64,000 nucleotides of DNA from positions 1 to 64,000 of the forward strand of contig JAAWEL010000066.1 of NCBI GenBank assembly GCA_022794255.1. Direction: 5' to 3'. The stretch comes from Lachnospiraceae bacterium. GTDB lineage: Bacteria; Bacillota; Clostridia; Lachnospirales; Lachnospiraceae. A program made the translations under genes and the position numbers. Below, piece after piece: positions 1-64,000 of this stretch. Positions within the stretch are counted from its first letter, which is position 1. The number at the start of each line of letters is the position of its first letter. Below the pieces are notes generated by a model. It searched no databases, was not told the origin of the DNA, and saw only the letters and a list, made by a program, of their open reading frames with translations.

Positions 1-195
<195 letters not shown>

Positions 196-285
196 AATCC
201 GCAAGGAAATGACTAATACTATAGCTGCAGTGCTGGCTCCGTGTGAATGGTGTGATTATAATGTTGCCTATAAATTTATTAGCGA

Positions 286-314
286 TTGACGGAGAGAGGG
301 TGTTCCTTTACAAT
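286..314 (+). promoter_or_regulatory. Sigma-A-type promoter of the rubredoxin gene
   Basis: TTGACG at 286-291 and TACAAT at 309-314 are separated by exactly 17 bases. Each differs from consensus by one base. The predicted start is about 65 bases before the rubredoxin start codon. Confidence 0.65.
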
Positions 315-384
315 AGAGTAGTACGAGACAAGAAGAATGGATACATAAAAATGAAGAGTATCCGGACAAGAAGGAGGAAACAAG

Positions 385-540
385 ATGAAGTATGTATGTG
401 ATGTGTGTGGATGGGAGTATGACGAGGAGCAGGGATATCCGGACGGCGGCATAGCCCCGGGGACAAAATGGGAGGATATTCCAAAGGATTTTGAGTGTCC
501 TCTGTGTTTGGTGGGAAAAGATCAGTTCTCAGTAGTATAA
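385..540 (+). CDS. Rubredoxin
   Basis: A 51-residue cytoplasmic electron carrier. The two iron-binding knuckles are visible: CDVCGWEYD near the N-terminus and CPLCLVGKDQF near the C-terminus, so four cysteines ligate one iron. Length matches classical rubredoxins (about 52-54 residues). The ribosome site AGGAGG at 373-378 lies seven bases before ATG 385. The gene is monocistronic, with its own promoter and a strong terminator. In anaerobic Clostridia rubredoxins feed electrons to rubrerythrin and superoxide reductase; a rubrerythrin-type fusion is encoded at 60296 in this window, but a direct partnership is only inference. Confidence 0.95.
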   Translation: MKYVCDVCGWEYDEEQGYPDGGIAPGTKWEDIPKDFECPLCLVGKDQFSVV

Positions 541-555
541 TCGGGCAGCCTTTGA

Positions 556-582
556 TCCGCTCCTTCGGGGGCGGAGTTTTTT
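556..582 (+). terminator. Intrinsic terminator after rubredoxin
   Basis: An 8-bp stem (556-563 with 568-575, one G-U pair) closed by a UUCG tetraloop at 564-567. After AG at 575-576 there is a run of six T. Confidence 0.9.
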
Positions 583-990
583 AATAAGAAGGATAGACAA
601 TTTTTGCTGCTGTTTTTTGTGTGGCAACTATGATTAGCAGAACCACTGGGACCATTGCTATGGGAACTCCTCTGGCATTTGCGGCCATTCTCGCGGGCGA
701 ACCGTTAATGGTCATTGGTCTGTCGGATGTGAATTGTCCACGAGGTGAGCCAGGTGGTATGGCACCAGGCGGGAGAGCGGGCAGTGTTTACTGTGGAGCT
801 TGCCCGGGGTGATTGTTCCCTGATTCCAGGGAAACGGGATTATATGGTGTAGTTTACCGGTTTTTTCGAGGCCAGTGCTTCTTGGACAGAATGAGCGCCA
901 TGGGGCTTAAAAAGGAACTTTATGGGGCGATGGCAGAGTTCTTGACCGGATGGAATGTGCAAGGGTGAGAATATAAAAAGCCATTCTATA
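583..990. other. Gene-poor stretch with possible decayed coding remnants
   Basis: About 400 bases without a convincing gene. An open frame at 621-812 (63 codons, no ribosome site) and a second at about 810-968 (ending RMSAMGLKKELYGAMAEFL...) look weakly coding, but I recognise neither. They could be remnants of one decayed gene, since the downstream frame ends where the convergent MATE gene ends. No terminator or clear repeat is visible. Confidence 0.3.
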
Positions 991-2379
991 TCAGGACAGG
1001 GAGATTGTATCTTCTTTGCCAAGTTCTGGCCAGACGGTACACAGCATAGTACCAAAGCAGGCTAGACCACCGACAAAATTGGAGATGGGTTCAGCCATAA
1101 AGATTCCGTTGACACCCAGGTGGAACAAATGAGGCAGAATCACAATCAGTGGAATCACAATGATAACTTTTCTGAAAATTGAGAAAAATACTGCGTTTTT
1201 TGATTTACCCAGAGCCACAAACACAGACTGTCCGGCAAACTGCAGGGACATCATAAAAAAGCCAAAATAATAAATCTGCATAGCAGGGATACCGCTATTT
1301 ATAAGATCCCCTTCATGGTTAAAAATCCGAATGAAGAATTCGGGAAAACCATGAACCAGCCCCCACATGACAGTAGTGTAGCTGATGGATACCAAGGACA
1401 TGAAAACAATGGCCTGTTTCACACGGCTGTATTGGCCTGCTCCATAATTATACCCCATAACTGGCTGTGAGCTGTTGGTAAGGCCGCTGATAGGAAGGGA
1501 GATTACTTCCCGAACAGAATTGATTACAGTCATGATTCCTACATACATATCGCCGCCAAAGCGGGCCAGGCTGGCATTGTACATGATCTGAACCAGGCTG
1601 TTAGTGATGGACATGGTAAAACCAGAGAGTCCCAGTCCCACAATCCCAAGGATGCGCTGCCCTTTAAGGCGAAACGATTTTTTCCGCAGCTTTAAAATTG
1701 CCTTCTCTCCGGTTAGAAAGCGAAGAATCCATAGTGCAGAAAGTCCCTGAGACAGGATCGTTGCCCAGGCAGCTCCCTGAACACCCAGATCCAGGACAAA
1801 GATGAAAACAGGATCCAAAATAATATTGGTGACAGCGCCTAAAAGCACAGTCAGCATCCCGATTGTTCCAAAGCCCTGGGAGTTGATAAAGCTGTTCATT
1901 CCCAGACCAATCATCACAAAAATACTGCCGAGAAGGTATATGGTGATATAAGAGTCTGCATAGGAAATGGTGGCGTCTGAGGCGCCGAACAGATAGAGCA
2001 TGGGACGTTTCAGCAAAAGTCCCAGGATGGTCAGAGCCAGACCGCTGAATAACATCATAATAAAGGAATTGCCCATTATGGCCTCAGCCTCTTCCTCGTT
2101 TCCTCTTCCTCGCTCAATGGAGCAAAGAGGAGCGCCGCCCATGCCGAATAAGTTGGCAAAGGCAATAACCATGGAGATGATAGGAAGGCAAAGCCCCAGG
2201 CCGGTCAGGGCCATAGTGGCATCTTTTGGGATTCGGCCGATATAGATCCGGTCTACGATATTATAGAGCACATTGATTAGTTGAGCCAGTGTCATAGGCA
2301 TAGCCAATCCAAGGATGTTTTTAATAATGCTTCCTTTTGAGAAGTCATTTTTGCTATCTGTCTTTAGAGCAGAGGCCAT
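991..2379 (-). CDS. MATE family multidrug/sodium efflux transporter
   Basis: A 462-residue polytopic membrane protein of the multidrug and toxic compound extrusion family. These proteins export cationic drugs or metabolites in exchange for Na+ or H+. The N-terminus has the family pattern: a short cytoplasmic segment, then GLAMPMTLAQLINVLYNIVD-type helix 1 followed by RIYIGR. The central LGSIFVMIGLGMNSFINSQG and the second-half repeat with NSVREVISLPISGLTNSSQP are typical. About 12 hydrophobic segments are expected and visible. Start ATG 2379 is preceded by AAGGCGG about nine bases upstream. A promoter lies at 2433-2461. It is transcribed in the same direction as the butyrate kinase gene upstream, with a 239-base gap, so it is probably a separate unit. 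Confidence 0.92.
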   Translation of the reverse strand: MASALKTDSKNDFSKGSIIKNILGLAMPMTLAQLINVLYNIVDRIYIGRIPKDATMALTGLGLCLPIISMVIAFANLFGMGGAPLCSIERGRGNEEEAEAIMGNSFIMMLFSGLALTILGLLLKRPMLYLFGASDATISYADSYITIYLLGSIFVMIGLGMNSFINSQGFGTIGMLTVLLGAVTNIILDPVFIFVLDLGVQGAAWATILSQGLSALWILRFLTGEKAILKLRKKSFRLKGQRILGIVGLGLSGFTMSITNSLVQIMYNASLARFGGDMYVGIMTVINSVREVISLPISGLTNSSQPVMGYNYGAGQYSRVKQAIVFMSLVSISYTTVMWGLVHGFPEFFIRIFNHEGDLINSGIPAMQIYYFGFFMMSLQFAGQSVFVALGKSKNAVFFSIFRKVIIVIPLIVILPHLFHLGVNGIFMAEPISNFVGGLACFGTMLCTVWPELGKEDTISLS

Positions 2380-2432
2380 AATGGAGTACCGCCTTTCCGG
2401 ACTGTGTGAGTATCATACTAGAGTGCTGTCTG

Positions 2433-2461
2433 AATATAATCCAGGCAGTACACTAGTACAA
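2433..2461 (-). promoter_or_regulatory. Promoter of the MATE gene, with overlapping imperfect palindrome
   Basis: On the minus strand, TTGTAC (2461-2456) and TATATT (2438-2433) are 17 bases apart. The imperfect inverted repeat GTACACTAGTAC (2448-2459) overlaps the -35 element and could be an operator. No regulator gene is adjacent. Confidence 0.5.
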
Positions 2462-2618
2462 TCGGTTTTGTTTAGCTGAAAAAATGTGACTAATTTAGAT
2501 TTTGTGTGTTTTCCTGTTTTTAACAATAGATAACAGTCCAGACAAATGAACTGTTATAATAAACAGATCCTATTTCTGATAACTATTAAGGAAGGAGGAG
2601 TAGAAAAAGTAAATATTC

Positions 2619-3737
2619 TCAAAGATTAATGATCAATCCATCCCACACTGGCTTGCCTGGATACTCTTTGGCCAATTCTTCCCCCCGAAGCACCCGAAGC
2701 GCTCCCTCAGCCATGGCTTCCTGCTCAAATTCTCCCACATAGACCGTGACTGGGGCAATCCACTGGCAGCTTTCCCGGATTTGTTCCTCCACATCATGGA
2801 AACGCAGCAAACCACCAGTGAGAAGAATACCATCCACTTTTCCCTTCAGAACAACACTCATGGAGCCGATCCATTTGATGATCTGGTAAATCATTGTCCT
2901 CCACACAAGTGTTGCCTGGGCGTCACCTTCCTCCACCATTTTATGGATCGTGTCAGAATTGGAGGTTCCGAAATAGCTGCTTAGCCCGCCGGTCTGACTG
3001 CACAGGGATTTTAGATGATCCAGATCCTCCGGTCCGAAATGACGGAGCAGATCCGTCACTGCCATGGAGCCCATACGAGTGGGAGTAAAAGGACCCTCTC
3101 CACCACCGGCATTATTGCCGTCAATCATCCGCCCCTTTTGATGGGCAGTAATAGAGATGCCGCCATCAATGTGACAGACAATAAAGTTACATTCCTCATA
3201 TCTTTTTCCCATAATGGATGCATGTCTGCGGGCTGTTGCTTTTAGATTCAATGCGTGAGTACCGGCCTGGCGGCAGATACCCTTCACGCCCGTCAACCGG
3301 GCTAAATCCCACAGCTCATCTACCACAGGAGGGTCAATCATAAACATCTGTCCGCCGTAATGATGGCAGAGGATTTCAGCCATCTGGACGCCTAACATGG
3401 AAGCATGGCGGACACCGCCTCTGGCGGTCTTTGTATCCTGGATAAGGCGGTCATCAATCCGATAGATTCCGCTGGGAACAGGACAACATCCTCCGCCTCT
3501 CCCCACAATGGCATCCACTCCGGTTAAGTCAATCTGATTATCTTTCAGAAAGCTTCGTACCACATCCATCCGGTAATCCAGCTGGTCATTAATAGTAGGA
3601 AACTGTTTTAATATAGAGGAGTCATGAAAAACATCTGTGGTGAAAAGGGATTTTTCATTTTCGAATAAGGAAAGCTTGGTTGAGGTGGAACCAGGATTGA
3701 TGATAAAAATTTTATATTTTTTGTTTTCTCTGTTCAT
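2619..3737 (-). CDS. buk: Butyrate kinase
   Basis: A 372-residue member of the acetokinase family (ASKHA fold). It interconverts butyryl-phosphate + ADP with butyrate + ATP in the cytoplasm. The N-terminal phosphate loop reads IINPGSTSTKLSLF. The glycine-rich GGGCCPVPSGIY, the HIDGGISITAH motif, the GNNAGGGEGPFTPTR segment and the adenosine-binding LLTGGLLRF are all characteristic of butyrate kinases rather than acetate kinase. Length matches the family (about 355-375). The ribosome site AGAAGG precedes ATG 3737. There is no phosphotransbutyrylase gene next door, so the kinase is an orphan here; branched-chain or other acyl-phosphates are possible substrates. A TATAAT-like -10 lies around 3777-3782 but no good -35 is seen. 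Confidence 0.93.
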   Translation of the reverse strand: MNRENKKYKIFIINPGSTSTKLSLFENEKSLFTTDVFHDSSILKQFPTINDQLDYRMDVVRSFLKDNQIDLTGVDAIVGRGGGCCPVPSGIYRIDDRLIQDTKTARGGVRHASMLGVQMAEILCHHYGGQMFMIDPPVVDELWDLARLTGVKGICRQAGTHALNLKATARRHASIMGKRYEECNFIVCHIDGGISITAHQKGRMIDGNNAGGGEGPFTPTRMGSMAVTDLLRHFGPEDLDHLKSLCSQTGGLSSYFGTSNSDTIHKMVEEGDAQATLVWRTMIYQIIKWIGSMSVVLKGKVDGILLTGGLLRFHDVEEQIRESCQWIAPVTVYVGEFEQEAMAEGALRVLRGEELAKEYPGKPVWDGLIINL

Positions 3738-3964
3738 GATCGGATACCTTCTGTTTTACAATTTTCCAGACACCTGATTATAAGTATAACTTAAAGATAA
3801 TTTTACATGAACGGACAGAAAAAAGCAATAAAAATACATGAAAATCGTCTTCGGGGATGGGAACGGTAAACAGAAGATTACTTAATCTCATCCCTAACTA
3901 ACGGACATTGGATATGAACAGTAATCGTTTGTTTTTTGGCTCAAATCTGTCTGAATAATAAGCA

Positions 3965-3993
3965 TTGCCTCCCTGCAGTATCTGTGATACGAT
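3965..3993 (+). promoter_or_regulatory. Possible promoter of the aldo/keto reductase gene
   Basis: TTGCCT (3965-3970), 17-base spacer, TACGAT (3988-3993). Four of six consensus bases match in each element. The predicted start is about 35 bases from ATG 4036. Confidence 0.45.
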
Positions 3994-4035
3994 AGCAATT
4001 AAGAAGGAATACTTTGGAGAATAAGGAGGATCATC

Positions 4036-5160
4036 ATGAATACAAAAAAATTAGGATTTGGCCTTATGCGCCTGCCTCTCACCGACCCGGCAGATAGTAC
4101 AAAGGTGGATTATGAGGTGTTTTGCCGGATGGTGGATCAGTATCTGGAAAGGGGTTTTACATATTTTGACACGGCAGCGCCCTATCATGGCGGAGAACAT
4201 AGTGAGATTGCATTTCGGGAGTGTGTGGCTAAACGGTTTCCCAGGAAGTCCTATACGATTACGGACAAACTGAGCTTTTTTATTGTGCAGAAGGCAGAGG
4301 AGCTGGAAGGATTTTTTGAGGGCCAGTTAGAACGCTGCGGGGTGGAATATTTTGATTATTATCTGCTTCATGCCATGAATAAGGAGCGGCTTGAGCTGGC
4401 GGAACGTATCGGTGCCTTTGACTTTGTGGCGAGAAAAAAGATGGAGGGGAAGATTCGGCATGTGGGCTTTTCCTTTCATGATACAAAAGATGTTTTAGAG
4501 GAGATCCTGATACGGCATCCGGAGATGGAGTATGTCCAGCTTCAGCTGAATTATGTGGATTGGGAGGATCCGGAGGTGCAGTCCGGCAGGTGTTATGAGG
4601 TGTGCAAAAGGCTGGGAAAGCCGGTTATTGTTATGGAGCCGGTCAAGGGCGGTCTGTTGGCCAATATTCCGGATGAGGCAAGAACGATACTTGTCCAGGC
4701 AGCTCCTGACCGGTCGGCAGCTTCCTGGGCGATCCGTTACGCAGCTTCCCTTGATAATGTGGTTATGGTTTTATCCGGCATGAGCGATGAAGCGCAGATG
4801 GAGGACAATCTTGCCTGTATGCAGGAGTTTCAGCCTCTTTCTCAGAAGGAACAGGAGATGATCAGCAGGGTTGCAGCGATTATTAGGGAGAAGGAGAGGA
4901 TTGCCTGTACCATGTGTCGCTATTGTGTGGACGGATGTCCAAAAAAAATCGCCATCCCGGATTATTTTAAACTGATGAATAAGATCAGCAAGTTTGGAAA
5001 GGAGCAGATACCGGCGGCTAAAACATCCTATATTCAACAGTATACAGCCGGCAAAGGAAAAGCTTCCGACTGTGTGAAGTGCGGACAGTGTGAAAGGCAT
5101 TGTCCGCAGCATCTGCCGATTATTCAGTACCTGGAGGATGTGGCGCAGACATTGGAATAA
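4036..5160 (+). CDS. Aldo/keto reductase with C-terminal ferredoxin-type 4Fe-4S domain
   Basis: A 374-residue cytoplasmic oxidoreductase. Residues 1 to about 270 form an aldo/keto reductase barrel; the catalytic tetrad can be traced as Asp/Tyr in TYFDTAAPYHGG, Lys in TITDKLS and His in YYLLHAMN. The C-terminal about 100 residues carry two cysteine clusters: CTMCRYCVDGCPKKIAIP and CVKCGQCERHCPQHLPI. This is the pattern of the abundant clostridial AKR/4Fe-4S family, for which the physiological substrate is usually unknown. AAGGAGG at 4024-4030 sets the start. A weak hairpin follows at 5331-5356. Probably monocistronic. Confidence 0.93.
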   Translation: MNTKKLGFGLMRLPLTDPADSTKVDYEVFCRMVDQYLERGFTYFDTAAPYHGGEHSEIAFRECVAKRFPRKSYTITDKLSFFIVQKAEELEGFFEGQLERCGVEYFDYYLLHAMNKERLELAERIGAFDFVARKKMEGKIRHVGFSFHDTKDVLEEILIRHPEMEYVQLQLNYVDWEDPEVQSGRCYEVCKRLGKPVIVMEPVKGGLLANIPDEARTILVQAAPDRSAASWAIRYAASLDNVVMVLSGMSDEAQMEDNLACMQEFQPLSQKEQEMISRVAAIIREKERIACTMCRYCVDGCPKKIAIPDYFKLMNKISKFGKEQIPAAKTSYIQQYTAGKGKASDCVKCGQCERHCPQHLPIIQYLEDVAQTLE

Positions 5161-5330
5161 TTTTTGATCCGTGTTTTTGTTTGAACAGGAAATGATGTGC
5201 TGTTCAAATCAGATTTCAGAGAATCTGAGAGATGCCTGGAATGGGAATGCCTCAATGGCAGATGCATGTGGGAAGATTACGGAGCATATGAATAAAATTT
5301 TAGCAAAGAAGAATTGGTGGAAATACAAGG

Positions 5331-5356
5331 AGGAGCAGGCAAAGAAGCCTGCTTCT
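5331..5356 (+). terminator. Possible weak terminator or convergent hairpin
   Basis: A 10-bp stem (AGGAGCAGGC with GCCTGCTTCT, one G-U pair) around a 6-base loop, followed by a modest pyrimidine tract. It lies between the convergent aldo/keto reductase and SorC genes. Confidence 0.4.
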
Positions 5357-5419
5357 CTTTGCATGGTTAATATCGATTGTCATTTTGTTCATAATATGTT
5401 GTACTTGCCCCAGGTTTCA

Positions 5420-6376
5420 TCAATCCAACAAAAGTAATGCTGTGTCCGTGTCTGTGATCAGTTCGTTGATATATCCCCGGTTGACAGCTAGTTTGATAAT
5501 CGGTACTTTATGTCTGCCGTAAGAGGTGGCGATTCGATGAGGCACATGAAAAAGGTCTTCCATGGGAAGCGTGATCACCTTTTGATTTAAATCAATATCT
5601 GCAATTGCTCCCTGGGAATCCAGCACATATCCAAGAATACTTCCCAAACAGTTTTTTGTTTCAGCCATGTCCCGGGCGGACAGATAAGGGCGAAAGGAAG
5701 GATTGAAAAGGGGTAGACTGGAAGAGCCGCCGACACCAGTGATCAATACGGTCATATCTTTGGCCTTGCAAAAGGTCCGGTACAGATCCGGTTCAGCCAA
5801 TAAGCGCAGACGCAGCTGCGGATCATTGATATACAAGGGAACATTCATATAATAAGGATTTCCAAAGTGGGAGAAAGCAGCGGCCCGTACCAGCTCCCGG
5901 GATTCGGCGGAGGGATTGGCGAGAGAAATATGCCCTCCGATTTGAACCACAGAAATAGGACTATGAACAGCCTGAGGCAGTTTATTGATCACAGTCTGAA
6001 TCGTTTTTCCCCAAGTGATTCCCAGTGTTGTATTTTCGGTGAGCAATTTGTTTAGATAGACAGCGCCAGCCTGTCCTACTTTGCTGCAGCTATCCGCATA
6101 GGAGGAATATTGAGTGTTTACTACAATGGCATTTTTTAACGGATATTTCTGGAGAAGCTCCTCTTCTAATGTTTTGTTTTGTTCATCAGAATAGTTGATT
6201 TTAATTTCTACGATCTGTTCATTTCTGGCATCCTGCAAAAAGCGGGCAATCTTAAACCGGGTGGTGCCGAAGGCATCGGCAATCTCCATCTGGGTTTTTC
6301 CCTGGTTATAATACATATCAGCCATTTTCGTTAGGGCGTCACGGTGTTCTTTTTTTGATAATTTTTCAAAATCCAT
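5420..6376 (-). CDS. SorC/DeoR-type transcriptional regulator with sugar-binding-like effector domain
   Basis: A 318-residue DNA-binding regulator. A helix-turn-helix lies at about residues 18-50 (MADMYYNQGKTQMEIADAF, then TTRFKIARFLQDAR). The rest is the SorC effector domain: LGITWGKTIQTVI, VVQIGGHIS, and the late TDTDTALLLL ending. The open frame extends 44 codons further upstream, but ATG 6376 is preceded by GCAGGAGG at ideal spacing and matches the family start. It is divergent from the DUF6282/transporter/PrpF/aconitase operon, which it most likely controls. SorC proteins normally bind phosphorylated sugars or related acids; here the neighbouring genes suggest an organic acid signal, which is inference. 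It has its own promoter at 6432-6460. Confidence 0.88.
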   Translation of the reverse strand: MDFEKLSKKEHRDALTKMADMYYNQGKTQMEIADAFGTTRFKIARFLQDARNEQIVEIKINYSDEQNKTLEEELLQKYPLKNAIVVNTQYSSYADSCSKVGQAGAVYLNKLLTENTTLGITWGKTIQTVINKLPQAVHSPISVVQIGGHISLANPSAESRELVRAAAFSHFGNPYYMNVPLYINDPQLRLRLLAEPDLYRTFCKAKDMTVLITGVGGSSSLPLFNPSFRPYLSARDMAETKNCLGSILGYVLDSQGAIADIDLNQKVITLPMEDLFHVPHRIATSYGRHKVPIIKLAVNRGYINELITDTDTALLLLD

Positions 6377-6431
6377 AAGTCCTCCTGCAATGAGGGATGG
6401 GATGATTGTCAATAGGCAACAGTATATTAAA

Positions 6432-6460
6432 AGTATATCACATCCCATGCATAAAGTCAC
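6432..6460 (-). promoter_or_regulatory. Promoter of the SorC-type regulator gene
   Basis: Minus strand GTGACT (6460-6455) and TATACT (6437-6432), 17-base spacing. A further inverted repeat TTGTG-N7-CACAA lies upstream at 6501-6517. Confidence 0.5.
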
Positions 6461-6549
6461 GGAGGGGAAGTACTTTTCATTTGGAATAAATGTGATATTG
6501 TTGTGCAAAAGTCACAAAAAATCCGCAATATTATTTAACAAATGTTATA

Positions 6550-6578
6550 TTGAAAAACATTTGAGCAAATGTTATCAT
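6550..6578 (+). promoter_or_regulatory. Operon promoter whose spacer is a perfect palindrome (probable SorC operator)
   Basis: TTGAAA at 6550-6555 and TATCAT at 6573-6578 are 17 bases apart. The sequence between them, AACATTTG-AG-CAAATGTT (6556-6573), is a perfect 8-bp inverted repeat. Direct copies of (A)CAAATGTTAT flank it at 6539-6548, and ACAAATGT occurs at 6588-6595. Binding here would occlude RNA polymerase, so the neighbouring SorC-type regulator is the obvious candidate ligand. Confidence 0.6.
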
Positions 6579-6629
6579 ATGAGCATAACAAATGTGTAAA
6601 TTTAAAACAGAAGTTTAATGGAGGGAAGC

Positions 6630-7553
6630 ATGGAAACAAAAGGAGTGTGGACAGAGCAGATGGGGAAATTCATCGATGGGATGGATCACCGATACACAAG
6701 TGGCCGGCTACACGGAATTGTTGATTTGCACATTCATTCGGCTCCCGATGTGAGGGAGAGAAAGCTGGATGATCTGCAACTGATGGAAGCAGCAGTGGAG
6801 CGGGGAGTTCGGGCAGTAGTCATTAAGTCTCATCATGTTCCAACTGTAGACCGGGCGGCTTTGGTCAATCGGGTCAAGGAAGAAAAATACGGGGATAAAT
6901 CAGATTTCCAGATGTTTGGAGGAATTGCGCTCAACCGCTTTGTGGGGGGAATCAATCCATGGGCGGTGGAGACAGCTTTGAAGCTGGGTGGAAAACTGGT
7001 TTGGCTGCCCACTAACACAGCAGAGAATCATTGCCGGAAAGAAGGGAAAGATCATTTCATATCTTGTGTCCGGGATGGTAAGGTGGTGGAGGAGCTAAAG
7101 GATGTGTTTCAGCTCATTCGTGATTATGACGCAGTATTGGAGACAGGGCATATCTCCCCGAAGGAGTGCTTTTTGGTGACAGAGGCGGCGAGAGATGCCG
7201 GGGTTAAAAAAATTGTGATTACTCATCCGGAATTTCATATTGTAGGGATGACCCTTGAGGAGCAGAAGCAGATTGTAAAGGACTATGGAGTACTTTTGGA
7301 GCGAGTATATGCCCAGCCTGTCGGAGGTGGTGTATACAAAAAGAATTTGGCAGACAATGTGACGGCTATGCAGGAGATTGGATGTGAACATTTTATTGTG
7401 GCAACGGACAGCGGTCAGCTTCAGAACCCGGAATGGTATCGCTCGATTGCAGAATATGTGGATTATCTCTATGATGCAGGCTTTCATGAGGAAGAGATCA
7501 AAAAGATGACAAGAGAAAATCCTGGCAGGATGCTGGGGATAATAGGAGGATAA
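6630..7553 (+). CDS. DUF6282 family amidohydrolase-like metal-dependent hydrolase (paralog 1)
   Basis: A 307-residue cytoplasmic protein of the amidohydrolase-like DUF6282 family. The metal-site pattern is clear: DLHIHSAPD (Asp32, His34, His36), KSHH in the next strand, TGHISP, THPE and a late ATDSGQ. These match the HxH...K...H...H...D arrangement of TIM-barrel amidohydrolases. The substrate is unknown. I chose ATG 6630 over ATG 6618 because GGAGGG at 6620-6625 precedes the former, and the latter has no ribosome site. It is the first gene of an operon with a 2-hydroxycarboxylate transporter, PrpF-type isomerase and aconitase-like hydratase, so an acid lactone or conjugate is a plausible substrate (inference). 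A close paralog sits at 47869-48729 in another acid-metabolism locus. Confidence 0.85.
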   Translation: METKGVWTEQMGKFIDGMDHRYTSGRLHGIVDLHIHSAPDVRERKLDDLQLMEAAVERGVRAVVIKSHHVPTVDRAALVNRVKEEKYGDKSDFQMFGGIALNRFVGGINPWAVETALKLGGKLVWLPTNTAENHCRKEGKDHFISCVRDGKVVEELKDVFQLIRDYDAVLETGHISPKECFLVTEAARDAGVKKIVITHPEFHIVGMTLEEQKQIVKDYGVLLERVYAQPVGGGVYKKNLADNVTAMQEIGCEHFIVATDSGQLQNPEWYRSIAEYVDYLYDAGFHEEEIKKMTRENPGRMLGIIGG

Positions 7554-7558
7554 GAGCT

Positions 7559-8851
7559 ATGGGAAACAACAAATTTAAGCTGTACGGGATGGAATGGTAT
7601 TTGTTTGCATTTTTTGCAGTGGTTATTTTGGCATCTGCTTTTATGGGAATCATCCCAAATCAGCTGATCGGGGCAGTGGCAGTTATGTTTACCCTGGGAA
7701 TCATTCTGGGTGAGGTGGGAGAGCGGATTCCTATCTGGAACAAGTATTGTGGCGGCGGTGCAATTCTGGCATTTCTGGTCTGCGGTTTTTTGACCTTTAA
7801 GGGAGTGATGCCGGAGAGTGTGGTGGAAATTTCTAAGGGATGGATGAACGATTATAGCTTTCTGAATATGTTTATTGCCTTTTTGGTGGTGGGAAGCCTT
7901 TTGGGGTTGGATCGGAATGTTTTGATTAAGTCCAGCGCTTTGTATCTTCCGGCGATTCTGGCAGGCCTGGTGGGGGCCGCTCTTTTGGGTATCCTTGGCG
8001 GTCTGATATTTGGTAAGTCTCCGGTTGAGATATTGACTGCCTATGTGCTTCCGATTATGGGAGGGGGTGCAGGAGCCGGTGCGGTTCCCATGGCTCAGGT
8101 GTATACAGATGTGACTGGTCAGGATTCCGGTGGATATCTGTCTTTTGCTTTGGCGATTCTGGCAGTGGGAAATATTGTCTCTGTGGCTTTTGCCGTTATT
8201 TTGAACCTGGTTGGGGAACTGGTCCCGAAGATGACAGGAAAAGGGGAGCTGGTTCGCAGCGGAAAGGCTATTGAGGTGAAGAAAGCAGAGGAAGTAAAGC
8301 CTACCATGGACGATGTGGCTGCTGGCATTTTTTTGACCTCAGGGTTTTTTATCCTGGCGCAGCTGGTAGCAAAGAAGATTCTTCCTTCAGTTTTTGGGGT
8401 GGCTATTCCTAATTTTGCCTATTTGATTATTTTTGCGGCCCTGGCTAATGTGTTTAACCTGATTCCTGCCAACCTAAGGGCCGGAGCACAGAGATGCCAG
8501 CAGTTTTGTGCCAGCAAGATGATATGGATTCAGATGGTGGGTTGTGGTATAACCCTGATTGATTTTAATGAAATGCTGGGAGTTCTCAGTGTTCCCAACC
8601 TTCTCATTACTGTGTTGATCGTGTTAGGTTCTGTACTTGGTGCCGGAGCATTTGGAATGTTGGTGGGATTTTTCCCGGTGGAGTCAGCTATTACAGCAGG
8701 GCTCTGCATGGCCAACATGGGGGGAGCCGGAGACTTGGCGGTGCTGGGGGCAGCCAAAAGAATGGATCTGATGAGCTATGCCCAGATTTCTTCTCGGATT
8801 GGTGGAGCAATGGTATTGCTGATCGGAAGTTTTATTTTCCAATTCCTGTAA
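7559..8851 (+). CDS. 2-hydroxycarboxylate transporter (2HCT) family citrate/malate-type symporter
   Basis: A 430-residue membrane transporter. The 2HCT signature loop is present in the first half (PIMGGGAGAGAVPMAQVY) and its inverted-repeat partner in the second half (VGFFPVESAITAGLCMANMGGAGDLAVLGAA). Family members (CitS, CitP, MaeN, CimH) carry citrate, malate or lactate with Na+ or H+, or in exchange. About 11 hydrophobic segments are visible. The start lies five bases after the DUF6282 stop, with AGGAGG overlapping that stop region (translational coupling). Its presence argues that the operon imports a di- or tricarboxylate carrying a 2-hydroxycarboxylate-like group. The exact substrate is not readable from sequence. 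Confidence 0.92.
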   Translation: MGNNKFKLYGMEWYLFAFFAVVILASAFMGIIPNQLIGAVAVMFTLGIILGEVGERIPIWNKYCGGGAILAFLVCGFLTFKGVMPESVVEISKGWMNDYSFLNMFIAFLVVGSLLGLDRNVLIKSSALYLPAILAGLVGAALLGILGGLIFGKSPVEILTAYVLPIMGGGAGAGAVPMAQVYTDVTGQDSGGYLSFALAILAVGNIVSVAFAVILNLVGELVPKMTGKGELVRSGKAIEVKKAEEVKPTMDDVAAGIFLTSGFFILAQLVAKKILPSVFGVAIPNFAYLIIFAALANVFNLIPANLRAGAQRCQQFCASKMIWIQMVGCGITLIDFNEMLGVLSVPNLLITVLIVLGSVLGAGAFGMLVGFFPVESAITAGLCMANMGGAGDLAVLGAAKRMDLMSYAQISSRIGGAMVLLIGSFIFQFL

Positions 8852-8935
8852 GAATGGCATTGAGACTTATGGTACAATAGTAAATCGTTGAATTGCATAA
8901 TAGAACAAATCAATGAAAGAGGAGGAGAAACGATT

Positions 8936-10078
8936 ATGAGAAAATTTAAAACTGTGTTTATGCGCGGTGGTACCAGCAAAGGATGTATGTTTCACAAGGA
9001 AGATTTGCCAGAGGACCGAAACGAGTGGGATAAAATCTTTTTACAGTGTATGGGGGATCCGGACCCTAAGCAGATCGATGGATTGGGGGGGACAGTATCT
9101 TCCAATAACAAGATTGTGATCGTGTGGAAAAGCCAGGAGGAAGGGGTTGACGTGGAGTATCTGGTAGGCCAGGTGATCGTAGGCAAGAGCCAGGTGGATT
9201 ACAAGTCGAATTGCGGGAACATGACAGCAGCGGTAGGTCCTTATGCAGTGGAGGAGGGGATGGTTGACATTGTGGAGCCTGTTACCACAGTGCGTATGCT
9301 GAATCGGAACACAAATAAACATATTCAGGTAACTGTGCCCATTGATCCAGAGACGAAAACCTTTTCCCAGGAAGGGGATTGTGCCATTGCCGGAGTGGAT
9401 GGCACAGCGGCGGAGCTGAAGGTGAAATTCATGAATCCTGCCGGATCAAAAACCGGCAAGCTGCTTCCCACAGGAAATGTGCTGGATGTGCTGGAGATTC
9501 CGGGATTTGGAAAAATTGAGGCAAGCATTCTGGATGTATCCAATCCTATGGTTTTGGTGCGGGCAGAGGATATTGGCATGAAGGGAACAGAGCTTCCGGA
9601 GGAGATCAACCAAAATAAGGAGAACTGTGATCTCTTGGAAAAGATTCGGGGGACAGGCGCCTGCATGATGGGCTTTGCAAAGGATTTGAAAGATGCCACA
9701 GACAACAGTCCGGCAGTGCCAAAGGTTGGTTTTTTTACAACCCCCAAAGATTACAGGGATATTGCAGGGGAGCAGGCTCATAAGGAAGACATGGACGTGT
9801 GTGCCCGGGTGATTTCTGTGTTCAAATGTCATAAGGCATGCCCTTTGACTTCAGCCAGTTCTATCGCGGTGGCCGCATTTTTAAAGGGATCGGTTATCTA
9901 TAAAACAGTGGGAGCGCCCAAAGCAGGTACAGAGAATGTGCGGATCGGCCATCCCAGCGGTGTAATGACCATGAGCCCGGATTTGGTGGTTCATGGAGAG
10001 GAGATCAAACTGCCCAGTGTTGCTGTTTGCCGCACAGCCAGAAGAATTATGGATGGAACCGTGTATGTGAGAGAGTAG
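8936..10078 (+). CDS. PrpF-family isomerase (2-methylaconitate / 4-oxalomesaconate / methylitaconate isomerase type)
   Basis: A 380-residue protein with the PrpF (diaminopimelate-epimerase) fold. Landmarks are MRGGTSKGCMFHKEDLP at the N-terminus, IDGLGGTVSSNNK, the catalytic NCGN motif in DYKSNCGNMTAAVG, and RIGHPSGVM near the C-terminus. Known members shift double bonds or cis/trans geometry in aconitate-like acids: PrpF on methylaconitate, LigU on oxalomesaconate, Mii on methylitaconate. The open frame begins at 8888, but GGAGGAG at 8921-8927 points to ATG 8936. It lies between the transporter and the aconitase-like gene, so isomerisation should feed the hydratase. A decayed second copy is at 15186-15701. 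Confidence 0.9.
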   Translation: MRKFKTVFMRGGTSKGCMFHKEDLPEDRNEWDKIFLQCMGDPDPKQIDGLGGTVSSNNKIVIVWKSQEEGVDVEYLVGQVIVGKSQVDYKSNCGNMTAAVGPYAVEEGMVDIVEPVTTVRMLNRNTNKHIQVTVPIDPETKTFSQEGDCAIAGVDGTAAELKVKFMNPAGSKTGKLLPTGNVLDVLEIPGFGKIEASILDVSNPMVLVRAEDIGMKGTELPEEINQNKENCDLLEKIRGTGACMMGFAKDLKDATDNSPAVPKVGFFTTPKDYRDIAGEQAHKEDMDVCARVISVFKCHKACPLTSASSIAVAAFLKGSVIYKTVGAPKAGTENVRIGHPSGVMTMSPDLVVHGEEIKLPSVAVCRTARRIMDGTVYVRE

Positions 10079-10139
10079 ACGGGCAGGGAACACACGGTAG
10101 ATAAAAACATTATAGAAGAAAATCAGAAGGAGAAGAAAA

Positions 10140-12434
10140 ATGGTGAAGCTTTATGATACAGGTGCCTATCTGATAAATGGAACGACCCTGGTGCCAGAGG
10201 AGGATATGGCTCAGGTGAAGGCCTTAACCGGAAAAAGTGTGACAAAACAGGAGGCAAAAAAAGGTACAATGGCTTACTCTATTCTGGAAAAGCACAATAC
10301 ATCCGGCGATATGGATAAGCTTAAGATAAAATTTGATGCCATGACCTCTCACGATATTACCTTTGTGGGGATTATCCAGACAGCCAAGGCTTCCGGTATG
10401 ACGGAATTTCCCATACCTTATGTGCTGACCAACTGTCACAATTCTCTGTGTGCAGTGGGAGGCACTATCAATGAGGATGACCATGTATTTGGCCTGTCGG
10501 CCTGCCAGAAATACGGCGGTATTTTTGTTCCTCCCCATATTGGGGTCATTCACCAGTATATGCGGGAGACCATGGCGGGGGGCGGAAAGATGATCCTTGG
10601 TTCCGATTCTCACACCCGCTATGGAGCTTTGGGAACTATGGCAATCGGGGAGGGAGGCGGTGAGCTTGTAAAGCAGCTTTTGCGCGACACCTATGATATC
10701 GCTTATCCGGGAGTTGTGGCCATCTATCTGGATGGACAGGTAAATCCAGGGGTAGGGCCTCAGGATATTGCCATTGCCATTATTACGGCTGTATTTCAAT
10801 GCGGATATGTGAAAAACAAAGTGATGGAGTTTGTAGGGCCTGGGGTTTCCACCATAACTACAGATTTTAGAAATGGTGTGGATGTTATGACCACAGAGAC
10901 TACCTGTCTTTCTTCGATCTGGCGGACGGATGAGGACACAAAGGCATTTTTGACTCTTCATGGAAGAGAAGGGGATTATCAGGAGCTGAATCCGGCTCAG
11001 ATAGCTTACTATGACGGGGTGGTCTACGTGGATTTGAGCACAGTTAAGCCAATGATAGCCCTTCCGTTCCATCCCAGCAATGGATTTGAGATTCAAAAGT
11101 TGAATGAAAATCCAGGGGATATTCTGCGGAGTATTGAAAAGGAGGCAGCAAAGATTTCTGGCAATCCGGATATTGACTTCAGCCTGACAGATAAGCTGGT
11201 GGATGGAAAGCTGCAGGTGACTCAGGGGATTATTGCCGGATGCGCTGGCGGCAACTACACCAATGTGATGGAGGCAGCTCATATTCTGAAGGGAAAGAGC
11301 TGTGGCTTAGACTACTTCTCTCTGTCTGTATATCCATCTTCTCAGCCAGTGTACATAGATTTGGTGAAAAAGGGAGCTGTTGCAGATTTGATGGCAGCGG
11401 GAGCTGTATTAAAGACTGCTTTCTGCGGGCCATGTTTTGGTGCAGGAGATACCCCAGCCAACAATGGTTTTTCCATTCGTCATACCACCAGAAACTTCCC
11501 TAACCGTGAAGGATCCAAACCAGGAGTGGGACAGATGGCGGCAGTTGCTCTTATGGATGCCCGGTCTATTGCAGCTACGGCGGCTAATGGAGGACAGCTG
11601 ACAGCGGCCACGGATGTGGTTGATAAAACTTATGAGGTGCCTGCCTATGAGTTTGACAACCGTGTTTACAAGGCCAGGATTTATCAGGGATATAATAAAG
11701 GTGACAAGGGGAAGAAACTGGTATATGGTCCTAACATTAAGGACTGGCCAGAAATGAGCCCGCTGACAGATAATATCCTTTTAAGAGTGTGCTCGAAGAT
11801 ATTGGATGCCGTTACCACTACAGATGAGCTGATTCCTTCTGGAGAGACATCTTCTTACCGCTCCAATCCTCTGGGTCTGGCAGAGTTCACGCTTTCCAGA
11901 AGAGATCCGGAGTATGTGGGCCGTTCCAAAGCAGTGGATAAGATTGAAAAAGCCCGTGTGGCAGGTAGATGTCCCTGTGAGATGGAGCCAGAGCTAAAAG
12001 ACATATTTGACAAAATCCGCACCATTCCCGGTAGTGAGAATGTGAAAGCATCCGAGACAGAAGTGGGAAGTGTGGTCTATGCCCGCAAGCCTGGGGATGG
12101 CTCTGCACGGGAACAGGCTGCAAGCTGCCAGAGAGTGATCGGTGGTCTGGCTAATATCTGTACAGAGTATGCCACAAAGCGTTATCGCTCCAATGTAATG
12201 AACTGGGGGATGCTTCCCTTCCAGATGGAGGGTGAGCCGGAGGCCTTTGAGGTGGGAAGCTATATTTATGTACCAGGGATCAGGGAAGCGCTGGATGGAG
12301 ACATGAAAGGAATCAAGGCGTATATCATTGGGGATGAGATAAAGGAACTTCAATTGTATATTACGGACATGACACCGGACGAGAAAAAGATCGTGAAGGC
12401 TGGATCCCTGATCAATTTTAACCGTAACCGGTAA
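10140..12434 (+). CDS. Aconitase-superfamily hydratase (YbhJ-like)
   Basis: A 764-residue 4Fe-4S hydratase of the aconitase superfamily. The cluster ligands are visible as Cys368 ([10 protein letters not shown]), Cys429 and Cys432 ([12 protein letters not shown]). The substrate motif [20 protein letters not shown] is intact, followed by [12 protein letters not shown] in the third domain. The C-terminal swivel domain ends the protein ([34 protein letters not shown]). It resembles the YbhJ-type 'hydratase' group more than housekeeping aconitase. E. coli likewise keeps ybhJ with a PrpF-like gene (ybhH) and a transporter. Likely reaction: reversible hydration of an unsaturated di/tricarboxylate produced by the upstream isomerase. 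RBS AAGGAG precedes ATG 10140. It is the last gene of the operon; no terminator is obvious. Confidence 0.88.
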
Positions 12435-12478
12435 GATTGAATAGGGAAACAGCGTAATTGCTCAGTCAATCGGAACAG

Positions 12479-12910
12479 TTACATGTATATCTCATCAGAA
12501 AGCTCAATGATATCATCAATTGGAATCCCAGTGCCGTCCTGTAAAATAACTTTGCGATGATACCAGTCTGTTTTTTTCAGAAAGCCAGTGGCAGAGACAT
12601 AAGCGCCGCCGGCTTTTTCTTTGTCTGGAAGAAAATACTGGATGGTGATCTGGGGGTGAAGAGAGGCATTTTGATGCAGCCTGCGGAGCTTTTCGTCCAA
12701 AAGATCTTTGGCATTTTCGTCCAGTTCAATCCTTTCGTCCGTAAAACGAGCTGCCTTTCGGACTGCGTCATGATAGCTGGTCAGAGCGGCAAAGGGAGCA
12801 AACTGAGCGGCCCGGTCTCTCGCCGGCATAGGAGGGTGAGTGGCGGAGACGGGGTGGGAGAGATAGAGAATATCCTTATAAGGAAAAGGGGATGGTTGGG
12901 AATGGTTCAT
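12479..12910 (-). CDS. YolD-like family protein, partner of the Y-family polymerase
   Basis: A 143-residue small protein. It contains a conserved N-terminal segment PPMPARDRAAQFAPFAAL and a C-terminal beta-rich domain (TIQYFLPDKEKAGGAYVSAT ... IPIDDIIELSDEIYM). This is the pattern of the YolD-like proteins found beside UmuC/DinB-type polymerases in Firmicutes, where they are thought to modulate translesion synthesis. The open frame can be read from a TTG at 12943, but AGGAAA followed by ATG at 12910 is the better start. It is 74 bases downstream of the polymerase gene on the same strand, so the two form an operon under the SOS-type promoter at 14637-14665. Confidence 0.8.
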   Translation of the reverse strand: MNHSQPSPFPYKDILYLSHPVSATHPPMPARDRAAQFAPFAALTSYHDAVRKAARFTDERIELDENAKDLLDEKLRRLHQNASLHPQITIQYFLPDKEKAGGAYVSATGFLKKTDWYHRKVILQDGTGIPIDDIIELSDEIYM

Positions 12911-12984
12911 GGTTTTCCTTTCGTTGTGTTTTTTGGAGTGCAATTACTTGGGAGAGAGGCAGCCAGGCAATGGGGCAGGGACAG

Positions 12985-14514
12985 TCATGCATTATGGCCG
13001 CCGATCTGTTTGTTCCGTTCCCTGGCAGTGGCGCCCTCTTCCAGGCTCATGCCTTTTAATATGGCGTTTTTGCCGAACTTCTTTTTAACAGTTAGCATGG
13101 CCTTTTGAAGCTGTTTTTCTTTTTGCAGCATGGCCTCTTCTTTCTGGTGTTGCCTCTCTAACTGTTCGTAGTCGGTAAACAGGTTCAGCTGTTCAAAGCC
13201 TTTGGAATGTTGGACAGAGGATGCTGGTGTTATGCGGGTGGCTGTGATGTAAATTCGCTTAATCAGAAGATTCCTGTCTGCAATCTGGTCAAACAGCTCC
13301 AGGGCGGAGCAGATGATCTGTCTGGCGGAGGAAGTCTGCCGGGGCAGGTTGACTGTGCCGTGGGCATGTTTGGGAATCTTCCGCCCATAACGGTCTGTGG
13401 TGACGGGACCTTTGTAGATTTGGCGTATCTGAGGGTCTGTGAGGCAGGCCATGTCATAGCCTGCAGTGAGAACCAGCTGAGAGGTTACTAGGTTTTTGTC
13501 CACCAGATCCAGAGCCAGCTGGTCAGCCATCTCCTTGATCACCAGACGGGCTTTGTCAAAGGAGTAGGGACAGGAGAGAATCTGGCCGCCTCCAATACTG
13601 CTGCTTTCCGGTTGATAGGACTTGATATCTGCCATGGTGCAGGGCTCCCATCCCCAGGCATGGTCGATGAGGAGTTCTGCATTGATGCCAAATAGACGGT
13701 ACAAAAGCTCTTCATTGTGAAAGTCACCGGGCTTTCCCAGAGAGCAACGGGCAATATCTCCCATGGTGCAGAGGCCATGCTCTTTCAGCTTGATGGAATA
13801 GCCGTGTCCGATGCGCCAGAAATCGGTGAGAGGGCGATGATTCCACAAAAGGCGGCGGTAGGATATCTCGTCAAGCTCTGCAATACGGACACCGTGCTCA
13901 TCTGCAGGAACATGCTTAGCCATAATGTCCATGGCCACCTTGGCCAGATAGAGATTTGTCCCAATACCACCAGTGGCGGTAATGCCAGTGGTTTTTTGCA
14001 CATCACGAATCATCCTTCCCACTAGCTCCCGGGCAGAGGGGCAGCGGGGAGAGAGATAACCGGTGACATCGATCATGACCTCATCAATGGAATAGACATG
14101 AATGTCCTCCGGAGCGATATATTTTAAATAAATATCATAGATTCTGGTGCTGTATTCCATGTAGAGGGACATCCGGGGAGTGGCAGTAATGTAGTCTAAG
14201 GACAGATCAGGGCGGGCTTTGACCTCAGGATCGTGGAAGGAGGAGCCAGAAAAGGTATGGCCAGGGGCGTGGAGGCTTCTCTGGGAATTGATCTGTTCGA
14301 CCTTCTGAATCACCTCAAACAGGCGGGGGCGTCCAGGAATGCCGTAGGCCTTTAGGGAGGGGGATACGGCAAGGCAGATCGTCTTTTCCGTGCGGCTCTT
14401 GTCAGCCACCACCAGGTTGGTGGTAAGAGGGTCAAGTCCCCGCTCAATGCATTCAGCGGAGGCGTAGAAAGACTTTAAATCAATGGCAGCATAAACAGGA
14501 TCTTTTGGTGGCAT
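12985..14514 (-). CDS. Y-family (UmuC/DinB-type) translesion DNA polymerase
   Basis: A 509-residue error-prone polymerase. The catalytic palm motifs are visible: YAAIDLKSFYASAEC (metal-binding Asp12) and VYSIDEVMIDVTGY (Asp-Glu pair). ATGGIGTNLYLAKVAMD and the helix-hairpin-helix-like WRIGHGYSIKLKEHG follow. A C-terminal little-finger and extension region covers about residues 290-509, ending in a charged coiled segment rich in Gln/Glu/Lys (about 445-480). Length is above classical DinB (about 350) and fits the UmuC/UvrX-like Firmicutes group. Its promoter carries a perfect GAAC-N4-GTTC LexA-type box, so SOS induction is likely. It is followed by the YolD-like gene. Confidence 0.92.
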   Translation of the reverse strand: MPPKDPVYAAIDLKSFYASAECIERGLDPLTTNLVVADKSRTEKTICLAVSPSLKAYGIPGRPRLFEVIQKVEQINSQRSLHAPGHTFSGSSFHDPEVKARPDLSLDYITATPRMSLYMEYSTRIYDIYLKYIAPEDIHVYSIDEVMIDVTGYLSPRCPSARELVGRMIRDVQKTTGITATGGIGTNLYLAKVAMDIMAKHVPADEHGVRIAELDEISYRRLLWNHRPLTDFWRIGHGYSIKLKEHGLCTMGDIARCSLGKPGDFHNEELLYRLFGINAELLIDHAWGWEPCTMADIKSYQPESSSIGGGQILSCPYSFDKARLVIKEMADQLALDLVDKNLVTSQLVLTAGYDMACLTDPQIRQIYKGPVTTDRYGRKIPKHAHGTVNLPRQTSSARQIICSALELFDQIADRNLLIKRIYITATRITPASSVQHSKGFEQLNLFTDYEQLERQHQKEEAMLQKEKQLQKAMLTVKKKFGKNAILKGMSLEEGATARERNKQIGGHNA

Positions 14515-14535
14515 GGCGTAATCTCCGGTCTTTTA

Positions 14536-14569
14536 AAGGACAGAGTGCATAATAAATCTCTCTGTCCTT
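14536..14569 (-). other. Inverted repeat in the polymerase mRNA leader
   Basis: A perfect 10-bp inverted repeat (AAGGACAGAG / CTCTGTCCTT) with a 14-base loop, about 20 bases upstream of the polymerase start codon. It could fold in the mRNA leader. It has no T-tract on the transcribed strand. Confidence 0.45.
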
Positions 14570-14636
14570 GCTGGACTCTGATCATTAACCTACGGGTTGC
14601 TTGTTGGTGGTTGTAAAGAAAAATGTTTCTGTCATA

Positions 14637-14665
14637 AGAATAGAACAGATGTTCGATTTTGTAAA
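14637..14665 (-). promoter_or_regulatory. SOS-type promoter: LexA/DinR box inside the spacer
   Basis: On the minus strand, TTTACA (14665-14660) and TATTCT (14642-14637) are 17 bases apart. The spacer contains GAAC-AGAT-GTTC (14643-14654), a perfect inverted repeat matching the Gram-positive LexA box core GAACNNNNGTTC. LexA binding would block the promoter directly. Confidence 0.75.
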
Positions 14666-14707
14666 ATATTTATAAGTTATAGAAAGATGATACTTTATAA
14701 CTATAAA

Positions 14708-14875
14708 CTATGGAAAAATGTATGCAGGACCAGAAACTGCCAGTTGCGGTAGTAATCCTATGAGGGTGACTTTCAGACTGGCGTTCAAAATCCGCTCTAA
14801 TTCCTCTCTTGGGATTTCCATATCCTCAAATTGCCGGATACTTCTTCTTTCGTTCACCACTTCATAAAATCCCAT
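14708..14875 (-). pseudogene. Nitroreductase N-terminal fragment
   Basis: Only the first roughly 33 residues resemble a nitroreductase: MGFYEVVNERRSIRQF, then MEIPREELERILNASLK. Full nitroreductases have about 170-200 residues with FMN-binding segments further on. Here the similarity ends at NASLK and the frame stops about 20 codons later. A deletion has apparently removed the rest. No function is expected. Confidence 0.6.
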
Positions 14876-15185
14876 GATTTTTAGCATATTCACTGTATAG
14901 AGCAAACTGCGCATCTCGGAATTTGCAGTATAGATAAGCGTTTTTCTTATTTTCTTTCGTTATAATGTCCACCCCTTTCTTACAGTAAATTTCAGTATAG
15001 TCAAATTATTTACTAGCAGAGTGATAGCACATCAGTCGAATTTTGTCAAGGATGCAGGAATAAAAAGCTGGTATCCTTTCGATTCTGCTCCTACAGTTGT
15101 TCATTGTGGAATTGAAATGGAGTGAGCAAAAGAAAAGCTCTATGGGGCAGGACCATGGTCCGAAAAAAGAAAAAGGGGAAAGTAT
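14876..15185. other. Decayed intergenic stretch
   Basis: No intact gene. A plus-strand frame around 15070-15165 reads like a coding remnant (SWYPFDSAPTVVHCGIEME, stop, AKEKLYGAGPW) but I cannot name it. Together with the flanking nitroreductase and PrpF fragments this suggests an eroding segment between 14.7 and 15.7 kb. Confidence 0.3.
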
Positions 15186-15701
15186 ATGTCAAAACGTGCG
15201 CAGAAATAAAAAAGGATTCCATGTGCTTATATGAGAGGAGACACTTTAAAAGTGGTTGTTTTTCATGAGAAGGATTTGCCAAAGGATAAGAGGAAGCTGA
15301 ATGATATTTTTTTGAAGGTGATGGGGACACCGGACGTGAAGCAGATTGACAGGATGAGGGGCACTGTGCTGTCCTTCTCAAAAATTGCTGTGATCAAAAA
15401 GTCCAAGCAGGTGGGAATCAATGTGGATTACACGTTTTGTCAGGTTAATATAGAAATTCCAGTGGCGGATTTCAAGGCTAACTGTGGGAACATTTCTTCT
15501 ACTGCAGGCCTCTTTGCCATTGATGAAGGGTTGGTGGAGCCGATAACGGAAGTGAGGGTGTTTAACACCAGTACGGGCAAGGTGATTGTGAAACGGGTCC
15601 AGGTAAAGGATGGGAAAGCCTGCGTGTACGGAGATGGGAGGATTTCCGGAGTGCCGGGAACCAGGTCACGGATTGATGAGTGTTTTGAGTCCCAGCCATG
15701 A
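15186..15701 (+). pseudogene. Broken PrpF-family isomerase (second copy)
   Basis: Reading from ATG 15186 gives MSKRAQK, then a TAA stop at codon 8 (15207-15209), and the same frame continues as KRIPCAYMRGDTLK and onward. This closely parallels the intact PrpF at 8936, including the catalytic NCGN (DFKANCGNISSTAG). Compared with the intact copy the glycine-rich MRGGTSKG is altered to MRGDTLKV. The frame ends at 15701 after about 170 codons, roughly half of the usual 380. So it carries both an early nonsense codon and loss of the C-terminal half. An AGGGG ribosome site still precedes the original start. A start at the in-frame ATG 15231 would be possible, but half a fold is unlikely to work. 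Confidence 0.85.
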
Positions 15702-16078
15702 CATTTTTTATCCATTAGCGTACCGCATTTGAATAAAAGACCTGGTTTTTGCTTTCTATCTATTGGCCTATTGATTACGGCGTTGGTAAGATTTGTGCCT
15801 CTGCAAAGATACATGTACTGAAATAGATTGGATTATCCAGGCAAGACTGCTACTGACCACTTATCGTTCCTATCCGGCAATAGAGCAATAAGCGATGGAT
15901 GTTGCTTTTTTGTCTACGTATTTCATAAAAGTGCAGGTTGTCAAACACATTCATTTTTGATATAATTCCTTCCGGGAAGTTATAGTAAGTGACAAATTAG
16001 CAGGTTATTTATTATGACTCTTTGAGAGTTATGCACAATAATTGTGTATTCTTATTACATGAAGGAGGAGTTCCGTGA
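15702..16078. other. Intergenic region with permease promoter
   Basis: No gene is seen in these 377 bases. The first 200 bases may include decayed remains of the PrpF 3' half, but I could not align them. The right half carries the permease promoter (15938-15966) and a CACAAT-A-ATTGTG palindrome at 16034-16046. Confidence 0.5.
15938..15966 (+). promoter_or_regulatory. Promoter of the amino-acid permease gene
   Basis: TTGTCA (15938-15943), 17-base spacer, perfect TATAAT (15961-15966). The leader to ATG 16079 is about 105 bases and contains the perfect palindrome CACAATAATTGTG at 16034-16046. Confidence 0.75.
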
Positions 16079-17515
16079 ATGAAGGACACAAAGAAAATTA
16101 AGTGGTATGCTCTGGCAACAATGGGTTTTTCTACTGTGTGGGGATTTGGAAATGTTGTGAACGGGTTCGTCTATTTTAACGGGATCCAGGTGATTCTCAG
16201 CTGGCTGGTAATGTTTGCTCTGTATTTTATTCCCTATGCATTGATGGTAGGTGAGCTGGGCTCTGCCTTTAAGAATGAAGGAGGCGGTGTAAGCTCCTGG
16301 CTTCATCAGACCACCAATGCCAAGCTGGCTTACTATGCCGGATGGACCTACTGGGCCTGTCATGTCACCTATATTGCCAGCAAGGGAAGTGGTGGCTTGA
16401 AAGCGGCCAGCTGGGCTGTTTTCCGCAATGCGGAGACATACGATTCCTTTCCCACCCTCTATGTACAGCTGGCCACTTTAGGGGTGCTGCTTTTGGGCTG
16501 TTATATTGCCAGCCGGGGATTGAATCCTTTAAAAAGGCTGCTGACGCTGGCCGGGACCACCACTTTTATCATGTCCCTGCTCTATATTGTTATGATGTTT
16601 GCTGCTCCCATGATCAATCCAGAGGCAGCATATGTGAAGATGGATTTCAGTCTGAAGAATCTGGTGCCGGATTTTAATGTGGCCTATTTTACCTCTCTGT
16701 CTATTCTGGTATTTGCAGTAGGAGGATGTGAGAAAATTTCACCGTATGTCAACAAGGTAGAGAATCCAAGCAGAGGTTTTCCCAAAGGGATGATCGCCTT
16801 AGCGGGTATGGTGGTGCTGTGTGCTATTTTAGGTACCATAGCCATGGGAATGATGTTTGATCCCATATTGATCAACAGCAGCGAGGAGGCATTCAGCGCA
16901 TATGCAGCCAATGGCGCTTACTGGGCATTTCAAGAGCTGGGCCGGTACTATCATATGGGGGATTTGTTTTTGATTATTTATGCTCTCTGCAATGTGATCA
17001 GCCAGTTTGCCATCCTGGTTCTGAGTATTGATGCGCCTTTGCGGATGCTGCTGGATAATGAACATACTCGCCAGTTTATTCCCACCGCATTGCAGAAGAA
17101 GAATCCGTATGGAGTTTACAGCAATGGTATTATAATGGTGGTGATTCTCTCTGGTGCCATCATTTTAGTGCAGTCCTTTGTTCCCGGGGCAGCCTCGGTA
17201 TTGCGGCAGCTGACAAAGCTGAATTCCGTATGTATGCCCATGCGTTACATGTGGGTATTCGTAGCATACCTGGCTCTTAGGAAAGCGATTCACAAAATTC
17301 CGGCAGAGTACCGTTTTGTGAAGAATCAGGCAGTGGCCAATTTTTTCGGTATCTGGTGTTTTGGGGTGACGGCTGTCTGCTGTGTTTTGGGAATGTATGA
17401 CAAGAATCTGTTTACCTTTGCGCTGAATGTGATTACGCCTATTGTGCTGACCATGCTGGGAGTCATTCTGCCCCGGATTGCCAGGCGGGAGCAAGAAAAA
17501 GGAGGGAAACGTTGA
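16079..17515 (+). CDS. APC superfamily amino-acid permease (GadC/YjeM-like antiporter group)
   Basis: A 478-residue membrane protein with about 12-13 hydrophobic segments. The N-terminal helix (MGFSTVWGFGNVVNGFVYF) carries the unwound-helix glycine motif of the APC fold. Helix 2/3 region GELGSAFKNEGGGVSSWLHQ matches the glutamate/GABA antiporter-type subfamily. The helix 6 region VFAVGGCEKISPYVNKVENP is the conserved substrate site. Family members exchange or import amino acids such as glutamate, GABA or arginine; the substrate is not assignable here. RBS AAGGAGG at 16062-16068 is ten bases from ATG 16079. A Crp/Fnr regulator gene follows 78 bases downstream on the same strand and may be co-transcribed. 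Confidence 0.88.
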   Translation: MKDTKKIKWYALATMGFSTVWGFGNVVNGFVYFNGIQVILSWLVMFALYFIPYALMVGELGSAFKNEGGGVSSWLHQTTNAKLAYYAGWTYWACHVTYIASKGSGGLKAASWAVFRNAETYDSFPTLYVQLATLGVLLLGCYIASRGLNPLKRLLTLAGTTTFIMSLLYIVMMFAAPMINPEAAYVKMDFSLKNLVPDFNVAYFTSLSILVFAVGGCEKISPYVNKVENPSRGFPKGMIALAGMVVLCAILGTIAMGMMFDPILINSSEEAFSAYAANGAYWAFQELGRYYHMGDLFLIIYALCNVISQFAILVLSIDAPLRMLLDNEHTRQFIPTALQKKNPYGVYSNGIIMVVILSGAIILVQSFVPGAASVLRQLTKLNSVCMPMRYMWVFVAYLALRKAIHKIPAEYRFVKNQAVANFFGIWCFGVTAVCCVLGMYDKNLFTFALNVITPIVLTMLGVILPRIARREQEKGGKR

Positions 17516-17593
17516 GAACAAAAAAGGCGGAGAAGGAAGCGTGTATGGGGCCTTTGCTGCCGGGAAAACCTTGTCTGAAAAGGGAGGGATTTT

Positions 17594-18247
17594 ATGATGT
17601 TTGCTGATTGCTTTCCCATATGGGAGAGGCTGACGCCTGCCTGGCAGGACAGACTTACTGCTTGTATGTACAACAAAACCTTTAAGAAAGGCGAGATCCT
17701 TTATAACGGTTCCGGAAACTGTACCGGTCTTTTAATAATAAAGACCGGCCAGCTGAGGGCATATATTCTTTCTGAGGAGGGGCGGGAGATTACTATCTAC
17801 CGCCTTCTTGAAATGGATATGTGTTTGTTTTCTGCATCCTGTATCATGAACAGCGTCCGGTTTGACATCACGGTGGAGGCGGAAAAGGATTCGCAGGTCT
17901 GGATTATTCCTGCCGAGATTTACAGGCAGATGATGGAAGAATCCGTGGTGGTTGCCAATTACACCAATGAAATCATGGCTAGTCGTTTTTCCGATGTGAT
18001 GTGGCTGATGGAACAGATCATGTGGAAGAGTATGGACAGACGGGTAGCTGCCTTTTTGCTGGAAGAGCTTTCCCTGGAGGGGCAGATGAGGCTGAAGCTG
18101 ACCCACGAGGAGATCGCCAACCATTTAGGAACCCACCGGGAGGTTATCACCCGAATGCTCCGGTATTTTCAGAGCGAAGGCATCATCAGAATGTCCCGGG
18201 GAGTGGTGGAGGTGTTAGACACCAAAAGGCTACAGCAGATGCAGTAG
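17594..18247 (+). CDS. Crp/Fnr family transcriptional regulator
   Basis: A 217-residue regulator. Residues 1 to about 125 form the cupin-like effector domain (TFKKGEILYNGSGNCTGLLI, YRLLEMDMCLFSASCIM). The C-terminal winged helix contains EEIANHLGTHREVITRML, a canonical Crp/Fnr recognition helix. Fnr's N-terminal cysteine cluster is not present; three cysteines at about residues 6, 24 and 43, plus two at about 76 and 82, are scattered. The effector is therefore unknown. It lies between the permease and the ferredoxin/polyferredoxin genes. A TGTGACAATGTTACA inverted repeat upstream of the latter (19172-19186) is a candidate site. Confidence 0.88.
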   Translation: MMFADCFPIWERLTPAWQDRLTACMYNKTFKKGEILYNGSGNCTGLLIIKTGQLRAYILSEEGREITIYRLLEMDMCLFSASCIMNSVRFDITVEAEKDSQVWIIPAEIYRQMMEESVVVANYTNEIMASRFSDVMWLMEQIMWKSMDRRVAAFLLEELSLEGQMRLKLTHEEIANHLGTHREVITRMLRYFQSEGIIRMSRGVVEVLDTKRLQQMQ

Positions 18248-18302
18248 AGGGTATGGGGAAACAGTCAGCCGTGGTCAGTAATTCCTTAGTCCGGAAAAGG
18301 AT

Positions 18303-18878
18303 CTATGATTTTCCATTTTTAGCTTTGCAGATCAGCTGGGTCATTGTGCCCATAGGGCAGTATACGCACCAGCTGCGGGGCTTAAAAAGAACCATGGTAA
18401 TCAGGCCTAAGACAGTGGAGGTCAGCATTACACTGTAAAAGCCAAAGGCAAACTGTGCAACTCCGGGATGGAACAGGGTTCCGTGGTAAGCCCAGTGCCA
18501 CGGAAGTTTAAAAGTCCATAAAAGAGTTACCACCTGTTTTAAATCCCGTAGGTTTGTGAAAACCAGACAGGTGTTTCCCAGCATCTGAAGGAACATGATG
18601 AAAAAGAAAATGAGAAATCCGTAGCGGAATCCTTTGCTTTTCATCCATCCTGGAATATCTTTTTTGCGTGAAAGGCCGAAGGAGCCGCCCAGAAGTCCAA
18701 GGAGCTGCCCCCGACCGCAATAACGGTTGCAATAGCCTTTATTGCCCTTGGCGAAAGAGATGATCAGGGGAATAAAAAAGCAAAGCAAACCCAGCCAGGC
18801 AAAAAGGATATTGAAAAATCCCAGAATCAGATAGGTCAGAGACAGAATCCACAGATAATCATACCATTTCTTTTTCAT
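18303..18878 (-). CDS. NapH/YccM-like polyferredoxin-type membrane protein
   Basis: A 191-residue membrane protein. Several hydrophobic segments are visible. Two short cysteine motifs lie on the cytoplasmic side: GYCNRYCGRGQ near residue 50 and SWCVYCPMGT near the C-terminus. These match the 'four-helix plus CxxxCP' pattern of 4Fe-4S binding membrane proteins of the NapH/YccM/RdxA type, although fewer cysteines are present than in two full clusters. ATG 18878 has GGGAGGTGG just upstream and overlaps the end of the ferredoxin gene by 20 bases, so the two are translationally coupled. Likely job: pass electrons between the small ferredoxin and a membrane acceptor (inference). It is convergent with the Crp/Fnr gene. 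Confidence 0.75.
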   Translation of the reverse strand: MKKKWYDYLWILSLTYLILGFFNILFAWLGLLCFFIPLIISFAKGNKGYCNRYCGRGQLLGLLGGSFGLSRKKDIPGWMKSKGFRYGFLIFFFIMFLQMLGNTCLVFTNLRDLKQVVTLLWTFKLPWHWAYHGTLFHPGVAQFAFGFYSVMLTSTVLGLITMVLFKPRSWCVYCPMGTMTQLICKAKNGKS

Positions 18879-19086
18879 AATCCACCTCCCGGATTGTGAT
18901 GACTGTTGCAGGACATTCTTTGGCGCACTTGCCGCAGCCCACACATTTTTTTAAATCTACCATTGCCATAATGCCTTTGGGAATCTGAATGGCGCCCATG
19001 GGGCATACCTTGGCGCAGCAGCCGCAGGCAACGCAGATTTTTTCATCTACAAAGGCTTTTCTTCGTTTCTTTTTTGGGACATTCAT
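18859..19086 (-). CDS. 2[4Fe-4S] ferredoxin
   Basis: A 75-residue ferredoxin with two complete cluster motifs: CVACGCCAKVCPMGAI and CVGCGKCAKECPATVI. Each has the C-x2-C-x2-C-x3-C-P spacing that binds 4Fe-4S. A basic N-terminus (MNVPKKKRRKAF) precedes the first cluster. AGAGGAGG precedes ATG 19086. The stop lies inside the start region of the polyferredoxin-type membrane protein, so both should be made together. The promoter at 19134-19162 has a Crp/Fnr-type inverted repeat upstream. Confidence 0.92.
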   Translation of the reverse strand: MNVPKKKRRKAFVDEKICVACGCCAKVCPMGAIQIPKGIMAMVDLKKCVGCGKCAKECPATVITIREVDYEKEMV

Positions 19087-19133
19087 CGATTTTCCTCCTC
19101 TATCATTGTTATCCTTATAAGCGTTTTCAAAAG

Positions 19134-19186
19134 AGTATGGCCCTATTATACAGTCCGGTCAAAAGGATTTCTGTGACAATGTTACA
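19134..19186 (-). promoter_or_regulatory. Promoter of the ferredoxin operon with candidate Crp/Fnr-type site
   Basis: Minus strand TTGACC (19162-19157) and CATACT (19139-19134), 17-base spacing. Upstream, TGTGACAATGTTACA (19172-19186) is an inverted repeat with one mismatch, centred about 52 bases before the expected start. The site overlaps the 3' end of the preceding gene. Confidence 0.45.
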
Positions 19187-20402
19187 TAAGGAGGCTTTTT
19201 GAGGGAAGCGGGGGAATATACTGCATCCATATCCGGTCCTCCGGCCTGGCATCGGTCAGATAGAGGACTGCCAGAAATATCCATTCCAGAGGCTTCATAA
19301 GCACATAAATCATATCTGCCAGATAGGGGGAACGGATCCGGCGGGCAATGGGAAAGCCGAAAGTGTCATAAAATTTTCTTACCAAACCGTGAAAGCCCGG
19401 CAGTTTTTCCATCAGAATCTGTTCAAAGGCATTGGCGATACACAGCTGGCGGTTAACCACAATGGGGTGTCCGCGGCGTATCCCCATACGCACAGGCCGC
19501 ACGAAAGCCCGGTGGCCGCCTGCAGCCACAGTACACAGATAATGATCATCGCATATTACATTGGGCGGGGAAATCCGGGCGGACAGATTCCAGCCGCTGG
19601 TTTCAGTCCAGGCACGGATAAGATTGTCCGGTCTCTGACCAAACAATGCCAGCACAATAAGGCAGAGGCCAGCTATGGGCCAGAACAGAAGGAAGGTGTA
19701 AAAGGGCCAGGAGGCACAGTCCATAACCCTTTGATTGAGAAATTCTAAAACCGGGTTAGAGAAGCGGCGTTTTTCTGTCTCCTCGATCTCCTTCCAGTCA
19801 GTGACTTTTTCACGAATCACTTTCACACCAATGAGGACCCAGTTAAGAGGAAGCAGACACAAAAGGCATTCAATGCCGTCCAGGGTAAATATCTGGACAA
19901 TCCACAGGATACAGACCACCATGCCGGCTCCCATGGAAGCTATGCCGAGGACAATCACCAGAGGCGGCGTCTTTTTCAGAGGAAGGCATCTTAAGAGCAG
20001 ATACCCAAGGACCCCGATCCCCATAAAGAAAAGAACAGAAGGCCATGCCGGTGTCCAGACGGGAGTGTGCATTTGGTGGTTGATCAGGGGAACCGTCCAG
20101 TCAGCAGTAAACTGAATGTCACTGTTAGCGGCCAGGAGAAGGCTGAGAAGGACGCCAAGAGCCAGCGTGAGACTCTCCACCGCCAGGGCGGTTTTGCGGC
20201 TTTTTCCTTTCTTACATTTCAGGAAACAGTACATAAGATTCAGCCCAGTCAGCAGGAAGGGACAGAGGAAGAATAAGCCAAAAAGCGGCAGAAAGATAAA
20301 CATGGGCAGAAAAATGGCTCGTCCGGCAGGGGTAAAAAGAGCCAGGAGGATAAGGATTGCGGATCCTACAAGAAGGAGCAGGTGATTTTTTTTATGATTC
20401 AT
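19182..20402 (-). CDS. Uncharacterised polytopic membrane protein (DUF6688-like)
   Basis: A 406-residue protein I know only as a conserved hypothetical; it resembles the family annotated DUF6688. About eight hydrophobic segments fill residues 5-300 (for example HLLLLVGSAILILLALF and FYTFLLFWPIAGLCLIVLAL). The last 120 residues are soluble and conserved-looking: CTVAAGGHRAFVRPVRMGIR, VVNRQLCIANAFEQIL, FYDTFGFPIARRI, then RPEDRIWMQYIPPLP. That tail might be a small catalytic or binding domain, but no known motif is visible. AAGGAGAACC precedes ATG 20402; the open frame further upstream lacks a ribosome site. Its promoter is at 20460-20488. No function can be given. Confidence 0.65.
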   Translation of the reverse strand: MNHKKNHLLLLVGSAILILLALFTPAGRAIFLPMFIFLPLFGLFFLCPFLLTGLNLMYCFLKCKKGKSRKTALAVESLTLALGVLLSLLLAANSDIQFTADWTVPLINHQMHTPVWTPAWPSVLFFMGIGVLGYLLLRCLPLKKTPPLVIVLGIASMGAGMVVCILWIVQIFTLDGIECLLCLLPLNWVLIGVKVIREKVTDWKEIEETEKRRFSNPVLEFLNQRVMDCASWPFYTFLLFWPIAGLCLIVLALFGQRPDNLIRAWTETSGWNLSARISPPNVICDDHYLCTVAAGGHRAFVRPVRMGIRRGHPIVVNRQLCIANAFEQILMEKLPGFHGLVRKFYDTFGFPIARRIRSPYLADMIYVLMKPLEWIFLAVLYLTDARPEDRIWMQYIPPLPSKSLLM

Positions 20403-20459
20403 GGCAGCAGGTTCTCCTTTGGATGATTCTTTATCTGTTTGTTGTGGCGGATTTGTTAT

Positions 20460-20488
20460 AGTATAGGGAGTTTTTTGTGGAAAGTCAA
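20460..20488 (-). promoter_or_regulatory. Promoter of the membrane-protein gene
   Basis: Minus strand TTGACT (20488-20483) and TATACT (20465-20460) with 17-base spacing. Both are one base from consensus. Confidence 0.7.
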
Positions 20489-20576
20489 GAAAGATCCATG
20501 GGAGGAAAATCACGGATGTCTGGAAACAATACGGAATTTTATTCAGAGCCTTAGAAAATATTGTGTAGATTCCCTA

Positions 20577-20605
20577 TTGCCGAAATTCGGCTGGATTGTT
20601 ACAAT
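20577..20605 (+). promoter_or_regulatory. Promoter of the 79-residue protein gene
   Basis: TTGCCG (20577-20582), 17-base spacer, TACAAT (20600-20605), about 70 bases upstream of ATG 20675. Confidence 0.55.
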
Positions 20606-20674
20606 AAAGAGCAATCCACGAAAACCAGAGAAGCCATATGCCCCAGGTCATGTGGCAAAAGGGAGGAATGAACA

Positions 20675-20914
20675 ATGAAGATCTATAATGTGCAAAACCC
20701 TGAAACGTTTCTTGCGGTCATCAAGCAGTGTAAAGGAAGTGTGGAACTGATCTCCAAACAGGGGGACCGTCTGAATTTGAAATCTGAGCTGACCAAGTAT
20801 CTTGCCATCAGCAAGCTCTTTGCAGATACCGTTCTTATCAATGATATGGAGCTGGTTGCCTCCGACCCGGAAGATGTAAGGTTTCTTATGGAGTATATGA
20901 TGGAAGGGAAATAA
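20675..20914 (+). CDS. Small conserved-type protein, possibly HPr-fold (function unknown)
   Basis: A 79-residue soluble protein (MKIYNVQNPETFLAVIKQCK ... VRFLMEYMMEGK). It is flanked by a good promoter, a GGGAGG ribosome site eight bases before ATG 20675, and a strong terminator, so it is a real monocistronic gene. The predicted alternation of short strands and helices and the length would fit an HPr-like open-faced sandwich. The active-site histidine and the Ser46 region of HPr are absent, so a phosphocarrier role is not supported. No catalytic motif is seen. Confidence 0.7.
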   Translation: MKIYNVQNPETFLAVIKQCKGSVELISKQGDRLNLKSELTKYLAISKLFADTVLINDMELVASDPEDVRFLMEYMMEGK

Positions 20915-20918
20915 TTGC

Positions 20919-20956
20919 AACCGGCATGGTTCCGTTTGGGGCTATGCCGGTTTTTT
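20919..20956 (+). terminator. Intrinsic terminator
   Basis: A 9-bp stem AACCGGCAT / ATGCCGGTT (20919-20927 with 20944-20952) followed by T residues. Confidence 0.85.
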
Positions 20957-21190
20957 AAGAACGGTTGCAGCAGGAATCAAATATCACGTGGTTAAAGCTC
21001 TCAGCGCCACCGGATTTTCAGCCTGGGATCAGGCAATAATTCTTTAACAGGGCTCCTTCACAGGAGGCTTTATGAGCAGAAAAAGAACAAACTTTCATCA
21101 CCCTGGCTTATTTCATTATTTTTTCCCAAAAGGATCCGATATTAAAAACAGATAACCGGTGAATTTTGGGACATAGAAAGGAAGGGGTTT

Positions 21191-21457
21191 ATGGGGATCA
21201 ATTTTCATATACATTCCATGACAATGCCGGACTGGACGGGCCGGCAGTATGAGACAGAGCCAGGGGAATACGAGAATGACAAGACAGACTTGGAAAATGA
21301 GCTGAGGGCCGGGGAAATCAAGTTTAACGATCTGATGCGGGACGGGGTCACAGCTCAGCTGAATACAATTGTGACTAAGGGAAACCGGGAGTTTACCAAT
21401 GAGATGCTGGGGCAGCCAAAGGATAGAGGAAAAAGTATCTTGAATGTAAAGGCATAA
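21191..21457 (+). CDS. Small hypothetical protein
   Basis: An 88-residue acidic, hydrophilic protein (MGINFHIHSMTMPDWTGRQY ... KSILNVKA). AAGGAAGG a few bases upstream is an acceptable ribosome site, and a strong terminator follows directly (21466-21501), which supports a real gene. No signal peptide, membrane segment or known motif is seen. The charged middle (YENDKTDLENELRAGEIKF) may be helical. Confidence 0.5.
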   Translation: MGINFHIHSMTMPDWTGRQYETEPGEYENDKTDLENELRAGEIKFNDLMRDGVTAQLNTIVTKGNREFTNEMLGQPKDRGKSILNVKA

Positions 21458-21465
21458 AAGAAAAT

Positions 21466-21501
21466 AAAAGCAATTTCCTGTATTGTGGAAATTGCTTTTT
21501 T
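21466..21501 (+). terminator. Intrinsic terminator
   Basis: A 13-bp stem AAAAGCAATTTCC / GGAAATTGCTTTT with an 8-base loop, running into six or more T. Confidence 0.88.
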
Positions 21502-21524
21502 CAGTTAAACCGGGGAGGTGGCCA

Positions 21525-22739
21525 ATGGATGAATATCATATTCACTATATTCAGGCAATAGAGAGGGAGGGAAGCATCCAAAAGGCGGCTGGTGTTTTGG
21601 GAAAAAATCCGTCCACGCTGGCCAGGGTTTTAAAAAATTGTGAGAGGGAGATGGAGGTATCCTTTTTTAACCGCACCCGGGGGAGAATGGTTCCTACACC
21701 GGAGGGGGAACATCTGCTTGCGCTTTCCAGGGAGATTTTGGAGGAATTGGAAAGGATTGAGAAGGATGGGGAGATGCATCAGAAGAGACAGGAAGGACAA
21801 AGACTTCATCAGTGGAGAGAAAGTGAGATCCGCTATCTTCTGGCAATCCGTGAAAAGAAGAATATTTCCCAGGCAGCAAAAGAGCTGTATATTGCCCAGC
21901 CATCCTTAAGTCAGATACTAAAGGCATTGGAGGAGGATTTGGGCCATCCGGTGTTTTGGCGGAACAAGAACGGGGTGGAGGAGACGGGATTTGGTTCCCG
22001 GCTGTTGGATCATCTGGAAATTGTAAAAAGACAGTATGACAGACTGGGACTTGAGCTGGAGGAGTTTCATGAGATGAAACGGGGAAGGATCACTCTGGGG
22101 ATTCCTCTGAATCTGGGAACCTATCTTTTGCCTGCGGTGATTCCTCCCTTTCGGGAGCGCTTCCCAGGCATCCGGATCCGGATTCGGGAGAACAATTCCA
22201 ATGAGCTGGAGCAGCTGATGATCGCAAAAAAGATCGATTTTTGTATTCTCCATTTCCATGAGAGGCGGGAGCAGGTTCAATACGAAATGTTTTTTGATGA
22301 TCCTTTTTATCTGGTAATTCCCCAAAGCTTTCAGGCAAGGCTTTCCCTTCCGGAAAAGAGGCCGTTAACCAGGGAGGATTTTCAAAGGCTGAAGGAAGAA
22401 AGCTTTGTGATGGTCTCTCCCAGGCAGAAGCTTCGCCTGGTGGCAGACCGTATCTTAAAAAATGCAGGGCTTGTGCCAGATATCTGTTGTACCACCAAAA
22501 GCATGGAGACGGCCAAGCGCCTGGTGGCGGCAGAGATGGGAGTGACCCTTCTTCCTGGCTCCTACTTAAACCTGTATTCAGGGGTGGAGGGCCTGGCGTG
22601 TTATAGTCTTGAGAAATCTCTGGAGGGAGTGTGGAAGCTGGCGGTGGCCTACCCGAAGGATGAGAAGCTGCCGAGAAGCTCCCGGGAGTTTTTAAGCGTG
22701 GTGCAGGAGCTTTTATACAGCAAATTTCAGGATGACTAG
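21525..22739 (+). CDS. LysR-family regulator with two N-terminal winged-helix domains in tandem
   Basis: A 404-residue protein; ordinary LysR regulators have about 290-310. Residues 4-65 form one LysR-type winged helix (YIQAIEREGSIQKAAGVLG ... FFNRTRGRMVPTPEGEHLL). Residues about 80-98 are a charged linker. Residues 100-160 form a second winged helix (RYLLAIREKKNISQAAKEL, then IAQPSLSQILKALEEDLGH), followed by the usual linker helix. From about residue 186 (GRITLGIPLNLGTYLLPAVI) comes the periplasmic-binding-like effector domain ending near residue 400. The second domain keeps the canonical SxAAxxLxxxQPSLSxxL core; the first has NPSTLARVL in its recognition helix. GGGGAGG precedes ATG 21525. 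There is no obvious target operon next door; a terminator lies on each side. Confidence 0.9.
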   Translation: MDEYHIHYIQAIEREGSIQKAAGVLGKNPSTLARVLKNCEREMEVSFFNRTRGRMVPTPEGEHLLALSREILEELERIEKDGEMHQKRQEGQRLHQWRESEIRYLLAIREKKNISQAAKELYIAQPSLSQILKALEEDLGHPVFWRNKNGVEETGFGSRLLDHLEIVKRQYDRLGLELEEFHEMKRGRITLGIPLNLGTYLLPAVIPPFRERFPGIRIRIRENNSNELEQLMIAKKIDFCILHFHERREQVQYEMFFDDPFYLVIPQSFQARLSLPEKRPLTREDFQRLKEESFVMVSPRQKLRLVADRILKNAGLVPDICCTTKSMETAKRLVAAEMGVTLLPGSYLNLYSGVEGLACYSLEKSLEGVWKLAVAYPKDEKLPRSSREFLSVVQELLYSKFQDD

Positions 22740-22805
22740 CGTCTTGATAGGGCAGATTATCTGTGGACAGACAGAAGAAGCTGTAGTGCTTCCTTATATA
22801 TAAAT

Positions 22806-22840
22806 AAATCCCGCCCGGTGACTGGCCGGGCGGGATTTTT
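22806..22840. terminator. Bidirectional intrinsic terminator (LysR and TetR genes)
   Basis: A 13-bp GC-rich stem (AAATCCCGCCCGG / CCGGGCGGGATTT, 22806-22818 with 22826-22838). It is flanked by T-rich sequence on the plus strand and by A-rich sequence (T-rich on the minus strand) on the left, between two convergent genes. Confidence 0.88.
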
Positions 22841-22849
22841 ACAGAAAAA

Positions 22850-23392
22850 TTATTCTGACAGAATATACTGCTTAATACATTCTGGTGTGGAATTGAAGGC
22901 GTATCGGGCCATATCCTTTGGGGGGATGACCATGCCATCCCTGGCCCACTGGACATACATATTGGAGGCCCCGTGCGCATTGAAGGCAAGGGCGTAGAGA
23001 CATTCTTCTGAAAGAACCTGATCTCCGAAATGATGGACTAAGTAGTCCTTGTAGTAACAGTAGGTTTGATTATAGATAGTTTCCATCAAACTGTTCTGCC
23101 CTTCTAAATGGCAGGCTTGTGTAAAAAACGGCTGGTTGATCTTGGCATTTTCGTAAATGCTCAGGAGATAAGCATAAAAACCGCCAGATTCTATAAGCTT
23201 TTTTTCTCCCCGCAGGGTTCTGCGGAAAATCCAGAAAATCAGATCGTTTTTATCTAAAAAATGGTTATAGAAGGTTTGCCGTCCAGTGCCTACCCGGTTC
23301 ACAATATCCGTGACCGTGACCTTTTTTAAGGGCTTTTCATTGCTCAGCTCGATGATGGCGTCTGCAAACAATTTTTTTACGTTTATAGCCAT
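22850..23392 (-). CDS. TetR/AcrR family transcriptional regulator
   Basis: A 180-residue regulator. The N-terminal DNA-binding domain is typical: LFADAIIELSNEKPLKKVTV, then TDIVNRVGTGRQTFYNHFLDKNDL with the recognition helix GRQTFYNHF. The C-terminal ligand domain is all-helical and unassigned (LSIYENAKINQPFFTQAC; CLYALAFNAHGASNMYVQW). The architecture resembles the DhaS-like TetR group with a TetR_C_8-like C-terminus, which is a guess. It is divergent from the acyl-CoA ligase/CoA-transferase/Etf operon, and a perfect CATACAGTATG palindrome upstream of that operon is a candidate operator. It may respond to the acid or its CoA ester. Confidence 0.88.
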   Translation of the reverse strand: MAINVKKLFADAIIELSNEKPLKKVTVTDIVNRVGTGRQTFYNHFLDKNDLIFWIFRRTLRGEKKLIESGGFYAYLLSIYENAKINQPFFTQACHLEGQNSLMETIYNQTYCYYKDYLVHHFGDQVLSEECLYALAFNAHGASNMYVQWARDGMVIPPKDMARYAFNSTPECIKQYILSE

Positions 23393-23743
23393 AAAGAAAT
23401 TCCTCAGTAAAAGTTAAAAAAATGACAATATATGTTGCTTTTTATAATAATTGAAAATCAGGAAATGGTCAAGAGGGTATTTGGGAGGGGGGATACCGGC
23501 AATGGTTTGGTCTGCCTTATGATCGCTTTTAAATCAGATTTAAAAGTCAGGTACAAACCGCCGGGATTGTCTAAATTTGGTCATTCGGGTAAAAAAGTCC
23601 ATAATTGTACACAACTAACAATCTATAAATGTAAAGCAAAAGAAAATTGGTATATAATTTATATATAAAAAAGGGATACTCATACAGTATGTAGTTAATT
23701 TGCCTGTATGAAAAAATGTCTCGGAACGTGAAAGGGGGATATC
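23393..23743. other. Long divergent regulatory region, TetR / acyl-CoA operon
   Basis: 351 bases with no credible gene; an open frame at 23432-23668 lacks a ribosome site and looks non-coding. A TATAAT at 23653-23658 is a likely -10 for the operon but has a poor -35 (TGTAAA), hinting at dependence on an activator. CATACAGTATG (23681-23691) is a perfect palindrome downstream of it, with a repeated half CTGTATG at 23704-23710. Confidence 0.5.
23681..23710 (+). promoter_or_regulatory. Candidate operator (CATACAGTATG palindrome plus repeated half-site)
   Basis: CATAC-A-GTATG (23681-23691) is a perfect odd palindrome. CTGTATG at 23704-23710 repeats one arm. It lies between the likely -10 (23653-23658) and ATG 23744, a normal place for a repressor. 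Confidence 0.45.
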
Positions 23744-25399
23744 ATGGGAAAGATACAGGTCAGCTATGACGAAAAGCGGGCAGAGCTTTACCGCAGGCAG
23801 GGACTGTGGGGAGATGCCACTCTGCTGGATTACTGGATGATCTCATCCAAGTCATTTCCTGACAAAAAGGTGGTGGTGGATGATCAGGGAACAGCATGGA
23901 CCTACCGGGAGCTGGATGAGCTTTCAGACCGGCTGGCCGGGAGCCTTCAGTCTGAATATGGTCTTGAGGAAGGGGACATTGCTTCGGTTCAGATTCCCAA
24001 CTGGGCAGAGTTTACCCTGATTTTGATTGCCTGTTTAAAAATAGGGGTTGTGGTCAACCCACTCCTCACAGGATTTCGGGAAAGCGAGCTGACCCATCGC
24101 CTGTCAAAATGTGAAAGCCGGATTTTATTTTTGCCGGGGATATTCCGGGGATGCGACCATGTTGCCCTGGCAGAACAGGTGGCTGAGAAGGTGCCAAGTC
24201 TAAAGCATATTGTATTGGTGGACAAGCATCCGGAGAATGGGAGTGAGGGGGAAAAGGTTCCTGTTTTGTCTGATATGATCAGAGATTCAAAGCCAATTGA
24301 GCGATATATCCGCTCAGAGGCCAATGATGTGGCGATTGTTCTGTTTACATCCGGGACGGAGAGTGTGGGGAAAGGAGTAATGTTGACTCACAATAATCTG
24401 ATTGCCAACATGAAGGGATATATCTCTCTGACCGATCTTCACTGCTTTGATTCCATGATGATGCCGGTTCCTCTGTCTCACGCCACCGGACTGATGTACG
24501 GGGTTTTGGTCCCCTTTATGATGGGGATGACCAGTGTCCTCTTAGAGCGCTATACAATGGACCGGTGTCTGGAAATGATTGAAAAAGAGCGATGTACGGT
24601 GATTGAAGGTCCCACCGTGATAGCCTATGACATGATGCGCCGGGTGGAGGAGAGAACGGATGTGGATATTTCTTCCCTCAGGTTCTTCTATTGCGGAGGC
24701 TCCCCGGTGCCTCGAACCCTGGTGAGAAAGGCACTAAAAAGGGGCATCCGGGTCTTGGGTGTCTATGGATCCACAGAGAGTGCGCCTCACTGTATTGTGT
24801 CTCCCCATTTTCCTGAGGAAAAGGTGCTGACAACCGATGGCTGTCAGGTGACAGGGACAGAGATCAAGGTGATTGATGATAAGGGAAATGAGGTGCCGTT
24901 TTGGGTGGAGGGAGAGGAATTATCCCGGGGGCCGGGTGTGTTTATGGGATATATCCGGGAGCCGGAGATGACAAAAGCTGCCCTGGATGAGGAGGGCTGG
25001 TATCACAGTGGTGATCTGTGCATTATGGATGAGGACGGGTTTATCCGCATCACCGGAAGGAAAAAGGATGTGATTATCCGCGGCGGTGAAAACATCAGCA
25101 GTGTGGAGATTGAAGGAATTTTGATGCTTCATGAAAATGTGGTGGAGGCGGCTGTGGTTTCCTATCCGGATAACCGGATGGGTGAGAAGGCCTGTGCCTA
25201 TCTGGTGTTAAAGGATCCGGAAAAGGGGATGGACATAAAGGAGATGCAGTCCCACATGGAGGCCAATGGCATTGCAAAGTTCAAGTGGCCGGAAAGACTG
25301 GAATTTATCGAAGCTCTTCCCAGGACAGAGACTGGCAAGATACAAAAGTTTAAGCTTCGGGAGGATGTGAGAGAAAAGCTGAAAGAGGAGGCAAAATGA
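23744..25399 (+). CDS. AMP-forming acyl-CoA synthetase (CaiC/BaiB-like carboxylate-CoA ligase)
   Basis: A 551-residue adenylate-forming enzyme. It activates a carboxylic acid with ATP to the acyl-adenylate and then to the CoA thioester. The ATP-binding loop reads IVLFTSGTESVGKGVMLTHN. The A5-type motif is GVYGSTESAPH; A7/A8 reads GWYHSGDLCIMDEDGF followed by ITGRKKDVIIRGGENIS. The C-terminal catalytic lysine is Lys532 in TGKIQKFKL. AAAGGGGG precedes ATG 23744. It is the first gene of the ten-gene operon and overlaps the next gene by 4 bases. Its likely job is to prime the pathway with a first CoA ester, which the two CoA-transferases can then pass on. The acid substrate cannot be read from sequence. 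Confidence 0.92.
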   Translation: MGKIQVSYDEKRAELYRRQGLWGDATLLDYWMISSKSFPDKKVVVDDQGTAWTYRELDELSDRLAGSLQSEYGLEEGDIASVQIPNWAEFTLILIACLKIGVVVNPLLTGFRESELTHRLSKCESRILFLPGIFRGCDHVALAEQVAEKVPSLKHIVLVDKHPENGSEGEKVPVLSDMIRDSKPIERYIRSEANDVAIVLFTSGTESVGKGVMLTHNNLIANMKGYISLTDLHCFDSMMMPVPLSHATGLMYGVLVPFMMGMTSVLLERYTMDRCLEMIEKERCTVIEGPTVIAYDMMRRVEERTDVDISSLRFFYCGGSPVPRTLVRKALKRGIRVLGVYGSTESAPHCIVSPHFPEEKVLTTDGCQVTGTEIKVIDDKGNEVPFWVEGEELSRGPGVFMGYIREPEMTKAALDEEGWYHSGDLCIMDEDGFIRITGRKKDVIIRGGENISSVEIEGILMLHENVVEAAVVSYPDNRMGEKACAYLVLKDPEKGMDIKEMQSHMEANGIAKFKWPERLEFIEALPRTETGKIQKFKLREDVREKLKEEAK

Positions 25400-25920
25400 T
25401 TCCTGAGAAAAGCTATTCCACCGCTTGTCTGGTGAGCCGCCGCCCGTTTGTCCGCCAGGAATATCCACGGTTTTACCGGTGTGAGCGGTGTGGTAACTTA
25501 AGTATTACCTATGGGGAAGGAAAGGAGAGGCTTTCCTGCAAGTGCGGGGAGGTTCAAAAAAAGCTGGAGGCGTTGAATCTGGATGACATGGATTGTCCTT
25601 ATATCTTGTCCTATGTGGTGTTTGGAGGCATGGAACATAACGCAATCCGGATCCAGGTGGAAAATGGAACCCTCCCCTTGACAGAAAAAAACAGGATTGG
25701 GTGGATTGCCCTTTTTACCTATGAAGGGCTGCAGATGAAGTTTTTGAAAGGAACTTTCTCTTCATCCGCCATCTTTGCCTTAGCGGGGGAGGATGCCTAC
25801 TCGTTCTGCAACCGGCAAATCTGCCGTATGGGAAGGGAGCACTGTCCGTTTCAGTGTAAAAGGGGATGGAGAATCTATGCATGGTGTGCCGGATGTGGGC
25901 TGATGCAGAAAACGTTGTGA
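25396..25920 (+). CDS. Desulfoferrodoxin-like protein lacking the superoxide-reductase iron ligands
   Basis: A 174-residue protein. Residues 27-55 match the desulforedoxin-type FeS4 domain: FYRCERCGN (Cys29, Cys32) and LSCKCGE (Cys48, Cys50; the canonical pair is adjacent CC, here CKC). Residues about 75-145 follow the superoxide-reductase beta fold: IRIQVENGTLPLTEKNRIGW, then IALFTYEGLQMKFLKGTFSS. However the ligand motif HPM is replaced by LPL, and the C-terminal CNxH is CNRQ, so the catalytic Fe(His)4Cys site should be lost. A further cysteine-rich tail (CPFQCKRGWRIYAWCAGCGL) is unusual. ATG 25396 overlaps the stop of the ligase gene. It may be an electron-transfer or redox-sensing partner of the flavin reductase that follows (inference). 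Confidence 0.65.
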   Translation: MIPEKSYSTACLVSRRPFVRQEYPRFYRCERCGNLSITYGEGKERLSCKCGEVQKKLEALNLDDMDCPYILSYVVFGGMEHNAIRIQVENGTLPLTEKNRIGWIALFTYEGLQMKFLKGTFSSSAIFALAGEDAYSFCNRQICRMGREHCPFQCKRGWRIYAWCAGCGLMQKTL

Positions 25921-25943
25921 GAAAAAGGAAAGGAAGATATTTC

Positions 25944-27986
25944 ATGAAAACATTATACGCTCCGGGGAGAATCGGCGCCCTGGAGATCAAAAACAGAATG
26001 GTAATGGCGCCGATGGTGGATGGTTTTGGTATAGGCGGAGTGCCTTCGGAGCGGAGCCTGGAATATTTCCGGGTGCGGGCGGCCGGGGGAATCGGTCTTA
26101 TCGTGGTGGGAAATGTCCATGTAGATCCGGAGCACCGCCATTTAAAGCCAGAATTTCACCTCTATGAGGATTCCTTCACGGAAAAGCTGAAACCTTTGAC
26201 AGAGGTGATTCACAAGGAGGGGGCCAGGGTGTTCGCCCAGCTGATCCATCAGGGAAGATATGCCCGGTCATCCGAGTATGAGGGCAGAGTTCAGGCAGTT
26301 GCCCCCTCGGCTGTTTTTACGGGAATGACCAGGGAGACGCCCAGAGAGCTTACCAGGGAGGAGATTCTAAAGCTGGAAGACAATTTTGCCCAGGCAGCCG
26401 GGAGAGCTTTAAAAGCAGGCTTTGACGGGGTGGAGCTGTGTGCCAATTCCGGCTATCTGTTCGGACAGTTTCTGTCGCCTCTGACCAACAAGCGGGAGGA
26501 CTCTTACGGGGGAGATTTAGAGAGCCGGACATTATTTCTTACAGAGACAATTCGCAAGGTGAAAAAGGCCGTTGGGGACAAAATGCCGGTTACGGTTCGC
26601 ATGGGAGGAAATGATTTTGTATCAGGCAGCAATACCAATGCGGATGCCTGCCAGATCGCCTGTCTTTTGGAGAAAGCAGGAGCAGACGCCATCAGTGTCA
26701 CAGGAGGCTGGCATGAGTCACGAGTGCCTCAAGTGACCATGGACCTTCCCCACGGAGTATTTGGATATCTGGGAAAAAATATAAAGCAGCAGGTGAAAAT
26801 CCCGGTGATGATGGGAAATCGGATGGACATTTTTGCTGCAGAGAGACTTATAGAGCAAGGAGATGCAGATTTTGCAGTGTTTGGACGTCCCATTCTGGCA
26901 GATCCGGAGTTTCCAAGAAAAGCAGCCCAGGGAAGATACGATGCGATCCGTCCTTGTATAGGATGCAACCAAGGGTGTTTGGATCACTCGATGAGCGGAA
27001 AGGCGATTGCCTGTTTAGGCAATGCAGAGTGCGGGAGGGAGTATGAGCTAAAAGACAGGGAAGGTCTTCTTCCCACACAGGTAAGGACAGAGAATCCGAA
27101 AAAGCTTTTGGTGATCGGGGCAGGAGCTGCCGGCATGGAATTTGCCAGAGTGGCCGCCATGCAGGGGCACAAGGTGACAATCTGGGAGAAGGAGGAAACT
27201 TATGGCGGACAGCTGCGGCTTGCTTGTGCGCCGCCTGCCAGAGAGGATTTTAAATATTTGGCAGACTATCTTTACAAAGCCTGTGTCAGGCTTGGAGTGA
27301 AGTTCTGCTTTAACAGGCAGGCATCAGCCGGGGAGCTTTTAAGACAGCTTGGGGAGGGGGAGGCAGATAAGCTTGTGATTGCCACCGGCGCCTGTCCGGC
27401 GGCGCCCCCGATTCCGTCAGAGGCGGGAATGGTTACAGTCCAGGCCTGGGATGTTCTGGCCGGACGGGCAGAGACAGGAAAGGAGATTGTGGTGGTTGGC
27501 GGAGGAGCCGTGGGCATTGAGACAGCCATTCTCATGGGGGAAGAAGGGACGCTGACCCCAAAAGCTCTGCGTTTTCTTATGCTTTACAGGGCCGAGGATC
27601 CGGATACCTTGTACAGCCTTTTAAACAGGGGAAGCAAAAAGGTCACGGTTGTGGAGATGCAGGATAAGGCCGGAAGAGATATCGGAAAGACCACCCGGTG
27701 GATCATGCTGGATCGGCTGAAAAAACTGGGGATTCCGGTCCATACCGGATTCATTGTAACAGAAATCAAAAAGGACCGGGTGATTATCCAAAGAGGGAAA
27801 GAGCGCTTGGAGCTGCCTGCGGACACGGTAGTGCTGGCTGCCGGCTCTAAGCCGGATGACAGTCTCTATGAACCGTTGCGGGAAAAAAGCAGCCAGGTTT
27901 TTATTGTCGGAGATGCAAAGACACCGGGAAAGGTGATGGATGCAATCCGGTCAGCATACGATCTGGCGGCTTCAATCGGAAGATAG
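25944..27986 (+). CDS. NADH:flavin oxidoreductase / 2,4-dienoyl-CoA reductase family (FadH/BaiH/BaiCD-like)
   Basis: A 680-residue flavoprotein with an FMN-binding old-yellow-enzyme barrel (residues 1 to about 330). A 4Fe-4S site follows with Cys338, Cys341, Cys345 and Cys357 (CIGCNQGC and the fourth Cys), then an FAD/NAD(P)H-binding half. The first Rossmann motif is LLVIGAGAAGMEFARVAA and the second IVVVGGGAVGIETA. The cluster spacing C-x2-C-x3-C-x11-C equals that of E. coli FadH. Family members reduce C=C bonds of enoate or dienoyl-CoA and, in bile-acid 7-dehydroxylation, of 3-oxo-steroid CoA esters. The reading frame is open from 25866, but ATG 25944 has AAAGGAAAGGAAG upstream and matches the family start. 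It ends 1 base into the next gene. Confidence 0.93.
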   Translation: MKTLYAPGRIGALEIKNRMVMAPMVDGFGIGGVPSERSLEYFRVRAAGGIGLIVVGNVHVDPEHRHLKPEFHLYEDSFTEKLKPLTEVIHKEGARVFAQLIHQGRYARSSEYEGRVQAVAPSAVFTGMTRETPRELTREEILKLEDNFAQAAGRALKAGFDGVELCANSGYLFGQFLSPLTNKREDSYGGDLESRTLFLTETIRKVKKAVGDKMPVTVRMGGNDFVSGSNTNADACQIACLLEKAGADAISVTGGWHESRVPQVTMDLPHGVFGYLGKNIKQQVKIPVMMGNRMDIFAAERLIEQGDADFAVFGRPILADPEFPRKAAQGRYDAIRPCIGCNQGCLDHSMSGKAIACLGNAECGREYELKDREGLLPTQVRTENPKKLLVIGAGAAGMEFARVAAMQGHKVTIWEKEETYGGQLRLACAPPAREDFKYLADYLYKACVRLGVKFCFNRQASAGELLRQLGEGEADKLVIATGACPAAPPIPSEAGMVTVQAWDVLAGRAETGKEIVVVGGGAVGIETAILMGEEGTLTPKALRFLMLYRAEDPDTLYSLLNRGSKKVTVVEMQDKAGRDIGKTTRWIMLDRLKKLGIPVHTGFIVTEIKKDRVIIQRGKERLELPADTVVLAAGSKPDDSLYEPLREKSSQVFIVGDAKTPGKVMDAIRSAYDLAASIGR

Positions 27987-29170
27987 TGGTGAAAAATATG
28001 ACAGAAAATGTATTTGCAGGATTAACGATCCTGGATCATACTCGTTACCTGCTGGGAGGATATGCCACTCAGGTGTTTGCAGACCTAGGGGCGAATGTTA
28101 TCAAGGTGGAGGAGATTGTAAAAGGGGATCTGTGTCGGGACATTGCACCCTTAGAAAATGGGGTCAGCCATTACTTTTCTGCCTTAAACCGGAACAAAAA
28201 GAGCTTTTCTGTGAACTTAAAAAGCCAGGAGGGGAAGGATGCCTATCGAAAGCTTTTGGAAAAGACAGACATTGTAATGGAAAACTTCCGGCCTGGGGTG
28301 ATGGACCGGTTGGGCATTGGCTATGATGTGGAAAAAGCCATACAGCCATCGATTATCCATTGTTCTCTGACCGGTTTTGGGCAGAAGGATCCCAGAAGCC
28401 AAAAGGCGTTTCATGATATTAATTTTCAGGCCCTGAGCGGATATCTTTCTTTAAACGGGGGAAAGGTTAGCCCGATTCATCTGGCAGATGTGGCTACGGC
28501 TATGGTGGCAGTCCAGAGTGTGATGGCGGCTCTTTTGCAGCGGCAATGTACAGGAAAAGGTGCCTTTTGTGATGTGCGGATGTTTGATTCCTTTGTGTGG
28601 TGGAACGCAATTCTGGACGCCAGATATCAGTTTTTCGGAAATCAGCTGCAGGAGGAGGAGCTAGAGCTCCCGGTGCTGGCCTATAATGTCTATGAGACAG
28701 CTGACAAAGGGAAGATTTCCATAGGGATGCTAGAGGATAAGTTCTGGGAAGCCTTTTTGGAGCTGAATCAGCTTCAGGAGTTAAGACCACACAAACTGAG
28801 CCTTCGCCGGGATCAGCCGGAGGCTTTTGGAAAGCTGGAAGCATTATTTCGCAGCAAAACCTTGGAGGAATGGAAGGAATGGCTGGAGGACAAGGATATC
28901 TGTGCCATGTGGGTGATGGATAAAAAGGAGGCAATGGATTATATCCTGTCGGAGAGCCCGGACTTGATGAAATACTGTGGATTTTCCCGGACTGGAAAGA
29001 CATTGCAAACAAGGATTCCTCAGATCATCAGCACCTTGCCGGTATCCTTAAAAGGGGTATCCGAGCCTCCAAGGCTGGGAGAACATAACAGGGAGATCCT
29101 GGAAGGTCTGGGGTATTCCGGGGAAGAGATAGCAAAAATGATTTCAGCAGGAGCCTGCGGGGCCCTGTAG
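27986..29170 (+). CDS. CaiB/BaiF-type (family III) CoA-transferase, first copy
   Basis: A 394-residue protein of the formyl-CoA/CaiB/BaiF CoA-transferase family. These enzymes move CoA between carboxylic acids through an enzyme-bound aspartyl-CoA intermediate. N-terminal motif: LTILDHTRYLLGGYATQVFADLGANVIKVE. The candidate catalytic Asp is in KAFHDINFQALSG (about residue 144 counting from the GTG). GTG at 27986 overlaps the preceding stop (TAGTG); ATG 27998 in frame is an alternative. The two CoA-transferases of this operon (this and 30411-31646) are each followed by an acyl-CoA dehydrogenase gene, so the unit CoA-transferase plus dehydrogenase occurs twice. Confidence 0.9.
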   Translation: MVKNMTENVFAGLTILDHTRYLLGGYATQVFADLGANVIKVEEIVKGDLCRDIAPLENGVSHYFSALNRNKKSFSVNLKSQEGKDAYRKLLEKTDIVMENFRPGVMDRLGIGYDVEKAIQPSIIHCSLTGFGQKDPRSQKAFHDINFQALSGYLSLNGGKVSPIHLADVATAMVAVQSVMAALLQRQCTGKGAFCDVRMFDSFVWWNAILDARYQFFGNQLQEEELELPVLAYNVYETADKGKISIGMLEDKFWEAFLELNQLQELRPHKLSLRRDQPEAFGKLEALFRSKTLEEWKEWLEDKDICAMWVMDKKEAMDYILSESPDLMKYCGFSRTGKTLQTRIPQIISTLPVSLKGVSEPPRLGEHNREILEGLGYSGEEIAKMISAGACGAL

Positions 29171-29198
29171 AAAATAGAAAATTTAGGAGGGTAAGTGG

Positions 29199-30389
29199 AT
29201 GCTAAACAAGGAGAGAATCAGTGAGAAGGAGCTTTACGACTTAAGGATGAAGATCCGCCATGTGGTGGAAAATGACATGGAGGCTCTTTCGGCAGAGATG
29301 GAAAAAAGCAATGTCTATCCGCCAGAAATGTGGGAGATCGGAAAGAAAAATGACATGTTCCGCTTGTCTCTTCCAAAGGAATACGGCGGCATGGGCCTGT
29401 GCTTGGAGCAGTACTTTACTGTTTTGGAGGAGATCGGAAGAGGGAATCAGGCGATCCGCATGTTCTTCCATGTGGCCAATGGACTCAGCTGGGAGATTAT
29501 GGCCGAGCACGGCAATGAGGAGATGAAGAAGAATTATCTGCCCAAAATGGGAACAGGAGATTATTTTGTGGCATTTGCCTTGACAGAGCCAGACTGCGGT
29601 TCTGGTGTAGATATCCGGAGCACAGCCACCAAAAAGGGGGATAAATGGGTGCTGAATGGAAGAAAGACCCTGATCTCCTTTACGGATATCTGCGACAGCT
29701 ATTATATCATTGCAGTATCCGATGAGAGCAAGCGTAAAAAGGGCGGCCACACAGCCTTCTTTGTTCCTGCAAATACTCCCGGGCTGACAGTGGAAAATAT
29801 GCCTCATATGATGGGCTGCCGGGGGACCGGCCATGGGGATGTGATCATGACAGATATGGAGATTCCCGATGCATATCGTCTGGGAGCAGAGGGAGAGGGG
29901 CTTACGGTATTTTTAAATGCCCTGGCAGTGTCTAGAGCCTCCATTGGCGTCTGCCTGTTAGGTCTTTCCCAGAGAATGCTTGAGATGGCTATTGCCCGGG
30001 CAAAGGACCGGGTCACTTTTGGAAAACCCCTGATTCAGAGACAGGCTGTGCAGCAGACCATTGCCGATATGGCTACCCAGATCCATGCCCTGCGGCTGTT
30101 GGCAAGAGACTGTGCCCAGAAGGCGGACCGGGATGAGGATATTGAGATGATCTCCTCCATGTTAAAGCTCCACGGCATTGACACCGTGCGCACCGTATCA
30201 GATGGCTGCCTGGAGATATTTGGAGGAATCGGTTATTTTGAGGACAATCCCTACGGCCCGGTGGAGCGTCTGTATCGGGATGCCCGTGCCATGTGGTTTG
30301 AGGAGGGACCCCGCACCGTTCAGCGTCTGACCCTGGTGCGGAAAGTGATCGCCTCAGAAGGAGAGATCCGTGTGTCCAATTACTGCTAA
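29199..30389 (+). CDS. Acyl-CoA dehydrogenase, first copy
   Basis: A 396-residue FAD enzyme. Domains in order: helical N-terminus (1 to about 120); middle beta domain with FALTEPDCGSGVDIRST and KWVLNGRKTLIS; and C-terminal helical domain with AKDRVTFGKPLIQRQAVQ and EIFGGIGYFEDNPYGPVERLYRDARA. The usual catalytic glutamate region (YEGT in MCAD) is replaced by WFEEGPRTVQRL, so Glu is retained but the local sequence is unusual. The enzyme would oxidise an acyl-CoA, or run in reverse to reduce an enoyl-CoA with Etf as electron carrier. AGGAGG precedes ATG 29199. Confidence 0.92.
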   Translation: MLNKERISEKELYDLRMKIRHVVENDMEALSAEMEKSNVYPPEMWEIGKKNDMFRLSLPKEYGGMGLCLEQYFTVLEEIGRGNQAIRMFFHVANGLSWEIMAEHGNEEMKKNYLPKMGTGDYFVAFALTEPDCGSGVDIRSTATKKGDKWVLNGRKTLISFTDICDSYYIIAVSDESKRKKGGHTAFFVPANTPGLTVENMPHMMGCRGTGHGDVIMTDMEIPDAYRLGAEGEGLTVFLNALAVSRASIGVCLLGLSQRMLEMAIARAKDRVTFGKPLIQRQAVQQTIADMATQIHALRLLARDCAQKADRDEDIEMISSMLKLHGIDTVRTVSDGCLEIFGGIGYFEDNPYGPVERLYRDARAMWFEEGPRTVQRLTLVRKVIASEGEIRVSNYC

Positions 30390-30410
30390 GAAAGAAGAGG
30401 TGTTTTGTCT

Positions 30411-31646
30411 ATGAGACCATTGGAAGGAATCAAAGTCGTAGAGCTGGCAGAGTATGTTGCCGTGCCGGGGGCGCCACGGCTTTTGGCAGATTGGGGAGCC
30501 ACCGTATATAAGATTGAGCGTCCCAAAGGCGATCCCAGCCGCCATCTGGGCCCCTCCTTTAAGATGATTGACTTTATGAAGGAGGATTACAATCACTGTG
30601 TGGATATGATGGTAGGAGGGAACCGGAAGTACATCTGCCTGGATCTAAAAACGCCGGAGGGAATGGAGGCGCTTCACAGGCTTTTGGAGTCTGCGGATGT
30701 TTTTGCTACCAGCTGGCGACAGAAAGCACTTAACAAACTGCATTTGGATTATGATTCGCTGAAAGAAAAATATCCCGGACTGGTGTATGCCCAAGTGACC
30801 GGGTATGGAGATAAAGGTACAGAAAAGGACAACCCAGGCTATGACACCATAAGTTACGCTGCAAGAGGAGGCTGGTTCCGCTCTCTTCCTCAGGACGGGG
30901 ATGCTCCGATGAACTGGCCCAATGCCCTGGGGGATCTTCCTGCATCTGTGGCCCTGGCTGCCGGGATCTGCGGCGCGCTGGTGCGAAAGGCAAAGACAGG
31001 TTTGGGAGACCGGGTATCTGTCAGCCTGTATCATGCGGCCCTGTATTTTTTGACCGTGGGGATTGTCACAAGCACCTACGACAATCACTATCCCAGCTCC
31101 CGAAAAAATCCCCCCAGCCCTCTTAACAATACCTATCCCACAAGGGACAATGGATGGATCTATCTGTGCATGCCTGTGTACAATGCAGAGTTTAACAAAT
31201 GTATGGATCTGATTGAGAGGCCGGATCTGATCGATTCCCCGGTGTATGGAGACTACAACAAGGTTCTGGCAGAAGGCCGGGTGACAGAAGTGGTGGATCT
31301 GATTGAGGAAGGATTTCGGAAAAAAGATGTGGATGAGTGGGTTCGCATTTTTAAGGAAAAAGATACTCCGGCAGGAAAATGTTTTACAGTGGATGATATC
31401 TTAAAGGATCCTCAGGCCTGGGACAATGATTTTTTGAGAAAAATCCGTTACGACAGCGGAGGAGAGAAGATTGTCACAGACACGCCGGTCCGTTTTGAGA
31501 GCATGGGGCTTCCGCCTTTGCAGCAGTCAAAGCCTATTGGGTACCACACAGAGGAGGTATTATGCCAGTACGGGTACACAAATAAGGAGCTGGACGAGAT
31601 GAAAAAAAGCGGGGCTATAGTGGGAAAGCATCACAACAAAGATTAG
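30411..31646 (+). CDS. CaiB/BaiF-type (family III) CoA-transferase, second copy
   Basis: A 411-residue family III CoA-transferase. N-terminus MRPLEGIKVVELAEYVAVPG and ADWGATVYKIERPKGDPSR are typical. The candidate catalytic aspartate is Asp145 in NPGYDTISYAARGG. The frame is open from TTG 30405, but ATG 30411 is preferred, with AAGAGGTG upstream. It differs clearly from the first copy at 27986, so the two are likely to act on different acids or to act sequentially (uptake CoA acceptor versus product donor). It is next to the second acyl-CoA dehydrogenase. Confidence 0.92.
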   Translation: MRPLEGIKVVELAEYVAVPGAPRLLADWGATVYKIERPKGDPSRHLGPSFKMIDFMKEDYNHCVDMMVGGNRKYICLDLKTPEGMEALHRLLESADVFATSWRQKALNKLHLDYDSLKEKYPGLVYAQVTGYGDKGTEKDNPGYDTISYAARGGWFRSLPQDGDAPMNWPNALGDLPASVALAAGICGALVRKAKTGLGDRVSVSLYHAALYFLTVGIVTSTYDNHYPSSRKNPPSPLNNTYPTRDNGWIYLCMPVYNAEFNKCMDLIERPDLIDSPVYGDYNKVLAEGRVTEVVDLIEEGFRKKDVDEWVRIFKEKDTPAGKCFTVDDILKDPQAWDNDFLRKIRYDSGGEKIVTDTPVRFESMGLPPLQQSKPIGYHTEEVLCQYGYTNKELDEMKKSGAIVGKHHNKD

Positions 31647-31678
31647 GAAGGTAAGAGAACAGAAAGAGGTGGTTTGGC

Positions 31679-32821
31679 ATGGCAACAATCTACACAGAAG
31701 ATCAAATCTCCGTTCAGGAGTTGATTGGGGATTTCATGAAAAAGAAAGTAAAGCCTTATCTTCGGGAGCTGGACGATCGGGGAGAGTTTCCTCAGGATAT
31801 CTATAAGGAGGCATTTAAACTGGGGCTTCATTGCCTGCAGATTCCGGAGGAGTTCGGAGGGGCAGGCCTTGATTATGTGACCATGGCAGTGGCATTGGAG
31901 GAGATGGGAAAATGTGACCCTGGCTTTGCCATTACCATGCTCAGCACTTCCATGACTCTTAAGTGCATTCTTTTGGGTGGGAACAAGGAGCAAAAGCAAA
32001 GAGCAGCAGATATTTTGATCCCAGGGGCCCATGGGTGCTTCAGCATGACCGAGCCTTTAGCCGGATCCGATGCTCTGGGGCTTCGCACCACCGCCTGTGA
32101 GGATGGAGATGACTATATTTTAAATGGAACCAAATGTTTTGCCACCAACGGCGGGTACAGTGACTTGTATGTGATCATTGCCACGGTGGATAAATCCTTA
32201 GGCTCTAAGGGCACAGTGGCATTTATGGTGGAAGGAGATACTCCTGGGCTGAACGTGGGAAAACATGAGAACAAAATGGGACTCCGGCTTTCCAACACCT
32301 GTGATCTGTATTTGGAGAATGTGCGGGTGCCAAAGACCAATATGCTTGGTTCTGTGGGAGATGGGATCCGTATTGCCCTTGCCGGGCTGGATACAGGGCG
32401 TATCTACAATGCGGCCATAGCCGTGGGGATAGCCCAGAACGCCATTGAGGAGAGTGTGGCTTACGCAAAGACAAGAGAGCAGTTTGGCAAGCCGATCTTT
32501 GAAAACCAGGCGCTGAAAATGATGCTGGCGGATATGCAAATTGGTACTGAGGCAGGCCGTCAGCTGGTATTCAATGCCATGCGCCTTTTGGACGGGGGAG
32601 TAAAGAAGGTGAGTATGGAGGCTTCCTGCGCCAAGACCTTCTGCAGCGACAATGCGGTGAAAGTGACCACTGATGCGGTACAGATCTTAGGCGGTTATGG
32701 CTACAGCAAAGAATATCCGGTGGAAAAGATGATGCGTGATTCAAAAATATTCCAGATCTTTGAGGGAACCAATCAGATTCAGCGTCTGGTTATTGCCAAG
32801 GAAATGGCAAAGCTTTACTAG
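31679..32821 (+). CDS. Acyl-CoA dehydrogenase, second copy
   Basis: A 380-residue FAD enzyme, closer to canonical short/medium-chain dehydrogenases than the first copy. FSMTEPLAGSDALGLRTTA and DYILNGTKCFATNGGYSD mark the middle domain. TREQFGKPIFENQALKMMLADM and QILGGYGYSKEYPVEKMMRD mark the C-terminal domain. The catalytic base is Glu362 in IFEGTNQIQRLVI. AAAGAGGTGG precedes ATG 31679. With EtfBA encoded in the same operon it probably either oxidises an acyl-CoA or reduces an enoyl-CoA with electron input from Etf. Which direction cannot be told from sequence. Confidence 0.94.
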   Translation: MATIYTEDQISVQELIGDFMKKKVKPYLRELDDRGEFPQDIYKEAFKLGLHCLQIPEEFGGAGLDYVTMAVALEEMGKCDPGFAITMLSTSMTLKCILLGGNKEQKQRAADILIPGAHGCFSMTEPLAGSDALGLRTTACEDGDDYILNGTKCFATNGGYSDLYVIIATVDKSLGSKGTVAFMVEGDTPGLNVGKHENKMGLRLSNTCDLYLENVRVPKTNMLGSVGDGIRIALAGLDTGRIYNAAIAVGIAQNAIEESVAYAKTREQFGKPIFENQALKMMLADMQIGTEAGRQLVFNAMRLLDGGVKKVSMEASCAKTFCSDNAVKVTTDAVQILGGYGYSKEYPVEKMMRDSKIFQIFEGTNQIQRLVIAKEMAKLY

Positions 32822-32854
32822 AAAGGGTCATACACATAGAAAGGGGGATTTGGT

Positions 32855-34270
32855 ATGGCAATGAAAAGAGAATATGGCGCAGAACAGCCATATATAAAGT
32901 GCGGAATGTTTAAGGTTCGTATCCCGTTTATTCATTGTAATCCTACATTTCCGGAGGCAATCCAGGGAATGTGTAACGGCGTGCTCTGTTTTGGTGCAAT
33001 CTCCACCATTATGCTGTGTACGGGGGTAAGTGAGGAGGCTGCTTTTGCCGCTGCTTTTTTAAGTACATTTCTCTATTTGATCAATTCACTGGCAGGGGAT
33101 CCAACGGTCTGCGGCTGGATTATGCCGGCGATTCCTCTGGTGGTGGCATTCTGCCAGGGATACCCGGAGGAATTGCGAGTGCAGGCAATGGCGGCCTTAC
33201 AGCTGATGCTGGCAGCCATCTTCCTGTTTTTGGGAGGAACCGGACTGGCAAAGAAGGTAATTGCCTATGTGCCGCCCAGCATTAAAGGAGGCATTGTTCT
33301 TGGGGCAGCCATCGCTTCCATTTTCGGTGAATATAAGGAAGGGGGACGGGTGGGACAATTTCCTGTCACGATCATGGTATCTACAGTGGTGATGATCTTT
33401 TTTCTGTACAGTCCTGTATTTAAGAGTTGGGTGAAAAAGGGGAATCCCATAGCCAAGATTTTGGCTAGTCTGGGACTGGTGCCGGCAGTGGTTCTGGCCA
33501 TGATTCTGGCTGGCGTTACCGGTGAAAGCCCAACGCAGTTTTCCCTGTTTCCTATTGTTACAATTCCAAATTTTGGCGCTATGTTCCGGGAGCTGTCCCC
33601 GCTTTCGGTGGGCTTTCCCAGTATCGGTATTTTGCTCTCTGCTCTGCCCACAGCCTTTGCTATCTATATTGTGGCATTTGGCGATACATTGGTTTTAAAG
33701 GAGATTGTCCGGGACGGAACTGCATCCCGAAAGGATGAGTACTGTGAGCTGAATGTGAACCGGGTCAGCATTACGGCAGGGCTGCGCAACCTGATTTTAG
33801 GTTTGCTTTGCCCCTTTGGTCCGCTGGCATCCCCTTTAGGCGCCGCCTTTACCATTTCCATGCTTCAGGGCTATCAGGACCGGGGAGAAAAAGGCTTTTA
33901 CAGTGTTCACGGCGGTGCAATGTCAGGCAATTATATGCCTTTTCTCACAATGCTGTTTACCCCTATTGTAAGTCTGGTTCGCCCCATTGCACCTATCTGT
34001 ATGAGTCTTTGTCTGGTATCTCAGGGCTTTACCTGTACCGCCAGCGGTATCGGCTTGTGCAGGGATAAGGCCGATTTGTCTATTGCAGGAGCCATTGCTG
34101 CGGTTATGGTGGCTAAGGGAGCGGCATGGGGGTTTGCAGTGGGAATTGTCTGCTATATTTTTATTGCATCCAGCAAAAAAAGGCAGGAGGATATTGCTTA
34201 CAACCGTTCCGTCATTGAGGCAGAGGAGGAAGAGGAACGCAAGGCTCTGGCCCTGCGCCAGGGGGCATAG
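32855..34270 (+). CDS. Putative permease with NCS2/SulP-type fold
   Basis: A 471-residue membrane protein with about 12-13 hydrophobic segments. It looks like the nucleobase/ascorbate (NCS2) or SulP transporter group: GVLCFGAISTIMLCTGVS, DPTVCGWIMPAIPLVVAF, and the amphipathic repeat KKVIAYVPPSIKGGIVLGAA. The short strand-like segments SLAGDPTVCGWI and LASPLGAAFTIS would be the two half-helices of the 7+7 fold. AAGGGGG precedes ATG 32855. The position between acyl-CoA dehydrogenase and etfB genes indicates it imports the pathway substrate or exports its product; a nucleobase is unlikely in this setting (inference). The C-terminus is a charged acidic tail of about 30 residues. Confidence 0.7.
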   Translation: MAMKREYGAEQPYIKCGMFKVRIPFIHCNPTFPEAIQGMCNGVLCFGAISTIMLCTGVSEEAAFAAAFLSTFLYLINSLAGDPTVCGWIMPAIPLVVAFCQGYPEELRVQAMAALQLMLAAIFLFLGGTGLAKKVIAYVPPSIKGGIVLGAAIASIFGEYKEGGRVGQFPVTIMVSTVVMIFFLYSPVFKSWVKKGNPIAKILASLGLVPAVVLAMILAGVTGESPTQFSLFPIVTIPNFGAMFRELSPLSVGFPSIGILLSALPTAFAIYIVAFGDTLVLKEIVRDGTASRKDEYCELNVNRVSITAGLRNLILGLLCPFGPLASPLGAAFTISMLQGYQDRGEKGFYSVHGGAMSGNYMPFLTMLFTPIVSLVRPIAPICMSLCLVSQGFTCTASGIGLCRDKADLSIAGAIAAVMVAKGAAWGFAVGIVCYIFIASSKKRQEDIAYNRSVIEAEEEEERKALALRQGA

Positions 34271-34304
34271 CCAGAGGATGATATTTTAAGAGGAGTGATA
34301 TTTT

Positions 34305-35108
34305 ATGAATATAATCGTATGCGTCAAGCAGGTACCGGATACCACAGAGATAAAAATTGACCCTGATACCAATACATTGATCCGAAGCGGTGTACACAGC
34401 ATTGTAAACCCCTTTGACGGGTATGCTTTAGAGGCAGCTGCACGGATAAAGGATACTCACCCGGACACCAAAATTGTGGCATTGTCCATGGGGCCCGGAC
34501 AGGCTCAGACAGCCTTAAAGGAATGTCTGGCGATTGCCGCTGACAAGGCATATCTTATATCCGACCGGGCTTTTGGCGGCTCAGACACCCTGGCTACCAG
34601 CTATATTCTTTCAGCCGGGGTAAAAAAGCTGGAAGAGCTGGAAGGAAAGTTTGACATGATCTTTTGCGGAAAACAGGCAATTGACGGGGATACGGCCCAG
34701 GTGGGGCCTGAGCTGGCGGAACATCTGGGGCTTCCTCAGGTGACATACGCCCTTGAAGCCTGGCTAGAGGAAAACTGCTTAAAGGTTTTAAAGGAGGATG
34801 GGGATCAGAAACTTCTTTTACAAGTATGTACCCCATGTCTGATCACCTTTACAAAGCCTGCTTTTGACCCCCGTTATCCCAGTATCAAGCGGAGGCTGGC
34901 AGCCAACCGGGTTCAGATTCCGGTACTGGGGGCAGCAGAGCTTCCAGGCATCGATCTGGCCCGTGCAGGGCTTAAAGGCTCGCCTACAAAGGTGAAAAGG
35001 ACGTTCTGCCCGGAGCGAAAAAAGGGCGGGGTGATAATCCGGGAAGAAAGTGGCCTGGCATCGGCAGCAAAGCTGTTTCACATGCTGGAAGATGCCCGTT
35101 TGATTTAG
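34305..35108 (+). CDS. etfB: Electron transfer flavoprotein beta subunit
   Basis: A 267-residue EtfB. N-terminus MNIIVCVKQVPDTTEIKID is diagnostic. The FAD/AMP-site motif is in FCGKQAIDGDTAQVGPELAE, the segment after KLEELEGKFDMI. The C-terminal part carries PRYPSIKRRLAANRVQI. With EtfA it forms a soluble FAD/AMP (or bifurcating FAD/FAD) heterodimer that shuttles electrons for acyl-CoA dehydrogenases. The gene is 34 bases after the permease, with AGAGGAG upstream, and 13 bases before etfA. I cannot tell from sequence whether this pair is of the bifurcating type. Confidence 0.96.
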   Translation: MNIIVCVKQVPDTTEIKIDPDTNTLIRSGVHSIVNPFDGYALEAAARIKDTHPDTKIVALSMGPGQAQTALKECLAIAADKAYLISDRAFGGSDTLATSYILSAGVKKLEELEGKFDMIFCGKQAIDGDTAQVGPELAEHLGLPQVTYALEAWLEENCLKVLKEDGDQKLLLQVCTPCLITFTKPAFDPRYPSIKRRLAANRVQIPVLGAAELPGIDLARAGLKGSPTKVKRTFCPERKKGGVIIREESGLASAAKLFHMLEDARLI

Positions 35109-35121
35109 AGAGGTGACAATC

Positions 35122-36135
35122 ATGGATGCAAAGACAAAAGATTTGTGGGTGTTTATTGAGACGAGAGAGGATGGAAGTCCGTGCAATGTGGGGCTGGAGC
35201 TTTTAAATCCGGGGCGTATGCTGGCAGACAAACAGGGAGGAAAGCTGGTGGGAGCAGTTGTGGGCTGTCAGACAGAGAAAGCAGTAAAGGCGGCAGAGGA
35301 GTATGGGGCAGACCAGGTGATTGTGGTGGAGGGTGAGGCGTACAGAGAGTATTCCACGGACGCCTACACGGCAGCGCTCTATTATCTGATGGAAAAGTAT
35401 GCGCCTACCACTATGCTGATCGGAGCCACTTCTGTGGGACGTGACCTGGCTCCAAGACTGTCTTGCAGATTGAACACAGGCCTTACGGCAGACTGCACCA
35501 GCCTGGATGTGGATGGGGAGACGGGAAATATGGCATGGACCCGCCCGGCATTTGGGGGAAACCTGATGGCAACGATTCTCTGTCCGGATCACCGCCCCCA
35601 GCTGGGAACCGTCCGGCCAGGAGTCTATAAAAAGCAGAAACCATCCGGAATAGGAAAACCAGCCAAGGTGATTCGGGAGGATTTTGCGTTCCCCATAAAG
35701 AATATCCGGACAAGGGTTTTGGAGCGGATGAGAGAGGCAGCCGGAGAACTGGTGAATCTGGAAAACGCAGAGATTATTGTCTCTGGCGGCCGGGGAGTGG
35801 GCGGACCAGATGGATTTCAGACTCTGAAAAATCTGGCGGATGTGTTGGGAGCCACTGTCGGCGCTTCCCGGGCAGCAGTGGATGCTGACTGGATCGGACA
35901 TTCCCATCAGGTAGGACAGACAGGAAAAACTGTGTCCCCCAGAATTTATATTGCGTGCGGAATCTCAGGGGCCATTCAGCATATGGCCGGTATGAGTGGC
36001 TCAGACTATGTTATTGCCATCAACAAGGATCCGGATGCCCCTATATTTTCCGTGGCAGACTATGGGATTGTGGGAGACCTTTTTGAGGTAGTGCCAGCTT
36101 TGACTGATGAAATACAAAAAGCCAGAGCATTGTAA
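35122..36135 (+). CDS. etfA: Electron transfer flavoprotein alpha subunit
   Basis: A 337-residue EtfA. The C-terminal FAD domain is canonical: VSGGRGVGGPDGFQTLKNLA, GASRAAVDADWIGHSHQVGQ, YIACGISGAIQHMAGMSGSD, AINKDPDAPIFSVADYGIVG. No N-terminal ferredoxin domain is present. GAGGTG precedes ATG 35122; the extra upstream codons of the open frame lack their own site. It is the last gene of the operon that begins at 23744, and a strong terminator follows. Confidence 0.96.
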   Translation: MDAKTKDLWVFIETREDGSPCNVGLELLNPGRMLADKQGGKLVGAVVGCQTEKAVKAAEEYGADQVIVVEGEAYREYSTDAYTAALYYLMEKYAPTTMLIGATSVGRDLAPRLSCRLNTGLTADCTSLDVDGETGNMAWTRPAFGGNLMATILCPDHRPQLGTVRPGVYKKQKPSGIGKPAKVIREDFAFPIKNIRTRVLERMREAAGELVNLENAEIIVSGGRGVGGPDGFQTLKNLADVLGATVGASRAAVDADWIGHSHQVGQTGKTVSPRIYIACGISGAIQHMAGMSGSDYVIAINKDPDAPIFSVADYGIVGDLFEVVPALTDEIQKARAL

Positions 36136-36146
36136 GAAAAATAAAA

Positions 36147-36186
36147 ACGGGTTCAGGGAAGAATGCTTCTCTGAATCTGTTTTTTT
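36147..36186 (+). terminator. Intrinsic terminator ending the acyl-CoA/Etf operon
   Basis: A 15-bp stem (36147-36161 with 36166-36180, few G-U pairs), four-base loop AATG, then at least six T. Confidence 0.92.
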
Positions 36187-36212
36187 GTACAGGGAAATTA
36201 TGATTCTGTGGT

Positions 36213-36241
36213 TTGCAGGGTTGTAATATCTATGATATAAT
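36213..36241 (+). promoter_or_regulatory. Promoter of the solute-binding-protein gene
   Basis: TTGCAG (36213-36218), 17-base spacer, TATAAT (36236-36241) with an extended -10 TG at 36233-36234. It is directly after the upstream terminator. Confidence 0.75.
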
Positions 36242-36289
36242 GAAAAAAGCTTATCAGAAAAATTGACGAAAGGAGTGGGAAAAGAGAAA

Positions 36290-37786
36290 ATGAAATATGA
36301 AAATCAGAAAAGAAAGCAGAGAGAGAAAAAGGCAGGGAAAACGGCGATAAGGCTGTGTGCAGCCGGTTTGGCCGTGACTTTGATCCTTAGCGCGGCCGGA
36401 TGTAAGAAGAAAAGTCTGCTGGATCCGAAAAATCCGGTGTCCCTGACGGTCTGGCATTACTACAATGGTTCACAGCAGGCGGCATTTGATGCACTGGTGG
36501 AGAAATTTAACGATACGGCCGGACGTGAGAAGGGAATCTATGTGCAGGGATACTCTCAGGGATCGGTTTCGGATCTGGAAACAGCGGTCCGGGATGCCAT
36601 TGCCGGGAAGGTGGGGGCAGATGCTATGCCGGATATTTTTTCTTCCTATGCAGATACGGCCTATGAGGTGGAGCAATCGGGAGCTTTGGCGAATTTGTCG
36701 GATTATCTCAGTGATGAAGAGCTGGGGAAGTATGTGGATTCTTATATAGAGGAGGGCCGTATTGCAAAAGATGGCACCCTGCGGATTTTTCCCACAGCAA
36801 AATCTACGGAGATAATGATGATTAACAAGACAGACTGGGAGCCTTTTGCAGCAGCAACAGGCGCTTCTCTGGACAATTTACGGACGATTGAGGGAGTGGT
36901 GGCCACTGCCCAGGCATATTATGAATGGACAGACAGCCTGACACCGGATGTAGCGGAGGATGGCATGGCTTTTTATGGACGAGATGCGGTAGCCAATTAC
37001 TTTATTATCGGTATGCAGCAGCTGGGGGTGGAGCTTTTTAAAGTGGAGAATGGGGAAATGACCTTGCATGTTCCCAGGAAAGAGCTTTACCGTCTCTGGG
37101 AAAATTATTATGTTCCCATGGTAAAAGGATATTTTGGAGCTTATGGCTCTTTCCGCTCGGATGATGTGAAAACAGGAGATATTCTGGCTTACACAGGTTC
37201 TGTCTCCTCAGCGATGTATTTTCCGGATCAGGTGGAATCAGATAATGATACCCATGCCATTGATTATATGGTGATGATGGCTCCGGTGTTTGAAGGGGGA
37301 AGAAATTATGCGGTACAGCAAGGAGCCGGCATGGTAGTCAGTAAGTCGGATGAAAAGCACGAATATGCTGCTGTGGAGTTTTTGAAATGGTTTACCCAGG
37401 CAGAACAGAATCTTCAGTTTGGCTGTGTGTCCGGCTATCTGCCAGTGATGAAGGAGGCTAACAGCACTGAAAAATTAGATCAGGTGATTGGAGATCAGGG
37501 GCTGGCTGTGGCGCCGAAAACCTATGACTGTCTGACCACTATTTTTGGCGAGATGGAAGGCATGACTCTTTATACCAATAAGAGTTTCAAGAATGGATCT
37601 GCCGCCAGGAAGGTGTTAGAATATAATCTGGCAGACAAGGCGGCCCAGGACCGCCAGGCGGTAATTGCGGCGTTAGAAGAGGGAAAGACACTTGAAGAGG
37701 CATCTGCCTCCTATGTAACAGAGGAAGCTTTTGAAAATTGGTACAATTCTTTTTGTGATGCTTTGAATGCTGCCATTTACCAGTAA
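36290..37786 (+). CDS. Family 1 extracellular solute-binding lipoprotein without transporter genes
   Basis: A 498-residue exported lipoprotein. After a basic N-terminus, the signal peptide ends in LSAAGC; Cys38 is the lipidation site. The mature part starts with SLTVWHYYNGSQQAAFDALV and follows the family 1 (MalE/UgpB-like) binding-protein pattern, with PTAKSTEIMMINKTDW and a C-terminal domain. The frame is open from TTG 36263; ATG 36290 with AGGAGTGGG upstream gives the proper signal peptide. No ABC permease or ATPase is nearby. Instead it precedes a hybrid sensor kinase and a chemoreceptor, so it may deliver a bound ligand to one of these receptors (inference). Confidence 0.88.
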   Translation: MKYENQKRKQREKKAGKTAIRLCAAGLAVTLILSAAGCKKKSLLDPKNPVSLTVWHYYNGSQQAAFDALVEKFNDTAGREKGIYVQGYSQGSVSDLETAVRDAIAGKVGADAMPDIFSSYADTAYEVEQSGALANLSDYLSDEELGKYVDSYIEEGRIAKDGTLRIFPTAKSTEIMMINKTDWEPFAAATGASLDNLRTIEGVVATAQAYYEWTDSLTPDVAEDGMAFYGRDAVANYFIIGMQQLGVELFKVENGEMTLHVPRKELYRLWENYYVPMVKGYFGAYGSFRSDDVKTGDILAYTGSVSSAMYFPDQVESDNDTHAIDYMVMMAPVFEGGRNYAVQQGAGMVVSKSDEKHEYAAVEFLKWFTQAEQNLQFGCVSGYLPVMKEANSTEKLDQVIGDQGLAVAPKTYDCLTTIFGEMEGMTLYTNKSFKNGSAARKVLEYNLADKAAQDRQAVIAALEEGKTLEEASASYVTEEAFENWYNSFCDALNAAIYQ

Positions 37787-37815
37787 AAAGCAATTCTGAG
37801 ATAAGAAGGGGTAGG

Positions 37816-40800
37816 ATGAACGATAAAAAACAAAATAAAAAGAAATCAACAATATTCCGGATCTTCCTGGTTCCTTTGATTGCCATTATGCTGGTGCAGA
37901 GTGCCATTACCATTGGCACTCTGGTGGTCAGGCGGACTACAGAAATGCTTGAGAAGTATTCCAGCAGCATGATGAGCCGTCTGGTGGAAAACCGCAGAGT
38001 AATCCTGCAGAATGATATGAATGAACGCTGGGCTTCTGTTCGGGAGCAGGGGGAGGCCATGAACCTTTTGCTGGATCAGTATTTAAAAGACGAAGCCATC
38101 TCGCCAGAGGAGCTTTTTAAGTCCAGGGAAAAGAAGGAGGGGCTGCTGGAGCGGATGTTTCCGGAAAGCCTTGAAATTCTGCATAATAACTCAACGACCG
38201 GGACTTTTGTGATCCTTACAGGAGAGGATATGAAAGCAGCCGGGGACTTTGACGGATTTTTTATCCGGGATTCGGATCCAGAAAAAAATCCGGTAAATTA
38301 TACAGATCTTTTGCTGGAGAGGGGAAATAAGCAGCTTTCAAGAAAGTGGGGGATTCCTTTGGACACCAACTGGACGACCTGCTTTTATATGGATGGTATG
38401 GGACAGAATCCTTCAGATGATTATTTCTATGAACCCTGGCGGGCAGGGGCAGAGTATGAAGATGCAGATATTGCCGATTTAGGCTACTGGTCTCTTCCGT
38501 TTTTTTTGGAAAAGAAAATGGCAGATGGCTATGAAATGATTACATATTCTGTGCCGCTCCGGTATAAGGGGCAGGTCTATGGGGTGTTGGGCGTGGAGAT
38601 TTCCAGCAGAAGATTGAATGAGTATTTCCCGGTGGCAGAGCTGAATGACTCTCAGCAGTCTGGATATATGCTGGCGGTTCGTGGAACGGATGGTTTTTAT
38701 ACCCCTTTGGTGGGAAAGGGTGTTCTCTATAGCCTGGTTCAGTCAACAGGGACCGAATTTGCTCTGGAAGAAACAGGTTATGACAATCTTTCTCTGGTAC
38801 AGGATGTAAGATTAAGCGGACAAGGGATTTATGCGGTGGTATGCCCTTTGAACTTATACAGCAATAATGTTCCTTACGAAAATACAGAGTGGGTGCTTTT
38901 GGGACTGGATACAGAGGATGATCTGTTTGGTATGAGCCGGCAGCTCTATTTCTGGGTGGTGATTGCCCTTCTGGTGGGACTGGCCTTTGGAGTGATTGGC
39001 ATTTATTTTGTGGTCAGGCATCTGACAAAACCGGTTCAGCAGCTGATGGAATGCATCCGTGGAGGAAGGGCAGGGCTTGAGCGCTTTAAACCTTCCAATA
39101 TCTTGGAGATCGATGCCCTGTATCAGGTAGTGAACAATCTGACAGAGAGGCAGAAAGAGGCAGAAAATATTCTTTTAGAGGAAAAAGAACGGTATAAAGT
39201 GGCGCTGGAATCTTCAGAGGATATCTTTTTTTCCTATGATCTTCAAAGCCAGATGTTAGATCTTGTCAATCACAAGACGATGAGCGGACGGTGGAAGTGC
39301 CCACAAACGGAAAATGACTTTATCAATCCAGACTATATTTATGAGGCAGATAAGGAGAAAGCTTTAAAGGCTTTGCAACAAAATTCCGATAATCCCTACG
39401 TTGAATTTCGGATGCGCTGGCCGGAGGAGTCAGAGTTTACCTGGGTGGCACTTACTGGCAAGGTGGTCTATGACACAGACGGCCGGCGGTGGAAGATGGT
39501 GGGAAGTATCCGGGATATTCACGAACAAAAGGAGAGAGAGGCCAGAAAGCTCTGGAGGAATACCATAGATGGAGTTACAGGACTCTATGTATTTAGTGCT
39601 GGTATGGAGCAGCTGACTGACAGTCGAAGGAATCAGCCAAATGGAGTGATGATCAGTCTGTTTTTACATGGACTTAAGGAGGCCAGCGAGAAAAACGGAG
39701 TTGTGTTTGGCGATATGATTCTGGAGGAGACTGGGCTGCTGATTCAAGATCAATGCGGGAAGTTTACACAAAAGACCGGGAGCAGGACAGTGGCTCTGCG
39801 TCTGAACCGGGATGAGTTTGTCTTGTGGATGGAAAATCAATCCAGAGAACAGGCAAAAGAACTGATAAAAGATTTCCTAAAAAGAATGGAGAATACTTTT
39901 GAGGAAGAAATCTTTCATGTACGAATGTATGCCGGCCTTGCGTGCGGAAGAAAAGAATTTCCCAGTGACCTTTTGATCCGCATGGCAAAGTATGCAGGGA
40001 GAGGGAGTATTTCTGTCACGGAAAAGCCGTACATCTTTTATGAGGATATTCCTGATAAAAAACCGGTTATGCTACCTGCTCTTTCAGGGCAGGAAATTAA
40101 CAGCCCCGGCTATGATGAGGACACCAGTCTGGTGTCTGTGGCATTGAATCTGTTTGGAAGAGGAGAACATTTTCCTGCCCAGATGTTGCTTATGATCCGC
40201 AAGATCGGCAGATTTTATCATGCCAGTGATGTGCTGGTATCTCTGCTGCGGGAGGATTTCAATTCCAATTATCTGAATTATCAGTGGCATCGGGATGGAG
40301 GCATTGTCAGGGAAAGTGTAAGAAAATATAAGGAAGAGGAAAAGACCAGCTTTTACACATGGCTGGGCCAAGAGGGGCTGCGTTGTTTTTCCGAGGAGGA
40401 CAGTAAAGAAGGGATTCTTCAGTGTTTCCTGAGTATAGAACCGGGAAACAGGGGGATTGTTCTGCCTTTGTATGACAGCGGAAACTATGTGGGAAATCTC
40501 TGCATTCTTGGAATTGATCCGGAGCTTTTGGAAAATATGGAAGAGCATCAGAATCTGGCTGAGTTAGGAAGAGCCATTCAGAGCCAGCTCAACCAACAGC
40601 AACATGACATAGCCAGCAAGGCAAAATCAGAATTTTTGTCCCGGATGAGCCATGAGATCCGCACTCCTATGAACGGTATCATTGGCATGGCGGCCATTGC
40701 CCTGCAGAAGGATCAAAGTCAGGAGCGGATTATGGACTGCCTGAAAAAGATACAGACTTCTTCAGATTATCTCTTGGGACTGATCAATGATATTTTGGAT

Positions 40801-41760
40801 ATGTCCAAGATCGAGAGTGGGAAGATGAAGCTGGAGACGGTTAATTTTGATATACATGAAATGCTGGAGACGATCCAGGAGCTGATTACGGCTCAGACAT
40901 CTGCAAAAAGGATAGATTTTGTGCAAAAGATCCGATTAACTCATTCCTGGTTTGTGGCAGACCGAATCAGGATCAGTCAGGTCCTTATTAATTTACTTGG
41001 CAATGCGGTAAAGTTTACTCCTGAAAAAGGAAAAATCACTCTGACTGTACAGGAAACAAATGTATCCCAGGAAAAATCAATGATATATTTTGCAGTCAGC
41101 GATACAGGGATTGGCATTGCCAAAGAAGATCAGGACCGGGTGTTCCGTTCCTTTGAGCAGGCTTCTGGTGCCAATCCGTCAAAGCAGAAAGGAACCGGCT
41201 TAGGCCTTTCCATCAGCAGCCGTCTGATACAGATGATGGGCAGTAATATTCAATTGGATAGTGTTCCCGGAGAAGGCAGTACATTCAGCTTTTCCATTGC
41301 TCTTACTTTGGGGCAGGATCAGGGAGCAAAGGCAGAAAGGAAAGAGATTTCCTTTGATGGATACCGCGTCCTGGTAGTGGAGGATAATGAACTAAATTCT
41401 GAGATTGCCCAGTGTCTTTTGGAGGAGCGGGGGTTTGAGGTGGATTGTGTCTTTGACGGAGTTCAGGCTACTGAGCGTATCCGCACTACCGAGCCAGGTA
41501 CCTACGATGTGATCCTGATGGATATTATGATGCCGGTGATGGACGGTTTAGAGGCGACTCGTACCATCCGGGCCATGGACAGGGAGGATTGTCATACCAT
41601 ACCAATTATTGCCATGTCAGCCAATGCCTTTGACGATGATCTGAAAAAGTCTGTGGAATGCGGGATGAACGGACATCTGTCAAAGCCGGTGGAGGTGGAT
41701 AAATTGTACCAGACATTAGATGAGGTGATCCGAAGCAGAGACGGGAGGGAATCCCTTTAG
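37816..41760 (+). CDS. Hybrid sensor histidine kinase/response regulator with Cache-like sensor, PAS, degenerate GGDEF and GAF-like domains
   Basis: A 1314-residue membrane receptor kinase. Transmembrane segment at about 16-36; large extracellular Cache-like domain about 37-375; second transmembrane segment about 378-402 (YFWVVIALLVGLAFGVIGIY); then a HAMP-like stretch. A PAS-like domain follows (about 460-580), then a degenerate GGDEF domain (about 585-760) in which the signature is RLNRDEFVLW. A GAF-like region (about 785-925) precedes the kinase core. HisKA: SRMSHEIRTPMNGIIGM with phosphorylated His946. ATPase: NLLGNAVKFTPEKG, DTGIGI, GTGLGLSI. Receiver: VVEDNELNSEIA with Asp1236 in ILMDIMMPVMDG, and KPV near the end. 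The RNRDEF means it is not expected to make c-di-GMP. Output beyond the receiver is not visible; no separate response regulator is adjacent. Confidence 0.92.
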   Translation: MNDKKQNKKKSTIFRIFLVPLIAIMLVQSAITIGTLVVRRTTEMLEKYSSSMMSRLVENRRVILQNDMNERWASVREQGEAMNLLLDQYLKDEAISPEELFKSREKKEGLLERMFPESLEILHNNSTTGTFVILTGEDMKAAGDFDGFFIRDSDPEKNPVNYTDLLLERGNKQLSRKWGIPLDTNWTTCFYMDGMGQNPSDDYFYEPWRAGAEYEDADIADLGYWSLPFFLEKKMADGYEMITYSVPLRYKGQVYGVLGVEISSRRLNEYFPVAELNDSQQSGYMLAVRGTDGFYTPLVGKGVLYSLVQSTGTEFALEETGYDNLSLVQDVRLSGQGIYAVVCPLNLYSNNVPYENTEWVLLGLDTEDDLFGMSRQLYFWVVIALLVGLAFGVIGIYFVVRHLTKPVQQLMECIRGGRAGLERFKPSNILEIDALYQVVNNLTERQKEAENILLEEKERYKVALESSEDIFFSYDLQSQMLDLVNHKTMSGRWKCPQTENDFINPDYIYEADKEKALKALQQNSDNPYVEFRMRWPEESEFTWVALTGKVVYDTDGRRWKMVGSIRDIHEQKEREARKLWRNTIDGVTGLYVFSAGMEQLTDSRRNQPNGVMISLFLHGLKEASEKNGVVFGDMILEETGLLIQDQCGKFTQKTGSRTVALRLNRDEFVLWMENQSREQAKELIKDFLKRMENTFEEEIFHVRMYAGLACGRKEFPSDLLIRMAKYAGRGSISVTEKPYIFYEDIPDKKPVMLPALSGQEINSPGYDEDTSLVSVALNLFGRGEHFPAQMLLMIRKIGRFYHASDVLVSLLREDFNSNYLNYQWHRDGGIVRESVRKYKEEEKTSFYTWLGQEGLRCFSEEDSKEGILQCFLSIEPGNRGIVLPLYDSGNYVGNLCILGIDPELLENMEEHQNLAELGRAIQSQLNQQQHDIASKAKSEFLSRMSHEIRTPMNGIIGMAAIALQKDQSQERIMDCLKKIQTSSDYLLGLINDILDMSKIESGKMKLETVNFDIHEMLETIQELITAQTSAKRIDFVQKIRLTHSWFVADRIRISQVLINLLGNAVKFTPEKGKITLTVQETNVSQEKSMIYFAVSDTGIGIAKEDQDRVFRSFEQASGANPSKQKGTGLGLSISSRLIQMMGSNIQLDSVPGEGSTFSFSIALTLGQDQGAKAERKEISFDGYRVLVVEDNELNSEIAQCLLEERGFEVDCVFDGVQATERIRTTEPGTYDVILMDIMMPVMDGLEATRTIRAMDREDCHTIPIIAMSANAFDDDLKKSVECGMNGHLSKPVEVDKLYQTLDEVIRSRDGRESL

Positions 41761-41831
41761 ACGGTTACGAGAATGAGATGAAAAATGGAAAATTTCAGAA
41801 ATAGTGACTTCCTTTTCTAAGTTGCCTGTGG

Positions 41832-41837
41832 TATAAT
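41832..41837 (+). promoter_or_regulatory. Extended -10 promoter of the chemoreceptor gene
   Basis: TGGTATAAT (41829-41837) is an extended -10 element. The -35 region (TTCCTT at 41809-41814) is poor. Transcription would begin just before the long leader hairpin. Confidence 0.5.
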
Positions 41838-41849
41838 TTTCATAAAGCG

Positions 41850-41909
41850 AAGCCTTTCGTCCATTGGCTGAAAATAAGCCGGATTTTCGCCAGTGGAGCG
41901 AACAGGCTT
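41850..41909 (+). other. Long leader hairpin before the chemoreceptor gene
   Basis: The left arm (41850-41875) pairs with the right arm (41883-41909) in four blocks of 6, 4, 9 and 6 base pairs, separated only by single-base bulges, with the 7-base loop AAGCCGG. TTTTATT follows, so it could act as a transcription attenuator or protect the mRNA 5' end. Confidence 0.6.
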
Positions 41910-41955
41910 TTATTATGCTTTGGCTATAGCAATAGGGAAAAGGAGAGAAGGAAAC

Positions 41956-43986
41956 ATGGAAGGGGAAAATATGATCTCTCACAGCCGGGAGACCAGGTTA
42001 AGTCTTAACAGGCGGATATTGAGGAGTACAACCTTAAATATTTTGGTATTGGTTATTGTGTGTTGCGGGATTATGGCATTGTCCATGCAATCCCTGGCAA
42101 ACAACATATTGCTGGACAGTCTGCAGCCTATGGCCAGGCAGTCTGCCAAAACGGTGGAGGCCAATATACATATGCTGGCGGACCGGATGATGACCATAGC
42201 AGGAGATCCCCGCATGAATTCGGGAGCTGATGGCTTTGAGACAAAGGATGCCTTGTCCGGCGATGAGGTGCTTCGGGCTGGATGGGAAGAGGTTTTGACA
42301 GAGGCTGCAGAGATTTATGAGCTGTATACGATTGCCTTATATGATTTGGATGGACGATTGATCCAGGGGACAGACGGTGCGCCAAAGAGCCTGAGCGGCA
42401 GTTTTTTTGCCCTCCTTCAGGAGACAGACAATCTGACCACAGATTCTTCCACCATTTTTGAAAATAAGCTGGGCATTACCATGGGAATGCCGGTGAAGGA
42501 GAATGGAAAGACCTGGCTGTATGTGGTGGGAGTTTACAAATATGACACACTGAATGATGTGATAAGCAACATCAATATTGGGAAAAACGGAGCCGCCTGT
42601 ATGGTAAACCGGGAAGGAGTTATCACCGGCCATCTGGACCAGACTCGGATTTTGTCAGGAAGTACTCTGGCTGAGCTAATCGGCGGCCATGAGGAGGCTT
42701 TAAGCTCTGTAACCACTGGTGAGACGGGGGCCATAGAGTTCTCTGTTGACGGTGAGAAGATGCTGGCCGCTTTTTCGCCTATCCGGGGCACGCAATGGTC
42801 TCTGATGATTCAGGTTCCAAAGGCAGATTATAATCGTTTGATCAATGGAGCAATGGCAGTAGCTCTCTTGTCCACTTTGACAGTGCTGGTGATTTCTATT
42901 TTGCTGGTTCTGCGCCTGGCCAGATCTATTTCTAATCCGGTTAAGAGCGTAACGAACCGGATGGTGGCCCTCTCAGACGGGGATCTCCACACCCAGGTGG
43001 AATTGGTTCGTTCTCAAGATGAGCTGCAGGTGATGACACAGACTCTGGGCGACACTGTGGAGAGCATGAACCGTTATATATCGGACATTCAGCAGGTGCT
43101 GACTCAGGTTGCCAGGGGGAATCTTCAGGTGGAGCCTCAGGTAGATTACAGGGGAGACTTTGCCCTGATCCGGTCCAGCCTGGGTACCATTATTCAGTCT
43201 ATGAATGAAACGATTTTGGGCTTTCAGGCCGCTGCTTCCCGGCTTGCCAATATGTCTGAGGAGTTAAATGGACAGTCCGGCCAGCTGCATCAGGCTTCCA
43301 TGGAGCAGAATCAGTCTACAGAAGCTCTGGTTCATCAGGTGTCTCAAGTAAAGGAGCAGCTCTTTAACGTCACACAGAGCAGTGGACAGACCAAAACCAA
43401 GACAGAGGAGATTGTCCAGAAGGTTCAGGAGGCCAACCTGCGGATGGCATCTCTGTCCGGGGCTATGGACAATATCAGCTCCAATGCCCAGGAGATTACC
43501 AAGATTGCCAAGGCGATTGAGGATATTGCTTTCCAGACCAACATTCTGGCTATCAATGCTTCCGTGGAGGCGGCCCGGGCAGGAAGTGCAGGGAAAGGCT
43601 TTGCTGTGGTGGCAAATGAGGTCAAGCAACTGGCATCCAGAAGCGCTGAGGCGGCTAAGAGCGCCACAGTCATGGTAGGCAGCACCCGTTCCATCATCCA
43701 GACCGGCGTGGAGCTGACTGCAGATACGGCTGGTTCCCTTCAGTCTATATCTGCTGTCTCAGATCAGATCAGCGCGATTTCAGATCAGCTGGTGATGGCA
43801 GTGAAGGGGCAGGAGAGTGCTCTGGCCATTATGGAGCAACGGATTGAGATGATTTCTGCCATTGCTGACCGGAATCTGCAAAATGCCACCGGGACGGAGC
43901 AGTCTAGCGGACTTTTGGCAAAGGAGGCAGAGAATCTCCGGTTTCAGGTGGAAAAGTTTGTTTTGAAGGAGGGCAATAACAGATGA
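41956..43986 (+). CDS. Methyl-accepting chemotaxis protein
   Basis: A 676-residue membrane chemoreceptor. First transmembrane segment about residues 27-50, an extracellular sensor of about 240 residues (Cache-like, with [20 protein letters not shown]), and a second transmembrane segment near residues 298-320. A HAMP domain ([20 protein letters not shown]) is followed by the cytoplasmic signalling coiled coil. The hairpin tip reads [20 protein letters not shown], then [24 protein letters not shown] precedes ATG 41956; an in-frame start upstream has no ribosome site. The stop overlaps the next start (ATGA), so receptor and FMN lipoprotein are coupled. No che genes are in the window. The leader hairpin at 41850-41909 may regulate it. 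Confidence 0.94.
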
Positions 43987-44426
43987 AGCGCAGGGTGAGT
44001 TTTATTTTATATCTGCTGCTGATGACAATGCTTTTGACAGCCTGCGGTCAGGAGAAGGGCTTTCAGGATGGCTATTATACGGCGCAGGCTGCTGAATTTA
44101 ATCATGGCTGGAAAGAATATATTACAATCATGGTCAAGGGAGGAAGTATTGTCTCTGTAGAGTACAATGCAGAGAATCCCAGTGGTTTCATTAAAAGCTG
44201 GGATAATGCTTACATGCAGAACATGTTTCACTCAAACGGCACATATCCAAACCAGTATACCCGCTACTATGCAGGCCAACTTTTAGAGGGAAAGAGGGAA
44301 GGAGAGATTGATGCCCTCACAGGAGCCACTTCCTCTTACAATTCCTTTCAGAAGCTGTCACAAGCAGTGTTAGAACAGTCCAGGAAGGGGGATTCTGGGA
44401 TTGTGATTGTGGATACAACGCATTAG
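43983..44426 (+). CDS. FMN-binding-domain lipoprotein
   Basis: A 147-residue exported protein. The signal peptide ends in LLTAC with Cys21 as the lipidation site. The mature part is an FMN-binding domain: [20 protein letters not shown], then [16 protein letters not shown] and [15 protein letters not shown], the S/TGAT-type motif where ApbE attaches FMN covalently to Ser/Thr in known members. It overlaps the chemoreceptor stop by four bases. An extracellular flavoprotein next to a chemoreceptor suggests redox sensing or surface electron transfer, but no ApbE or Ndh2-type gene is near, so this is inference. Confidence 0.85.
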
Positions 44427-44466
44427 CAGAAACATATAAAAATTAAAACAAAGGGGGAACGGATTT

Positions 44467-45219
44467 ATGTACAAATTGTGGGAAGCATTAAAAGAGGCAA
44501 AGAAGTACCGGTGGGTGGAGCTGTCCCACTCCCTAAGCAATGACAGCCCATACTGGGCAGGGATTCCAGAAGGCTCGGTGGAGCTGGGAGTTACCTGTTT
44601 TGACTGGGGCAATGAGATGCTGGACTGCCTGATTCAGACTTTTAAGTTTCCGGGACAATTCGGAACACATATTGATTTTCCAGGACATTTCGTGAAAAAT
44701 CGGGAGCTGTCTGAGCATTATGGGGTAAAGGATCTGATTTTCCCTTTATGTGTGGTGGATGTGTCAGAGAAGGTGAAGGAGAATCCTTCCTATGTGGTCA
44801 CGGCAGAGGATATCCGGAAATATGAGGAACAATACGGTGCTATTCCGGATGGGGCTTTTGTGGCGATCCGCACGGACTGGTCTAAGAGATGGCCGGATAT
44901 GGATGCCCTCTCTGGGCTAGATGATGAGGGCGGGGAGAATTTCCCGGGATGGTCTATGGAGGCGCTTAAATATATCTATGAGGAGCGGAATGCTGCTGCC
45001 AACGGCCATGAGGCTCTGGACACAGATGCTTCTGTGGAGGCGGCTGCAGCAGGAGACTTAGCCTGTGAGCGGTATGTATTGGATCAGGGAAAGCTGCAGG
45101 TGGAGGTTCTTACCAATCTGGATCAGGTGGCAGCAGCAGGGGCTGTGGTGATTGTCTCCTATCCAAGGATTGAGGGGGCCACAGGTCTTCCGGCCCGGGT
45201 GTGGGCGATTACGGAGTAA
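44467..45219 (+). CDS. Cyclase-family hydrolase (kynurenine formamidase-like fold)
   Basis: A 250-residue cytoplasmic enzyme of the cyclase/formamidase family (PF04199 type). The metal-binding HxDxPxH motif is present as GTHIDFPGHF, preceded by ELSHSLSNDSPYW at the N-terminus. The C-terminal EGATGLPARVWAI follows the family pattern. Known members hydrolyse N-formylkynurenine, isatin, or related amides, and some act as Mn/Zn-dependent amidases with unknown substrates. AAGGGGG lies about seven bases before ATG 44467. It is 40 bases downstream of the FMN lipoprotein and may be co-transcribed. A strong terminator ends this region. Confidence 0.88.
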   Translation: MYKLWEALKEAKKYRWVELSHSLSNDSPYWAGIPEGSVELGVTCFDWGNEMLDCLIQTFKFPGQFGTHIDFPGHFVKNRELSEHYGVKDLIFPLCVVDVSEKVKENPSYVVTAEDIRKYEEQYGAIPDGAFVAIRTDWSKRWPDMDALSGLDDEGGENFPGWSMEALKYIYEERNAAANGHEALDTDASVEAAAAGDLACERYVLDQGKLQVEVLTNLDQVAAAGAVVIVSYPRIEGATGLPARVWAITE

Positions 45220-45238
45220 GTGTGAGCAAGAGATGATT

Positions 45239-45270
45239 CCGGGCCAGAGATTGTTCTGGCCCGGTTTTTT
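45239..45270 (+). terminator. Intrinsic terminator after the cyclase gene
   Basis: A perfect 10-bp stem CCGGGCCAGA / TCTGGCCCGG, six-base loop GATTGT, then six T. Confidence 0.93.
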
Positions 45271-45334
45271 ATATGGAGCAGTCTCCCTGTCAATAAAGAC
45301 TGAACCTGTGAGCTGCCCTTTGTAATAAAAATGC

Positions 45335-45397
45335 ATTTTATCTATGATTTGGCATAAAATAAATGTATTTTACCTATGATAAAATTCAGTATATATT
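45335..45397 (+). promoter_or_regulatory. Regulatory region of the dehydrogenase gene with two ATTTTA(C/T)CTATGAT repeats
   Basis: ATTTTATCTATGAT (45335-45348) and ATTTTACCTATGAT (45367-45380) are direct repeats exactly 32 bases apart. The second belongs to the inverted repeat ATTTTA-N7-TAAAAT (45367-45385) and overlaps a possible -35 (TTTACC 45369-45374) that is 17 bases from TATATT at 45392. The same TTTTACCTAT core occurs in the LysR/DUF6282 intergenic region at 47715-47726. Confidence 0.55.
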
Positions 45398-45464
45398 ATC
45401 TGTATAAACAACAAGGATGCAGGCACGGAAAAGAAATAAAATGCAAACAATGAGGAGGAGAAAA

Positions 45465-46631
45465 ATGAGCGATATTATACAGGCACAGGAAAAATTCGGG
45501 GAACTGATCCGGTCAGAATTTGAGCGGATTGAGCGGATGAAGCAGGATAATAAGGTGAAGGATTTTAGCAAGCTGAAAAAGATTGTGGTCGGGATTCTTC
45601 CCGGTGATGGCATTGGCCCGATTATTATGGAGCAGGCTCTGCGGGTGATTCGGGCTTTGATTCCTGAGGAGATTGAGAAGGGGAAGGTTGAGCTTCGGTT
45701 GATTGATGGGATGACCATTGAGAACCGGGCCGCAAAACTTCAAAGCCTGCCAGATGAGGTTTTTGAGGAGATCAGGAAATGTGATGTTCTCTTAAAAGGA
45801 CCCATGGTGACACCCAGGGCCGGGGAGCCGTGGCCCAATCTGGTCTCAGCCAATAGCTTGCTGCGGCGAGGCCTGGGATTGTTTGCAGCAGTGCGTCCCA
45901 TTCGGATTCCTGACAAGGGCATTGACTGGACCTTTTTCAGGGAGAATATTGAGGGGGAATATATCTGGGGAAATAAGGGAATCCAGGTAAATGAGGATCT
46001 GGCTGTGGATTTTAAAGTACAGACTCGGCAAGGAAGCGAGCGCATTGCCCGGGCAGCTTTTGCGTTTGCCAGAAAAAACGGCAAAAGGAATGTGACGATT
46101 GTCACCAAAGCCAATATCGTAAAGCTGGCAGATGGAAACTTTATTAAGGCTGTGAGAAAAGTAGGAGAGGAGTATCCGGAGATTGAGATTCAGGAGCGGC
46201 TGGTAGATGCCATGTGCGCCAAAATGCTGGATCCGGAGTTTAACAAGGGGATTGAGGTGGTGGTGCTTCCCAATCTGTATGGGGATATTGTCACAGATGT
46301 GGCGGCAGAGCACCAGGGCGGTCTAGGCACTGCTTCCTCCTCTAATATAGGCAATCAGTATGCCATGTTTGAGGCGATCCACGGTACAGCGCCCTATCTT
46401 ACGAGCCATGGAAGAGGGGAGTATGCGGATCCCAGTTCTCTGATCCGGGCAGCAGGCATGATGCTGGCGCATATCGGGTTTGTAAAGAAGAAGGAACTTT
46501 TGGAAAAGGCAATGGAGATCTGTACTGTGACGGAACGGAGAGTGGTGCTGACTACTTTTGCGGAAGATGCCAGCACAAAAGAATTTGCAGATTATGTGAT
46601 TAAGACCATTGAAACATTGAAGAAAGGATAA
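45465..46631 (+). CDS. Isocitrate/isopropylmalate/tartrate-type NAD(P)-dependent dehydrogenase
   Basis: A 388-residue beta-decarboxylating dehydrogenase. Motifs: GILPGDGIGPIIMEQALRV at the N-terminus; VRPIRIPDKGIDWTFFRENI as the substrate and metal region; NLYGDIVTDVAAEHQGGLG (two catalytic aspartates). SSNIGNQYAMFEAIHGTAPYL follows; the usual HGTAPD is HGTAPY here. The family acts on isocitrate, homoisocitrate, isopropylmalate, or tartrate-like acids. ATG 45465 has GGAGGAG upstream; earlier in-frame codons lack it. The dehydrogenase lies upstream of a convergent LysR gene, whose other side starts a DUF6282/transporter operon; a shared motif links them. It is likely to oxidatively decarboxylate a 2-hydroxy acid (inference). 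Confidence 0.9.
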   Translation: MSDIIQAQEKFGELIRSEFERIERMKQDNKVKDFSKLKKIVVGILPGDGIGPIIMEQALRVIRALIPEEIEKGKVELRLIDGMTIENRAAKLQSLPDEVFEEIRKCDVLLKGPMVTPRAGEPWPNLVSANSLLRRGLGLFAAVRPIRIPDKGIDWTFFRENIEGEYIWGNKGIQVNEDLAVDFKVQTRQGSERIARAAFAFARKNGKRNVTIVTKANIVKLADGNFIKAVRKVGEEYPEIEIQERLVDAMCAKMLDPEFNKGIEVVVLPNLYGDIVTDVAAEHQGGLGTASSSNIGNQYAMFEAIHGTAPYLTSHGRGEYADPSSLIRAAGMMLAHIGFVKKKELLEKAMEICTVTERRVVLTTFAEDASTKEFADYVIKTIETLKKG

Positions 46632-46695
46632 AATGATTCCAATTTCTGCCAGAATATAGAGCAGCAGGGATGTGAGAAAAACGGTTTCCCTGCAG

Positions 46696-46731
46696 AGGGC
46701 ATGGGAAATATCTTTTAGCCATGCCCTTTTA
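46696..46731 (+). terminator. Intrinsic terminator of the dehydrogenase gene
   Basis: A 9-bp stem AGGGCATGG / CCATGCCCT around a 14-base loop, followed by TTTTATCCTTT. Confidence 0.7.
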
Positions 46732-46780
46732 TCCTTTAACACAGGTGCTTACGTCCATAGTAGAGAGCTGTAAAGATACA

Positions 46781-47683
46781 TCAGGACAAGGATTCCCGAA
46801 TCACTTTTCCTAAGGCAAGGGCAGCTTTTGACTGGTAGGTGGAATAGGGGTGAGCCAGTGCCAGCTCAAGAAATACGCCTTTTTCCCCAATGGACAGATA
46901 GAGCGTGTCCGGATAGTCCTGGGCGCAGGAATGGTAAGTGAAGGCAAGCCCCAAACCGGCCCGTGCCATGGCCACACCCAGATCCGCAGTGATGTTGGTA
47001 TTGTAGGCAATGGGCTTGATGCCGGCTTTCTCAAACTGGCGGCGGCTGTTGCTGCCGAGGATGGTGTCATAGTCACTTAAGATATATTCAAAAGAGGTTG
47101 TATCTTTAAGATCAACCCAATAATAGGGAGAGTTTTCCCTTTTATGTGCAAATTCCATGACTGGATGATTGCGGTTAGCCACAATAAATATCTCATCCTT
47201 TTTTATAAATTCTACCTCGTGGGTCAGCCGGGTTAGGGGGAGGGCTACAATGGCCAGATCAATCGAACCCTCAATCAGACGGTCCTCTAAGGCCATGCTG
47301 TTTTGTTCCACAATATCAACCCGGATTCCGGGATATTTCTCATAAAAGCTGGTTAAGATTTTGGGCAGCATATACCTGCCCCGGAAGGAGCTGATGCCAA
47401 GAATCACGCTTCCTCCGTGGAGTCCTGCCATGTCCCACAGTTCATTTTGTACCAGACGATAGTGGGTAAGGATGGTGCGGGCATTATCAATAAAAAGCGT
47501 TCCGGCGGAGGTGGGACGGATCCCCTTGGAAGTGCGTATAAACAGGGGAAGCCCCAGCTCGGATTCATATTGCTGCAAGAACTGGCTTAAGCTGGACTGG
47601 GCCATATAAAGCTTGTCAGCAGCCCGGGAAATACTGCCTTCCTCTGCCAGGGTGACAATGTATTTGAGTTCCTTTAAATGCAT
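46781..47683 (-). CDS. LysR-family transcriptional regulator
   Basis: A 300-residue regulator with a single winged helix (MHLKELKYIVTLAEEGSISR, AADKLYMAQSSLSQFLQQYE) and the effector domain from about residue 90. The reading frame begins at 47692, but ATG 47683 has AAGGGGG at a spacing of nine bases and gives the typical start. It is divergent from the DUF6282/MatC-like operon and convergent with the dehydrogenase gene. A TTTTACCTATAG motif overlaps its promoter and is shared with the dehydrogenase promoter, so autorepression and control of both units is proposed. The inducer is probably the acid substrate. Confidence 0.92.
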   Translation of the reverse strand: MHLKELKYIVTLAEEGSISRAADKLYMAQSSLSQFLQQYESELGLPLFIRTSKGIRPTSAGTLFIDNARTILTHYRLVQNELWDMAGLHGGSVILGISSFRGRYMLPKILTSFYEKYPGIRVDIVEQNSMALEDRLIEGSIDLAIVALPLTRLTHEVEFIKKDEIFIVANRNHPVMEFAHKRENSPYYWVDLKDTTSFEYILSDYDTILGSNSRRQFEKAGIKPIAYNTNITADLGVAMARAGLGLAFTYHSCAQDYPDTLYLSIGEKGVFLELALAHPYSTYQSKAALALGKVIRESLS

Positions 47684-47714
47684 ATTGGTCATCCCCCTTT
47701 TCTTTTGTTATCGG

Positions 47715-47755
47715 TTTTACCTATAGAGTATATATGGTATTTTCACTTTCATCAA
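47715..47755 (-). promoter_or_regulatory. Promoter of the LysR gene with overlapping TTTTACCTATAG motif
   Basis: Minus strand TTGATG (47755-47750) and TATACT (47732-47727), 17-base spacing. The TTTTACCTATAG motif (47715-47726) directly abuts the -10 and lies in an approximate palindrome (about 47719-47738). Confidence 0.6.
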
Positions 47756-47868
47756 TTTACAATTCATTATATGATAAAAACACATCAACGGCAAGGCAAA
47801 AAGCGGCAAAAATCGGGAAAGCCAAACCGTTGTAAAAGGGTACAAAAATCATAAGGAGGAAGGAAGAA

Positions 47869-48729
47869 ATGGGAAATGTATCTTTAAAGGGAGTCATTGA
47901 TATGCATGTGCATTCCAATCCGGATATCCGGCACCGGGCATACGATGACTTTGAACTGATGGAGGCAGGGATCCGGGTAGGAGCCAGGGCCATTGTGATC
48001 AAAACCCATCAGGGAACCACGGTGGACCGGGCATTTCTTTGCAATCGCCACAATCAGATTGTTCATCAGGGGGATAATGATTTTACCATGTTTGGAAGCG
48101 TTACTATGAACCGACAGATGGGAGGAATCAATCCCTGGGCAGTGGAAAGTGGTCTGAAGCTGGGGGCTAAGGTAATCTGGCTGCCTACCCAGTCTGCCCG
48201 CAATAATATGCTAAAGCAGAACCAGGATCCGTCCGGCTGCGTGGATGTGATCCGGGACGGAAAGGTAGTGCCTGAGCTGCTTAGCGTATTTCAGTTGGTA
48301 AAGGATTATGATGTGGTTTTGGGGACTGGTCATGTATCTCCTCAGGAATGCTTTGTAGTTGTGGAGGCTGCCAGAAATGCAGGAGTAAAAAAGCTGGTGG
48401 TGACTCATCCGGAGTGGTGGATGGTAGGCATGTCCTTAGAGGATCAGGTGCGGATCGTGAAGGATTATGATGTGATCTTAGAGCATTGCTTTGCTCAGCC
48501 CATGGGCGGCGGTAAATATAAGAGCAATCTGCCCATGAATCTGGAGGCGGTTCAGGCATGTGGGTACAAAAATGTGATGGTTTCCACAGATGGAGGACAG
48601 GTGGAGAATCCAAACTGGGAAATCGCCTTAGAACAGTATATGCAGTATCTTTTTGACCATGGAGTAGGGAAAGAGGAGCTTCGCTATATGACCCATGACA
48701 TCCAGGCAGGGCTTTTAGGAATTGCGTAA
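47869..48729 (+). CDS. DUF6282 family amidohydrolase-like hydrolase (paralog 2)
   Basis: A 286-residue paralog of the protein at 6630-7553. The metal motifs are preserved: DMHVHSNPD (Asp11, His13, His15), IKTHQG, TGHVSP, VTHPEWW, and STDGGQ. The middle part MGGINPWAVESGLKLGAKVI matches the first copy strongly. Length is slightly shorter because the first copy has an N-terminal extension of about 20 residues. AAGGAGGAAGG precedes ATG 47869. Followed after 12 bases by a dicarboxylate-type transporter gene. As in the other locus a DUF6282 protein is paired with a carboxylate transporter, with a central-metabolism-like enzyme nearby. Substrate unknown. Confidence 0.87.
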   Translation: MGNVSLKGVIDMHVHSNPDIRHRAYDDFELMEAGIRVGARAIVIKTHQGTTVDRAFLCNRHNQIVHQGDNDFTMFGSVTMNRQMGGINPWAVESGLKLGAKVIWLPTQSARNNMLKQNQDPSGCVDVIRDGKVVPELLSVFQLVKDYDVVLGTGHVSPQECFVVVEAARNAGVKKLVVTHPEWWMVGMSLEDQVRIVKDYDVILEHCFAQPMGGGKYKSNLPMNLEAVQACGYKNVMVSTDGGQVENPNWEIALEQYMQYLFDHGVGKEELRYMTHDIQAGLLGIA

Positions 48730-48741
48730 AAGGAGGAAATT

Positions 48742-50037
48742 ATGCTGAGTGTATTGATAATCGGGGCGATTGCTTTGTCGGTTGCCATAGGATATAAGAC
48801 AAAGTTTAACACAGGATTTTTTGCCATTGTATTTGCTTATCTGATCGGCTGCTTTGCCATGGGGATGAAAACCAAGGCAGTGATTGCTGGCTGGCCTGTG
48901 AGTACCATGTTTGTGATATTTTCTGTCTCTCTGTTTTACAATTTTGCGCTGGTAAACGGCACACTGGAAAAAACAGCCCGGTATCTTTTGTATGCCTGCC
49001 GCAGATTTCCCGGGCTTTTGCCTTTTGCTCTGTATCTGGCCAGCGCGGGAATCGCCGCTTTAGGGGCAGGCTTCTTTACTGTAATGGCATTTATGGCCCC
49101 TATTACTATTTTGATCTGCAAGGAAGCAAAGATGGATCAGCTGACCGGTGCGGTGGCTATCAACTGTGGAGCCCTCTCAGGTGCTAACTTCATGACCAGC
49201 GGAAGCGGAATCATTTTTCGGGGACTGATGGAAGAGAATGGACTGGGAGAGGCAGCATTTTCCTATACAGCGGTGATTTTTGCAGGAAGCGTGCTCTTTT
49301 CTTTGCTGTTAATCGCTGCATTCCGTTATATTCCAAAAAACAACCGCAATATAGGCAAAGGAGTGACTTTTGAAAAACCGGAGGCATTTACAGATAAGCA
49401 GAAGATCAATCTGTACCTTATGATTGCCATGATTGCCGTGGTTTTGATTTTCCCGATTTTACATATTGTGATGCCCAATGCAGAGGTAATCACCTTTATC
49501 AACAGCAAAATGGATGTGGGACTGGTAGCGGTTATGTTCTCAGTTATTGCCATGTTTTTTGGGCTGGCGCCTCAGAAGGATGTGATTGCCAAGGTTCCAT
49601 GGAACACGATTATCATGATCTGCGGTGTGGGAATGCTGATTAATGTGGCGATTGAGGCCGGAACCATTGATCTTCTGGCAGCATGGGCGGGAAGCAGCCT
49701 GCCAACCTGGATTGTACCTATCGCTTTCAGTATCATAGGAGCAATCATGAGCTTTTTTTCCAGCACGCTGGGGGTGGTATGCCCCGCATTGTTTCCTTTG
49801 GTTCCCACGCTGGCAGGAACCACAGGAATCAACCCACTGATTCTCTTTGCCTGCATTGTGATCGGGGCACAGAGCTCAGCTATCTCACCTTTTTCTTCTG
49901 GCGGAAGCCTGGTTCTTGGTTCTTGCAGCACGGAAGAGGAGAGAAATGAGATGTTTCCCAAGTTGTTGTTTGTGGCAGTTCCGGCAAGTGTTATGTCAGC
50001 GGTGGTGTTTAACCTGATTCTGTCTCTTGTATTGTAA
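48742..50037 (+). CDS. MatC/SLC13-like dicarboxylate transporter
   Basis: A 431-residue membrane protein with about 12 hydrophobic segments. It belongs to the ion-transporter superfamily group that includes the malonate/dicarboxylate carrier MatC and other SLC13-like proteins. Characteristic features are the N-terminal AIALSVAIGYKTKFNTGFFA, the reentrant loop ALSGANFMTSGSGIIFRG, a second loop GAQSSAISPFSSGGSLVLG and NTIIMICGVGMLINVAIEAG. AGGAGG precedes ATG 48742. Co-transcribed with the DUF6282 paralog. It probably imports a di- or tricarboxylate for this locus. A strong terminator follows. Confidence 0.85.
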   Translation: MLSVLIIGAIALSVAIGYKTKFNTGFFAIVFAYLIGCFAMGMKTKAVIAGWPVSTMFVIFSVSLFYNFALVNGTLEKTARYLLYACRRFPGLLPFALYLASAGIAALGAGFFTVMAFMAPITILICKEAKMDQLTGAVAINCGALSGANFMTSGSGIIFRGLMEENGLGEAAFSYTAVIFAGSVLFSLLLIAAFRYIPKNNRNIGKGVTFEKPEAFTDKQKINLYLMIAMIAVVLIFPILHIVMPNAEVITFINSKMDVGLVAVMFSVIAMFFGLAPQKDVIAKVPWNTIIMICGVGMLINVAIEAGTIDLLAAWAGSSLPTWIVPIAFSIIGAIMSFFSSTLGVVCPALFPLVPTLAGTTGINPLILFACIVIGAQSSAISPFSSGGSLVLGSCSTEEERNEMFPKLLFVAVPASVMSAVVFNLILSLVL

Positions 50038-50059
50038 AATACAAGAATCTGAAAAATCC

Positions 50060-50107
50060 AAAACCCGGTTGCGCTCTCAAAAAGGCGCAGTCCGGGTTTT
50101 TCTTTTT
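50060..50107 (+). terminator. Intrinsic terminator after the MatC-like transporter
   Basis: AAAACCCGG (50060-50068) pairs with CCGGGTTTT (50092-50100), with an inner TGCGC/GCGCA helix. TTTTCTTTTT follows. Confidence 0.85.
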
Positions 50108-50423
50108 GGTTGCTTTCGATCTGTTTTAGGACAGTATGGGCAGTGACAGTCTCGCTACCCATATGAGATGGAATCTCTTGTAATAAGACAGAGGCAGGTT
50201 TGGGAACTGTATCTGGATTATTGATATAACACAGTCAAATGGTGGGAAAAGACTAAATGACTCTGCACAGGTTTTCGTTCTTTTCTTTCAATTTTTTTAT
50301 TTTTGTATTTTTTAATTATGAGATTAATTTCATAATATATAAAATAAATATACAGATATACCAATAAAATGAGTGGAAATTGGTATATAAATCACGAATT
50401 TATAACGAAAATCAAAAAGAATA

Positions 50424-50452
50424 TTGTAAAAATATATAAAATAATGTAAAAT
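50424..50452 (+). promoter_or_regulatory. Promoter of the sugar ABC operon
   Basis: TTGTAA (50424-50429), 17-base spacer, TAAAAT (50447-50452), about 130 bases before ATG 50580, in an AT-rich region. Confidence 0.5.
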
Positions 50453-50579
50453 AAAAAATGTAACAAAAACATGGAAACTGGGTTGCCACATTATAAGGAA
50501 AAAAGAAAGGATCAAAAATGTAGCAACCTGGAAGGTAAGGGAACCAGTAGGTAGGAACATCTCAAAAAAGGAGAAAAAA

Positions 50580-51632
50580 ATGAAAAAAGCAGCAGCAATC
50601 ATGATGGCAGCAGTGATGGTTATGTCTTTAGGAGCATGTGGAGGCTCTGACCAGTCAGCAGCTCCGGCAGCAGCTGAAACGAAGGCCGAGACTTCGGCAG
50701 ATGAGACCAAGGCAGAGGAGGCAAAGGATGAGCCGGCCGGGGATGCAGCGCAGACAGGAAATGTTTTGGAGGGCAAGACGGTAGGCTTTGCACAGACAGA
50801 CAGCATGTCTTCCTGGCGTACCACCGAGACGGATGACATTAAGAAATTTGTGGAAGATGCAGGAGGACAGTTTATTGTTAAAGATGCAGGCGGTGATATT
50901 GCCACACAGGAGTCAGATATTCGTGACCTGGTGGCAGCAGGAGTTGATTTCCTGGTAGTGGCTCCTCTGGAGGATAATGGCCTTCAGGGCGCTTTGCAGG
51001 AGGCTATGGAGAATGAGATTCCGGTTATTTTGGTAGACCGCGCCATTGCCGGCGAGGCAGGAACCCATTATACCACAGCGATTATGTCCGATTTTGTGTG
51101 GGAGGGAGAGCAGTGCGCCAAGGCGTTAATGGAGGCGCTGCCTGATGGAGGCAATGTGGTTATCATCAATGGTGGTTATGATTCCTCCACCTCCACAGAC
51201 CGTCAGGAAGGCTTTGTCAATGCCCTGGATGCGGCCAAGTACCCGGTGGTAGGAGAGCAGGATGGTGAGTGGCTGATGGATAAGGCTCAGTCTGTGATGG
51301 AAAATATCATCCAGGCTCAGGGCGGAGAGAACATTGACGCTGTATTTTGTGTGACAGATGATATGGTTCAGGGTGCTATGAACGCCATTGAGGCAGCCGG
51401 CCTGAAGCCAGGCGAGGATATTCTTACTCTTGGGATTGACGGAACAAGGGCAGCTTTTGAGGATATTGCCAGCGGTCGCCAGCTTGCTTCTTGTACCTGC
51501 ACCCCTTATTTTGGCGGGATCGTGGTTGAGACCATCACCAAGATCATCAACGGGGAAGAGCTTCCGGCTAATATTACAAATGAGGATACCCTCTACACCA
51601 AGGAAAATGTAGTAGTGGAATTAGGTTTCTAA
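50580..51632 (+). CDS. Sugar ABC transporter substrate-binding lipoprotein (RbsB/YtfQ type)
   Basis: A 350-residue exported lipoprotein. The signal peptide ends with SLGAC; Cys20 is lipidated. A Ala/Glu/Lys-rich linker of about 45 residues (AETKAETSADETKAEEAKDE) tethers the domain. The type I periplasmic-binding fold is clear: TVGFAQTDSMSSWRTTETDD, DLVAAGVDFLVVAPLEDNGL, VPVILVDRAIAG-type strand, LTLGIDGTRAAFEDIASGRQ. Ligand is a monosaccharide-type compound, not identifiable further. It is the first gene of the CUT2-type operon (SBP, fused ATPase, two permeases, GH2 glycosidase). GGAG is seven bases before ATG 50580. A strong hairpin after the gene probably reduces transcription into the ATPase gene. 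Confidence 0.92.
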   Translation: MKKAAAIMMAAVMVMSLGACGGSDQSAAPAAAETKAETSADETKAEEAKDEPAGDAAQTGNVLEGKTVGFAQTDSMSSWRTTETDDIKKFVEDAGGQFIVKDAGGDIATQESDIRDLVAAGVDFLVVAPLEDNGLQGALQEAMENEIPVILVDRAIAGEAGTHYTTAIMSDFVWEGEQCAKALMEALPDGGNVVIINGGYDSSTSTDRQEGFVNALDAAKYPVVGEQDGEWLMDKAQSVMENIIQAQGGENIDAVFCVTDDMVQGAMNAIEAAGLKPGEDILTLGIDGTRAAFEDIASGRQLASCTCTPYFGGIVVETITKIINGEELPANITNEDTLYTKENVVVELGF

Positions 51633-51655
51633 ACTCCGCTGTCCACACAATTAAA

Positions 51656-51694
51656 GCTGTTGCAAAAAGGTTTTGCAGCAGCTTTTTGCAACAG
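51656..51694 (+). terminator. Intercistronic attenuator with two alternative hairpins
   Basis: Hairpin A: GCTGTTGCAAAA (51656-51667) with TTTTGCAGCAGC (51671-51682), 12 bp with a 3-base loop, followed by TTTTT: a classic terminator. Hairpin B: CTGTTGCAAAAAG (51657-51669) with CTTTTTGCAACAG (51682-51694), 13 bp perfect. Both use the same left arm, so they exclude each other. Confidence 0.75.
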
Positions 51695-51721
51695 AGAAGG
51701 AATAGTCAGGTATGTAAGTGA

Positions 51722-51749
51722 CAGCTCAGACGGTTTGAGCTGCCGCATT
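51722..51749 (+). other. Second small hairpin before the ABC ATPase gene
   Basis: CAGCTCA / TGAGCTG (51722-51728 with 51736-51742), a 7-bp stem followed by CCGCATTTTT. It may be a weak second terminator or an mRNA-processing hairpin. Confidence 0.4.
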
Positions 51750-51769
51750 TTTAAGGAGGAAATGATCAT

Positions 51770-53293
51770 ATGGCAGATATTTTGCTTGAAATAAAAGACC
51801 TGGAAAAGACATTTCCCGGAGTCCGTGCGCTGAAAGGGGTTAAGCTGACGGTAAACAAGGGAGAGGTACACGCCCTGATGGGAGAAAATGGAGCCGGAAA
51901 GTCTACACTGATTAAGGTTTTGACTGGAATTTATCAGAAAAATGGAGGAACGATCTGGCTTGATGGTGAGGAAATCGATTGTCGCACTCCTATGGAAGCC
52001 AATGACAAGGGGATTTCCACCATATATCAGGAGCTGAATCTGGTGTTGTTTCAGACGGTCTATGAAAATCTGTTTTTGGGCCGGGAACCAAGAGATAAGT
52101 TTGGAAGAATTGACCGAAAGACTATGATCAGGGAGGCGGACCGGATTTTGAAGGATCTGGGAATTGAAGTGGATGTGACTGCTCCTCTAAGCCGTTATCC
52201 CACGGCTATTCAGCAGATGGTGGCTATTGCCCGGGCAGTCAGCATCAATGCGAAGCTGGTGATTATGGATGAGCCCACATCTTCTTTGGATTCTCAGGAG
52301 GTGCAGGTGCTGTTTCGGATCATCCGTCAGCTGAAAGGCCAGGGGATCAGCGTTATTTTTATCAGTCATAAGCTGGATGAGATTTTTGAGATCTGTGACC
52401 GGCTGACCGTATTTAAGGATGGGGAATATGTGGGAGATTATGACATTAAGGATCTTAATCAGTTTAAACTGATTTCCCTGATGGTAGGCAAGGATACGGT
52501 GACATTGGAAAGAAAAAAGGAGGGCTATGATTTTGCAGAGGCAACGCCCATTGTAAATATGAAAAGCATTCGTCAAGGAATGCGCCTCAATGGCCTGGAT
52601 CTGGAGATTCGCCAGGGTGAAGTGGTAGGCTTGGCAGGGCTTTTGGGTTCTGGACGAACGGAGCTGGCTCAGGTGCTTTTTGGGACTGCCATGCCTGATG
52701 AGGGAGAGGTGTTCTGGTGGGGAGAGCCGGCCAATATCCACTCGCCCTCGGATGCTATTAAAAAGGGAATGGGCTTTTGCACGGAGGACCGGAAGGTGGA
52801 GGGAATCGTACCTCATCTTTCTGTAAAAGAGAATATGACGATTGCTTTGCTCCCAAAGCTGAATCATTTTGGCTTTGTGAAATTCAGGGAGCAGGATGCG
52901 ATTGTCCGCCATTATATTGACCGGCTGAAGATCAAGACTCCCTCGCCGGAGCAGCAGATCTGTAACCTAAGTGGCGGCAACCAGCAGAAAGTGTTGCTGG
53001 CCAGATGGATGTGTATGAATCCTAAGCTGATTATCTTGGATGAACCTACCAGAGGAATTGATGTAGGTGCCAAGGCGGAGATTGAGGATCTGATCCAGGA
53101 GCTTTCAAAGAGCGGGATTTCCATACTGATGATCTCCTCAGAGATTGCGGAGCTAGAGAGAAACTGTGACCGGATCATTGTTATGAGAGAGGGAAAGGTA
53201 AAAGGAGAACTGATCGACAAGGATATCCATCAGGATAAGATCATGGAGGCGATAGCAAAAGGTAGTGAAAGTGAGGGAATGATCCATGAATAA
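51770..53293 (+). CDS. Sugar ABC transporter ATP-binding protein (RbsA/MglA type, two ATPase domains)
   Basis: A 507-residue ATPase with two nucleotide-binding domains in tandem. Domain 1: MGENGAGKSTLIKVLTGIYQ (Walker A), LVIMDEPTSSLDSQEV (Walker B), VIFISHKLDEIF. Domain 2: GLAGLLGSGRTELAQVLFG in place of a full Walker A, NLSGGNQQKVLLARW (signature) and LIILDEPTRGIDVGAKAEIE. Such a degenerate second site is normal in this group. AAGGAGG precedes ATG 51770. It energises the two membrane permeases that follow. It overlaps the next gene by 8 bases. Confidence 0.96.
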   Translation: MADILLEIKDLEKTFPGVRALKGVKLTVNKGEVHALMGENGAGKSTLIKVLTGIYQKNGGTIWLDGEEIDCRTPMEANDKGISTIYQELNLVLFQTVYENLFLGREPRDKFGRIDRKTMIREADRILKDLGIEVDVTAPLSRYPTAIQQMVAIARAVSINAKLVIMDEPTSSLDSQEVQVLFRIIRQLKGQGISVIFISHKLDEIFEICDRLTVFKDGEYVGDYDIKDLNQFKLISLMVGKDTVTLERKKEGYDFAEATPIVNMKSIRQGMRLNGLDLEIRQGEVVGLAGLLGSGRTELAQVLFGTAMPDEGEVFWWGEPANIHSPSDAIKKGMGFCTEDRKVEGIVPHLSVKENMTIALLPKLNHFGFVKFREQDAIVRHYIDRLKIKTPSPEQQICNLSGGNQQKVLLARWMCMNPKLIILDEPTRGIDVGAKAEIEDLIQELSKSGISILMISSEIAELERNCDRIIVMREGKVKGELIDKDIHQDKIMEAIAKGSESEGMIHE

Positions 53294-54245
53294 GACAAAA
53301 CAGGACACCATACAGCTGGTGAAAAAATATAGTGCAGTTACCATGCTTTTGTTCTTTGTGCTGCTCAACTCCCTTTTTACTCCCAACTTTTTCCGGTTGA
53401 GCAATTTAAATAACATTATTACCCAGATTTGTCCCACGATTCTTTGCGGAATGGGAATGACCCTGGTAATCTCCACCGGAGGAATTGATATATCTGTGGG
53501 ATCTGTGATGGCTCTTTCCGGGGTTCTCACGGCACAGCTTATGTCAAATGCAGGTCTTTTGCCGGCCGTTTTGGTGGCAGTAATTGTGTCTGTGTTGGTA
53601 GGCTGCTTTACAGGATTTATGGTAGGCAAGCTGCGCCTGCAGGCTATGGTTATCACTTTGGGGCTTCAGTTAGGATTGCGGGGCGTGGCCCAGGTTCTGT
53701 GCGGCGGAAGAGATATTTACTTTAATAAGCTGGGAGAGGTAGGAAAACAGCTTTCTTTGTGGGGGACCTACAAGATTGGCGGAGTGATTCCTGTACAGAT
53801 TGTTCCCATTGTTCTTTCTATTGTGGTTGTGTGGGTGATGGTGGAAAAGACCGTGCTGGGACGTCAGATTGAGGCGGTAGGTGACAGCCTTCGGTCCAGT
53901 ATTCTGGCTGGAATTCACGCTTCTGTGATTCTGATGATCGTCTATGGGATCAGTGCCTTTTTTGCGGCATTTGCCGGAATCTTTCAGGCAGCCAAAGTGT
54001 CAGTGGCAGCGGGGAGTTCTCTGGGACAATTAGCGGAGCTGGATGCCATTGCAGCTGTTGTTATCGGCGGTACTCCTATGAGCGGCGGAAAGGCACGGGT
54101 TATGGGGACAGTGGTGGGTGCGCTGATGATGCAGATGATCACTCTGACCTGTGTCATGAATAATATTCCAGATCAGTATGCCCAGGTGTTTAAAGCGGCG
54201 ATCATTGTGTTTGCGGTATTTATTCAGAGAGAACAGGCAAAGTAG
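53286..54245 (+). CDS. Sugar ABC transporter permease 1 (RbsC type)
   Basis: A 319-residue membrane subunit of the branched/ribose permease family. Visible signature: GMTLVISTGGIDISVGSVMA, VGKLRLQAMVITLGLQLGLR and the conserved cytoplasmic GGTPMSGGKARVMGTVVGAL. About 8-10 hydrophobic segments. It starts inside the ATPase gene, as expected for translational coupling. With the following paralogous permease it makes a heterodimeric channel, the usual arrangement when two RbsC-type genes follow one ATPase. Confidence 0.93.
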   Translation: MNKTKQDTIQLVKKYSAVTMLLFFVLLNSLFTPNFFRLSNLNNIITQICPTILCGMGMTLVISTGGIDISVGSVMALSGVLTAQLMSNAGLLPAVLVAVIVSVLVGCFTGFMVGKLRLQAMVITLGLQLGLRGVAQVLCGGRDIYFNKLGEVGKQLSLWGTYKIGGVIPVQIVPIVLSIVVVWVMVEKTVLGRQIEAVGDSLRSSILAGIHASVILMIVYGISAFFAAFAGIFQAAKVSVAAGSSLGQLAELDAIAAVVIGGTPMSGGKARVMGTVVGALMMQMITLTCVMNNIPDQYAQVFKAAIIVFAVFIQREQAK

Positions 54246-54258
54246 GAGGGGAAGGGGT

Positions 54259-55257
54259 ATGAAAACAAAGAATGATATTCGTCAGATGATATTGTCGAGA
54301 AGTACAGTTGTGGCTTTTTTACTTCTGGTCATCATCACCAGTATTGTGTTTCGGGACAAGAATTTTTTATCTACAAACAATGTGTTTAATATTCTCTTAA
54401 AGGCAGCCAAGAATGGAGGTTTTTTGGCTCTGGGCATGACTTTTGTGATCCTGTGTGCGGAGATCGATTTGTCTGTGGGAGCGGTGTTTGCCCTAAGTGG
54501 TGTGGTGATGGGACTTGTGGGACAGGTCAATCCCTTTTTGGGCATTGTCTGCGGGATTTTAGTGGGTGTGGTGTCCGGGTTTATGATCGGATATATGGTG
54601 ACAAAAATGAGGATTTCCTCATGGATTGCTTCTCTGGCCATGATGTTTGCCCTGCGGGGAATTATCTTGATTATTGCTAAAAAGTCGGTGGCGGTCAGCG
54701 GAAATATTCTGACCTTTGCCAATGCCCAGTTTTTTAAGGGAATGGTGCCTGGGATGAAAAGTGGAATATCGATTCTGGTATTTATCCTGTTTCTCATGAC
54801 TTTTTTATGTATGTATGTGGCCAGAAATACCAAGTTTGGCATGGGCATTTATGCAGTTGGAGGCAACTGTGAGGCGGCCCGGATGATGGGAGTGGATGTG
54901 GACCGGATTAAGATCAAGGCCTTTGTTTGCTGTGGCGCCATTGCTGCCTTTTCCGGTGTACTTTTGGCATCCAGCAGCGGAAGTGCTACTTTAAGTGCTG
55001 GAAATGTCTATGAGACCTATGCCATTGCCATGTGTGCCATTGGCGGGGTGAAGCTGTCCGGCGGTGAGGGGAAATTTTCAGGGACATTTTTTGGGATTTT
55101 GATTTATTTTATCATTAATACGATTTTTACTTATTTGCCAGCAGGTATTTCTGTTCATTGGCAATCCATCATTATGGGGCTTTTAGTGTTGATTTCTGTA
55201 GGTGTCCAGTCGGAGGTGCTGCACAATATTAAGATCGGAAAGAAAAAGGTGGAATAA
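54259..55257 (+). CDS. Sugar ABC transporter permease 2 (RbsC type)
   Basis: A 332-residue membrane subunit, paralog of the previous permease. Motifs: GMTFVILCAEIDLSVGAVFA, GNCEAARMMGVDVDRIKIKA and AIGGVKLSGGEGKFSGTFFG. ATG 54259 is preceded by GAGGGGAAGGGG, 13 bases after the previous stop; the longer open frame from 54178 overlaps the previous permease and has no site. It ends one base before the GH2 gene start, so the glycosidase is translated with it. Confidence 0.93.
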   Translation: MKTKNDIRQMILSRSTVVAFLLLVIITSIVFRDKNFLSTNNVFNILLKAAKNGGFLALGMTFVILCAEIDLSVGAVFALSGVVMGLVGQVNPFLGIVCGILVGVVSGFMIGYMVTKMRISSWIASLAMMFALRGIILIIAKKSVAVSGNILTFANAQFFKGMVPGMKSGISILVFILFLMTFLCMYVARNTKFGMGIYAVGGNCEAARMMGVDVDRIKIKAFVCCGAIAAFSGVLLASSSGSATLSAGNVYETYAIAMCAIGGVKLSGGEGKFSGTFFGILIYFIINTIFTYLPAGISVHWQSIIMGLLVLISVGVQSEVLHNIKIGKKKVE

Positions 55258-55258
55258 T

Positions 55259-57064
55259 ATGAAACAGCTGATGAGCAGATGGGGGGAAAAGCTTGACAGG
55301 GAGATGGTATGGAAAGAGTATCCACGTCCTGGTCTTGTAAGAGAGAGCTATCTGAATCTGAATGGGGAATGGGACTACTGTATCAATGATTCCAGGAGAA
55401 CCGAGCAGTATGACGGGAAAATTTTGGTTCCCTTTTCGCCTGAAGCCTTTCTTTCGGGGGTGGGGAGAGTAGTAAAGCCAGGACAGTATCTGCACTACAA
55501 AAAGATTTTCCGACTTCCGGATGGTTTTTTTAAAAGCCGGGTGTTGCTCCATTTCGGGGCAGTGGATCAGGAGTGTGAGGTCCGTTTAAACGGGAGGTTT
55601 GCAGGGCTTCACAAGGGCGGTTATCTCCCCTTTTCCTTTGATATTACAGAGATGCTAAAGGAGGGGGAAAATGTTCTCACCCTCTGGGTGAAGGATTATA
55701 CAGAGAAGCTTCCCCATGCCAGGGGAAAACAAAAACTGGTGAAGAAGGGAAAGTTTGGTTCCCTGTTTTACACCCCTCAGAGTGGAATCTGGCAGACGGT
55801 CTGGATGGAAAGTGTGGAGGAGGATTATATTGACTGGGTGAAGTTCACTCCTATGTATGATGAGGGGGCTGTGCGAATCCGGGCGAAGGCGGCCCGCAGG
55901 ACAACAGACCAAAAGCGGTTGGTCGCTGTGACAATTCTGGATCAGGGGCAGGTGGTGGCCCGGGCAGAGGGAAGTGAAGGGAAGGATCTGGTGATTCCTC
56001 TCAAGGACTTTCACTCCTGGTCGCCGGAGGATCCTTATTTGTATGATGCTGAGATTCGGTATGGAGAGGATCGGGTCAGCTCTTATTTTGGAATGAGAAA
56101 GGTGTCTGTGGACAGAGATGAGAGAGGGATTCTTCGGTTTTTCCTGAATAATCAGCCTTATTTCTTTAACGGACTTTTAGACCAGGGATATTGGCCAGAG
56201 AGCCTGATGACTCCTCCGGATGATGAAGCTCTTTTATATGATATTAAAAAGCTGAAGGAGATGGGATATAATACGCTCCGCAAGCATGTGAAGGTGGAGC
56301 TGGATCGTTTTTATTATCACTGCGACCGGTTGGGGATGATTGTGTGGCAGGATATGCCCAATGGAGGCGGAGAGTATCATATGGGTTTTGTGACTTATCT
56401 GCCCAATGCCTCGGATCGGTTTGCCAGAGGGGTGAAGGACAAGTATTACCACCTGTTTGGCCGGGCAGATTTGGAGGGCAGACGCCAGTATTACCGGGAT
56501 CTGGCCGGAATGGTTCGTCATCTGTACAATCATCCCAGCATTGTGGCCTGGGTTCCTTTCAATGAGGGGTGGGGCCAGTTTGATGCCTGCAAGGCCACAG
56601 AAAAGCTGAGAAAGATGGATAAAGGCCGGCTGATCAATGAAGCTTGCGGCTGGTTTGACCAGAAGGGCGGGGACATGCACAGTATCCACAACTATAATCG
56701 TCCCCTTGCAGTCAAACCGCAGCTGAACCGGGTGGTGGCGCTGACTGAATACGGGGGATATGCATATCCGGTTGAGGGACATACGGCCTGTGAGAAGGCT
56801 TTTGGGTACCGCCATTATTCCTCCGGTGAAGAACTGACGGTTCACTATGAGAGGCTTTGGAGGGAGGAAATTTATCCCAATGTGGACCAAGGACTGTCTG
56901 CGGCTATCTATACACAGGTCAGTGATATTGAGGAAGAAATAAACGGAGTGATGACCTATGACCGAGAGGTGATCAAATTAAATTCCGAAACGGTGCAAAA
57001 GCTGAACCAGAAGTTATATGAACGGTTTGAAAATGCAGTGAGGAACAGACAGGGAATCGATTAA
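55259..57064 (+). CDS. Glycoside hydrolase family 2 enzyme
   Basis: A 601-residue cytoplasmic glycosidase (no signal peptide). Domains in order: sugar-binding beta-sandwich (about 30-190, with LHFGAVDQECEVRLNGRFAG), immunoglobulin-like domain (about 190-280), TIM barrel (about 285-590). Putative acid/base Glu436 in VPFNEGWGQ and nucleophile Glu497 in ALTEYGGYA. Family 2 includes beta-galactosidases, beta-glucuronidases and beta-mannosidases; the specificity is not assigned. It lies in the same operon as the CUT2 transporter, so it likely hydrolyses an imported small glycoside. ATG 55259 has AAGGTGG upstream. Its stop overlaps the convergent ABC ATPase stop by 4 bases (shared TTAA). Confidence 0.92.
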   Translation: MKQLMSRWGEKLDREMVWKEYPRPGLVRESYLNLNGEWDYCINDSRRTEQYDGKILVPFSPEAFLSGVGRVVKPGQYLHYKKIFRLPDGFFKSRVLLHFGAVDQECEVRLNGRFAGLHKGGYLPFSFDITEMLKEGENVLTLWVKDYTEKLPHARGKQKLVKKGKFGSLFYTPQSGIWQTVWMESVEEDYIDWVKFTPMYDEGAVRIRAKAARRTTDQKRLVAVTILDQGQVVARAEGSEGKDLVIPLKDFHSWSPEDPYLYDAEIRYGEDRVSSYFGMRKVSVDRDERGILRFFLNNQPYFFNGLLDQGYWPESLMTPPDDEALLYDIKKLKEMGYNTLRKHVKVELDRFYYHCDRLGMIVWQDMPNGGGEYHMGFVTYLPNASDRFARGVKDKYYHLFGRADLEGRRQYYRDLAGMVRHLYNHPSIVAWVPFNEGWGQFDACKATEKLRKMDKGRLINEACGWFDQKGGDMHSIHNYNRPLAVKPQLNRVVALTEYGGYAYPVEGHTACEKAFGYRHYSSGEELTVHYERLWREEIYPNVDQGLSAAIYTQVSDIEEEINGVMTYDREVIKLNSETVQKLNQKLYERFENAVRNRQGID

Positions 57065-57807
57065 GTACCTGCTTCTAAATGATAGAGCACCTTTTGTTTG
57101 TATTCCAGAAATCGCTCTGATAGAGGAAAATCTTTGCTTCGTGGCCGGGGCTCCTCAATCCGGATTTCCTTTGTTATCCGACCGGGCTGTCCTGTCAGCA
57201 GACAGATCCGGTCAGATAAAAGGATTGCTTCATCAATGTCATGGGTCACAAACAGGGTGGAGAGGTGAATCTGCTCCATGATCTGCAGATACCAGTCATG
57301 AATCCTGCTTTTTGTCAGCATATCCAGAGCAGAAAAGGGCTCATCCAGAAGCGCTACCCGCTCAGAAAAGAGATAGGTGCGCAGAAGAGCCGCTCTCTGT
57401 TTCATGCCGCCGGACAGCTGGGACGGATATTTTTTCTGGGTGCAGTGAAGGCCAAACTGGTCAAAGTATCCGGAGACTTTTTGCCGGGCTTCTCTTTTTT
57501 TCATCCCCTTGATTAAGAGAGGGAGGGCTACATTGTCCTCAATGGTCCGGTAGGGGAGCAGCAGATCCTTCTGAAGCATATAGCTGACCTGGCCTGGCCT
57601 GCCTGTAATATCAGCGCCATCCAGATACACCTTTCCTTCGTCTGGCTGGCTTAAGCCGGCGATCACATTAAATAGGGTGGTTTTTCCACCTCCGCTGATA
57701 CCCAGAAGGGAAACCAGCTCTCCTTCATTCAATTCCAGAGTGATATTTTCAATGATTTTCTGACCATCAAAGGATTTCGTAATCCCCATGACTTTTAGCA
57801 CAGCCAT
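57061..57807 (-). CDS. thiZ: ABC transporter ATP-binding protein of the thiamine-precursor (ThiXYZ-type) system
   Basis: A 248-residue ATPase of the nitrate/sulfonate/taurine-like group. Walker A: LLGISGGGKTTLFNVIAG; signature LSGGMKQRAALLRTY; Walker B and D-loop VALLDEPFSALDMLTKSRIH; H-loop TLFVTHDIDEAI. It is the last gene of the TPP-riboswitch operon, so it powers uptake of a thiamine precursor, usually a pyrimidine (HMP or formylaminopyrimidine). Symbol by context and family, not proven. The stop TAA overlaps that of the convergent GH2 gene in the sequence TTAA. Confidence 0.88.
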   Translation of the reverse strand: MAVLKVMGITKSFDGQKIIENITLELNEGELVSLLGISGGGKTTLFNVIAGLSQPDEGKVYLDGADITGRPGQVSYMLQKDLLLPYRTIEDNVALPLLIKGMKKREARQKVSGYFDQFGLHCTQKKYPSQLSGGMKQRAALLRTYLFSERVALLDEPFSALDMLTKSRIHDWYLQIMEQIHLSTLFVTHDIDEAILLSDRICLLTGQPGRITKEIRIEEPRPRSKDFPLSERFLEYKQKVLYHLEAGT

Positions 57808-57866
57808 TGCTTGCCTCCTTATTTGCCGGGCGCATGATTGGTGGTTGGATAGGAATGGGGGTTCTT

Positions 57867-58877
57867 TTACTGAGGAAGATACTCGTTGGTAAAGCCGATC
57901 TGTTCCGGAAGCTGGGGATCGGACAGGCCGTTTTCATTGAGCCAGGAGTAGAAGCCGTTCCAGCGGGCCGGATCCATATAGCCCCACCGGGGACTGTCTG
58001 CTAAGTACTGAGGCGACAGATATTTCTGGCTGGCTGCCGCCAGCTCTGGATCCAGCTCTGGCACAGCCTGACACAGAATCGCAGCCGCTTTTTCCGGATC
58101 GGCCGCCGCATCCTCATATCCCTTTTTCAGAGCAGTCAAAAATGCTTTTGCCGTGTCTGGTTCTTCCTCTAAAAACTGACTGCCGGCGATTACCACCGGA
58201 GTGTAGTAGTCAAATACCGGGTTTATATCAGAAAAAGCAAAGTAGTCGGTTTCCAGAGCTTCCAGCTGGGTTTTGATTCCAGCCCAGCCATAGAAAATCC
58301 AGATGGCATCTACAGCCTGTGTCTTTAGGGCAGACACTTCATCGGTGATCGTGTTGGGAATCAGCTCAACTTTTTCAAAATCCCCCCCATCCTTTTCCAC
58401 CACATTTTGCAGGGTTGCAAGCTCGATGGGGGATTCCCAGGTGGCGTATTTCTTTCCCTCCAGCCCTTTGGGAGTGTTCATACCTTCGCCTTTCCGAGAG
58501 ACAATTCCGGAGGTGTTGTGCTGAAGAATGGCGGCCACTGCTTTGATGGGAAGGGCATTGTCTCCAACCAGAGCCGGAGCCATGGTATCCTGGAAGCTTA
58601 CGCCAAACTGGGCTTTTCCAGAGGCCACCAGGACCTCAGCTCCGCCCTCCGGGGGCTGTACGATTTCCACCTCAAGGCCAACTTCCTCAAAATATCCTTT
58701 TTCCTGGGCTACATATAAGCCGGTATGGTTGGTGTTGGGAGTCCAGTCCAGGACGAAAGTGATTTTTTTTAAAGGATTTTTGGAACGGTTGGTGAGAGGC
58801 TTATCCGTACCAGTGTTGCAGGCGGCCGCAGAGAGAGCCAGGGCGCTTGCAATGGCAGCAATCCATATTTTTTTCAT
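57867..58877 (-). CDS. thiY: Thiamine-precursor ABC transporter substrate-binding lipoprotein (NMT1/THI5-like, ThiY type)
   Basis: A 336-residue exported lipoprotein. The signal peptide ends in LSAAAC; Cys20 is lipidated. The mature part matches the NMT1/THI5-like pyrimidine-precursor binding fold: ITFVLDWTPNTNHTGLYVAQ (diagnostic), VEIVQPPEGGAEVLVASGKAQ and FGVSFQDTMAPALVG. The FVLDWTPNTNH motif is found in ThiY and in yeast Thi5-like proteins. GGAGG precedes ATG 58877 (the alternative start four codons upstream lacks it). Second to last gene of the riboswitch operon, between permease and ATPase genes. Confidence 0.92.
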   Translation of the reverse strand: MKKIWIAAIASALALSAAACNTGTDKPLTNRSKNPLKKITFVLDWTPNTNHTGLYVAQEKGYFEEVGLEVEIVQPPEGGAEVLVASGKAQFGVSFQDTMAPALVGDNALPIKAVAAILQHNTSGIVSRKGEGMNTPKGLEGKKYATWESPIELATLQNVVEKDGGDFEKVELIPNTITDEVSALKTQAVDAIWIFYGWAGIKTQLEALETDYFAFSDINPVFDYYTPVVIAGSQFLEEEPDTAKAFLTALKKGYEDAAADPEKAAAILCQAVPELDPELAAASQKYLSPQYLADSPRWGYMDPARWNGFYSWLNENGLSDPQLPEQIGFTNEYLPQ

Positions 58878-58914
58878 AATAACCTCCATTTTGCCGCCTT
58901 ATAACAGGCAGCTT

Positions 58915-59688
58915 TTACTTGTCGTTTTTTATCCGTTTCCAGGGCATAAAAAGCCACTGAAGGATTTCCACTCCATTCATCAGAATCAGGCTGATAATGG
59001 AGATCAGAAGGATCACGGCAAACATTTTGTCAAAAGAAAATGCCTTTTTCACTCGTGTCATGTATACGCCCAGGCCGCCAAAGCCTCCCAGCCATTCAGA
59101 GATCACCGCTCCCACCACTGCATAGGAGGCAGAGATTCTCAGCCCGGAAAAGAACGGATCCATGGCGCCTGGCAGCTTAATATAGAAAAATATCTGCCTC
59201 TTTCCGGCTCCCATGGCCCGGAGCAAGCTGACTGCGTCCGGGTCAGAGGACCGAAAACCGGTTAAAAGCCCTATGGTAATGGGGAAAAAGGTAGTGATCA
59301 CAATCAAAATCACCTTGGGTGTCATTTCATAGCCGAACCAAAGCACCAGAAGTGGTGCAATGGCTACAGTGGGAACGGTCTGTGTCAGAATGACCAAAGG
59401 ATAGAGCGCCTGATACAAAGGCTCAAACTGATCCATAGCCACTGCCATAAGAAATCCTAAAAAAATCCCAAGACCCAGGCCCACAAAGGCTTCTGAAAGG
59501 GTGATTACAGAGTGCTCCATCAGAGTGGGAAATTCTGTAATAAAGGCTTTTATCACCTGAAGCGGCGAGGGGAGAAGGAAAGCATCGATCATCCCGGTCC
59601 CGGTAATCACCTGCCAGAACAAAAGAATTGCCAGGACAGCAGAACAGGACCACAGCTTATTTGTGATGCTTGGTGACTTTCCTTTCAA
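58915..59688 (-). CDS. thiX: Thiamine-precursor ABC transporter permease (ThiX type)
   Basis: A 257-residue membrane subunit with six expected transmembrane segments. The binding-protein-dependent permease motif is present: EAA-like loop LRAMGAGKRQIFFYIKLPGA. LLVLWFGYEMTPKVILIVIT is typical of the nitrate/taurine/thiamine-precursor branch. The start is TTG 59688: it is preceded by AAGGAGAGG at good spacing and no ATG is available before the first transmembrane segment. It overlaps the upstream thiamine-binding gene by 32 bases, so the two are translationally coupled. Confidence 0.9.
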   Translation of the reverse strand: MKGKSPSITNKLWSCSAVLAILLFWQVITGTGMIDAFLLPSPLQVIKAFITEFPTLMEHSVITLSEAFVGLGLGIFLGFLMAVAMDQFEPLYQALYPLVILTQTVPTVAIAPLLVLWFGYEMTPKVILIVITTFFPITIGLLTGFRSSDPDAVSLLRAMGAGKRQIFFYIKLPGAMDPFFSGLRISASYAVVGAVISEWLGGFGGLGVYMTRVKKAFSFDKMFAVILLISIISLILMNGVEILQWLFMPWKRIKNDK

Positions 59689-59953
59689 TGGTCAGTACCT
59701 CTCCTTCCGGACGGTAAGTTACTTTAATGTAGGCAGCCACAGAAGGGGCACCTGCACGAATGGCAATGTGCTGACATTCCTTGACAATATCCATCAGTTC
59801 ATCGTAGTCTCCCTCAATGGCGGTCTCAAAGGGACCTACATAACAGTTTAGGCCGGTGCTCTTGATGTAGGCGATCACCTCGTCCACAACACGGATCAGT
59901 TCCTCGTCATTGGCTGCTTCCGGTAATGATTGAATGGCTACGCTTGCGTTCAT
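59657..59953 (-). CDS. MTH1187/YkoF-type thiamine-binding family small protein
   Basis: A 98-residue cytoplasmic protein of the thiamine-binding MTH1187/YkoF family (DUF77). N-terminus MNASVAIQSLPEAANDEELI, then YIKSTGLNCYVGPFETAIEG and KECQHIAIRAGAPSVAAYIK are characteristic. The ferredoxin-like fold binds thiamine or a related metabolite in family members. AAAGGAG precedes ATG 59953; the longer frame upstream lacks a site and would read into the riboswitch terminator. First gene of the riboswitch operon. Role may be buffering or delivering thiamine. Confidence 0.88.
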   Translation of the reverse strand: MNASVAIQSLPEAANDEELIRVVDEVIAYIKSTGLNCYVGPFETAIEGDYDELMDIVKECQHIAIRAGAPSVAAYIKVTYRPEGEVLTIERKVTKHHK

Positions 59954-59993
59954 AAGAATCTCCTTTCCAGATGGGTGTTTTGTTGAATCTTGC

Positions 59994-60025
59994 AAAATAA
60001 AAATCCGCCTGGATTGTCCAGACGG
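59994..60025 (-). terminator. Riboswitch-controlled intrinsic terminator (expression platform)
   Basis: On the minus strand a perfect 9-bp stem CCGTCTGGA / TCCAGGCGG with loop CAA (60025-60005) is followed by ATTTTTATTTT. It lies about 40 bases before the first start codon, as expected for TPP-dependent termination. Confidence 0.85.
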
Positions 60026-60054
60026 AATGATGTCACAAAATTTGTGTCACAAAA

Positions 60055-60150
60055 ACATTTCCTACGCTGGCATTATCCAGATCAGGTTCCAGGGTTTAAA
60101 ATAAATCCTATTTTATCTCAGCCGGAGGATCTTCCAGCACCCCTTTTAAT
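60055..60150 (-). ncRNA. TPP (thiamine pyrophosphate) riboswitch aptamer
   Basis: Read on the minus strand, the Thi-box landmarks are present: GGGGTGCTGG near the 5' end, GGCTGAGAT, then ACCTGATCTGGATAATGCCA followed by GCGTAGGAAA. The aptamer is followed by the terminator at 59994-60025 and then the thiamine-binding/ThiXYZ-type operon. Binding of thiamine pyrophosphate should stop transcription. Confidence 0.96.
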
Positions 60151-60160
60151 TGTCTGTTTT

Positions 60161-60189
60161 AGTTTAGCACAACCAAAGGGATTCGTCAA
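60161..60189 (-). promoter_or_regulatory. Promoter of the thiamine operon
   Basis: Minus strand TTGACG (60189-60184) and TAAACT (60166-60161), 17-base spacing. The expected start lies just before the aptamer. Confidence 0.75.
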
Positions 60190-60213
60190 TGGGGAAAAGT
60201 TTTCACTTATGTA

Positions 60214-60241
60214 TTTACAAATGCTTCTCCCATGTTATAAT
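60214..60241 (+). promoter_or_regulatory. Promoter of the phosphoesterase-rubrerythrin gene
   Basis: TTTACA (60214-60219), 16-base spacer, perfect TATAAT (60236-60241). Divergent from the thiamine-operon promoter. Confidence 0.75.
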
Positions 60242-60295
60242 CTCAACAGAGCCAATTCAGATCAATATAAATAAAAGAAATGAGGATCTTTCATT

Positions 60296-61552
60296 ATGAA
60301 CAAGAAAAGAATGATAAAAGTAACAGAGCCGGTCATCTCTCTTCCCAATGTACACTCCATAGGTGTCATTGGCGATCCGGGATGCGAGGGTTTGGGAACT
60401 TACAATATGAAGGTATATGCAGGAGCATTGGAGGAGACAGCTAAAGATGATATCACTTTGATTGCAGGGGATCTGGTGCCGGCAGGGACGAAGCATTATT
60501 ACAACACAATCCGGGAGATCACAGAGAGCCTGACAGAGAATGATGTTTATTCTCTCAGAGGAAACCATGATACAGGAGATTATGCAGATTATTTCGGGCG
60601 GAAGAACTATGCTTTGCTGGCGGAAAATTTTGCGCTGATTGTGTTGGACAATGCTGCCCGGACGTTTGAGGAGGAGGGGCTTTCTTTGATGGCAGAAGTT
60701 CTCTCAAAGGAGGATGTAGACCAGGCGATTCTTGCATTCCACATTCCGGTTCCCAACAATTTTATATCAAACTGTGTGTCGCAGGAAGAGTTTGACCGGT
60801 TGCGCCAGGCATATGAGCCGTGGAGGGATAAGGTGAAATATCTACTCTGCGGCCATGTCCATTCCCGGTTTGAGGATGAGGTGGACGGGATTGCCTTGAT
60901 TTGCACAGGAGGAGGCGGGGCTATGATCGAGGATGTGTCAAAGGATATCCGCGCCTGTGACGTGGAACATCATGTGGTCCATTTTTATGAGGAGAATGGC
61001 CAGCTGAAATACCAGATTGCCAATCTTTCGGAAGACTGCTATGGACGGGAGAGGGAGGATGGGGTCCTAAGACAGAAGCTGGAAGAGACGGTTCAGGGAG
61101 AGCTGATGGCTCACTTTAAATATCTGATGTTTGCTGATCGGGCCCGGCGCAGAGGAATGGACCGGATTGCCAATCTTTTTCAGGCTCTGGCTGCTTCCGA
61201 ATATTACCATGCAAGGAATTTCTATTCGGTGCTGGATCGTCCGGCTCCCTTTAGGGAGTCGGTGGAAACTTATGTTCCAGGGGAGGAATTTGAGTATCAG
61301 CACCTGTATAAAATGGTGGCAAAATATGCAGAGGAGCATGAGAGCCCTCTAACAGAACAGGCCTACACCGGGGCAGCTGCCGCGGAAAAGGAGCATGCCG
61401 CTCTCCTAAAGAAAGCATCTCACATAGAAGAATTTGATGAGAGGATCCTTTATGTATGCCCAATATGCGGATATGTGATGACTGGGACAACTGTTATGGA
61501 GCGGTGTCCGGTGTGCGGCGGGCCTAAAAAACAGTATGAGATATATGAGTGA
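60296..61552 (+). CDS. Fusion: metallophosphoesterase + rubrerythrin-type ferritin domain + rubredoxin
   Basis: A 418-residue cytoplasmic protein joining three modules. Residues about 20-250 are a calcineurin-like phosphoesterase: GD59, RGNHD (Asn90-His91-Asp92), FHIPVPN and GHVHS. The first metal motif, normally DxH, is DPG (Asp27) here, so one ligand is altered. Residues about 260-370 are a ferritin-like rubrerythrin domain (ETVQGELMAHFKYLMFADRA; ASEYYHARNF; AAAAEKEHAALLKK). The C-terminus is a rubredoxin knuckle pair: VCPICGYVM and RCPVCGGPKK. Free-standing rubrerythrins reduce hydrogen peroxide; the phosphoesterase activity is unknown. It has its own promoter (60214-60241), an AGGATC-type weak ribosome site, and a strong terminator. 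No second copy of these domains is in the window. Confidence 0.9.
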   Translation: MNKKRMIKVTEPVISLPNVHSIGVIGDPGCEGLGTYNMKVYAGALEETAKDDITLIAGDLVPAGTKHYYNTIREITESLTENDVYSLRGNHDTGDYADYFGRKNYALLAENFALIVLDNAARTFEEEGLSLMAEVLSKEDVDQAILAFHIPVPNNFISNCVSQEEFDRLRQAYEPWRDKVKYLLCGHVHSRFEDEVDGIALICTGGGGAMIEDVSKDIRACDVEHHVVHFYEENGQLKYQIANLSEDCYGREREDGVLRQKLEETVQGELMAHFKYLMFADRARRRGMDRIANLFQALAASEYYHARNFYSVLDRPAPFRESVETYVPGEEFEYQHLYKMVAKYAEEHESPLTEQAYTGAAAAEKEHAALLKKASHIEEFDERILYVCPICGYVMTGTTVMERCPVCGGPKKQYEIYE

Positions 61553-61560
61553 TGAGGGAG

Positions 61561-61609
61561 GCTTCCCGGGGATTTTGTGAGTGAATCAAAATCTCCGGGG
61601 AGCTTTTTT
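61561..61609 (+). terminator. Strong intrinsic terminator after the fusion gene
   Basis: A 17-bp stem with only two wobble pairs (61561-61577 with 61587-61603), then six T. Confidence 0.95.
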
Positions 61610-61709
61610 GATGGCTGCTTTCAGTAAACACATGATAAAATATTAACAAAGATTATTGTTGAAATAAAAGAATATCTGAAAAAAATATAGAAAAACAACA
61701 AAAAATAGG

Positions 61710-61737
61710 TTGACATTTTTTGAAAAAGTGGTATTAT
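61710..61737 (+). promoter_or_regulatory. Promoter of the phosphofructokinase-type operon with GTTAAA repeats
   Basis: Perfect TTGACA (61710-61715), 16-base spacer, TATTAT (61732-61737). Just downstream GTTAAA occurs three times (61741, 61750, 61762), a candidate operator for a DeoR-type repressor. Confidence 0.75.
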
Positions 61738-61801
61738 ATAGTTAAAGTTGTTAAAACAAAAGTTAAAAAGCTTTTGATTCAAAAATAAAGGGGGTATTGA
61801 T

Positions 61802-62734
61802 ATGATCTACACTGTAACATTGAATCCGGCCCTGGACAAGACGGTGGAGATTCCGTCTCTGACTGTGGATAGCGTCAACCGCATCACAACCATGCGGACG
61901 GATCCAGGGGGAAAGGGAATCAACGTATCCAAGGTGATCGACAAGCTGGGAAAGAAAAGCATTGCCACCGGGATCCTGGGAGGAGACACAGGGAATGCCA
62001 TTCAGTCAGCCTTGCAGGCCATGGGGCTTGAGACCAACTTCCGGTTTGTGAAAGGGGAGACCCGCACCAATTTGAAGGTGATTGATCCGGTGAATCACAC
62101 CAACACAGACATTAATGAACCGGGGGTTACTGTATCAGAGGAGATTTTAAACCAGGTTTTGGGGGAGCTGATGGCAAAAGTGACAGCTGGGGATATTGTG
62201 GTCCTTTCAGGAAGCCTGCCCAAAGGTTCGCCAAAGGACACCTACCATACCTGGGTGAAGGCCTGTAAAGCAGCCGGAGCGAAGGTGATTCTTGACGCGG
62301 ACGGAGAATTGCTGGCAGAAGGGATCAAAGCTTCCCCATATCTCATTAAGCCCAACAATCATGAGCTGTCCGGACTTTTAGGGAGGACTCTTGAGACGCC
62401 AAAGGAGCTTGAGAAGGCGGCAAGAGAGCTGATGGAGAAAAATGGGATCGCCAAAATCGTGGTCTCCATGGGCGGAGATGGCGCCTTGTACGTGACAGAC
62501 AAGGAGACGGTATATGCGGAAGGACTGAAAGTTCCTGTGGGCAGCACTGTGGGAGCCGGGGACAGTGTGGTGGCCTCTCTGGCGGTTGCGGAGGAGTCAG
62601 GCATGAGCTTGGAGGATACGGTTCGCCTGTCCACTGCCACCGGCGCTGCTAATGTGATGTGCAGCGGAACCCAGGCGGCAGAATATGAGGTGATTGAGGG
62701 ATTGATTCCCAAGGTTGTACTGCACAAAATATAA
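61802..62734 (+). CDS. 1-phosphofructokinase family (PfkB) hexose-phosphate kinase
   Basis: A 310-residue PfkB-family kinase that phosphorylates fructose 1-phosphate (or tagatose 6-phosphate in LacC-like members). N-terminus MIYTVTLNPALDKTVEIPSL, then GGKGINVSKVIDKLG is the substrate signature 1 of this family. The ATP-site motif VGAGDSVVASLAVA contains the catalytic Asp. AAAGGGGG precedes ATG 61802. Overall closer to FruK-type kinases. It is followed 75 bases later by a SorE-like dehydrogenase gene, suggesting a sugar-phosphate pathway, possibly ketose 1-phosphates. A clear promoter and GTTAAA repeats lie upstream. Confidence 0.92.
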   Translation: MIYTVTLNPALDKTVEIPSLTVDSVNRITTMRTDPGGKGINVSKVIDKLGKKSIATGILGGDTGNAIQSALQAMGLETNFRFVKGETRTNLKVIDPVNHTNTDINEPGVTVSEEILNQVLGELMAKVTAGDIVVLSGSLPKGSPKDTYHTWVKACKAAGAKVILDADGELLAEGIKASPYLIKPNNHELSGLLGRTLETPKELEKAARELMEKNGIAKIVVSMGGDGALYVTDKETVYAEGLKVPVGSTVGAGDSVVASLAVAEESGMSLEDTVRLSTATGAANVMCSGTQAAEYEVIEGLIPKVVLHKI

Positions 62735-62809
62735 ATTGTTATAAAAAAAGCTTGTTTGTTCTTGAAAAGAGAAAAAATATAAAATATTATTAAGAAGGGA
62801 GTTTTTAAA

Positions 62810-64000
62810 ATGAAAGCAAAAGGTGTCAGACTGCACGGAGCAAGTGATTTGAGACTTGAGGAGTTTGAACTTCCGGAGATTACGGATGACGAGATCCTGG
62901 TGAAGGTGGTTTCAGACAGTATCTGTATGTCCACCTACAAATGTGCGATTCTGGGGGAGAAGCACAAGAGGGTACATGACGATGTGGCAGAGCATCCGGC
63001 CATTATGGGCCATGAATTTGCTGGTGATATTGTCAAGGTGGGAAAGAACCATCAGGATACCTTTAAGCCTGGAATGAAGTTTACTTTGCAGCCAGCGCTC
63101 AATTACAAGGGAACGATGTGGAGTCCGGGCTATTCTTATGAGTTCTTTGGCGGAGATGCCACCTACTGTATTATTCCGGCAGAGGTGATGGAGCTGGGCT
63201 GTCTGTTGGAGTACAACGGCCGGGCTTACTATGAGGCATCCTTAGCAGAGCCAATGTCCTGCAGTATTGGTGCATTTAATGCCGCCTATCACACCCAGAT
63301 GGGAGTGTATACCCATCAGATGGGAATCAAGGAGGGGGGCAAGCTGGCGATTATGGCCGGGGCAGGTCCTATGGGACTGGGAGCTTTGACCTATGCGCTT
63401 CACCGGGATGTCCGTCCTTCCATGGTGGTTGTGACAGATTTGAATCAGGACCGGCTGGACCGGGCTGCTCAGCTGTTCCCGCCTGCCAAGGCAGCAGAAG
63501 ATGGCATCCAGCTTCATTTTGTGAACACAGGCAAGTTTGAGGATCCGGTAGCAGAGCTTTTAAAGATTTCCGGCGGAACCGGATATGATGATGTGCTGTG
63601 TTATGCTCCTGTAGCTAATGTTGTGAAGCAGTCCAGTGATATACTGGGCCGTGACGGCTGCCTGAATTTCTTTGCCGGTCCCACCGATAATAAGTTCAGC
63701 GCAACCATGAATTTCTACGATGTACACTACAATTCCACTCATGTGATGGGAACCACTGGCGGCAATACGGATGACATGATTGAGTCTCTGAAGCTGACTG
63801 CGGCAGGGCGGATCAACCCGGCTGTTATGGTGACACATATCGGAGGTCTGGATGCTGTGGCTGACACCACCCTCAATCTTCCTAAGATTCCGGGAGGTAA
63901 GAAGCTGATCTACACCCATCTGTCCATGCCTCTGACCGATTTACAGGATCTGCGGGCGAAGGGAGAGACAGAGAAGGATGACCGGCTCATTGCACTGGCG
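62810..64000 (+). CDS. SorE-like (L-sorbose-1-phosphate reductase-type) zinc-dependent dehydrogenase, partial
   Basis: At least 397 residues; the frame runs off the right edge of the window. It is a medium-chain dehydrogenase: N-terminal catalytic domain with SICMSTYKCAILG and PAIMGHEFAGDIV (zinc region), EASLAEPMSCSIGAFNAAYH, and the coenzyme domain LAIMAGAGPMGLGALTYALH. The overall pattern recalls the SorE group, which reduces L-sorbose 1-phosphate to glucitol 6-phosphate; distant members have other substrates. AAGAAGGGAG precedes ATG 62810. It is co-oriented with the PfkB-family kinase 75 bases upstream, and probably works on a ketose phosphate. Confidence 0.8.
   Translation, partial: MKAKGVRLHGASDLRLEEFELPEITDDEILVKVVSDSICMSTYKCAILGEKHKRVHDDVAEHPAIMGHEFAGDIVKVGKNHQDTFKPGMKFTLQPALNYKGTMWSPGYSYEFFGGDATYCIIPAEVMELGCLLEYNGRAYYEASLAEPMSCSIGAFNAAYHTQMGVYTHQMGIKEGGKLAIMAGAGPMGLGALTYALHRDVRPSMVVVTDLNQDRLDRAAQLFPPAKAAEDGIQLHFVNTGKFEDPVAELLKISGGTGYDDVLCYAPVANVVKQSSDILGRDGCLNFFAGPTDNKFSATMNFYDVHYNSTHVMGTTGGNTDDMIESLKLTAAGRINPAVMVTHIGGLDAVADTTLNLPKIPGGKKLIYTHLSMPLTDLQDLRAKGETEKDDRLIALA

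Follow-up and report, generated by a model that had tools for sequence, protein, structure and literature searches.

A DUF6282-containing operon of a Lachnospiraceae bacterium as a candidate route from masked aconitate-type acids to citrate or isocitrate

A four-gene operon of a gut Lachnospiraceae bacterium combines a DUF6282 protein, a 2HCT-family transporter, a PrpF-family isomerase and an aconitase-family hydratase. It was analyzed within a window of 64,000 nucleotides, the whole stretch of DNA considered here. With slightly better than even confidence, we propose that the operon imports a masked form of aconitate or isocitrate (a lactone, ester or amide), unmasks it and funnels it into citrate or isocitrate, both the substrate and the activity of DUF6282 being predicted. 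The order of steps and the type of substrate that we infer are as follows. The altered 2HCT carrier would import an acid derived from aconitate or isocitrate, in which the hydroxyl is absent or masked, as in a lactone, mono-ester or mono-amide. Acting as an amidohydrolase-type hydrolase, DUF6282 would unmask this acid, PrpF would move or flip a double bond to give cis-aconitate and the YbhJ-type aconitase would add water to yield citrate or isocitrate. The product would then be oxidised by the isocitrate-type dehydrogenase of a second locus or, in relatives, be split by citrate lyase. The sequences themselves show the identity, order and recurrent linkage of the genes, the residues at the active sites of PrpF and of the aconitase, and the altered transporter site.

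The four genes are intact and collinear between window positions 6618 and 12434, where an earlier note had placed them, and are separated by gaps of 5, 84 and 61 nt. The DUF6282 gene, encoding a predicted hydrolase with an amidohydrolase-like barrel, spans 6618..7553 on the plus strand (PF19799, E 7.7e-68); its start is more likely at 6630, with a ribosome-binding site recognized by eye at 6620-6625. It is followed on the same strand by the 2HCT-family transporter with an altered substrate site at 7559..8851 (PF03390, E 2.2e-132), the PrpF-family isomerase at 8936..10078 (PF04303, E 9.9e-119 in a scan from the TTG at 8888, the ATG at 8936 being preferred as start) and the YbhJ-family hydratase, a predicted aconitase, at 10140..12434 (NF008503, 1355 bits). 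A divergent SorC-type regulator is encoded at 5420..6376 on the minus strand (PF04198); its start at 6376 was chosen by eye, and the reading frame as listed extends to 6508 from a TTG. Neither this regulator nor the second DUF6282 locus described below appeared in the earlier note. SorC-type regulators also lie beside 2HCT-type DUF6282 genes in loci L123, L125, L126, L128 and L129. The perfect palindrome AACATTTGAGCAAATGTT (6556..6573, no strand; AACATTTG-AG-CAAATGTT) is a candidate operator, with 0.02 occurrences expected in the window at up to two mismatches, and its first base is the position at which the operon had earlier been taken to begin. Its core was found in one of the 225 loci searched, which is the window's own copy (L001), so that its conservation is unsupported. 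A further PrpF fragment at 15231..15701 (plus strand) covers the N-terminal half only (positions 9-160 of the 371 of the PF04303 profile) and is a probable remnant.

Two DUF6282 matches were found in the source draft genome (86.8% complete), both inside the window; the proteins are 52% identical and score 228.5 and 212.9 bits against PF19799, whose curated cut-off is 26.8. The family had been described as lacking a published function, and no mention of DUF6282 was found in the literature searched. D36, H38, H40, K70, H178, E183, H203 and D264 are invariant in 27 DUF6282 sequences. In a larger set of 114, which omits sequences outside 230-420 amino acids or under 70 bits, H38, H40, H178 and D264 occur throughout and H203 in 112. 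The pattern HxH, His, His, Asp corresponds to what we take to be the metal ligands of the amidohydrolase superfamily. The structure model (pLDDT 90.5) is an amidohydrolase-type (beta/alpha)8 barrel, and a fold search with it revealed resemblance to lactonases, which ranked high, dihydroorotase and isoaspartyl dipeptidase; LigI was not among the fold matches listed, which carries no weight either way. A sequence search against solved structures returned nothing below E 0.16. Classic binuclear amidohydrolases carry a bridging Lys or Glu on strand 4. Strand 4 of the model (127-129) has neither, and K70, present in 112 of the 114 sequences, ends strand 2; the predicted metal site would thus be unusual, its conserved lysine lying at the end of strand 2 and not on strand 4. 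Hydratases, isomerases and decarboxylases are likewise found among proteins with amidohydrolase folds and, for this reason, hydrolysis by DUF6282 is unproven; a hydrolase is the role that we infer for it in this operon. The ten DUF6282 sequences of the 2HCT/PrpF type form one group in the tree (100/98).

The carrier matches PF03390 with 442 bits and has both GGxG hairpin motifs. Against the equivalog model of the CitS citrate symporter (NF047943) it reaches 517 bits, under the cut-off of 600. Among the CitS citrate contacts N186, Y348, R402, S405 and R428, only R428 is kept; in the aligned window carrier A171, L333, M387 and A390 are altered, and Q409 and R413 are retained. All nine 2HCT sequences of the clade have Ala for S405, Met for R402 and Ala for N186, and none has Tyr at Y348. 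According to the available text on CitS, the serine binds the substrate hydroxyl and the three other lost side chains serve the third carboxylate (PMC5451387). Since all four are lost, the acid imported by the carriers of this clade probably lacks a free 2-hydroxyl.

PrpF matches PF04303 with 397 bits, and the equivalents of K73 and C107 of SoPrpF are conserved in nine of nine PrpF sequences compared. Its nearest solved matches are 3-methylitaconate isomerase (E 5e-79) and SoPrpF (E 1.4e-75). It falls short of both equivalog models, with 304 bits against a cut-off of 440.55 for PrpF proper (TIGR02334) and 319.8 against 440 for oxalomesaconate (OMA) tautomerase (NF033377). Isomerisation of aconitate is a described activity of PrpF, and TarA and TbrA, both aconitate isomerases, are members of the PrpF superfamily (PMC5690661, PMC11495376).

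The hydratase scores 1355.3 bits against the YbhJ model NF008503 (PRK11413; cut-off 641) and 58.1 against the AcnD model TIGR02333 (cut-off 1419.85); its Aconitase_C domain, at 22.2, lies just under the Pfam cut-off of 22.8. Its genome encodes another copy (G000:C11), with which it shares 83% identity. Residues C358, C421, C424, R447, R452, H101, H147, D165, H167, E262, S642 and R644 of aligned mitochondrial aconitase are kept in YbhJ; they include the cysteines of the 4Fe-4S cluster and residues that bind the substrate. YbhJ C368, C429, C432, R451, R456, S655 and R657, aligned to aconitase, are invariant in 18 sequences. The equivalent of aconitase R580 is R574, assigned by eye from identical TTD+12 spacing, and Ala stands at the position of S643; the C-terminal stretch alone aligns weakly to aconitase (E 0.0032). 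Of 250 genomes of the window's bacterial family, 229 carry a YbhJ-family gene, 223 of them as a single copy. Because the active-site residues are mostly kept and the family is so widespread there, YbhJ is, on sequence grounds, most likely an aconitase. YbhJ neighbours citrate synthase and a gene of the Iso_dh family (isocitrate/isopropylmalate dehydrogenase) in L094, and citE-citF and TctABC in L116.

Five of the six family genomes with at least two YbhJ genes are among the 22 that carry DUF6282 (Fisher p 1.9e-5; p 1.8e-4 without the window's genome). YbhJ is missing from 6 of these 22, with G633 counted there by elimination, compared to 15 of the 228 others (p 0.005). Co-occurrence at the genome level, which seemed strong initially (42 of 49 genomes vs 31 of 398 in the phylum sample), is not counted as evidence: nearly all genomes of the family have YbhJ, and the DUF6282-bearing genomes there lack it more often. 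The evidence linking YbhJ to DUF6282 is thus confined to extra copies and gene adjacency.

The second locus (45417-50037) groups DUF6282 with a MatC-type transporter, a LysR-type regulator and an isocitrate-type dehydrogenase. The Iso_dh gene (45417..46631, plus strand; PF00180) has isocitrate dehydrogenases as its best solved matches, and its S-A-N aligns to S-V-N, S-I-N and S-A-N of solved isocitrate dehydrogenases; this S-x-N substrate loop is what we take to be the mark of the isocitrate type. The LysR-type regulator (46781..47692, minus strand; homologue of at least 150 bits in 60 of 80 related loci) is divergent from the second DUF6282 gene (47869..48729, plus strand; PF19799, E 4.7e-63), which is followed by the MatC-type carboxylate transporter (48742..50037, plus strand; PF07158, PF03600). 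The gene sets of both window loci are merged in three further loci, of which two are nearly identical: L125 and L129 read DUF6282-MatC-SorC-DUF6282-2HCT-PrpF-YbhJ, and Iso_dh comes after YbhJ in L125, L128 and L129.

In the 80 related loci, which were chosen by DUF6282, the genes found nearby are MatC (64), LysR (60), YbhJ (27), CitE (10), CitF (8), 2HCT (8), PrpF (8) and Iso_dh (6). The order in L143 and L184 is DUF6282-MatC-YbhJ-small ACP-type gene-CitE-CitF, the cluster of the small gene matching PF06857 in L151; L162, L166 and L195 have DUF6282-MatC-Iso_dh. Across several families of gut and rumen bacteria, the window's DUF6282 clade is repeatedly accompanied by the same small set of tricarboxylate genes, and the linkage of DUF6282 to PrpF, 2HCT and the hydratase is found in other genomes. 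The earlier note had named DUF6282 genes unlinked to these enzymes elsewhere as grounds for rejecting its reading. On this point the outcome is divided: the window's clade is linked to them in part of its loci, yet only 2 of 31 DUF6282 loci in other genomes of the phylum sample have YbhJ or PrpF, and a different clade adjoins molybdenum hydroxylases. The analysis supports reading the four genes as an operon for carboxylic-acid catabolism, the candidate acids being of the aconitate type. Citrate lyase in the neighbourhood, the dehydrogenase of the isocitrate type and the active site of the aconitase make the C6 acids citrate or isocitrate the probable end point of the pathway.

Acidaminococcus fermentans ferments trans-aconitate via citrate (PMC3035267). 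DUF6282 is present in seven of nine genomes of this genus and is adjoined by MatC in six. In the Acidaminococcus genome G694, MatC-DUF6282 adjoins Iso_dh, a further MatC, a PF10282 lactonase, aconitase and YbhJ, the lactonase sitting between MatC and aconitase of the neighbouring cluster; the gene order matches that of Acfer_1968, 1969, 1971 and 1973, which are listed for trans-aconitate fermentation (PMC3035267) and whose part in it is that of candidates. Like the window, the A. fermentans system brings together MatC, an isocitrate/isopropylmalate dehydrogenase and aconitase-family genes, and in G694 DUF6282-MatC neighbours the counterpart genes. Unlike the window, the G694 stretch examined gave no match to PrpF or 2HCT, and DUF6282 is not mentioned in the available text of that study.

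Several described systems share parts of the operon. In tarRAB of Bacillus velezensis, trans-aconitate is assimilated by means of a PrpF-superfamily isomerase, the MFS importer TarB and the LysR regulator TarR (PMC11495376). The window likewise places a PrpF-superfamily protein beside an importer and an adjacent regulator; the isomerase type is shared with tarRAB, but 2HCT and SorC replace MFS and LysR, and the operon additionally encodes DUF6282 and an aconitase of its own. Escherichia coli ybhH-ybhI-ybhJ, regulated by YbhD, unites a PrpF-family protein, a carboxylate transporter and a YbhJ-family hydratase, but the transporter is of another family, the regulator is LysR and not SorC, and the available text reports no DUF6282 (PMC9068703). 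In the cit operons of lactic acid bacteria, a regulator of the SorC family stands divergent from a gene set with a citrate carrier and citrate lyase among its members, and the SorC-type CitI responds to citrate in Weissella (PMC10798043). The window operon differs in lacking citrate lyase and in the loss of citrate-binding side chains from its carrier.

The earlier note had drawn its parallels with LigI-LigU-LigJ and with the PrpF/AcnD pair. Both share the order hydrolyse, isomerise, hydrate and the PrpF family with the window, whose proteins score below the OMA tautomerase, PrpF and AcnD equivalog cut-offs (319.8 and 304 bits against about 440; 58 against 1419.85) and whose neighbours point to C6 citrate/isocitrate, so that neither pathway is supported. 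In a Lig-like ring cleavage, DUF6282 would open pyrone dicarboxylate, PrpF would tautomerise oxalomesaconate, the hydratase would hydrate it and an aldolase would split the product. The identical order of chemistry, the 319.8-bit match and the RraA-like aldolase genes beside DUF6282 in the Bacillus relatives L193 and L194 speak for it. We judge it very improbable, as that match is below the cut-off, the hydratase has an aconitase active site and 83% identity to the second genome copy, and citrate lyase and isocitrate-type dehydrogenase recur instead of an aldolase, none being among the scanned window genes around the operon. Just as improbable is a dimethylmaleate/methylitaconate route of the kind known from nicotinate fermentation, in which PrpF would be the methylitaconate isomerase. 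A 3-methylitaconate isomerase is the best solved match of PrpF, yet SoPrpF scores nearly as well; citrate lyase neighbours do not fit this route, nor does YbhJ as a single-chain aconitase. Dimethylmaleate-type hydratases have two subunits, unlike YbhJ.

Plain assimilation of trans-aconitate is possible, if on the unlikely side. Here 2HCT would import the acid, PrpF would convert it to cis-aconitate and YbhJ to citrate or isocitrate; DUF6282 would be accessory or replace PrpF elsewhere (it might clear a side product, or act as isomerase or hydratase in relatives without PrpF). The tar system, with its PrpF-family aconitate isomerase and transporter (PMC11495376), the Acidaminococcus fermentation (PMC3035267), the DUF6282 and MatC counts in that genus, the loss of the hydroxyl-binding serine, which fits a hydroxyl-free acid, and the grouping of PrpF, LysR, MFS, DUF6282 and aconitase in Bacillus sonorensis (L194) are all consistent with this course. 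Yet DUF6282 has no needed step where PrpF is present, and trans-aconitate has three carboxylates, whereas the carrier lost its third-carboxylate side chains. The Acidaminococcus stretch with its lactonase gene shifts weight towards the masked-acid reading and its lactone case, and slightly away from plain assimilation.

In this lactone case, nested in the masked-acid reading and itself rather doubtful, DUF6282 would act as a ring-opening lactonase on the lactone of isocitrate or alloisocitrate, and PrpF would handle a minor isomer; the product would pass to Iso_dh, or via YbhJ to citrate and citrate lyase. An isocitrate product would fit the DUF6282-MatC-Iso_dh and DUF6282-MatC-YbhJ-citrate lyase clusters; such a lactone, with two carboxylates but no free hydroxyl, is the kind of acid that the altered carrier suggests, and lactonases appear both in the G694 cluster and high in the fold search. 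However, true isocitrate would make PrpF dispensable, fold similarity does not settle which bond is cleaved, PF10282 proteins are not all small-acid lactonases, and the literature found for 'isocitrate lactone' is, as listed, a urine metabolite study. Searches on isocitrate lactone, on citrazinic acid with aconitate and on trans-aconitate hydratase found nothing useful; a cyclic imide substrate such as citrazinate was set aside for lack of support. Against the masked-acid reading as a whole, only 8 of 80 loci have PrpF near DUF6282, and most relatives must therefore manage without it there; in the G694 cluster, DUF6282 is less necessary because a separate lactonase is present; the RraA-like aldolase of L193 and L194 could point to a keto-acid cleavage route. 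An improbable further suggestion is that the DUF6282 clade represents a new enzyme activity for unmasking derivatives of aconitate or isocitrate and, at its boldest, that gut bacteria use it to scavenge trans-aconitate monomethyl ester, DUF6282 demethylating it and PrpF and aconitase completing the route. This ester is the product of the Tam methyltransferase and is made and released by E. coli. If so, the detoxified waste of one microbe would be the food of another.

For the masked-acid reading, gene linkage, the altered carrier and partner enzymes whose active-site residues are intact leave a handful of candidate DUF6282 substrates that can be bought or made, which opens this family of unknown function to direct testing. 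Candidate genes can also be offered for the known trans-aconitate fermentation of Acidaminococcus. The near-universal YbhJ of the window's bacterial family suggests that it is the aconitase of that family, which bears on the uncharacterised ybhHIJ genes of E. coli. If true, the proposed route would explain the use of plant acids of the aconitate type by gut anaerobes.

In the window, four adjacent plus-strand genes encode DUF6282 (6618-7553, probably starting at 6630), a 2HCT transporter (7559-8851), PrpF (8936-10078) and a hydratase of the aconitase family (10140-12434). A SorC-type regulator (5420-6376), for which the citrate-responsive CitI is a precedent in the excerpted source (PMC10798043), lies divergently upstream of DUF6282. 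The intergenic region contains a perfect palindrome (6556-6573; 0.02 expected), a candidate operator whose core was matched in the window's own copy only, among 225 loci searched. A second DUF6282 locus comprises an Iso_dh-family dehydrogenase (45417-46631), a LysR regulator (46781-47692), the second DUF6282 copy (47869-48729) and the carrier MatC (48742-50037); the rest of the draft genome yielded no further DUF6282 match. Elsewhere in the window, a PrpF fragment downstream of a Y-family polymerase gene (15231-15701; first 160 of 371 profile positions) is probably the remnant of another PrpF. The minus strand at 18303-20513 encodes two proteins, one with a marginal 4Fe-4S match and the other an uncharacterised DUF6688 protein. 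A second catabolic cluster (21483-36135) carries LysR and TetR regulators, an acyl-CoA ligase, an FMN/FAD reductase, two class III CoA-transferases, two acyl-CoA dehydrogenases and both ETF subunits, and resembles a pathway for the anaerobic reduction of acrylate or ring acids; a Pfam scan of the 471-aa protein at 32855-34270 gave no match.

The hydratase belongs to the family of E. coli YbhJ (NF008503, 1355 bits); to our knowledge, the E. coli gene is uncharacterised. A profile of 18 YbhJ members, aligned with mitochondrial aconitase, retains the cysteines of the cluster and most of the residues used in catalysis and substrate binding, with S643 (aconitase numbering) replaced by Ala. In the phylum sample, 31 of 398 genomes had a YbhJ above the cut-off; among Lachnospiraceae genomes it was 229 of 250, and 223 of these had a single copy at E 1e-200. 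It adjoins citrate synthase and an Iso_dh-family dehydrogenase at one locus (L094), has Iso_dh nearby at two others (L096, L098) and adjoins citE-citF and the tricarboxylate transporter TctABC at a fourth (L116). Because it is nearly universal in the family and stands beside citrate synthase and Iso_dh in L094, YbhJ is probably the housekeeping aconitase of these bacteria. The window genome has three YbhJ-type genes. The window copy shares 83% identity with that on contig C11; the third is part of another tricarboxylate cluster, on contig C25 (L222, 6682-17837), together with a 2HCT carrier, a class II aldolase, a kinase-like protein, a 658-aa aconitase and an Iso_dh that matches the window Iso_dh with 739 bits.

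The 2HCT carrier narrows the range of substrates. In the excerpted account of the citrate carrier KpCitS, S405, which is Thr in the two other carriers modelled, binds the substrate hydroxyl; the 3-carboxylate is held by N186, R402 and Y348, and the 1-carboxylate by R428, itself oriented by Q424; malate carriers have also lost N186, R402 and Y348, with the hydroxyl-binding Thr kept (PMC5451387). All nine sequences of the window type, the window's included, carry Ala for S405, Met for R402, Ala for N186 and Leu, Ala, Met or Ile for Y348, and retain Q424 and R428. With these changes, transport of citrate, isocitrate or malate is unlikely; the best fit would be an acid lacking a free 2-hydroxyl, perhaps one with only two free carboxylates. 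The C25 carrier retains N186 and R402. The window PrpF keeps the equivalents of K73 and C107; Shewanella PrpF lost its function when these were substituted, and the same excerpt credits that enzyme with aconitate isomerase activity (PMC5690661). Since Shewanella PrpF isomerises aconitate and the aconitate isomerases TarA and TbrA are placed in the same superfamily (PMC11495376, in part), the PrpF-bearing version is likely to pass through trans-aconitate.

No mention of DUF6282 turned up in a search of 5.39 million papers, subscription-only articles and preprints excluded. Its structure model (pLDDT 90.5) finds its nearest solved folds among amidohydrolase barrels, including lactonases, dihydroorotases and isoaspartyl dipeptidase. 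H38, H40, H178 and D264 are present in 114 of 114 sequences, H203 and K70 in 112. In the model, strand 4 has neither Lys nor Glu and K70 closes strand 2; the enzyme may therefore have a mononuclear or unusual metal site. R48 is nearly universal. R46 is found in all 84 members of the window's clade, but elsewhere some other residue is commoner at that position; the extra arginines would suit a multi-carboxylate substrate.

When named genomes were scanned with an alignment of four DUF6282 sequences, 198 relatives came up. Around the best 80 of these, of which only 37 loci reach at least 20 kb, bit-score thresholds called MatC at 64, LysR at 60, YbhJ at 27, CitE at 10, CitG at 9, CitF, 2HCT and PrpF at 8 each, Iso_dh at 6 and a SorC regulator at 5; the loci were selected by DUF6282, so its own presence is uninformative there. 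Were a single YbhJ gene placed at random in a 3 Mb genome, simple arithmetic would predict about 0.5 occurrences in 80 stretches each 20 kb long. MatC lies within 60 nt of DUF6282 in 58 of 65 cases, and two loci, L143 and L184 (Faecalibacterium longum), show the order DUF6282-MatC-YbhJ-small ACP-type gene-CitE-CitF. Three loci (L125, L128, L129) merge both window loci into LysR, DUF6282, MatC, SorC, DUF6282, 2HCT, PrpF, YbhJ and Iso_dh; they count as two cases, the layouts of L128 and L129 being near-identical, and PrpF of L128 was called in two pieces. In a protein tree, the ten DUF6282 of the 2HCT/PrpF type group on a single branch (100/98), and the MatC type is next to it. Two genomes of the family sample, picked independently of the named scan (G516, G627), have MatC-DUF6282 oriented divergently to LysR, then YbhJ, and in G627 CitE, CitF and CitG after it. 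Two loci of Bacillus-type genomes (L193, 6008-10822; L194, 6976-13545) combine DUF6282 with LysR, an RraA-like aldolase and an MFS transporter, L194 additionally with PrpF and a 905-aa aconitase. The named scan also surfaced an Acidaminococcus locus (L197). DUF6282 occurs in seven of nine genomes of this genus, at one to four places each, YbhJ in all nine and MatC next to DUF6282 in six; PrpF had no match in the examined stretch of genome G694. In that genome (L237, contig C1, 12407-18219), a PF10282 lactonase gene lies between the MatC and aconitase genes and may be an independent lactonase answer to the step proposed for DUF6282.

The counts of YbhJ, PrpF and 2HCT give partial support to the conserved DUF6282-PrpF-aconitase neighbourhood that the earlier note proposed to look for; against it, YbhJ was found at 2 of 31 loci (L076, L077) of other genomes in the phylum sample, and the gene set is rare across the wider DUF6282 family. 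Genome-level co-occurrence with YbhJ (42 of 49 genomes, from 50 of the 80 loci) was dropped as evidence, being explained by the family baseline. Within Lachnospiraceae, YbhJ is absent from 6 of 22 DUF6282-bearing genomes versus 15 of 228 others (p 0.005), which counts against simple dependence, yet five of the six genomes with at least two YbhJ fall among those 22 (p 1.9e-5; p 1.8e-4 minus the window genome). What remains of the link is gene adjacency together with the extra YbhJ copies. Loci of a distant DUF6282 clade (L062, L064, L066, L068, L069, L080, partly L063 and L071) have a complete or partial set of other neighbours, identified by Pfam on representatives only: molybdenum hydroxylase subunits, a ferredoxin protein resembling dihydroorotate dehydrogenase, an Asp/Glu-racemase-like protein and PucR regulators. 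This suggests cyclic-amide hydrolysis in nitrogen-ring breakdown.

In the proposed route, a masked aconitate or isocitrate would be imported and unmasked by DUF6282, PrpF would isomerise the product where needed, and YbhJ would hydrate it to citrate or isocitrate for Iso_dh or, in relatives, citrate lyase. The hydrolyse-isomerise-hydrate order suggested earlier is retained here; identity with the Lig or AcnD pathways found no support in profile scores. The full order of import, unmasking, isomerisation and hydration is favoured by a narrow measure, any single substrate stands well below that, and isocitrate lactone, the leading guess, is itself improbable. The nearest described relatives are the ybhHIJ cluster and the tar systems. 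That the operon serves a tricarboxylate route ending in citrate or isocitrate is held with good confidence; such operons are known, and new here is one that carries an additional uncharacterised predicted hydrolase, DUF6282.
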